DNA from: a virus
IMG/VR virus record: IMGVR_UViG_3300023223_000088
Coordinates: 1 to 21,573 of that record
DNA length: 21,573 nt
Strand: one strand, 5' to 3'
Below the pieces are notes generated by a model. That model did not search any database. It had not been told where the DNA came from and saw only the letters and a list, made by a program, of their open reading frames with translations. Positions 1 through 21,573 of this stretch are shown in pieces. Within the stretch, counting starts at the first letter, position 1. Every line of letters starts with the position of its first letter. Both the position numbers and the translations under genes were made by a program.

Positions 1-32
1 AAGGCGGCTTAACATCTAACCATCAAAACCTT

Positions 33-194
33 ATGACACTTAAGCAATTAATCGAACAACACCCTGAATGGGCAGACCATCAAATTGTGGTCTGGAACGG
101 GGACGGATATGACTGGCTCAGCGGCTCGGGAACCGTGTTTGACATGCACGACGACGACGAGGACGTAGACGTAATCGTTTTTGCACCCAATTAA
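33..194 (+). CDS. Small acidic hypothetical protein (53 aa)
   Basis: This complete ORF begins MTLKQLIEQHPEWADHQIVV and ends VDVIVFAPN. It opens with a short helix, continues into an alternating hydrophobic stretch with several Trp and Gly residues, and carries an acidic run of Asp/Glu near residues 39-46. The function is not recognised. The ATG directly follows AAAACCTT, with no Shine-Dalgarno sequence, as at the 675 gene. The stop codon runs straight into the first intergenic hairpin. Its strand, packing and leader match the confirmed genes downstream, which is the main reason to accept an ORF this short. Confidence 0.6.
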   Translation: MTLKQLIEQHPEWADHQIVVWNGDGYDWLSGSGTVFDMHDDDEDVDVIVFAPN

Positions 195-196
195 CC

Positions 197-220
197 CCCT
201 ACAAAGTAGGGACACCTAAT
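197..220 (+). promoter_or_regulatory. Intergenic hairpin 1 with CTAATTCAA box
   Basis: The stem CCCTAC (197-202) and GTAGGG (206-211) encloses an AAA loop. The box CTAATTCAA follows at 216-224. The hairpin sits immediately after a stop codon and ahead of the next gene's leader. The same architecture recurs at 1142, 2209 and 4326. There is no T-run, so it does not look like an ordinary intrinsic terminator. Its role is unknown. Confidence 0.6.
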
Positions 221-266
221 TCAATCAATGGCAAGCCACAAAGGTTTGCTGGCACAATCAATCATC

Positions 267-449
267 ATGCACATCGAAGTAACAATCAAGGAAGTCTATG
301 GTAAAAAGCTCATCTATCCGCACTGTGATAGGGCAAAGGTTTTCACCACCATGTTAGGCACGAAAACGCTGACACTCCAACAGGTCAAGCATATCAATGC
401 GCTAGGCTTCGAGGTAAGGACTGTGAACACACAACCAGCAACAATATAA
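267..449 (+). CDS. Small hypothetical protein (60 aa)
   Basis: The protein starts MHIEVTIKEVYGKKLIYPHC and is rich in short beta-like segments; it resembles many small phage accessory proteins with no assigned role. An in-frame ATG lies upstream at 228 and would add 13 residues. I prefer 267 because it is preceded by ACAATCAATCATC, close to the A/C-rich leader found in front of other starts here, and because the 228 ATG comes only a few bases after the hairpin and CTAATTCAA box. No domain or motif is recognised. An AAAGGTTT octamer lies at 335. Confidence 0.6.
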   Translation: MHIEVTIKEVYGKKLIYPHCDRAKVFTTMLGTKTLTLQQVKHINALGFEVRTVNTQPATI

Positions 450-455
450 ATCACT

Positions 456-632
456 ATGAAAAGCATAGCATTATTCACCGCAATACTAACACTAGCCTTC
501 CTGCTTGGAGCAGTTCTGGCTGGCACGTTGTCATACTACACGTTCTACATCTATTCAGCGCCATTTTGGGTTGTTGTGATAGCCGTCTGGGCATTTCTCG
601 TCCCTTTCATCATAAAGACATGTAGCCGATAG
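456..632 (+). CDS. Small two-helix membrane protein (58 aa)
   Basis: The ORF encodes a very hydrophobic peptide. A first membrane segment spans about residues 3-24 and a second about 37-54, with a short Tyr-rich turn between them and a basic C-terminus ending KTCSR. Two hairpin-like helices with a charged tail fit a small phage membrane protein such as a holin-type or superinfection-exclusion factor, but nothing in the sequence selects one. The first helix could also be read as a signal peptide (AVLAG). The start is preceded by AACAATATAAATCA, a 14-base sequence repeated before the gene at 3244. Confidence 0.6.
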   Translation: MKSIALFTAILTLAFLLGAVLAGTLSYYTFYIYSAPFWVVVIAVWAFLVPFIIKTCSR

Positions 633-674
633 CTCGGCAATTCATCAACCATCAACCACAAACCTTATATTACT

Positions 675-1115
675 ATGAATAAATCAGATATAAAATCTAT
701 GCTCACTGGCGGCAAGTCGTCGTCGGTGGCAACTCAACCCGAACCACCACCAGAAATGCGAAAGAAGACACTCACAACCATCACAGCCATACTCGTAGCC
801 GCTATTGCAGCGGTAGACTGGCAAAACGTTGACACATTCAAGGTCAAAACACCACGAAAAAAGGGTGTTAAGGCTGGTGATCCACGCACTGTAATCACTG
901 GCATCCCAACGGATGCACTCAAAAAGATATGGCGCAAAAACAAGGTCGAACTCAAGCAAATTGGGTTCACTTTGTTCCCTGTTAGCCGGGAAAAAACTGG
1001 CGAAACCAAGACCGTGAAGGGCAGAACCTTCGAGATCGTCAAGAAACAATGGCAGGCACGATTGACTGTCAATGATAACAATAAAGCGCTTGCAACTGCG
1101 ATAGCAATTGGCTAA
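675..1115 (+). CDS. Hypothetical protein with N-terminal DIKxML motif
   Basis: A 146-residue basic protein of unknown function. Residues 5-17 (SDIKSMLTGGKSS) closely match residues 5-18 of the 517-aa protein at 4386 (LDIKGMLMAGLKTS). Both then run into low-complexity sequence, here PEPPPE. A hydrophobic stretch near residues 32-47 (TLTTITAILVAAIAAV) could be a membrane helix or a buried helix. The C-terminal half is Lys/Arg-rich and looks folded. The start follows CACAAACCTTATATTACT with no Shine-Dalgarno sequence. The shared N-terminus suggests a common partner or sorting signal within the phage; that is inference. Confidence 0.75.
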   Translation: MNKSDIKSMLTGGKSSSVATQPEPPPEMRKKTLTTITAILVAAIAAVDWQNVDTFKVKTPRKKGVKAGDPRTVITGIPTDALKKIWRKNKVELKQIGFTLFPVSREKTGETKTVKGRTFEIVKKQWQARLTVNDNNKALATAIAIG

Positions 1116-1141
1116 CACAAACCTTTGCACCAGCCCAAAAC

Positions 1142-1170
1142 CCCCTCGTAAGAGGGGAGGGCTAATGCAA
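1142..1170 (+). promoter_or_regulatory. Intergenic hairpin 2 with CTAATGCAA box
   Basis: CCCCTC (1142-1147) pairs with GAGGGG (1152-1157) around a GTAA loop. CTAATGCAA follows at 1162-1170, one base different from the box in copies 1, 3 and 4. It lies in the 104-base gap before the AAA+ ATPase gene. No T-run follows. Confidence 0.6.
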
Positions 1171-1186
1171 ATGGCAAACGCTTCAC

Positions 1187-1197
1187 AACTCACAATC
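1187..1197 (+). promoter_or_regulatory. Leader motif AACTCACAATC upstream of the ATPase gene
   Basis: This is one copy of a recurrent leader sequence, ACTCACAAYC, found shortly before many starts in the window (4366, 6885, 7143, 7910, 9005, 17388, 17432, 21515). Here it lies 22 bases before the ATG at 1220, and no purine-rich ribosome-binding site is visible. Confidence 0.5.
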
Positions 1198-1219
1198 TCA
1201 CACTAAACATCACATCACT

Positions 1220-2203
1220 ATGTCGGATAAAGAAAAACAATTCGCTGATCTACTCAAGGAGATGGTCGGCTTCAACAAGGAAACGATTACTGCGCTGGTC
1301 AAAGAGACGAGCGGTAATATGATAGGCGAGAGGGTCAACGAACTGGCTGAAGGATTATCCAATATCCTCACCAAATTTGAAGAGTCAATCGATACGCAAA
1401 TCAAGAAGGCTACCAAGCACCTGAAGGCAACGCACAAGGAAGTGCATCTCATCAAGGATGGCAAAACGCGTGTCGTCAAGGGGCACACTCATCCCATGTA
1501 TGAGAAAGCAATCAAGCTTTGTCGTCACCCTAAAATAAACCTTTTACTGGTGGGGCCAAGCGGATGCGGAAAAACTCACATGGCAATGATGATAGCGGAA
1601 GGGCTAGGGCTCAAGCACTACTGTCAGGGCTGCTGTGAAGACACAACCAAAGGCACGTTCGTTGGTATCAATCTGCCGAATGAATACATTCCAGGCACGG
1701 TGGAAAGAGTTATGAGGGACGGTGGCCTTTTGTTGATCGATGAATTCGATGCGCTCAATGCCAACGTTGCACTGATAATCAATGCTGCCCTATCTAATGG
1801 ATACATGGTCAATGCCAGAGGCGAGGTCGTCAAACAGCACGACGACTGTGTTATTATAGTGAGCGCCAATACGTTTGGCCGGGGTGCTGACCGCCTATTT
1901 TGTGGACGGAATCAGCTTGATGCTGCCACAATGGAGCGTGTCTATGCTCTGGACATGGATTATGATACGGACTTCGAGACCCAAATTGGCACGAAAGAAC
2001 TGTGCGATTTTGTCTGGGGCATTCGTGCCAAGGCAATCAAGAACCGTGTCCGCATATCAGTAGGCTCACGTTGGATTGAGAAGGGGCAAGCGGCAATGGA
2101 TTGCGGCGTTGCACTGAAGGAAGTCCAGAACGATTTGACATCCCATCTATCGATGGATGAGCGCAAACAAGTAGGGCTCACCCCTACGAAGTCAGCGGCA
2201 TAG
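1220..2203 (+). CDS. CobS/MoxR-like AAA+ ATPase
   Basis: A 327-residue single-module AAA+ ATPase. The N-terminal ~90 residues are helical and probably coiled. The ATPase core shows Walker A GPSGCGKT (112-119), Walker B GLLLIDEFDA with the acidic pair D174/E175, and a sensor-1 region IIVSANTF with N217; arginines at 221, 225 and 240 are finger candidates. The short core resembles the CobS/MoxR-type ATPases carried by many phages, which typically work as chaperone-like motors with a VWA-fold partner. The next gene fits that partner. The actual substrate is unknown; cobalt insertion is unlikely in a phage lacking other cobalamin genes. It starts after a leader with no Shine-Dalgarno sequence. 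Confidence 0.88.
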   Translation: MSDKEKQFADLLKEMVGFNKETITALVKETSGNMIGERVNELAEGLSNILTKFEESIDTQIKKATKHLKATHKEVHLIKDGKTRVVKGHTHPMYEKAIKLCRHPKINLLLVGPSGCGKTHMAMMIAEGLGLKHYCQGCCEDTTKGTFVGINLPNEYIPGTVERVMRDGGLLLIDEFDALNANVALIINAALSNGYMVNARGEVVKQHDDCVIIVSANTFGRGADRLFCGRNQLDAATMERVYALDMDYDTDFETQIGTKELCDFVWGIRAKAIKNRVRISVGSRWIEKGQAAMDCGVALKEVQNDLTSHLSMDERKQVGLTPTKSAA

Positions 2204-2208
2204 TGAAC

Positions 2209-2240
2209 CTCCCCCGAAAGGGGGAGTGTGCTAATTCAAT
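2209..2240 (+). promoter_or_regulatory. Intergenic hairpin 3 (GAAA tetraloop) with CTAATTCAA box
   Basis: The strongest copy of the element. CTCCCCC (2209-2215) and GGGGGAG (2220-2226) close a GNRA-type GAAA tetraloop. CTAATTCAA follows at 2231-2239. It separates the ATPase gene from its probable VWA-like partner. No T-run follows, so it would work as an RNA structure and not as a textbook intrinsic terminator. Confidence 0.65.
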
Positions 2241-2264
2241 CATCACAATCAACAATCACTTATC

Positions 2265-3215
2265 ATGTCATACACAAAAGCAAAAAATTCTGAGGTCGAT
2301 GAGACCAAGGGCAACACTCGTTACATACACTGGGAATCACTGCAAGGTATGGTCGAGTGCGCAAGGGCTGACCAATTCTGCGCAGCAAATCCTGAACACC
2401 ACATCAGCAACGAGTCCATGTTTAATGCATGGATCAATGAGGATGAAAGTCAATCGAAGCCTCAGTTTTATGTCGGGCCTCACTGGTATAAGCAAGGCAT
2501 CAGGTTCGCTGACATATTAAAGATGAACACTCACCCGAATCTCAATGAATACATGAACGAGATGCACAAGTTTGAAACGAAAAACCTTGAGGGATTTGTC
2601 GCCAAGAAAAAGCGGAGGCGTAAGCGTATCAGGGAGGAAGGTGAATCAGTCAGCATAGATCACTATGTTGACGACCCAAACCTTTGCATGACTGAAATAT
2701 ATACTGATCGTGTGGCCTCAAATATATGTGGGTTCATTGATCTTGTGTCCGAGGTCGGCGGCAATAGCAACATGTCTTCAGAGCAGCTAGAAAATTCAGG
2801 GCTTGCGGCATCGGCACTAGCTGACGCACTCGAAGACATTGGATACAGGGTGCGAATCATCATGGCTCACAAAGTAACCGAGCAAGATCCGAGAGCGGCA
2901 CACAATGTAAATATATATACCTGCATCATCAAGCACTACAATGAACCGCTTGATATGGGCAGGGTTGGCTTCACCATTGGAACTGGTGGGTTTTATCGGA
3001 CTGTTATGTTCAGCACCTATGCAAAATGCGCACTCGAAAGGGTGGCTCGTTCACTCGGCGCTGCTGTAGAGATAAAAGAAAGCGATCTTAAGAAGCTGCC
3101 AGTGGACATCAGCGAGAACAGTGTGATGCTGCCACGTATGAGAAGTCGGGAGGAAGCCGAACGATTCGTGAAGAAAACCATCGAAGAGAAACGCAAGGAA
3201 GCTGAAGCTGCCTAG
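2265..3215 (+). CDS. Probable VWA-fold partner of the AAA+ ATPase (DUF7192-like)
   Basis: A 316-residue protein. Residues 155-200 read CGFIDLVSEVGG, a short Ser/Asn-rich segment, then LENSGLAASALADALEDIGY followed by RVRIIM. This is the strand, loop, helix, strand pattern at the front of VWA domains. The canonical metal site DxSxS is absent: D159 is followed by L-V-S. From memory of the family this matches phage DUF7192-type proteins encoded beside CobS-like ATPases. A basic patch (KKKRRRKRIR, about residue 109-118) precedes the domain, and the C-terminus is a charged helix. Position directly after the ATPase supports a MoxR/VWA-style pair. The family label is recalled, not searched. Confidence 0.65.
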   Translation: MSYTKAKNSEVDETKGNTRYIHWESLQGMVECARADQFCAANPEHHISNESMFNAWINEDESQSKPQFYVGPHWYKQGIRFADILKMNTHPNLNEYMNEMHKFETKNLEGFVAKKKRRRKRIREEGESVSIDHYVDDPNLCMTEIYTDRVASNICGFIDLVSEVGGNSNMSSEQLENSGLAASALADALEDIGYRVRIIMAHKVTEQDPRAAHNVNIYTCIIKHYNEPLDMGRVGFTIGTGGFYRTVMFSTYAKCALERVARSLGAAVEIKESDLKKLPVDISENSVMLPRMRSREEAERFVKKTIEEKRKEAEAA

Positions 3216-3243
3216 CATATCACAACCATCAACAATATAAATC

Positions 3244-3735
3244 ATGTCCCAACAAAAAATAGTTACACTCGCATTGAGTTACGATCCGAGTAGCATGGGC
3301 CCGCAGTGTTTTAATTCAGTAGAATTATTCCGAGGCTCCGACATGCGTGACGCTGCTGAAAAGCTTATGACACACATGAAGGAACGACTGGGTGCGACTG
3401 CTTGCGCTGAACTAGCAGCCGAGATAAGCCATGCCTTCGATTCATTTCAGGTAGACCGCAAGATCAGGGGCGTGCAGTCATACACTCGCGACACTCCAAG
3501 CGACAGCGATTCCAACTGGAAACTGGACTACTACAACTACCCAGTGTTTGCATTTCAAATGCTGCTTAGTGAGAGGATAGCAGGCAAAGCAACAATCATA
3601 TCCGAGGATCATTCGAGCGCTGTCAAGAGGGCCGAAGGGATACTCAATACTGTAGGCATGGACGGATTCGTAGGCCACTACTTAAACGTTCGTGATCGTG
3701 GCATAGAAGTAATCGATAGCCGCCAAGTAGGATGA
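3244..3735 (+). CDS. Hypothetical protein (163 aa)
   Basis: A soluble, mixed alpha/beta protein with no recognised motif. The N-terminal part looks like strands followed by helices (residues 31-67), with a hydrophilic central loop containing DTPSDSDSNW. The start is preceded by AACAATATAAATC, an almost exact repeat of the leader of the 456 gene. The end overlaps the next gene by four bases (ATGA), implying translational coupling with the membrane protein at 3732. It belongs to the transcription group of the ATPase/VWA-like pair, but no functional link can be shown from the sequence. Confidence 0.75.
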   Translation: MSQQKIVTLALSYDPSSMGPQCFNSVELFRGSDMRDAAEKLMTHMKERLGATACAELAAEISHAFDSFQVDRKIRGVQSYTRDTPSDSDSNWKLDYYNYPVFAFQMLLSERIAGKATIISEDHSSAVKRAEGILNTVGMDGFVGHYLNVRDRGIEVIDSRQVG

Positions 3736-4034
3736 TAGCCGCCAGGGGATTCGACGAGGACGAAGACAAGATAGATGTCAAGGTCACTCTAGCAAGCAGG
3801 ACTGAGCGTATCAAATACAAGATACGCCAGTGTTACTATTGTATATGCAAATTATTCTTCGACATCTTTATCCTGCTGGCTGCGGTGCATTACATATTCA
3901 GCGGCATGATACTCGAAGCGATAGGCTGCTTCATACTCGTAGAGCTACGTGAATTCAAGCGTGACATGGAGAAGGCAGGCAAGCACACGAACATCAGAGT
4001 ATTTCAAGAACCATTCCAACCCAAAGGCAAATGA
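3732..4034 (+). CDS. Small membrane protein (100 aa)
   Basis: The first 30 residues are charged. They are followed by a Cys-rich stretch (CYYCICK, 34-40) and a hydrophobic region at about 41-70 that can form one long or two short membrane helices with a Gly-containing turn near 57-58. A basic cytoplasmic-type tail follows. Both ends use four-base ATGA overlaps, with the 3244 gene upstream and the 4031 gene downstream, so the three are probably translated as a coupled set. The function is unknown. Confidence 0.7.
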   Translation: MIAARGFDEDEDKIDVKVTLASRTERIKYKIRQCYYCICKLFFDIFILLAAVHYIFSGMILEAIGCFILVELREFKRDMEKAGKHTNIRVFQEPFQPKGK

Positions 4035-4324
4035 GCAACAACGACGACGACAAATATAAATATCACATCCAGTTTCTACTACTGAGGCTAGTGAACCACG
4101 CTATTGCGGTGACTGAAAAGAAACCGAAGGACATCATCGACAAGGCTAAAAGGTTTGTGATGCGTAGCATTGCAGTGGCACAGGTTCACCAGCTTGACAT
4201 CAAACAGTTGTGCGACGACACGTTCGTGCAGATACGTGACGAACGATTGAACGGTGACAGCGACGACGAGCTGTTGTCATTCATCTATCAACACATCAAC
4301 GAAATCACAGCCAACCATGCTTAA
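4031..4324 (+). CDS. Small helical hypothetical protein (97 aa)
   Basis: A predicted mostly helical soluble protein with acidic ends (SNNDDDKYK at the start; NGDSDDELLSF near the end). The middle (about 12-60) looks like an amphipathic helical bundle. No known family is recognised. It overlaps the previous gene by ATGA, and its stop codon is immediately followed by hairpin 4. An AAAGGTTT octamer lies inside the gene at 4149. Confidence 0.7.
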   Translation: MSNNDDDKYKYHIQFLLLRLVNHAIAVTEKKPKDIIDKAKRFVMRSIAVAQVHQLDIKQLCDDTFVQIRDERLNGDSDDELLSFIYQHINEITANHA

Positions 4325-4325
4325 C

Positions 4326-4350
4326 CCCCTGTAAGGGGAGGACTAATTCA
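4326..4350 (+). promoter_or_regulatory. Intergenic hairpin 4 with CTAATTCAA box
   Basis: CCCCT (4326-4330) pairs with AGGGG (4334-4338) around a GTA loop, and CTAATTCAA follows at 4343-4351. It begins two bases after the stop codon of the 4031 gene and precedes the leader of the 4386 gene, the same placement as copies 1-3. Confidence 0.6.
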
Positions 4351-4385
4351 AACAACACAATCATCAACTCACAACCACAAAAATT

Positions 4386-5939
4386 ATGACAGTAAAACTT
4401 GACATCAAAGGGATGCTAATGGCGGGGCTCAAGACGAGCGCACCGAAGGCAGCAGCGCCCGTAAAGGATGCGCCACATGTCGTAGTCAAAGAGGCTACCA
4501 TGAAGCCTCATAAAAAATACGATTACAAAGCGCCAACTGACGGCAAAGAAAGATCGATAAAGGAACTCATAGAAACTTTGCCCGAACCATACAGGTCACA
4601 GGCTATCGCTAATGCAACCTATGATCTCTCTAAGTTTAAGTATAGGAATGCACAGGAAGCAATAGGCGGGGCGTTCTCTTGGACTGAAAGCCCAGAGGGA
4701 TATTCATATTGGGCTGATGTGTCTAATTGGACGGTAGACAAAGCCGACTTGCCACCACCACCACCACCGAAGCCGGAGAAGAAGGTAGTAAAGAAGGTCG
4801 CGAAGAAAAAGTTTGCGAAGAAAAAATCTTCTGATCCACGTAGCCCCGACAACACACCAGTGCCAGAGCCAGTAGCAGCACCAGCACCGGAGCCTGAACC
4901 GAGTGGAGATGCACCCGAACCAGCACCGGAGCCAGTGCCAGAGAAAGCTGACGAGCCGGAGACACCACCCGAACCAGCGCCATCACCGCCACCGCCTCCA
5001 CCTAAGCCGTGTAAACCACCGACACCACCGGAGGAACCGAAGGCAGAGCCGAAGCCTCCACCACCAGAGTATGTAGGCACACACGAACTGGCTCAACGTG
5101 TTATGATCGTCAACGTTCACGTAAAACTTTGGGAAGGCAAGCGCACTGACAGTAGCGTAGGTAAGAAAATTATCCGTGAAGCAAATGCGAACGACGATGC
5201 AGGTAACTTCGTTAAAAACCTTATTAACCGGGACAAATACATCAAGCCCATCGAAAAGATACGAACACTAGCGAAGGCCACGCTGTATAAATACACAATG
5301 CCTTGGGGCTATGGCTCACGGGTCGTCACCGTCGATGCGTTCAAGAAACTGAGCGACGAGATACAATCCTTAATGACTCAGTTCGAGTATGCCGTAGGCA
5401 ACTTCATCGCACAAGATTATGACACTGCGAAGGAAGAAGCGGCCACCATACTCGGTGATCTATATAAGGAAGGCGACTACCCGGAGAAGTCAGCGCTCAA
5501 TGACAAGTTCGCTATGCACCTGGATGTCACCCCGTTCCCAACGGAGATCAAACTCAAACTGCCGGACGATGTGCTTGCTGACATCAAAAAGAATGTCGAA
5601 GATGGCATGTCTAACAAATGCATGGAGGCGTTGAACCTGCTAGTCAACAGGCTCGACAAAGCTTTGTCTGACTTCGCAGAGAAGGTGCGCAAAGACCCGA
5701 AGGAATGGCATGATTGCATCGTGCAAAACCTGAAGGACATGCTGGACATTGCACCATCACTTAACGTAACGAACGATGCTACACTTATGAAGGTGATCGA
5801 CACCGCAAAGACACGGCTTAAAGTTGTGCTTGCGATGGACACTAAGGAAGTGAGATCGCTCGTTGAAACCACACGAACAGACTTTGCTAAGAAAGCAGCG
5901 ACATCTGCGGAGGACATCCGCAAGCTGCTACTTGGTTGA
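4386..5939 (+). CDS. Large protein with DIKxML N-terminus and proline-rich linker
   Basis: A 517-residue protein in three parts. Residues 1-121 carry the DIKGML motif shared with the 675 gene and then a segment of the form LPEPYRSQAI...AIGGAFSWTESPEGYSYW; I recall similar segments in many phage hypothetical proteins, but have no name for them. Residues 123-229 are a Pro/Glu/Ala/Lys linker with polyproline runs and a basic block rich in KK, reminiscent of TonB-type spacers or histone-like tails. Residues 230-517 look folded and helical. The linker suggests bridging between two sites, or nucleic-acid contact through the basic block; both are inference. It is preceded by an AACTCACAACC leader (4366-4376). 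Confidence 0.8.
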   Translation: MTVKLDIKGMLMAGLKTSAPKAAAPVKDAPHVVVKEATMKPHKKYDYKAPTDGKERSIKELIETLPEPYRSQAIANATYDLSKFKYRNAQEAIGGAFSWTESPEGYSYWADVSNWTVDKADLPPPPPPKPEKKVVKKVAKKKFAKKKSSDPRSPDNTPVPEPVAAPAPEPEPSGDAPEPAPEPVPEKADEPETPPEPAPSPPPPPPKPCKPPTPPEEPKAEPKPPPPEYVGTHELAQRVMIVNVHVKLWEGKRTDSSVGKKIIREANANDDAGNFVKNLINRDKYIKPIEKIRTLAKATLYKYTMPWGYGSRVVTVDAFKKLSDEIQSLMTQFEYAVGNFIAQDYDTAKEEAATILGDLYKEGDYPEKSALNDKFAMHLDVTPFPTEIKLKLPDDVLADIKKNVEDGMSNKCMEALNLLVNRLDKALSDFAEKVRKDPKEWHDCIVQNLKDMLDIAPSLNVTNDATLMKVIDTAKTRLKVVLAMDTKEVRSLVETTRTDFAKKAATSAEDIRKLLLG

Positions 5940-5954
5940 GGTTGATTGATGATC

Positions 5955-5974
5955 GGGGGTGTGCAAACACCCCC
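5955..5974 (+). terminator. Strong hairpin after the 4386 gene, possible terminator
   Basis: GGGGGTGT (5955-5962) pairs perfectly with ACACCCCC (5967-5974) around a GCAA tetraloop. The G-rich arm comes first, opposite to hairpins 1-4, and no CTAATTCAA box follows. The sequence after the stem, AAAACCTTTTATT, has only a weak T-rich run. It could be an inefficient intrinsic terminator or an RNA-stabilising structure. Confidence 0.4.
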
Positions 5975-6007
5975 AAAACCTTTTATTAACACAAACCAAA
6001 TCAACTC

Positions 6008-6493
6008 ATGGACTTAGATAAATACATAAAAGAAGTAGACAAGAAAGAAATCCCGCTAGTGCTGGCAGTGCTGCTCGAAGAACAGCAGCACAGTATCATA
6101 CTCGAAGAAAAAGGAATCAATAATCAATTGCTCGGAAGAATGTGTAAGCTACGACTGATACGTGTATGCACACACAACAAAGGTGGTATGCAGTTCGACG
6201 CATACATCACGACAATCGCACACGCTAACATGGTCGATCTGGACATGGATGATTTGCCTGACGACATGCCTGACGTTCTGAAAAAACATATCCTCACTTC
6301 AATCAGGGACAAGGCACAGAAACCAGAGCCAGACACTGCATCATGTATGTTCTTTTATAAAATACAAGATGCAGTTCAATACTTCTCCGCACAGTTCGAC
6401 ATGATTGCAGCCCGCATGGAGGCCGAGGCCGCGAAGATCCATGAGGAAGGCAAGCGCATGAAGGCAGCGGCAAAAGAAGGCGAAGAAAAATAA
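6008..6493 (+). CDS. Hypothetical protein, possibly winged-helix (161 aa)
   Basis: Residues 14-75 have the look of a compact helical domain with a beta wing: helix LVLAVLLEEQQHSI, helix NNQLLGRMCKLRLIRVC, then a Gly-containing hairpin GGMQFDAYITTIAH. This is the general layout of winged helix-turn-helix proteins, but no family is certain. The C-terminal 50 residues form a charged coiled-coil-like helix (MIAARMEAEAAKIHEEGKRM). No ribosome-binding site is visible, and the leader ends CAAATCAACTC before the ATG. A regulatory or nucleic-acid role is possible but unproven. Confidence 0.75.
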   Translation: MDLDKYIKEVDKKEIPLVLAVLLEEQQHSIILEEKGINNQLLGRMCKLRLIRVCTHNKGGMQFDAYITTIAHANMVDLDMDDLPDDMPDVLKKHILTSIRDKAQKPEPDTASCMFFYKIQDAVQYFSAQFDMIAARMEAEAAKIHEEGKRMKAAAKEGEEK

Positions 6494-6515
6494 CATCAAC
6501 CGCACGTATAATTAC

Positions 6516-6532
6516 AGGAGGAAACTATTATG
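6516..6532 (+). promoter_or_regulatory. Canonical Shine-Dalgarno AGGAGG before the 6530 gene
   Basis: AGGAGG lies in ACAGGAGGAAACTATT just before the ATG at 6530. It is notable because most intergenic starts in this window lack such a site and use the ACTCACAAYC leader. Only 7847 and possibly 21549 are similar. Confidence 0.75.
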
Positions 6533-6886
6533 AATGACCCAAGCAAAATAAGTGAAGCGGCAGTCATGGTAATGGACAACGAGGTATGCGAGCGCTTACT
6601 GTTCGAGGCTGGACAGCTAGAGAACCTGCGCAAGAAGCCTCAGAATCCCAGGCACACTATGAGCACGCTGTTCTTTAATTTTAACAAGCATTACATCATG
6701 GCAATGCTACACTACGGACACTCACTGGAAAAAGATAACGGCTACGTGCTGACCATGCTACCTGAAAAGTTTATTGGTAAGGAGGAAGCCGCCAAGTTTT
6801 TCGGTGAGATCATAGCGAGAGGACTCGGTGAACCAGAGAGTATGACATGGCGCACGATTCAATCACAAATCACAGAAAATAATTAA
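6530..6886 (+). CDS. Hypothetical protein (118 aa)
   Basis: A soluble protein with an N-terminal acidic helical part and a central segment rich in aromatic residues (LFFNFNKHYIMAMLHYG). No domain is recognised. It is one of the few genes here with a perfect AGGAGG ribosome-binding site, which suggests higher or separately controlled translation. The intergenic stretch in front contains TATAAT (about 6507-6512), a possible -10 box, but no convincing -35 element is seen. Confidence 0.75.
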   Translation: MNDPSKISEAAVMVMDNEVCERLLFEAGQLENLRKKPQNPRHTMSTLFFNFNKHYIMAMLHYGHSLEKDNGYVLTMLPEKFIGKEEAAKFFGEIIARGLGEPESMTWRTIQSQITENN

Positions 6887-6898
6887 CTCACAATCATC

Positions 6899-7138
6899 AT
6901 GCATAACAAGGACAAGCGACCACAGGAAATGCCTGAACACCCTGACCCATCAGAAGTCATACGCTTCGGTGATGTTACAGTCACACGACAAGACTTCGTT
7001 GACTATGTTAGAGTGCAACAGGAAGGGCGGTATAATATGTATTGCAAATTGGCACTGACATTAACGGAGCTTGATGAAAAGGTTTATCATGCCATCCTAA
7101 AACACTACGGTCAGATACAGGGGCACTTCAAATTATAA
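6899..7138 (+). CDS. Small hypothetical protein (79 aa)
   Basis: The N-terminal 20 residues are polar and Pro/Glu-rich. They are followed by a strand-like EVIRFGDVTVTRQDFVDYVR and helices rich in Tyr and Leu. The function is not recognised. The start is set by AACTCACAATC (6885-6895) ending four bases before the ATG, the closest example of this leader motif to a start codon in this half of the window. Confidence 0.7.
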   Translation: MHNKDKRPQEMPEHPDPSEVIRFGDVTVTRQDFVDYVRVQQEGRYNMYCKLALTLTELDEKVYHAILKHYGQIQGHFKL

Positions 7139-7168
7139 TCACAACTCACAATCCACGAAAGAAAAACC

Positions 7169-7663
7169 ATGAAGAAAAAGAAAAAGGAAATCAAACTAAC
7201 CAAGACTGATACCATCGAGCTTATCGCTACGAAACTGCGTGAAGATTACCAGGCACGACAGAAAAAATATGACGCGTTCGAAAAACGTGCGGAGAATCTG
7301 ACGCAAGCGCTGGCTCAAAAGCACATCGCTCAAGGCATGAAGTCGGGATGCAAAATCGATCATGCCTACATAGATAGCGGCAACAAGCTTGAGATCACGG
7401 TGACAGTCAAGGATAAGAACGGCTTGAAGTATATACATCAGCTACACAAGGATGCTCAAAAGGTTTGGAACGGATGCACTCTGCCTGCCCACTTAGGTCG
7501 GCACGAAAGATTTCTCCAACGTGAAGCGCTGAAGAAGGCAAGGCAGATGGTTGCCGTTGGATGCAACGACATCAATAAAAAGCTGGAAAAAATCTACAAG
7601 TTGCCAGCGGTGCAGGCTGAATTGAAAAAGCTTTTGCCACGCACAGCATTGCTGAAGGTATAG
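7169..7663 (+). CDS. Basic hypothetical protein (164 aa)
   Basis: It starts MKKKKKEIKLTKTD and is strongly basic and mostly helical, with a small beta section near residues 66-88 (HAYIDSGNKLEITVTVKDKNG). The charge suggests nucleic-acid contact, but no motif confirms it. AACTCACAATC (7143-7153) precedes the start, with a purine-rich GAAAGAAAAA close to the ATG. The next gene starts one base after its stop. It carries an AAAGGTTT (7459) and an AAAGCTTT (7627) octamer. Confidence 0.75.
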   Translation: MKKKKKEIKLTKTDTIELIATKLREDYQARQKKYDAFEKRAENLTQALAQKHIAQGMKSGCKIDHAYIDSGNKLEITVTVKDKNGLKYIHQLHKDAQKVWNGCTLPAHLGRHERFLQREALKKARQMVAVGCNDINKKLEKIYKLPAVQAELKKLLPRTALLKV

Positions 7664-7664
7664 C

Positions 7665-7850
7665 ATGTCCGACTGGTTCGAAACAGCCGAGCAGAAGTAT
7701 CACGATCTTGCGCGAGATCATAAGATCGAGCTGCCTGCTCGGCTACGTGACTGGCAAGCAGAGATCGGATGCTCGTTCACGTATATCAGTGAGCTTCGCA
7801 GCTACTTAGCCCAACGCATTGAAGAAATAAAACAGGAGGATTCATTATGA
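7665..7850 (+). CDS. Small hypothetical protein (61 aa)
   Basis: A short helical, charged protein (MSDWFETAEQKYHDLARDHK at the start). It begins one base after the preceding stop, so translation is probably coupled. Its last codons contain an AGGAGG (7834-7839) positioned for the mini-ORF that begins at 7847 and overlaps its stop as ATGA. The function is unknown. Confidence 0.65.
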   Translation: MSDWFETAEQKYHDLARDHKIELPARLRDWQAEIGCSFTYISELRSYLAQRIEEIKQEDSL

Positions 7851-7885
7851 TGAAACTGTTGACCGAAAAAACGGCTTGACCTATG
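7847..7885 (+). CDS. Possible 12-codon mini-ORF / leader peptide
   Basis: ATG at 7847 overlaps the previous stop (ATGA) and is preceded by a perfect AGGAGG with a 7-base gap, so initiation here is plausible. The peptide would be MMKLLTEKRLDL. It ends in another ATGA overlap at 7882 that opens a 43-codon frame running out of frame into the HU-like gene. This could be a leader peptide controlling 7923, or the remnant of a deleted gene whose ribosome-binding site survived. I favour the second reading slightly. Confidence 0.35.
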
Positions 7886-7922
7886 ACCGCCGTTGTCCTA
7901 CCGTGCAGGCACTCACAATCTC

Positions 7923-8267
7923 ATGGTATCGAAACAGCAAATCAGATCGCGGTTCTTTCCAAAGGCCAAGGCGATCATAACAGAAGAGTTCAAGTCACGC
8001 AGGCCCACGCTGCCTAACAAGTGGGCCGACAGCAAGAGGCTTGGCTATCAATTGACCAGCCTAATGACATGCCTGACATCGAAGCGAGTGATCGACAGAC
8101 TGATCGACGCGTTTCTGGACAGCATGATCGAGGAACTGGTAGAGAAAGAGCGGCTGGATCTACCCGGATTCGCTGTAGTTAAGATAGGTCGGTGGTCAGA
8201 TGGGCGCACATTCCTACGTGCGAGGAAGCTCAAGCGATTGAAGGACGGACTTAAGAAGGCGGCATGA
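7923..8267 (+). CDS. HU/IHF-like DNA-binding protein
   Basis: A 114-residue basic protein. The C-terminal part has a dimerising helix of HU type (RVIDRLIDAFLDSMIEELV), then LDLPGFAVVKIGRW, matching the ELPGFG-F turn of HU/IHF proteins, and a basic arm with a final helix RLKDGLKKAA. The usual NP tip of the arm is not evident, so this is a divergent member. Such proteins bend and compact DNA and can assist site-specific recombination; the recombinase at 9014 is close by. Start: an upstream in-frame TTG at 7893 would add 10 residues, but the ATG at 7923 directly follows the CACTCACAATC leader and is preferred. Confidence 0.6.
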   Translation: MVSKQQIRSRFFPKAKAIITEEFKSRRPTLPNKWADSKRLGYQLTSLMTCLTSKRVIDRLIDAFLDSMIEELVEKERLDLPGFAVVKIGRWSDGRTFLRARKLKRLKDGLKKAA

Positions 8268-8665
8268 AGTTCTCTCAAAAGCTTTCCACCTTCCCCCCTG
8301 TAGTATGTAGGTTGCTCGCTCGCACTGGCCCGAAGGGTAGGCAACGTCCTATGACTGACGCTGAGATCCAGGCTGTCACTGATGTCAATGGATATTGCCT
8401 GAACATGGGCGAGATCATAGCTACATCATGGCTAACGTCTTGGGATGGAGTGCCTTGCAAGACTATGCTGACGTTCAGCACAGCATGTGGCGTGAACTTC
8501 TCCAACCCAGAGGTCATGCGTAAGCATGTAAAATATCTCAGCCTGAAGTCTCGCTTTGTTTATCTGCGGCGTGACCATGAGTGGCCTGCCAGATGGAGCC
8601 GGATGCATGAACTGTATCGGGAATACCTAATCACTGAGAAGTATGGCAAAAAGAGAGCGAGTTGA
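8264..8665 (+). CDS. Hypothetical protein (133 aa)
   Basis: It overlaps the HU-like gene by ATGA. The protein is moderately basic with two short Cys-containing segments. The C-terminal part (MRKHVKYLSLKSRFVYLRRDHEWPARW) is rich in aromatic and basic residues. A region at 30-60 (MTDAEIQAVTDVNGYCLNMGEIIA) might be a helix-turn-helix, but no family can be assigned. Its end overlaps the 8643 gene by 23 bases. Confidence 0.7.
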   Translation: MKFSQKLSTFPPVVCRLLARTGPKGRQRPMTDAEIQAVTDVNGYCLNMGEIIATSWLTSWDGVPCKTMLTFSTACGVNFSNPEVMRKHVKYLSLKSRFVYLRRDHEWPARWSRMHELYREYLITEKYGKKRAS

Positions 8666-9002
8666 ATCCCATCCCGAAGCGCAGGAATTTTATAAGAAGG
8701 ACAAGCGGCTACAAAACCTTATAGCAAACCGGGCAGCCAAGCAGGAGAAGCGCGGCTACTGGAAGGGCAAGAAGAAGGATACGCAGGAGGAACTGGCAGA
8801 CCTGATGCGCATGGCAAAAGCTTTGGAGGTAGAGATTCCAAGGATCATAGCCAGGTTGAATGAATCAACCGAGGGATTGAACGATGCACGTTGCGCCGTA
8901 ACCACAAGAAAGAAAATACTTTACGACATATTCTGTAAAAAGAAACAAGCCAAGTTGCGAAAGGATCTGGGCTTGCCTACATTGAAAGCACATAAAACTT
9001 AA
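8643..9002 (+). CDS. Basic coiled-coil-like hypothetical protein (119 aa)
   Basis: A strongly Lys/Arg-rich protein, predicted almost entirely helical (KKDTQEELADLMRMAKALEV, then a second long helix, then KKKQAKLRKDLG). The start lies inside the 3' end of the preceding gene. The function is unknown. The position just before the recombinase and terminase genes leaves room for a DNA-associated role, but no motif supports it. Confidence 0.7.
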   Translation: MAKRERVESHPEAQEFYKKDKRLQNLIANRAAKQEKRGYWKGKKKDTQEELADLMRMAKALEVEIPRIIARLNESTEGLNDARCAVTTRKKILYDIFCKKKQAKLRKDLGLPTLKAHKT

Positions 9003-9013
9003 CCACTCACAAC

Positions 9014-10189
9014 ATGAAAACCATCGACGCATTCAACATCAGCCCACAAATCAGGGCGCGGCAATCGGATAGGGGTATCTGGTATCTCAGACACAGGGAT
9101 CTACACGGCAAGTCAATCGAATATTCAACAGGCGTGAAGGGCTCACGCACCGAGATCAAGCAGCATGTGAAGGCAGCAGGCGTGCATGATCTCGTCGCTG
9201 TCACTGCGGCTGGCTGTCTCAGCACCGAGACAATCCAACGTATCACAGGCAACACTAATATCAATCTGCTCGGCGTGATATGTGAGTGGGACGAACACAT
9301 GGGTCAGGCTGGCGAGGCAGACAGCACTCGCAGTGCTTTGTATAAGCGGATGATTCACTTGATTAAGCATAGCAATGGCGTGACTGCGACGAGTGGAGTA
9401 GGGGCAATCGAGATCAGTCACATCCACGCATGGGTCAACAACGAATTCTCTGGGCTGAAGCTTGCTACACGCAGGGCTCGGCTCACAACGATCAAGTCTT
9501 TCTTTAAGTTCTGCGTAGCAAAAGGTTATACGTTCACCAACCCTGCTGCACTGGTGAAAGTGAACATGAATATTATGACACACGCGCAGAAGGAAACGAA
9601 GAAGCAGGAGGCGATCACACTTGTAGAGCTGTATAAAATCATACGCTATGTCGATCAACTCATCGACAATCTCAAGGCAGCAAGGCTTTCTATCCCTTAT
9701 TCCGGCAAACAAAAATGGAGGCGAGAGGACAGCATCAGAGACAAAATCAAACGGCTTTCATTCTGGGGTGCGGCCTCAATACTATCATTCGAGACCGGAC
9801 TCAGGCTTGGTGATGTCGCTCAGTTGGAGCGCGATTCATTCAGCGCGGATGCTATCACGGTATGGACAGACAAGAGAGATCGACGCGTATCGATACCTAT
9901 GGATATGCTCGACATGGATCTGATACACAGGTGTGCCAGATACCTGCTGGACTACGGTCATTGCACCAGCTACATGTTCCCGATGCATAAGCTTCTTGTG
10001 ACCTCCGGCAAGTCAGATCACCTGTCGATGCAGTTCCGTAGGCTGGCTGACAAGGTGGGTATCAGCAAATCTTTTCACGGCTTCAGGCATTCTAGGATTG
10101 AAAGGTGGCATGATAAAGGTTTGTCTCTCGAAGCAATCGCAGAACTGGTAGCTCACAAATCCACCAAGACGACACTCGCATATCTATGA
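9014..10189 (+). CDS. Tyrosine recombinase / phage integrase
   Basis: A 391-residue tyrosine recombinase. The catalytic C-terminal domain has R264 (ETGLRLGD), K287 in the beta hairpin (VWTDKRDRR), H355 and R358 (HGFRHSR), H381 (ELVAHKS) and the nucleophile Y390 as the penultimate residue, so the active site looks complete. Residues about 75-180 form the SAM-like core-binding domain. The N-terminus (WYLRHRDLHGKSIEYSTGVK) resembles an arm-binding or AP2-like strand region. It breaks and rejoins DNA through a 3'-phosphotyrosine link. Its stop overlaps the terminase small-subunit start (ATGA), and no att-like repeat is seen beside it. It could serve integration, excision or multimer resolution. 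Confidence 0.92.
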   Translation: MKTIDAFNISPQIRARQSDRGIWYLRHRDLHGKSIEYSTGVKGSRTEIKQHVKAAGVHDLVAVTAAGCLSTETIQRITGNTNINLLGVICEWDEHMGQAGEADSTRSALYKRMIHLIKHSNGVTATSGVGAIEISHIHAWVNNEFSGLKLATRRARLTTIKSFFKFCVAKGYTFTNPAALVKVNMNIMTHAQKETKKQEAITLVELYKIIRYVDQLIDNLKAARLSIPYSGKQKWRREDSIRDKIKRLSFWGAASILSFETGLRLGDVAQLERDSFSADAITVWTDKRDRRVSIPMDMLDMDLIHRCARYLLDYGHCTSYMFPMHKLLVTSGKSDHLSMQFRRLADKVGISKSFHGFRHSRIERWHDKGLSLEAIAELVAHKSTKTTLAYL

Positions 10190-10914
10190 CCGAACCCGCC
10201 AACGTCCTTATTGTTGACCGTGAAACTGTCCACGAATGCTTGAAGAAAACAGATGGCAACCGTAAGGAAACGTTCAAGGTTCTCAAAAGCGCTGGCGTTA
10301 AGATCAATGATGTTAAGCAGCTCTCTAAATACATAGAAGAAGATGAAGTGCTGTCGCTGATATGGACGGACGACTTTACATTCGATGCCGACGACAAGGG
10401 TGTTGACCCGCTGGCGATACGCGTGCCATTGAGCGAGGAAGCACTCACAATCGCACGCATACAGCGTGAAGAAGACTACATTGCTGCGCGTGGCCTTGAG
10501 AAAACAGGGCTGGAAGCATCAGAGATCAAGGAAATCGTGGCGCTATCTCAGTTCTCTGGTAAAAGCTTTGCCTCCACAATGGATATGCTTCATGGGATAA
10601 TGACTATCCAGGCTTTCAGGCTGAAGGTTAGGGCCAAGTGGATTGAGGATGAAGTCCTTGATAGCGAGGAAGAAGTGGAACGTATGGTAGTGACAAGTGA
10701 TGGCGATGTCCTCAAATACAAAGGCCCGAAATACACGGAGGAGGAAAAGGTTGTATGGCTTCAGTGCTGGATAGATATTAATGACAAGCTCCGGCGCATC
10801 GCTGAGACTGGACACAACTCAGCAGGCGTAAGGGCTAAGGTCGAGCGCTTGGCGGGCGGTGGCGGTGGCAACAGCAGCGGTAATCGACTAAAGAAGCTAC
10901 CGGAGAATGGCTAA
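10186..10914 (+). CDS. Probable terminase small subunit
   Basis: A 242-residue protein directly upstream of, and overlapping by eight bases, the large terminase gene. Residues about 14-50 (VHECLKKTDGNRKETFKVLK, then KINDVKQLSKYI) look like a helix-turn-helix of the kind small terminases use to recognise the packaging start. The central part is helical and acidic, suited to oligomerisation, and the C-terminus is a Gly-rich tail (AGGGGGNSSGN) ending in basic residues. The assignment rests on position and general layout, as these proteins diverge strongly. Confidence 0.65.
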   Translation: MTEPANVLIVDRETVHECLKKTDGNRKETFKVLKSAGVKINDVKQLSKYIEEDEVLSLIWTDDFTFDADDKGVDPLAIRVPLSEEALTIARIQREEDYIAARGLEKTGLEASEIKEIVALSQFSGKSFASTMDMLHGIMTIQAFRLKVRAKWIEDEVLDSEEEVERMVVTSDGDVLKYKGPKYTEEEKVVWLQCWIDINDKLRRIAETGHNSAGVRAKVERLAGGGGGNSSGNRLKKLPENG

Positions 10915-12484
10915 GAAGCGGCGTGTCAAACCTTTATATGAAGGCTCAGATTTCTGGGAGCCTGAGCTTGGCGACACCCAACGCAAGATGTTCTGGGATG
11001 ATGCCCCCTACATACTGGCATACGGTGAACGTGTCAGCGGTAAGACGCGTGGCCTGCTGAACAAAGCAGTGAAGCACGCATGGCTATACGATGATGCGTT
11101 AGTAATGATTACTGCCTTCACCCGCACTGGCGCTACGGCTGGTGGTGCGTGGGAGGAACTGTTGAGTGAAGGCACGAACCATCTGGGCCAGCCGCACGGT
11201 GTCCTGAAACTGTGGGAAAAAGGCTTGGGATTGGTATGCAGCGGTGAGTATGGCGACGATGCGAAGAACAAGTGGATAGATATACGAACCAAGAACGGCA
11301 AGAAGTCCCGCATGATGCTGAGATCCATGCCAGTTGCGGCCCACATTACATCACGAGTGAAGGGAACAGCGCCGTCATTCTTTCTGTATGAAGAACTTAC
11401 AGAAACATCCCTCCTTGATGATAGTTATTTTTTCGACATGATAGGACAGTTAGGACGGCGCGGGACAGTGCCAGCTAAGGCGCAGCAGTGGTGTGCTTCA
11501 TGCAATCCATCTGAGTATGGCGAGCGGCACTGGGTATATAAAACCTTTTTCATAGACCCTTGGATCAAGGACGAGGAGACCGGGAAGAAGCACTGGGACA
11601 CGGATTACTCTGTGTATCATGTGCCAATAAATGAGAATCGGTGGATGGAGGACAAGGAAGGCTACCTCCGGCGCGTGAAACAGAAGTGTAAGAATGATCC
11701 AACCGCTTACGACAGGCTGATCCTCGGTAAATGGGTAGCTAAGATCACTGGCGCTGGCATCTTCGAGCATTTCTTCATCCCGAACATACATATAAAGGGC
11801 AAGAGGGGCAAGAGCGGGCTCGTTCCCAAGGTCGGAGACCCCATCATCATCGGGTATGACCCAGGCGATGTTAATAATAGCCGGACGTTCATGCAGAAAA
11901 ACGTGGCGGGCAAGAAGGAAATCTACCGGGTGTTCGACGAGAGTGTGTTCATCAAGAAGAAGAAATCCTTCCGGTCACTAGTGCTTGAGCTGTATGATAA
12001 GATGCACTGGTGGTGTGAGCGCATGGATTACATCTTTCCCTTCTATCACATCGGGGATAGGGCATGTCTCACAAACTGGAACCCTCAAGGCAGCTATGAC
12101 TTCCTGCAATTCGAGAAATACTCGAAGGAAATCATTCAGGAATTCGATAGGTTCAAAGACCTAGCCCCTATCAGAATGCTCTACCCGCTCAAAGGTTCTG
12201 GCTCGGTAGCCGATAGGGTGAAGGTGATGCAGGATAAGCTGGCATCCGAGCAGTTCATGGTCTCGGCTACCTGCAAGGCGCACGTTGATATGCTGATGAA
12301 TCTGAAGAAAGCGAAGAAGCACGGGGCCGAACAAGACTACGCTCCACTCAAGACTGTGAAGGGTGAGATCCATACATTCGACAGTTGCTCCTACCCGATA
12401 TTTTACTATGAGCAGAGAGCCCGACCAAGCCTGAGTGTGCCCGACAGTGAGAAAAAACTTGAAGTTGTTCGATTTGGTGGATAA
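10907..12484 (+). CDS. terL: Terminase large subunit (packaging ATPase/nuclease)
   Basis: A 525-residue packaging motor. The N-terminal ATPase has Walker A GERVSGKT (40-47), a Walker B-like segment FFLYEE (158-163) in which the usual Asp is Glu, and a coupling-type motif SCNP after QQWCA. The C-terminal nuclease has probable metal-binding acids at D318 (IIIGYDPGD), D384 (HIGDRA) and D492 (TFDSCSYP). It cuts concatemeric DNA and pumps it through the portal into procapsids. The gene starts inside the small-subunit gene. AAACCTTT octamers lie at 10928 and 11541. The exact packaging type (headful or cos) is not evident from the sequence. Confidence 0.92.
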   Translation: MAKKRRVKPLYEGSDFWEPELGDTQRKMFWDDAPYILAYGERVSGKTRGLLNKAVKHAWLYDDALVMITAFTRTGATAGGAWEELLSEGTNHLGQPHGVLKLWEKGLGLVCSGEYGDDAKNKWIDIRTKNGKKSRMMLRSMPVAAHITSRVKGTAPSFFLYEELTETSLLDDSYFFDMIGQLGRRGTVPAKAQQWCASCNPSEYGERHWVYKTFFIDPWIKDEETGKKHWDTDYSVYHVPINENRWMEDKEGYLRRVKQKCKNDPTAYDRLILGKWVAKITGAGIFEHFFIPNIHIKGKRGKSGLVPKVGDPIIIGYDPGDVNNSRTFMQKNVAGKKEIYRVFDESVFIKKKKSFRSLVLELYDKMHWWCERMDYIFPFYHIGDRACLTNWNPQGSYDFLQFEKYSKEIIQEFDRFKDLAPIRMLYPLKGSGSVADRVKVMQDKLASEQFMVSATCKAHVDMLMNLKKAKKHGAEQDYAPLKTVKGEIHTFDSCSYPIFYYEQRARPSLSVPDSEKKLEVVRFGG

Positions 12485-12528
12485 GGTTTCTGCCCGTAGA
12501 CCAATCATCAACTTCAACAGCACACATA

Positions 12529-12903
12529 ATGGCACTCCACGACCACGACGAAGACACCAGGAACGTAAGCCAGGATCTGCTCTCGCTCAACCTCGGCCCA
12601 CATGAAGAAGCGCAAAAGCTTTTGGCTGAAAAAAAATCCGGTGATCGCGTCAACTTAAGAAACGTTTCCGGCACGCTCATCACACTTGAAGATGGACGAC
12701 TCACCTTACAAGTGGATCAAGTAGAATTTGATAAGGGATCTAACCAACGCGCAGCGCAAGCTGATGGCAGCGAAGTTGTAACGCCACCAGTTCCTGATGA
12801 TAATGCTCCGGTTCTTATATTACTAGGCGAACCTACTACGGAACACAGGACTGATGGTAGTCGGCGTGAGCGTGACACCAACAACGCGAACAACGTAACA
12901 TAA
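12529..12903 (+). CDS. Hypothetical protein after terminase (124 aa)
   Basis: A hydrophilic protein with an acidic N-terminus, a short beta-rich centre (RVNLRNVSGTLITLEDGRLT, about 40-62) and a disordered Pro/Asn/Arg tail ending NNANNVT. The function is unrecognised. It is the first gene after the terminase and is followed within nine bases by the 12912 gene. It is probably structural or assembly-related by location only. Confidence 0.65.
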   Translation: MALHDHDEDTRNVSQDLLSLNLGPHEEAQKLLAEKKSGDRVNLRNVSGTLITLEDGRLTLQVDQVEFDKGSNQRAAQADGSEVVTPPVPDDNAPVLILLGEPTTEHRTDGSRRERDTNNANNVT

Positions 12904-12911
12904 CCTTTGCT

Positions 12912-13232
12912 ATGCCTGTTGCCATACTGCCAGTATCCGAACGCTCACCGACTTGGCCTCTTGACCAGGTGCTACGTGGCAAACAAATTCGCGTTATCTT
13001 TGCTGATTCACTTGGCCGCATACTGGTTGCGTTTTCTGATTCACCAGCAGAGAAAGTAAATTACGCAGCCGACAAGGTAACAACTGTAAATCTTTTAGAC
13101 CCCGGCACTTGTCAGGAACGTGTCGATACAATCGTCACTTCGTCTGCCAGCCTTGCACTGAGTTACACTGACACTTTCGCATACACGTTGGTCAACGGGA
13201 AGTTTGTTCTCGACACTGTGACCCGGAGTTAA
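12912..13232 (+). CDS. Small beta-rich hypothetical protein (106 aa)
   Basis: The composition (Ser, Thr, Val, Asp) and alternating hydrophobic pattern suggest a beta-sandwich-like small structural protein. It begins MPVAILPVSERSPTWPLDQV and ends FVLDTVTRS. No family is recognised. It sits between the terminase and the adhesin genes and ends five bases before the 13238 start. Confidence 0.65.
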   Translation: MPVAILPVSERSPTWPLDQVLRGKQIRVIFADSLGRILVAFSDSPAEKVNYAADKVTTVNLLDPGTCQERVDTIVTSSASLALSYTDTFAYTLVNGKFVLDTVTRS

Positions 13233-13234
13233 AA

Positions 13235-13262
13235 GCCATGCAGGATTTGTTCAAAGCATGGC
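13235..13262 (+). promoter_or_regulatory. Hairpin over the start codon of the 13238 gene
   Basis: GCCATGC (13235-13241) is perfectly complementary to GCATGGC (13256-13262), with a 14-base loop. The ATG of the 13238 gene lies inside the first arm, so folding of the mRNA would hide the start. This could limit initiation unless ribosomes arrive from the upstream gene, which ends three bases before the stem. Confidence 0.4.
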
Positions 13263-13834
13263 ATACGGTTCTGAAGAATCTAGCAACGCAACTTATCTTA
13301 TGCCTTGCTACTTCATTAAGATTTCCGGGCATTGATTCGCTGGTCGGTGGTGCATCTAACAATCTTGATAGCATCGACACACGCTGCTTTGACACGCCCA
13401 CTGAAATAAAGTATCAGGATGCAAGCACTGGCGCGTGGGTCACGGCTATGCTCATTGACGGACTGTTCGCCCAAGACGCACCGTTCGTAGTCAGACCTGT
13501 AAACTTTGAACTCGCACTGGTCGATGGTGATGCACTTGTAATAGGTGTCAGGTATTCTATTCGTATCGCTGGCAACTACTCTGCCTTTGGTGGCCCTGCT
13601 GCCGGACTAGTAGGAGAAAGCTTTGTATCTACAACTGTCGGCCCACTCACGGTTGGCCTTGAGGTAGCGTCACCCACCACGAATCAAAAGGTTTGGGTGC
13701 TGGATTCAGTAAGGCGTGGGGGATTAGAATTTGTATTCAACGAACAGACAGGAGATTTTCACAAACAGGTGCTGATAAACAATCCACCTTCCATGCAGAT
13801 AACCTACGACGACAACGGCATAACCATAACATAA
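13238..13834 (+). CDS. Small structural-type protein with GPLTVGLEV module
   Basis: A 198-residue protein. Residues about 96-148 (starting DGDALVIGVRYSIRIAGNY, then FGG and GPLTVGLEVASPTT) match residues about 49-99 of the following large fibre-like protein, so the two genes share a module. The rest is beta-rich, ending SMQITYDDNGITIT. The shared module could be a common docking domain of tail appendages. The N-terminal 25 residues contain a hydrophobic helix (LATQLILCLATSL), not a clean signal peptide. The start codon sits in a hairpin. Confidence 0.7.
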   Translation: MQDLFKAWHTVLKNLATQLILCLATSLRFPGIDSLVGGASNNLDSIDTRCFDTPTEIKYQDASTGAWVTAMLIDGLFAQDAPFVVRPVNFELALVDGDALVIGVRYSIRIAGNYSAFGGPAAGLVGESFVSTTVGPLTVGLEVASPTTNQKVWVLDSVRRGGLEFVFNEQTGDFHKQVLINNPPSMQITYDDNGITIT

Positions 13835-13841
13835 GCTCACA

Positions 13842-16367
13842 ATGAAGACACTGACCACAATACTTTTTCTCGCGTTAGCAACGCTGACGTTTGCACAGCG
13901 AGAGCCTGCGACAAACCCGAATGATTCTCCGGCGAGCACTATGGTCGAACGGGATGGTGTCACTGGACTGGACACGTTCGTATCGGGTGGTAAGCTGATC
14001 GTAACCGTAACCTACACTGTGGTCACTGCTGGTGATTACACTCCGTTCGGAGGCGTGGTCAGCACGGGAGGAGAAACCTTTGCTGCCACATCGGAGGGGC
14101 CACTGACAGTGGGACTTGAGGTTACTACTCCAACGACTGCTGGCAGATTACGGAAGCCGACTTACCATGAATTTTACGATGCTAATCCTGTTCGCGCTCC
14201 ACCTGATACTTCATTTGATGCTTCAAATACCATATGGGTTGATGCAGGTTTTACTGAGACGGAAGATGGCACACAGGGTGCTCCTTTCAATACGATTACG
14301 GAGGGATTTGCGGCTTCGAGTGCGGGGTTTATTATAAGGGTAGCTCCGGGGACTTACGCTGAATCATTGACTGTCCCGCACGATCTATTCATTGATGCAA
14401 TAGGGGCAGTTGGAGTTACGGCAATTGATATTTCTTCAGGCCGTATAATGGGACGGCTATATAAATGGGAGTTCCATGCAAACGGGGCAATCATTCACCC
14501 TGATTTAAACGATGTCGATAATGCAGATTGTATATCATTCGCTGTAGCAGTCGGTCTTACTCAAAGCGCAGAAAGATATTCAGTCGGTAGTTATGGTGGA
14601 GCTGACTATGATTTTGGAAGTGGGGGCATGAATCTTAGTGTGGCGAATGGAAATTTAATAGACCTATATGGCATCGGGGTAAGAAAGCCCTTCTTTTTCA
14701 ATGATGCTGGCTCTGTTTTAATTACCTTAAATGCTTCTAATAATCTTAAAAATCTGAAACTTGCAAGCGGAGCATTTGATTTTACAGCAGTAATATTCAA
14801 TGGTGCATTTAATTTTACAGGTGAGATTTCTGATATTGAATCTATTCAGAGGATACACCTGTCCAATACTGCGTCTAATGCGTTTAACGGGACATTGAAT
14901 AATGTTTCTGCTGCCGAAATTCTTGTGTCAGGAACGCTTGCACAAAATAATGGGTCACTGATTGCAATAAATTTAATTGAAGGCACTGGCAGGTCTATTG
15001 AGTTAGGTAATTTCGGTGGTGATTTAGAACTAATTAGCGGGGCATTAAAGGTTGTGGGCGTAATCACTTCTTCAGCATCTATTGATTATACAAGGGCAAA
15101 AAGTTTAGATATGGATGTAGCAACAGCATCCGATATGAATGGAATAATTCATGCAGGAACTACTGAGAGCCTTTTTGCCACTGGGGGCTTAGATACTATT
15201 TCGGGCAAGATGAATGGATTATATATGACCAATTTAACGGTTGGTGCATTTATAAATGATTACGTTTCTAGTTTATTTGAACTAAGCAATTTTGAAATCG
15301 GATATTTTTCAGACATAGCAGCATTTGACGAACATACCTTATTGGATGGCAGCAATTTCAGAAATGGAAAAACTACATTGTCTGCCGTGCCCTCTCAAGC
15401 AACTGGAGAAGGGCGAGCGGCAACCGCAGAAAATAAGGCTCTCTGGCAGAATGTTATTATTGAGAGAAATCCAGATGATTTTTCCCAAATGACAAAATTT
15501 CCTGTATCGACTGGAGCGACATTGGTTAATTGCGAATTTAGAAACTTTGTTTCAGGGAGTTCAGATCCGTTGGACTCAGCGATTTGTGGAAGAGATTTAA
15601 TCAGGCATTATGCAAACGGAGATGCCACAGTTCTATTCTGGGACTTTGCAAACCAGCGTCTTGATTGGGATTTAGATACTGGTGTTGTCCCGCAAACTAC
15701 AGACGGCACTGCACACGTCCCCTTTTCGAGTGGAGTAACTTTTGATGCAACAATCTATATATCTCCGACATCGACTGGAGATGCTGACGGTGATCTTACA
15801 TTAATAGAGGGATTATTAGTAGAGTTTGAACTTGTAGATTTAGGTGGGGGTGTTTGGCATTTAAGAACAACTGCTGCTGATGCGGCTACAATTAACACTG
15901 CACTCGGCTCTCCAACTGCTGACATAACCGCAGATTCGATAGGGGGTAGGATTGGAATGGCGGCAACGATTACGCTCAATAATGTGATTTTAAATGGAGC
16001 TTCTGCTGGACAAGAGATTACTATAATAACAACTGTTGCTGGTGGCGCACCAACCCACCAAGTTCTAACAGACGGCACTACTATCACATGGGATCAATCG
16101 CTCGGAACAATTGCAACGTTGACGCTGACCGATGCAGTCGGAACAAGAACACTCAATATTACAAACGATGTAATAGGCTTTTCCTCCTTGTCAATTATTC
16201 AAGACGCAACAGACGGTCTAGAATTGATCGCCACTTGGGACTCAGAAATCAAATGGACAACAGGACAAACTCCTACTTTATCTGAAGGACTAAGTGAGGA
16301 AGACAATATTGTCTTGGTTCGCTTTCCTAATCACTTCATAGCCTATAACGGATACGACTTTCAATGA
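13842..16367 (+). CDS. Large beta-helix fibre/adhesin with Sec signal peptide
   Basis: An 841-residue protein. Residues 1-18 (MKTLTTILFLALATLTFA) form a textbook Sec signal peptide with probable cleavage before Q19. Residues 49-99 repeat the module of the 13238 protein. From about 131, IWVDAGF...GTQGAPFNTITEGFA with IIRVAPGTYAESLTV is the classic opening of a right-handed beta-helix (pectin-lyase-like), followed by several hundred residues of repetitive Asn/Gly/Ser strands; the C-terminal ~200 residues are Thr-rich and beta. This is the build of a tailspike or adhesin that binds or cleaves surface glycans. GC falls sharply after about 14.15 kb, inside the gene. The next gene overlaps by ATGA. 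Confidence 0.75.
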   Translation: MKTLTTILFLALATLTFAQREPATNPNDSPASTMVERDGVTGLDTFVSGGKLIVTVTYTVVTAGDYTPFGGVVSTGGETFAATSEGPLTVGLEVTTPTTAGRLRKPTYHEFYDANPVRAPPDTSFDASNTIWVDAGFTETEDGTQGAPFNTITEGFAASSAGFIIRVAPGTYAESLTVPHDLFIDAIGAVGVTAIDISSGRIMGRLYKWEFHANGAIIHPDLNDVDNADCISFAVAVGLTQSAERYSVGSYGGADYDFGSGGMNLSVANGNLIDLYGIGVRKPFFFNDAGSVLITLNASNNLKNLKLASGAFDFTAVIFNGAFNFTGEISDIESIQRIHLSNTASNAFNGTLNNVSAAEILVSGTLAQNNGSLIAINLIEGTGRSIELGNFGGDLELISGALKVVGVITSSASIDYTRAKSLDMDVATASDMNGIIHAGTTESLFATGGLDTISGKMNGLYMTNLTVGAFINDYVSSLFELSNFEIGYFSDIAAFDEHTLLDGSNFRNGKTTLSAVPSQATGEGRAATAENKALWQNVIIERNPDDFSQMTKFPVSTGATLVNCEFRNFVSGSSDPLDSAICGRDLIRHYANGDATVLFWDFANQRLDWDLDTGVVPQTTDGTAHVPFSSGVTFDATIYISPTSTGDADGDLTLIEGLLVEFELVDLGGGVWHLRTTAADAATINTALGSPTADITADSIGGRIGMAATITLNNVILNGASAGQEITIITTVAGGAPTHQVLTDGTTITWDQSLGTIATLTLTDAVGTRTLNITNDVIGFSSLSIIQDATDGLELIATWDSEIKWTTGQTPTLSEGLSEEDNIVLVRFPNHFIAYNGYDFQ

Positions 16368-17092
16368 GATTACTTAGCTTAATATTTCTAGCACTACTAC
16401 CACTGACAGCCAATGCGCTCAACTACGAGCAGCGTGTTCGGCATATTACAGGCAATGACCTTATGCGGCACTTTGATTTGACTGATCGCAGTGGGACTGC
16501 TGCGGTTGATCGTTCTCCAGTCGGCACTAACGCAACATATACAAACAGTCCTACCCTTTCTGCTATTGTCGGGTCTGATGGGAAACGCGCACCGTTGTTT
16601 GACGGGGTAGATCAACATGTAGTTCTAGGTAATCTTTCACCTCTTGGAAACAGTCTTGATTTTACTGTTATTATATGGGCAAAAGTTTCTGCGGTAGGAG
16701 TCTGGACAGATGGCATAGCCAGACAAATGATGTTGCTAAGAAGCGACACCAGTAACAGAATAGAACTCGCCAAGCTACTTGATGATAATACAATAGTGGC
16801 TTTTGTTAGAGCAGGCGGATCAAATTCTGCTCTAAATCTTGGCTCTATGACCACAACTGAGTGGTTTTGTTTTGGGATGGAATGTAGCGGAACTACTCAC
16901 GAGGTATTTTTTAATGGGGTATCTCAAGGCACTATTAACTCATCGGCATGGACGGGATCTGCCGCATGGGATGGAGGATGGTTAAGTAGAGCTGATACAA
17001 ATTCTAAATTTTGGGATGGGTATTTATCAAACGCAATCATCTCAGATACTGCGCTTAGTCCTGCTGCAATGATGGTGCTAGGAAAATTATGA
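16364..17092 (+). CDS. LamG/concanavalin-like lectin-domain protein with signal peptide
   Basis: A 242-residue protein. Residues 1-18 (MRLLSLIFLALLPLTANA) form a clear Sec signal peptide. The remainder fits a LamG/concanavalin A-like jelly roll: the segment APLFDGVDQHVVLGNLSPLG followed by LDFTVIIWAKVS is the typical front sheet, and GTTHEVFFNGVSQGTINSSA the typical mid-region before a Trp-rich end. Such domains bind carbohydrate and often form tips of phage fibres or secreted adhesins. It is translationally coupled to the beta-helix gene (ATGA) and to the 17089 gene, and shares their AT-rich composition, so the three probably moved together. Confidence 0.7.
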   Translation: MRLLSLIFLALLPLTANALNYEQRVRHITGNDLMRHFDLTDRSGTAAVDRSPVGTNATYTNSPTLSAIVGSDGKRAPLFDGVDQHVVLGNLSPLGNSLDFTVIIWAKVSAVGVWTDGIARQMMLLRSDTSNRIELAKLLDDNTIVAFVRAGGSNSALNLGSMTTTEWFCFGMECSGTTHEVFFNGVSQGTINSSAWTGSAAWDGGWLSRADTNSKFWDGYLSNAIISDTALSPAAMMVLGKL

Positions 17093-17343
17093 CATACGAA
17101 ATATTAAATCAATCTGACCTTGCAGGGTTAAACTTTTCACAGTTGAAACAAGATAGCGAATCAACTGTTCGACTGAATAATGATGGAACTGAGGGCGTGA
17201 TTGCTTATGAGGGTTCAAGACCTTCGACTCTTTCCAGTATAACAGCTTTAACTAAAGACAGCAGGACTACACACACCAACACTCAGATCAAAGCTTTATT
17301 AGTAGGAACTGGCTCAACAGGTTGGATTCCTGCTGAAGAATAA
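17089..17343 (+). CDS. Small hypothetical protein coupled to lectin-domain gene (84 aa)
   Basis: It starts in an ATGA overlap with the preceding gene. It is a hydrophilic protein (MTYEILNQSDLAGLNFSQLK at the start) that ends GTGSTGWIPAEE. The short repeats of Thr/Ser/Asn suggest a beta-rich accessory, perhaps a chaperone or tip protein of the neighbouring adhesins. No family is recognised. It carries the AAAGCTTT octamer at 17290, the first octamer after a 3.2-kb gap. Confidence 0.6.
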   Translation: MTYEILNQSDLAGLNFSQLKQDSESTVRLNNDGTEGVIAYEGSRPSTLSSITALTKDSRTTHTNTQIKALLVGTGSTGWIPAEE

Positions 17344-17353
17344 CTTTACTCAC

Positions 17354-17389
17354 ATGGCTAAGAAAAAACCAAAACCATACGGGAAGTAA
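17354..17389 (+). CDS. Possible 11-codon mini-gene MAKKKPKPYGK
   Basis: An ATG preceded by TTTACTCAC, part of the usual leader motif, opens an ORF of eleven codons ending TAA. The peptide is extremely basic (six Lys of eleven residues). Its stop codon lies in the first copy of a triple direct repeat. Short Lys-rich peptides occur in phages, but nothing here proves translation. It could also be an accidental reading of the leader region. Confidence 0.4.
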   Translation: MAKKKPKPYGK

Positions 17390-17440
17390 CTCACAAGATT
17401 ACTGACAAAGTAATTCACAAAACTAACAAGTAACTCACAA
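17384..17440 (+). repeat. Three direct repeats AAGTAAYTCACAA
   Basis: AAGTAACTCACAA occurs at 17384-17396 and 17428-17440, with AAGTAATTCACAA at 17408-17420, spaced 24 and 20 bases apart. Each copy contains a stop triplet TAA followed by the leader core CTCACAA, so it looks like a gene end plus leader copied three times. The last copy lies four bases before the ATG of the lipoprotein gene at 17445. Confidence 0.75.
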
Positions 17441-17444
17441 TAAA

Positions 17445-18137
17445 ATGAATATCAAAAGAACCATACAGGCACTCATTCTAATCCCGTTGCTCATTCTGAT
17501 GAGCGGCTGCACCATGACCATGCCTGACGGCACGGAGCATAAGGTGGGCGTTATTCAAAAGATGGGCTCATGGATGTATAACCCGGTTTACACAGAAGAG
17601 ATAGTCGGATACAATGTTGGCACGCAAGAAAAGGTAACAGGCTATAAGTCTGCTACGATTACAAATGCAGACGGCACTACCACTGAGGTCAAAGAGCCTA
17701 TCATCGAAATCGTTCCATACAAAGAGCCTATCTTTCAGAACGTGGTCTCAAGTTGGGAGCCGAACTTACTCGGTCAAGCACTCAAAATGGGAGCTGGATT
17801 GATACCCTTCCCTGGTGCGGAAGAAGCTGCTGGCAGTGCCCTTGCTTTGGGCAGTCTTGGAATGGGAGTGCAGGAAATTTTTAGGCGCAGAAGGAAGAAG
17901 ATCACTGACTCTGACGCGAGCGATCAAGAAAAAAAGATACAGATAGTTAAGGCTGAGAAAGATGCAGTCGAAGAAAACTTCCATATTACTGTCGGCGGTA
18001 TCAAAAAGTTTTTGAAATCCGATGCTGGTGAAGCAGGCACTAAAGCTCTCAAGGGCGCACTCAAAGACAAGGCTGCTGAGTTCGGGAAAGCCGGAGAATT
18101 CAAAGCAGCAGTCGGCCTGATAAAGCAATTGGTATAG
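17445..18137 (+). CDS. Phage-encoded lipoprotein
   Basis: A 230-residue protein with a lipoprotein signal: basic NIKR, hydrophobic core, then lipobox LMSGC with C22 as the lipidated residue. The Thr at +2 favours the outer membrane under E. coli rules. Residues about 45-105 are beta-rich with repeated Tyr/Glu/Val (EEIVGYNVGTQEKVTGYK). A Gly/Ala-rich helical region (115-145) ends in RRRRKK, and the C-terminus is amphipathic helix. No family is recognised. Roles could include superinfection exclusion, lysis or surface decoration. It is preceded by the triple leader repeat. Confidence 0.7.
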   Translation: MNIKRTIQALILIPLLILMSGCTMTMPDGTEHKVGVIQKMGSWMYNPVYTEEIVGYNVGTQEKVTGYKSATITNADGTTTEVKEPIIEIVPYKEPIFQNVVSSWEPNLLGQALKMGAGLIPFPGAEEAAGSALALGSLGMGVQEIFRRRRKKITDSDASDQEKKIQIVKAEKDAVEENFHITVGGIKKFLKSDAGEAGTKALKGALKDKAAEFGKAGEFKAAVGLIKQLV

Positions 18138-18150
18138 CCTTATCGTAATC

Positions 18151-18360
18151 ATGTGGCTACAAAGAATATCAGAACATGTTGGGGAGCCCGTGAAAGCTGT
18201 GATCTATTCAGCTCTAGCCTTCTTTGCCAGTAAAAGCATAGAGCTTGACTGGATTCTCACGGGTCGTGATGTGATGAGCTTTATAAGCATGTGCGCGTTA
18301 GCACTGCTCAACGTGCTGATACTCTGTAGCTACATACATCGGAAATGGTTCAAGAAATGA
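18151..18360 (+). CDS. Holin-like two-helix membrane protein (69 aa)
   Basis: The first helix is about residues 14-30 (VKAVIYSALAFFASKSI), followed by a short polar turn (DWILTGRD) and a second helix at 41-62 (VMSFISMCALALLNVLILCSYI). A basic tail HRKWFKK follows. The size, two helices and charged C-terminus match class II holins, which make lethal holes in the inner membrane to time lysis. Its stop overlaps the spanin-like gene by ATGA, which supports a lysis cassette. No endolysin gene was recognised nearby, so the assignment is moderate. Confidence 0.55.
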   Translation: MWLQRISEHVGEPVKAVIYSALAFFASKSIELDWILTGRDVMSFISMCALALLNVLILCSYIHRKWFKK

Positions 18361-18707
18361 TAATGCGCTATCTAATAGTGATCCTACTCTTGCAATCATG
18401 TGCTCCGGCAGTGGTAGCGGGGCCGTCCGAGTCCGACATGAAGGCTCAGATGGCAGTCAAAGCTGATCCACATGCAGACCATGAGCACATTGACGTAGTT
18501 GTAAATCTACCGCCTGACCAGGCAGAGAAATTGATCTACGGATTTGAGGCTCAGACTTGGATCGCGTTCATCATAGCGGTGACAGGGCTAGTGTCTGCTA
18601 TTGGCTTCATCGTCAATAACAGGCGCAACAGGCGCACGCATCGAAGGCGAATGGAGACTGACCCGGAGTATCTGAAGCAGCATGAGCGCAGGAACAGCGC
18701 TAAGTGA
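18357..18707 (+). CDS. Unimolecular-spanin-like lipoprotein with C-terminal membrane helix
   Basis: A 116-residue protein. The N-terminus MIMRYLIVILLLQSC reads as a lipoprotein signal with lipobox LQSC (C15; Gln at -2 is unusual). A polar segment (16-67, His/Asp-rich) would lie in the periplasm. Residues 68-86 (WIAFIIAVTGLVSAIGFIV) form a membrane helix, followed by a very basic tail (NNRRNRRTHRRR). Lipid at one end and an inner-membrane helix at the other is the topology of unimolecular spanins such as T1 gp11, which fuse the two membranes at lysis. The start at 18357 (ATGA overlap with the holin-like gene) is preferred over an in-frame ATG at 18345. Confidence 0.5.
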   Translation: MIMRYLIVILLLQSCAPAVVAGPSESDMKAQMAVKADPHADHEHIDVVVNLPPDQAEKLIYGFEAQTWIAFIIAVTGLVSAIGFIVNNRRNRRTHRRRMETDPEYLKQHERRNSAK

Positions 18708-18952
18708 ATCCAAACGCAGAGGTAATCCGTGCGGAGTATATTCATATCAATAATACTTGGAACGGGGCACGGGCTCGTAGGCTTCTCAAGCTTGGGAAAA
18801 TATCAATCGATGAACTCGCAGCTTTAATCAACATGGACACTCACAAACTAAAAACGCAGATCGAAAACAATAAACTTTCCGGCGAAGTGAAGCTACACTT
18901 GCACAATTTAGAAACCTCTGTATTGAATAAGCGCCTACATCCGTCAGCATAA
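18704..18952 (+). CDS. Small HTH-like protein (82 aa, GTG start)
   Basis: It starts at GTG in a GTGA overlap with the previous gene and ends one base into the portal gene start. Residues about 20-60 (ARARRLLKLGKISIDELAAL, then DTHKLKTQIENNKLSGE) look like a helix-turn-helix of the sort seen in small terminase or regulatory proteins. Position directly before a portal gene is also compatible with a small-terminase-like or assembly role. The function is undecided. Confidence 0.65.
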   Translation: MNPNAEVIRAEYIHINNTWNGARARRLLKLGKISIDELAALINMDTHKLKTQIENNKLSGEVKLHLHNLETSVLNKRLHPSA

Positions 18953-21504
18953 TGGTAGACTACGACATACTAGACTCATACGGGACGAATCGGGATATGA
19001 TTCGTGCGGTCTTTACTGCCAAGTCTGACAAGATCACTCCGCACGCAGAGAAAATCCTGAACAAAAGGAAGGCAGCCCTGCTTGAAACGAAGGTCAAGCC
19101 GGACGATGCGCCGGATAACTGGGAGCCTAAGCTCACACCCAAGGAAATAAAAGCTTTGACATGGAAAACTGTCAACGGTTTGTGGAAAACACGGGAGGCA
19201 TGGCGCAAGAAAATCTGCACTCGCATTGAAGAGGGGTTGGTTCACAACGTCAGGCACTTCAGGTTTTATACAGCAGCCGACATGGCTATGGATTCCACAC
19301 CAATCCATGCTGAAGCCATACCTCTAAACCTTTATGCCCAGGGTAAGATAAACTTTGGCGACTGCGTTGATCGACTGAGTGATTGCTGCAAAGGTGATAA
19401 GCAAAAGCTGGAACAATTTCTGGTTAAAGATCCTAAAGATCCTCAGAAGGTTGTGGGCATCGACCTTCCAAGGCTCCACCATGTTATCGTCAACATCGTT
19501 CGGCCTCTGATTACACGTAGGCTGGCAGCGCAGGCTAACAAATTTAATAATCTGTGGCCGTATCTCAAGTATGACACTCGCGACAAGAAGCCAGTATCAA
19601 AGCTTCGTGGTGATGTGATGAGCCAGCGTGCCGAGGTCATGTCGGACAACTACGGATACCGCCATCTGTTCACACAGGCTATGCGCAAGTCATTGCTACA
19701 CGGGCACGCGCTCGCTTTCCCTGAATCAGCCTGGGATAAAGAGTTCGAGTTCCGTAAGAAGATGAAGGGTGGTGACGATGCCGGATGGGAAGCAGAAAAG
19801 GTTTTAGTCAAGGAAGGTATCAACTTTATACTGCCTCACCCGAACAGGAGATTTTATGATTTACAATACTCACCATCCACATTCAACACTGACAGCGGTT
19901 GCAGATACGCAGGCTTCTGGGATGTAGACAGGCTCCGCAACCTGTTAGGCAACAATATGTATTACAACACCAGTGAGGTCAGGGTGTCAGAAAGGTTCAT
20001 TAACCGCTTCGTCACGAACCAAGAGTTCAATAGCTGCAACTTCTCACGTAAAACAATTTCACTAAAGCCGCGCCACTTAATCCGGCATGACCAGAAGAAT
20101 GATCGCAGCACTACATACTGGATCGATGCAAAGAATTCAGGTGACACTGAGGTAGTCGTCACTACCTACTACGAGAAGATTATACCGAAGGATGAAGGGC
20201 TCGGTGACTATCCTTTCCCTGTGTGGATCAGACTGCTCGTAGTTGACGACGACACTGTTATCTTTGGAGAGATCATGCCATCACGCCCATGCCTGTATCT
20301 CGGATACAATGAGGACGACTCACGCGTGATCGCTCAATCAATGGCGCATGAGATCATCCCTTACCAAGATCACATGACAAACCTTTTCAGTCAGATGCTA
20401 TACCTGATGAAGCTGCAAAGCTTTTTATTACTGATGGTCGATGTAGATATGCTGTCGGAAACACATCGAGAGCAGTTCAAGGAACTTGTGAAAGGCAACC
20501 AGTATTTTGCGAAGCCGTTGCTAGTGGAACATTCGTCTACTGACTTCCGTGAAACCTTTGGAAAGAATCCCGACAACCCGGTTAAGTTTGTCATTCCGCA
20601 AATACAAGCGCAGATAAACGAGTTGCTTCGTGGCGTGTCTGAGATTCTAGCAATGGCTGAACGTAACCAGATCATGTCACCGCAGGAGCTCGGTCAGTTC
20701 AATCAACGCGAGACAAGTGCCACTGAAGTTGCATCTGTCGAAAGCACTACCAACGCTGTGTTCAGCTTTATCTCTGAAGGGGCTGATGATTTCCGCGCTG
20801 CATTGAAACAAATGATTTATGAGTCCACTGTCGCTAAGGGCAGCAAGACAATCAAAGTCCCTGTCATTAACACCTACGATGAAAAGGTTGTGCAGGCCGC
20901 TGGCTTTGAGATCGATAGGACTGATGAAGTTGACCTCAATGCAGATGCACAAGGCGACGATGGTGCGCCACCAACTGAAGTTCTAAAGAGCGAGACAGGT
21001 GCAGCTAATAAGCAGGCACTACAACGTCCTAACACCCAGACTATCATTGGCACGCGTGAGTCGTTAGTCCACAACTACACGTTTACATCACGCGATGGTG
21101 GCGAGCGCAGCATCAACGTGCAGGCTGCAAAATCTCTGGTCTCTCTCATGCAAGTCATTGGAAAGAATCCTGTGCTTATCGAGCGCATGGGTAACGACCA
21201 GCTATTCAAGATGGTGCAGGAAATCTTCAGGCTGTCCGGCTCTAGCTTTATACTGGAACTGCCAGACCAAGATGGTCAACAGCAGCAACCCGGTGAACTC
21301 ACTCAGGAGCAATTGACTCAGGTAATCCAGGGTATTGCACAGCAGGTTCAATTGAACTCAACAGAGATTCAGGATTTAGCCGGGGCCACTCGACAAATAC
21401 TTGAAGCTCTCGGCATCACAGTCCCGCCAGAGCAACCGCCAGCCGCACCAGTAAATCAAGTGCAGCAAGTGGCTAGACCACCAGGGCCAGGGCCAGTAGC
21501 ATAA
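18952..21504 (+). CDS. Portal protein (probable)
   Basis: An 850-residue protein with portal-like character. It has an N-terminal helical stem (about 1-90), and a central region LHHVIVNIVRPLITRRLAAQ...WPYLKYDT with MRKSLLHGHALAFPESAWDK resembles the clip/wing entry of portals. A helical crown region contains NELLRGVSEILAMAERNQ and the RETSATEV segment before FISEGADDF, a pattern I associate with large portals. The C-terminus (about 765-850) is Gln/Pro-rich and probably disordered. Portals form the dodecameric DNA gate at one capsid vertex and dock the terminase. Identity is by pattern recall; 850 residues is long for the family. It overlaps the previous stop by one base. Confidence 0.75.
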   Translation: MVDYDILDSYGTNRDMIRAVFTAKSDKITPHAEKILNKRKAALLETKVKPDDAPDNWEPKLTPKEIKALTWKTVNGLWKTREAWRKKICTRIEEGLVHNVRHFRFYTAADMAMDSTPIHAEAIPLNLYAQGKINFGDCVDRLSDCCKGDKQKLEQFLVKDPKDPQKVVGIDLPRLHHVIVNIVRPLITRRLAAQANKFNNLWPYLKYDTRDKKPVSKLRGDVMSQRAEVMSDNYGYRHLFTQAMRKSLLHGHALAFPESAWDKEFEFRKKMKGGDDAGWEAEKVLVKEGINFILPHPNRRFYDLQYSPSTFNTDSGCRYAGFWDVDRLRNLLGNNMYYNTSEVRVSERFINRFVTNQEFNSCNFSRKTISLKPRHLIRHDQKNDRSTTYWIDAKNSGDTEVVVTTYYEKIIPKDEGLGDYPFPVWIRLLVVDDDTVIFGEIMPSRPCLYLGYNEDDSRVIAQSMAHEIIPYQDHMTNLFSQMLYLMKLQSFLLLMVDVDMLSETHREQFKELVKGNQYFAKPLLVEHSSTDFRETFGKNPDNPVKFVIPQIQAQINELLRGVSEILAMAERNQIMSPQELGQFNQRETSATEVASVESTTNAVFSFISEGADDFRAALKQMIYESTVAKGSKTIKVPVINTYDEKVVQAAGFEIDRTDEVDLNADAQGDDGAPPTEVLKSETGAANKQALQRPNTQTIIGTRESLVHNYTFTSRDGGERSINVQAAKSLVSLMQVIGKNPVLIERMGNDQLFKMVQEIFRLSGSSFILELPDQDGQQQQPGELTQEQLTQVIQGIAQQVQLNSTEIQDLAGATRQILEALGITVPPEQPPAAPVNQVQQVARPPGPGPVA

Positions 21505-21514
21505 GCTTTTTATT

Positions 21515-21525
21515 AACTCACAATC
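21515..21525 (+). promoter_or_regulatory. Leader motif AACTCACAATC at the right edge
   Basis: An exact copy of the recurrent leader sequence, preceded by TATT. It lies 11 bases before the first ATG (21536) and 24 before a second one (21549) of the truncated last gene. Confidence 0.5.
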
Positions 21526-21548
21526 ACTAACTAAAATGGAGAATACCA

Positions 21549-21573
21549 ATGGGAAACGAACTAGACAATCCAC
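21549..21573 (+). CDS. Start of next gene, truncated by window edge
   Basis: Only the beginning is visible. The ATG at 21549 would give MGNELDNP and has GGAG (21538-21541) seven bases upstream, a good Shine-Dalgarno position. An alternative ATG at 21536 in another frame would give MENTNGKRTRQS and sits behind the ACTCACAATC leader. The acidic MGNELDNP start looks more like a scaffold or capsid-type protein, the gene expected after a portal, but eight codons cannot decide it. Confidence 0.45.

Follow-up and report, generated by a model that had tools for sequence, protein, structure and literature searches.

Introduction

Several phages and bacterial operons use hairpins between or ahead of genes to divide or control a polycistronic message. 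In the early region of phage T7, several intercistronic hairpins are RNase III sites, at which the message is cut into gene-sized pieces; to our knowledge these sites carry no nonamer of the kind described below. In antitermination sites of rRNA operon leaders, boxB comes before boxA, a hairpin-then-box order that is not that of the lambda nut site, and the fold of lambda boxB is GNRA-like. The cis elements of rRNA antitermination are given as boxB, boxA and boxC (PMC10250234). An SRPS reporter in E. coli is described as being arranged in the order stem-loop, cleavage site and next gene (PMC10667835). Promoters of phage N4 are described as a 5-7 bp stem with a small loop, the foot at -5 and 4 nt to +1 (PMC4496689, PMC3715699); they require a 3-nt loop that has, on the template strand, G at -10/-11 (PMC4496689). 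Virion RNA polymerases are reported to be carried by crAss-like phages (PMC10136315). In this study, we describe a hairpin followed by a nine-letter tag in four intergenic gaps of one gene cluster. The DNA analysed, hereafter the window, is a 21,573-nt (21.6-kb) fragment of an unclassified virus, and its genes include those of a CobS-type ATPase, an integrase, a terminase and a portal protein.

Results and discussion

Geometry and gene setting of the element

The four copies (H1 to H4) and the neighboring genes are as follows.

197..211, + strand, H1 stem-loop, 6 bp, loop AAA, 2 nt past the stop of ORF 3-194
216..224, + strand, H1 nonamer CTAATTCAA, 4 nt 3' of the stem
1142..1157, + strand, H2 stem-loop, 6 bp, GNRA loop GTAA
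1162..1170, + strand, H2 nonamer CTAATGCAA, 4 nt 3' of the stem
1220..2203, + strand, CobS/AAA_5-type ATPase gene, between H2 and H3
2209..2226, + strand, H3 stem-loop, 7 bp, GNRA loop GAAA
2231..2239, + strand, H3 nonamer CTAATTCAA, 4 nt 3' of the stem
2265..3215, + strand, DUF7192 gene, first gene 3' of H3
4326..4338, + strand, H4 stem-loop, 5 bp, loop GTA
4343..4351, + strand, H4 nonamer CTAATTCAA, 4 nt 3' of the stem
4386..5939, + strand, DUF3150-containing gene, first gene 3' of H4

These coordinates agree with the original prediction, which had placed four hairpins with C-first stems and loops of 3-4 bases at 197, 1142, 2209 and 4326, each within a few to about 25 bases of a stop codon. 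Measured from the ORF ends, the stop-to-stem distances are 2, 26, 5 and 1 nt for H1 to H4. The spacer before CTAAT(T/G)CAA, which had been put at 4-7 bases, is more regular than predicted: every copy has a linker of exactly 4 nt (ACAC, AGGG, TGTG and AGGA). Every element opens with AAC and then a C-rich arm, and all four helices are perfect over 5-7 bp (H1 CCCTAC/GTAGGG; H2 CCCCTC/GAGGGG; H3 CTCCCCC/GGGGGAG; H4 CCCCT/AGGGG). The next gene starts 25-49 nt downstream of the element sites; after H1, the distance is 42 nt for the ATG at 267 and only 3 nt for the ATG at 228. These positions fit the proposal that the element may mark one expression class around the ATPase operon.

The likeness to SRPS elements (PMC10667835) would lie in a stem-loop past the upstream cistron, a possible single-stranded cleavage site and then the next cistron. 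The phage element differs in its conserved nonamer, its 4-nt spacing and its four copies, a common tag of this kind presumably being foreign to ordinary SRPS. A DNA operator was also considered and dropped; the copies are unsuited to it because loop length and half-site distance vary. Rfam covariance models gave four matches at E<=5 across the window, none of which overlaps an element.

Chance expectation

CTAATKCAA occurs five times on the + strand and not at all on the - strand, against an expectation of 0.41, and five copies were reached in 0 of 100 shuffles. The fifth copy (4609) lies within the ORF at 4386-5939 and is not accompanied by a hairpin. At 0.065% of positions, a GC-rich hairpin (5 bp or more, loop of 3-5) ends exactly 4 nt upstream. 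Four hairpins share a common 5-mer at a fixed offset, and the maximum in 300 dinucleotide shuffles was two. The copies number only four and come from one record, which leaves some room for chance or a composition artefact behind the array; with no shuffle matching the hairpin/5-mer statistic, and with the nonamer excess and the intergenic GNRA bias described below also against it, we consider this explanation next to impossible.

Stem pairing and predicted folding

The stem letters had been said to vary while pairing is kept, and this holds. With pairs numbered from the stem foot, the second is C-G or T-A, the fourth is T-A or C-G, and the fifth is A-T, T-A, C-G and T-A in the four copies. Both partners change at pairs 2, 4 and 5, and none of the 24 cells holds a mismatch; the comparison is among four copies of one record, and we count this as a limit on the explanation favored below. 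In RNA folding, stem probability is 0.95-1.0 in three copies and about 0.5 for the listed register in the fourth, where a competing register exists. The RNA MFE structure of H4 spans 4325-4341 and has a GTAA (GNRA) loop, a T-G closing pair and a bulged A. In a 66-nt context, H1 and H4 did not fold better than shuffles (z -0.57 and -0.15), nor did H4 in a 41-nt context (z -0.53). In H1, H3 and H4, most of the nonamer is unpaired.

H2 is the exception, being part of a larger structure.

1122..1174, + strand, H2 extended structure, in which outer helices (CC)TTTGCA/TGCAAA(GG) and AGCCC/GGGCT flank the hairpin

This structure has a predicted energy of -28.4 kcal/mol (z -4.19), equalled by 0 of 200 shuffles, and its outer helices are seen in H2 only. 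Most of the H2 nonamer is paired within it: by pairing with upstream sequence, seven of its nine positions have an unpaired probability near 0. H2 is unsuited to single-strand recognition because its tag is almost wholly paired. The several intercistronic hairpins recall the early region of T7. An RNase III duplex extends over about one to two helical turns, and H2 alone is extended; H1, H3 and H4 are atypical for RNase III because their 5-7 bp are too short.

GNRA loops and the sense strand

The window has four intergenic hairpins with tetraloops, namely H2, H3, H4 in its MFE register and a further hairpin at 5955-5974, and every one of them is GNRA-capped; among tetraloop hairpins in coding sequence the count is 3 of 49 (Fisher p 1.2e-4), and on the opposite strand it is 0 of 59 tetraloops. 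Within the element itself, three of four copies (H2, H3 and H4 in the MFE register) present GNRA on the sense RNA, and H1 has a triloop. Because of these three counts, selection is likely to act on the sense RNA and not on the DNA duplex. The earlier reading of the hairpins as a selected RNA structure is thus backed both by the kept pairing and by intergenic GNRA loops confined to the sense strand.

This strand bias bears on an N4-like DNA-hairpin promoter, in which the hairpin would be extruded for an injected virion RNA polymerase and transcription would start after the linker, at the tag. The 5-7 bp stem, the loop and the foot resemble N4 promoters, with 4 nt from the foot in all four copies (the start position is putative), and several copies lie on the left, early side of the genome, oriented with the genes. 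The portal protein of the window matches PHROG 6547, as does that of the crAss-like phage phi14:2; the link is weak, since a profile of four related portals scores 2.2 bits. A crAss-like affiliation, for which this single weak match is the sole basis, was not adopted. The N4 reading appears quite improbable, as the phage loops vary in size, the template loops (TTT, TTAC, TTTC and TAC) lack the required G's, the constant distance runs from the stem foot, whereas in N4 it runs from the loop, and the sense-strand GNRA loops favor RNA. The array is also absent from N4 (first 20 kb) and from phi14:2, and a virion polymerase gene is absent from this 21.6-kb fragment.

Termination and antitermination

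The statement that no complete element follows in the later part of the window stands; a tagless GNRA hairpin does occur there.

5955..5974, + strand, intergenic hairpin number five, with a G-first stem of 8 bp and GNRA loop GCAA; it lacks the nonamer, and AAAACCTTTTATT comes next

This hairpin is possibly a terminator closing the region, which would suit a reading of H1 to H4 as terminators, attenuators or hairpin-stabilised pauses that lack a U-tract and give partial termination between units. The hairpin would then form behind RNA polymerase, with the linker and the first tag bases in the RNA-DNA hybrid; GC-rich GNRA hairpins directly past stops, at a fixed distance from the next conserved bases, agree with this. 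We nevertheless hold it to be unlikely. As had been predicted, a T-run is absent from the 3' flanks of all four hairpins; none of them was listed by the terminator scan, and an identical 9-nt tag is not expected of intrinsic terminators. Efficient termination would moreover require a promoter for every unit, and sigma-70-like sites number 27 against 29.0 in shuffles.

A GNRA-type hairpin and a linear box at constant spacing, with the GNRA loops on the sense strand, also bring to mind the boxB/boxA sites of lambda nut and rRNA leaders. The element would in that case be an antitermination or regulatory site loaded onto the transcribing polymerase by a phage protein. This is decidedly unlikely: four copies lie along one operon, not one near a promoter, CTAATTCAA agrees with the boxA core at only 5 of 9 positions (compared by eye with the core consensus), and an N-like protein was not identified in the window.

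A candidate RNA processing signal

Our tentative preference, to which we give somewhat less than an even chance, is a bipartite intercistronic RNA signal that would segment a polycistronic, probably early, phage message. It is favored because the geometry is far beyond chance, the sites sit at unit boundaries, and the tag stays largely free of pairing in three copies (H1, H3 and H4). The order at each site would be a stop codon, a GC-rich stem-loop (usually GNRA-capped), a 4-nt linker, CUAAU(U/G)CAA, single-stranded in the message, and then the next translation unit, opening with an A/C-rich leader. Building on the observed sequence, geometry, kept pairing, sense-strand GNRA loops and unit-boundary positions, we infer that a factor, either a phage protein or a host nuclease, recognises hairpin and tag together and cuts the message or defines ends there. 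The upstream piece would keep the hairpin as its protected 3' end, the downstream gene would gain its own 5' end, and each piece of the divided operon would have a stability and translation of its own. Against this, plain RNase E processing would have no need for a conserved nonamer, and neither a nuclease nor an RNA-binding protein was identified among the products encoded in the 21.6-kb window.

A more specific version, which is possible and still rather doubtful, is a previously undescribed phage 'RNA punctuation', in which hairpin, four-nucleotide ruler and nonamer would be read together by a phage-encoded factor and the early operon would be resolved into separately processed (or antiterminated) units. 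If this is true, the RNA signal would be compact and portable and would set gene ratios within a phage operon, and the factor that reads it could be found and used. The present finding extends to a single fragment of a single uncultured phage; it illustrates that reading sequence alone can reveal, in a phage without known relatives, a structured element present in four copies.

Search for relatives and look-alike repeats

Protein and pattern searches of IMG/VR and 84,980 genomes turned up no close relative of the phage and no relative bearing the element, and so far the element appears private to this phage. Protein patterns for CobS, TerL and portal in IMG/VR returned 4, 3 and 1 stretches, none of them confirmed; DUF3150 returned 7, of which one was confirmed at 25% identity, and TerL in genome_contigs returned 21, none confirmed. 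A search with a six-sequence CobS alignment found 239 relatives, of which 80 were kept (best segment identity about 42%). Other window genes were not common to these relatives, apart from weak DUF7192 matches or one 34% hit, and the array was not found in any CobS relative examined. TerL had no hits at 1e-10 in 296 genomes of the phylum of locus L116 (a Bacteroidetes MAG) or in 199 genomes of that of L125 (a Planctomycetota MAG), both searches being run without a positive control.

Three motif scans of IMG/VR yielded 15, 35 and 24 stretches and one of genome_contigs (84,980 genomes) yielded 24, with one match each; on inspection these were coding sequence, canonical terminators or REP-like repeats, and they were rejected as relatives. 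A descriptor of hairpin, 4 nt and nonamer had 16 exact matches in 4.44 million strand-bases of collected sequence. Four are in the window, and the remaining 12 are single-copy, in loci fetched by the pattern scans. At two mismatches it had 17 matches, against 16 for a reversed nonamer. A covariance model (R1, from MAFFT alignment A5) was dropped, the alignment columns having lost the helix register.

The REP-like repeats raise the idea that the elements are mobile palindromes, which a Y1 transposase of the IS200/IS605 type would copy on single-stranded DNA. It would be in keeping with this that the hairpins are short, C-rich and flanked by a constant tag whose last letters are TCAA/GCAA. The account is very improbable, since the stems differ among copies and lack the near-identity of young REPs, all four copies lie at gene ends in a single operon, and a Y1 transposase (PF01797) was not found in the window; an IS608-like end was dropped, the window having no transposase. 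Look-alike CCTCCCC-AAA-GGGGAGG repeats are present in Bacteroidota (loci L114, L116 and L120), and at these loci the sequence adjacent to the repeats varies from one repeat to another.

Structure and distribution of the element

The structure, geometry, strand, and position of the element were read directly from the window. All four plus-strand stem-loops of the original prediction were present, at 197-211 (H1), 1142-1157 (H2), 2209-2226 (H3), and 4326-4338 (H4). Each copy consists, from 5' to 3', of AAC, a C-rich arm, a 3-4 nt loop, the complementary G-rich arm, 4 nt, and the nonamer CTAAT(T/G)CAA (the tag). The linker had been put at 4-7 nt; it is exactly 4 nt in 4/4 copies. The nonamer was found five times on the plus strand and never on the minus strand (expected, 0.41); the fifth copy (4609) lies within a gene and has no hairpin. 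The share of positions expected by chance to have a hairpin at the nonamer-preceding distance was 0.065%. Four hairpins in the window share a 5-mer at a fixed offset, against a maximum of two across 300 dinucleotide shuffles. Stem pairs 2, 4, and 5, numbered from the foot, vary on both sides among the copies, and no pair is broken. The element is a real, significant, strand-specific RNA element with four copies in one phage operon. It is ordinary in kind; the fixed linker and the nonamer are its unusual features.

No Rfam family matched at the element sites. Stability in a 66-nt context was ordinary for H1 (z -0.57) and H4 (z -0.15), and in H4 two registers compete, with a stem probability of about 0.5. 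H2 forms a long extended structure (z -4.19) in which most of the nonamer pairs with sequence lying upstream; hence, a reader needing a single-stranded tag would be blocked at H2, unless this copy is regulated.

Position in the operon

The window, 21,573 bases long, is an entire virus record and most likely a genome fragment. By our reading of the ORF listing, the plus strand carries all likely genes of the window, including the following:

1220-2203, plus strand, CobS/AAA_5 ATPase
2265-3215, plus strand, DUF7192 protein
4386-5939, plus strand, DUF3150-containing protein
9014-10189, plus strand, tyrosine integrase
10907-12484, plus strand, TerL
18952-21504, plus strand, probable portal

Each element starts 1-26 nt 3' of a stop codon; from its end, 25-49 nt remain to the start of the next unit, with ATG 267 taken for the gene after H1 (ATG 228 would leave only 3 nt). 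The four element-bearing gaps exceed most other gaps of the fragment in length. The units thus divided are 267-449, 459-632, and 675-1115; CobS; DUF7192 with 3244, 3732, and 4031; and DUF3150. An untagged hairpin (5955-5974), 3' of the DUF3150 gene, closes the element region. It is G-first, with 8 bp and a GCAA loop, followed by AAAACCTTTT; the over-represented 8-mer AAACCTTT lies directly 3' of its stem. ORF 459-632 ends in a further hairpin (625-638, GCCGA-TAGC-TCGGC), which overlaps its stop codon; AATTCATC, directly 3' of this hairpin, is a loose echo of the tag.

Gene leaders are A/C-rich and carry a recurrent motif, ACTCACAA (12 on the plus strand, 0 on the minus strand), upstream of ATGs in place of a Shine-Dalgarno sequence. 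The tag resembles these leaders only loosely. Examples of the motif are:

6887-6898, plus strand, ACTCACAA
7139-7168, plus strand, ACTCACAA
9003-9013, plus strand, ACTCACAA
13835-13841, plus strand, ACTCACAA
17344-17444, plus strand, three tandem ACTCACAA variants

RNA or DNA as the selected molecule

Tetraloop hairpins with at least 4 pairs, of which at least 3 were G-C, were collected from both strands of the window. GNRA loops were present in 7 of 53 on the plus strand and 0 of 59 on the minus strand. With H4 taken in the GTAA register of its RNA minimum-energy fold, the plus-strand share was 4/4 for intergenic hairpins (H2, H3, H4, and the untagged 5955-5974) versus 3/49 for genic ones (Fisher p 1.2e-4). 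The H4 loop is GTA in the strict Watson-Crick register, and the DNA fold likewise gives a 3-nt loop; the H1 loop is an AAA triloop. This strand asymmetry points to the sense transcript as the selected molecule. A dimer binding the DNA duplex was also considered and is unlikely, because half-site distances and loop sizes vary.

GNRA loops occur in terminators and in boxB too, so the asymmetry alone does not pick the RNA process. The nearest rival reading, termination or pausing at a site that lacks a U-tract, is unlikely, and a nut-like site, next in order, somewhat more so. An N4-type virion-polymerase promoter would match the 4-nt foot-to-start distance, but the element's fixed distance runs from the stem foot and that of N4 from the loop, and the sense-strand GNRA bias favors RNA. 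The N4 promoter also has a loop requirement, as described in PMC4496689, and the window's elements do not have that loop; this reading is improbable. The window portal matches PHROG 6547, which strongly matches the portal of crAss-like phi14:2 and has no match in N4. A profile from four related portals barely scores the window portal (2.2 bits), so crAss-like kinship stays a lead.

Proposed mechanism

We tentatively propose that the element is an intercistronic RNA signal splitting the message into pieces. At the upstream piece's 3' end the hairpin would act as a shield, hairpin and tag would be recognized jointly by a factor, and the downstream unit would acquire its own 5' end; we infer the cleavage at the element, the recognizing factor, and the timing. 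Reporters of selective RNA processing and stabilisation in PMC10667835 have the same arrangement. No one fixed partner base pairs with both forms of the nonamer's T/G position by standard pairing, which favors recognition by a protein rather than an antisense RNA.

Search for related elements

Scans of IMG/VR and 84,980 genomes found no close relatives by protein. The array was absent from 80 distant CobS loci kept from the alignment-based scan (best segment identity, ~42%). DNA-pattern scans returned 15, 35, and 24 stretches in IMG/VR and 24 in genomes, with one pattern match per stretch; these were rejected as relatives, since the matches came down to coding sequence, REP-like repeats, or terminators. 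When every collected sequence was searched with the descriptor, only the window yielded more than one copy. Within the searched sequence, the element is thus private to the window's record, which says little about its biology because no true relative was among the sequences searched. No description of such an element was found in the open-licence PMC literature, where the papers among the matches listed for the literal nonamer were unrelated by title.

A REP-type origin is very improbable, and a Y1 transposase was not found in the window. REP-like CCTCCCC-AAA-GGGGAGG palindromes were seen in a Bacteroidota MAG, with similar ones in two Muricauda-type genomes, apparently inserted in coding context (loci L116, L114, and L120, outside the window).

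Other repeats

With about 1 occurrence expected per 8-mer, both strands counted, AAAGCTTT was found at 10 places in the window, AAAGGTTT at 8, and AAACCTTT at 10. They are spread over the whole window, in all codon frames and intergenic sequence (e.g., 240, 1119, 5658, 5976, 10115, and 20552). AAAGSTTT occurs 18 times versus once for the reversed pattern. These 8-mers may be a DNA-level signal, such as a binding, modification, or packaging site.

Three other loci outside the window carried repeats of their own. L057 has two copies of GGTCGAAAC...CTGATGAGACC, around 2592 and 2904, which resemble hammerhead ribozymes. L073, another phage with a CobS relative, has three near-identical hairpin repeats (7527, 7903, and 8250), CCCGAAGCCCGAAAGACGGGCTTCGG then ATACCGTTACTGTCAC. 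L072 has six promoter-like sites (11665, 12655, 14128, 14938, 15618, and 18877), each with a -35-like TTGCAA (or near), the palindrome GCACCGnnnnCGGTGC (or near) filling the spacer, and then TATACTTGGG; these palindromes look like operators within promoters.

Follow-up and report, generated by a model that had tools for sequence, protein, structure and literature searches.

Two adjacent, translationally coupled genes of an uncultured tailed phage encode an 841-aa putative beta-helix protein and a 242-aa LamG protein, both of which begin with predicted Sec signal peptides. With a probability of roughly 0.55, these proteins are read here as tail proteins with which a temperate tailed phage binds its receptor; they would carry cleavable signals and be mounted on virions later. 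The window, i.e. the whole stretch of DNA that was analysed, is a 21.6-kb virus record (21,573 nucleotides) from a phage with an integrase, a Terminase_3 large subunit, and a portal-type protein. The interest lies in the recurrence of such signals across unrelated lineages and in existing virion data, not in the window locus by itself.

Signal peptides and start codons

The preliminary description of this DNA had claimed that both proteins begin with signal peptides that are cleaved near residue 18. Both open reading frames were confirmed, and their N termini were evaluated with a rule that considers the charge of the n-region, an 8-residue hydrophobic core, and small residues at positions -3 and -1, and that further demands the absence of acidic residues and of a prolonged hydrophobic stretch. 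The relevant features are:

13842-16367, + strand, open reading frame of the 841-aa putative beta-helix protein
16364-17092, + strand, open reading frame of the 242-aa LamG protein
13836..13841, + strand, CTCACA leader directly before the start at 13842
13842..13895, + strand, predicted Sec signal peptide 1, residues 1-18, MKTLTTILFLALATLTFA followed by QRE; native GC3 of 0.50
16364..16417, + strand, predicted Sec signal peptide 2, residues 1-18, MRLLSLIFLALLPLTANA followed by LNY; top score of 94 frames
16364..16367, + strand, ATGA stop-start overlap between the 841-aa and 242-aa genes, repeated at 17089-17092

Both N termini exhibit the features of Sec and signal peptidase I substrates, namely a positive n-region, a hydrophobic h-region, small residues at -3 and -1, and no lipobox. 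In both, cleavage is predicted by the n/h/c-region rule after residue 18, between TFA and Q19 in the 841-aa protein and between ANA and L19 in the 242-aa protein. Shuffled versions passed the rule in 54 of 5000 cases (1.1%) for the former and in 108 of 5000 (2.2%) for the latter. As a six-frame control, all 94 ATG-started frames of at least 40 aa in the window were scored. Only three reach the scores of the two proteins, i.e. the two themselves and a 58-aa protein with two transmembrane segments at 456-632, and five further frames, all on the reverse strand, pass with lower scores. The 58-aa protein, located near the left end of the window, contains two hydrophobic helices; it passes the rule and reads as transmembrane. 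Applied to phage lambda, the rule detected Lom, the positive control, and rejected J, Stf, and orf-314. The claimed signal peptides were thus confirmed by the rule, the shuffles, and the six-frame control, and the predicted export of both proteins is well supported at the sequence level.

The word CTCACA occurs within 25 nt of 7 of the 32 starts in the window, against 0.6 expected. Because this leader is enriched before starts in the window genome, the start at 13842 is considered sound, and the start at 16364 is fixed by the ATGA overlap with the preceding stop. Met-34 (ATG at 13941) may be an alternative start of the 841-aa protein. The 20-nt leaders of the 12 starts with true intergenic space (240 nt; A 111, C 68, T 44, G 17) are A/C-rich and G-poor, with recurring CTCACA and ATCAAC words. 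A Shine-Dalgarno sequence is nearly missing from them, AGGAGG being present at 6530 only, which suggests a host that does not depend on such sequences.

Position of the genes between terminase and portal

The surroundings of the two genes comprise the following features:

9014-10189, integrase gene
10907..12484, + strand, terminase large subunit (PF04466, E 2.5e-8), left border of the fibre slot
12912..13232, + strand, 106-aa protein (gp12912), C terminus homologous to the gene directly upstream of the beta-helix gene of the relative G002
13238..13834, + strand, gp13238 (198 aa), with the N-terminal module in common with the 841-aa protein, no signal peptide
17089..17343, + strand, 84-aa protein, translationally coupled to the LamG gene, no signal peptide
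17445..18137, + strand, predicted lipoprotein by sequence and signal rule (lipobox MSGC), a separate late protein with predicted export
18952..21504, + strand, portal protein (PHROG 6547; 13 relatives), right border of the fibre slot

The interval from terminase to portal thus contains small proteins, gp13238, the 841-aa, 242-aa, and 84-aa proteins, and then the lipoprotein, a protein with one transmembrane segment, and a holin-like protein. Elsewhere in the window, a CobS-like AAA ATPase, a DUF7192 protein, and a proline-rich DUF3150 protein are clustered at 1220-5939.

Cultured phage relatives of the window portal or terminase were not detectable by tblastn, and single-protein scans of viral contigs with the portal, the terminase, the 841-aa protein, and the CobS-like ATPase gave no match. 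Likewise, genome scans yielded no prophage relatives. The lineage was opened by a short portal piece and then by a portal sub-alignment, which gave 13 portal relatives. The closest relative, G001, is syntenic, with 37% overall identity in the portal and 46% in the terminase. Its terminase-portal slot holds two signal-less proteins, one of 730 aa with PF12789 tail repeats and one of 296 aa that is beta-helix-like, so that the two window genes occupy the fibre slot of a syntenic relative. A predicted lipoprotein also lies between fibres and portal in G001 (L002:7049-8205), as in the window; none of those that were scanned gave a family match over the curated cut-off.

Domains and mosaic structure

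The domain structure of the two proteins is as follows:

13977..14150, + strand, N-terminal module of the 841-aa protein (residues 46-103), in common with gp13238
14217..16364, + strand, predicted beta-helix/receptor part of the 841-aa protein (residues 126-841), with a DUF1565 match, G002 homology, and foreign composition
16601..17065, + strand, LamG/concanavalin-A-like domain of the 242-aa protein (PF13385, Laminin_G_3)

The PF13385 match covers residues 80-234 at near full length of the family (40.5 bits against a cut-off of 27.6, E 3.9e-10), and the 242-aa protein also matches phrog_3545, a group of unknown function and not a curated tail-fibre family. A search for the LamG family in the 13 portal relatives gave no match. 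In the 841-aa protein, DUF1565 (PF07602) is matched over its cut-off at residues 139-176 (E 1.6e-5), a match of only 38 residues; neither a PHROG nor a curated tail-fibre family was matched. No PDB sequence match was found. Folds were run without deep alignments (pLDDT 30 and 37), and the model of the 841-aa protein is beta-rich at a low confidence of 37. A Pfam match to Lom/Ail beta-barrels was not obtained for the window proteins, and cysteines are few, three in the 841-aa and two in the 242-aa protein.

With the rest of the window as codon null, the two genes are the sole outliers in codon usage (z -8.5 for the 841-aa gene and -3.1 for the 242-aa gene). Within the 841-aa gene, GC3 is 0.46 over codons 1-125, the same as in gp13238, and 0.31 over codons 126-841 (p 0.0009). 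In a pairwise comparison, residues 46-103 are 46% identical to residues 94-152 of gp13238 over 59 aa (E 8e-10). Because of this break in GC3 and codon usage, and because of the module in common with gp13238, the signal and the next module of the 841-aa protein look resident, and the beta-helix part and the LamG gene look imported. The signal of the LamG gene is also of foreign composition, with a GC3 of 0.28 over 18 codons. The break near residue 125, the gp13238 module, and the mosaic of two relatives described below agree with the arrangement of a conserved N-terminal module and a swapped receptor part, as in tail fibres. The module looks like a phage repeat, but it is not assigned to one here, as a pattern search of the retrieved loci gave only the two window copies.

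Signal peptides in relatives

The search for signals in fibres of the relatives gave a divided answer, negative for the relative G002 and the slot fibres of G001, and positive for the tandem fibres of G007 and G010. G002 (portal 39%, terminase 35% identity) contains a true homologue of the 841-aa protein, the nearest one (27-30% identity, E 1e-29, over G002 residues 30-711), and the gene preceding it is a homologue of gp12912 (60% over 60 aa, E 6e-18). The G002 protein lacks a signal as well as the first ~125 residues and begins about 30 residues before the beta-helix, hence a beta-helix part need not be accompanied by the signal. A homologue with a downstream start had been named in advance as evidence against the signals, and G002 provides one such case. 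It does not refute them, since all tandem fibres of G007 and G010 have signals and signal-bearing fibres of Cellulophaga phages are annotated from virion proteomics.

G007 and G010 (IMG/VR 3300005544_000001 and 3300025961_000012), two of the 13 portal relatives, contain three and two tandem fibre genes, respectively, all with predicted signals and mostly with stop-start overlaps:

G007 fibre 1, 1237 aa, signal MKFLTSLLLLVATTCFA followed by AVP
G007 fibre 2, 413 aa, signal MRVILSILLSCLSASGA followed by SYF; Beta_helix PF13229, E 7e-9
G007 fibre 3, 1002 aa, GTG start, signal MAFKLLILLFIASQSIA followed by GQW
G010 fibre 1, 1453 aa, signal as in G007 fibre 1 but for one residue; GDSL-type C terminus
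G010 fibre 2, 456 aa, signal MRGLIIITLFWYIAFC followed by NGA, or cleavage two residues later

These genomes resemble the window in belonging to the same lineage by portal and in having tandem, signal-bearing beta-helix fibres with LamG-like ends and mostly stop-start overlaps. They differ in that portal identity is just 24%, no sequence alignment is obtained between their fibres and those of the window, and the G007 fibres lie ~25 kb from the portal. In G007 fibre 1, a 37-aa stretch shares 65% identity with a protein of Pelagibacter phage Mosig that is annotated as a tail fibre, and the LamG-like end matches gp18 of Pseudanabaena phage Pan5 (36% over 111 C-terminal residues). The DNA of G007 and G010 is 97.7% identical until about codon 40 of the first fibre. 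The receptor parts then diverge except for an 89% core, and identity returns to 97.9% some 13 codons short of where the last fibre gene ends. The identity up to about codon 40 and the swap of the receptor cassette thereafter indicate that the signal and the mature N terminus travel with the backbone. A C-terminal TSRIRGISL motif of the G007 and G010 fibres was rejected as significant because it is explained by common flanking DNA.

Several further observations were made in the relatives. The third, signal-bearing gene in the G007 fibre slot (L037:10942-13950) resembles by eye a glycoside hydrolase (KIHYWEFWNEPQ, NEP motif), with no Pfam match. Other relatives (L009, L013) carry more small late proteins with signals. 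One such gene (L009:14925-15107; MKTLFKSLVALAMLSAVTAFA followed by QDV) lies right after a putative capsid gene and runs off the contig end, and two further small proteins are predicted to be exported at L009:5386-6115. Open frames in the late regions of G002 (L027:5503-18999), G010 (L033:4392-15893), and G007 (L034:8212-19245), 3,677 to at least 4,499 aa long, are candidates for a giant virion protein.

Proposed route and alternative explanations

In the preferred reading, a single operon with translational coupling would yield both window proteins, which Sec would carry through the inner membrane and which would mature at Q19 and L19. The mature proteins would fold outside the cytoplasm and become attached to the virion either at the envelope or when the cell lyses. 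In the 841-aa protein, the signal and the mature N-terminal module would represent the resident, virion-adapted part, and the beta-helix and LamG parts would form a swapped receptor cassette. Signals, gene slot, coupling, mosaic boundary, and recurrence in relatives, all read from the sequence, argue for this, and the 10-13 cysteines (2.3-3.3%) counted in three beta-helix-type proteins with signals would allow disulfide folding in an oxidising compartment outside the cytoplasm; the lack of a signal in the G002 homologue and in gp13238, which has the same module, and the few cysteines of the window proteins argue against it, as does the fact that the Cellulophaga fibres are analogues only.

An alternative with a lower probability, though one to be taken seriously, is that the proteins are exported without ever entering a virion and act at the surface of the infected or lysogenic cell or in the medium, as an adhesin, a polysaccharide-binding decoy, a superinfection block, or a free depolymerase. 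The signals of both proteins would be expected in this case, the integrase gene makes lysogeny plausible, and the third G007 gene with its NEP motif resembles a secreted glycoside hydrolase by eye. A precedent is lambda Lom, a signal-bearing protein encoded amid tail-fibre genes, which is inserted in the host membrane (PMC12309495). However, virion receptor-binding proteins account better for the mosaic receptor cassettes and the fibre slot, virion MS/MS underlies the annotation of the Cellulophaga analogues, and no promoter exceeding shuffles was found near the two genes. The preliminary description had offered surface modification, biofilm, or decoy roles next to an unusual route of virion assembly. 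The latter is the better-supported half through G007/G010 and Cellulophaga; for biofilm or decoy functions, no positive evidence emerged here, and surface or decoy roles are possible.

It is rather improbable that the N termini are not used for export at all, either because translation starts downstream or because they form an uncleaved helix inserted in a membrane or the virion, with the fibres assembling in the cytoplasm as usual. The G002 homologue, beginning without a hydrophobic segment, and the signal-less copy of the module in gp13238 would fit, but two adjacent genes have full n-, h-, and c-regions with AxA-type sites, every fibre gene of G007 and G010 has a signal, and the CTCACA leader and the ATGA overlap suit the assigned starts. 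Signal-bearing LamG proteins are common in bacteria, and together with foreign codon usage in the beta-helix part and throughout the LamG gene, its signal sequence as well, this would agree with a capture of whole host surface-protein genes as recent cargo without a settled phage role. Such a capture is the least probable explanation, since the composition of the 841-aa protein is native over the signal and residues 1-125, which include the gp13238 module, the G002 homologue lies in a similar neighbourhood behind the gp12912 homologue, and the G007/G010 signal is within the conserved backbone.

Returning to virion-mounted receptor-binding proteins, the data suggest that some phages probably export fibres via the host secretion pathway before use. 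A wider proposal, held tentatively and at somewhat less than even odds, is a recurrent assembly mode of tailed phages in which receptor-binding fibres, secreted by Sec, would mature in the periplasm, perhaps with disulfide formation, and be added at the envelope or upon lysis to virions built in the cytoplasm. The backbone would keep the signal and anchor while receptor parts are exchanged, and the mode would have originated independently in the window lineage and in Cellulophaga phages. It is apparently undescribed so far: searches of the open literature gave no description of virion fibres with signals. In textbook assembly, tail fibres fold in the cytoplasm. If Sec export applies to the fibres in several phage lineages, their attachment must occur outside the cytoplasm, which would affect views on phenotypic mixing, superinfection exclusion, and fibre folding. 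Cultured Cellulophaga phages make fibre export directly testable.

Comparison with cultured phages

The claim that fibres of ordinary phages lack signal peptides held in every comparison except for the lineages of G007/G010, Cellulophaga phages phi19:1 and phi10:1, and Pan5. No fibre signals were found in lambda, Mosig, S-SKS1, phi38:1, phi46:1, phi12:1, 11b, P8625, G001, and G002. The Verrucomicrobia phage P8625 was rejected as a precedent because its LamG protein has no signal, and SignalP found no signals in this phage (PMC4642752). Lambda Lom is comparable as a signal-bearing late gene among the tail-fibre genes of a temperate phage, but its product is an outer-membrane beta-barrel and not a fibre. 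The adjacent gp18 and gp19 of Pan5 both have signal-like N termini. Like the window, Pan5 has a fibre-like protein with a LamG/SO2946-like C terminus (gp18), here beside a polysaccharide lyase, but its relation is to the G007 fibre and is limited to the 111 C-terminal residues. The Pan5 paper reports virion MS.

All four of the proteins gp101, gp102 (pectate lyase), gp103 (tail fiber), and gp104 of Cellulophaga phage phi19:1 bear signals, and their annotation draws on experimental MS/MS. The same holds for gp091-094 of phi10:1, and gp095, also with a signal, is named by similarity. The two phages thus have nine consecutive fibre-type proteins with signals, eight of them annotated from virion MS/MS; this documentation of virion association consists of the depositors' notes in the records, and the lists could include co-purified secreted proteins. 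In the half of phi10:1 that was examined, gp091-095 alone bear signals among 28 genes of at least 120 aa (p 1e-5). No Cellulophaga match to the window proteins was obtained by tblastn against 50,697 phage records. The Cellulophaga phages (Assiduviridae) differ from the window phage in their host, Cellulophaga baltica, and are analogues with no detected sequence relation, and their annotation is silent on signals. They resemble it in having consecutive genes of the fibre and pectate-lyase type, each with a Sec signal, and such a tandem cassette is present in the window in two of two genes, downstream of the signal-less gp13238.
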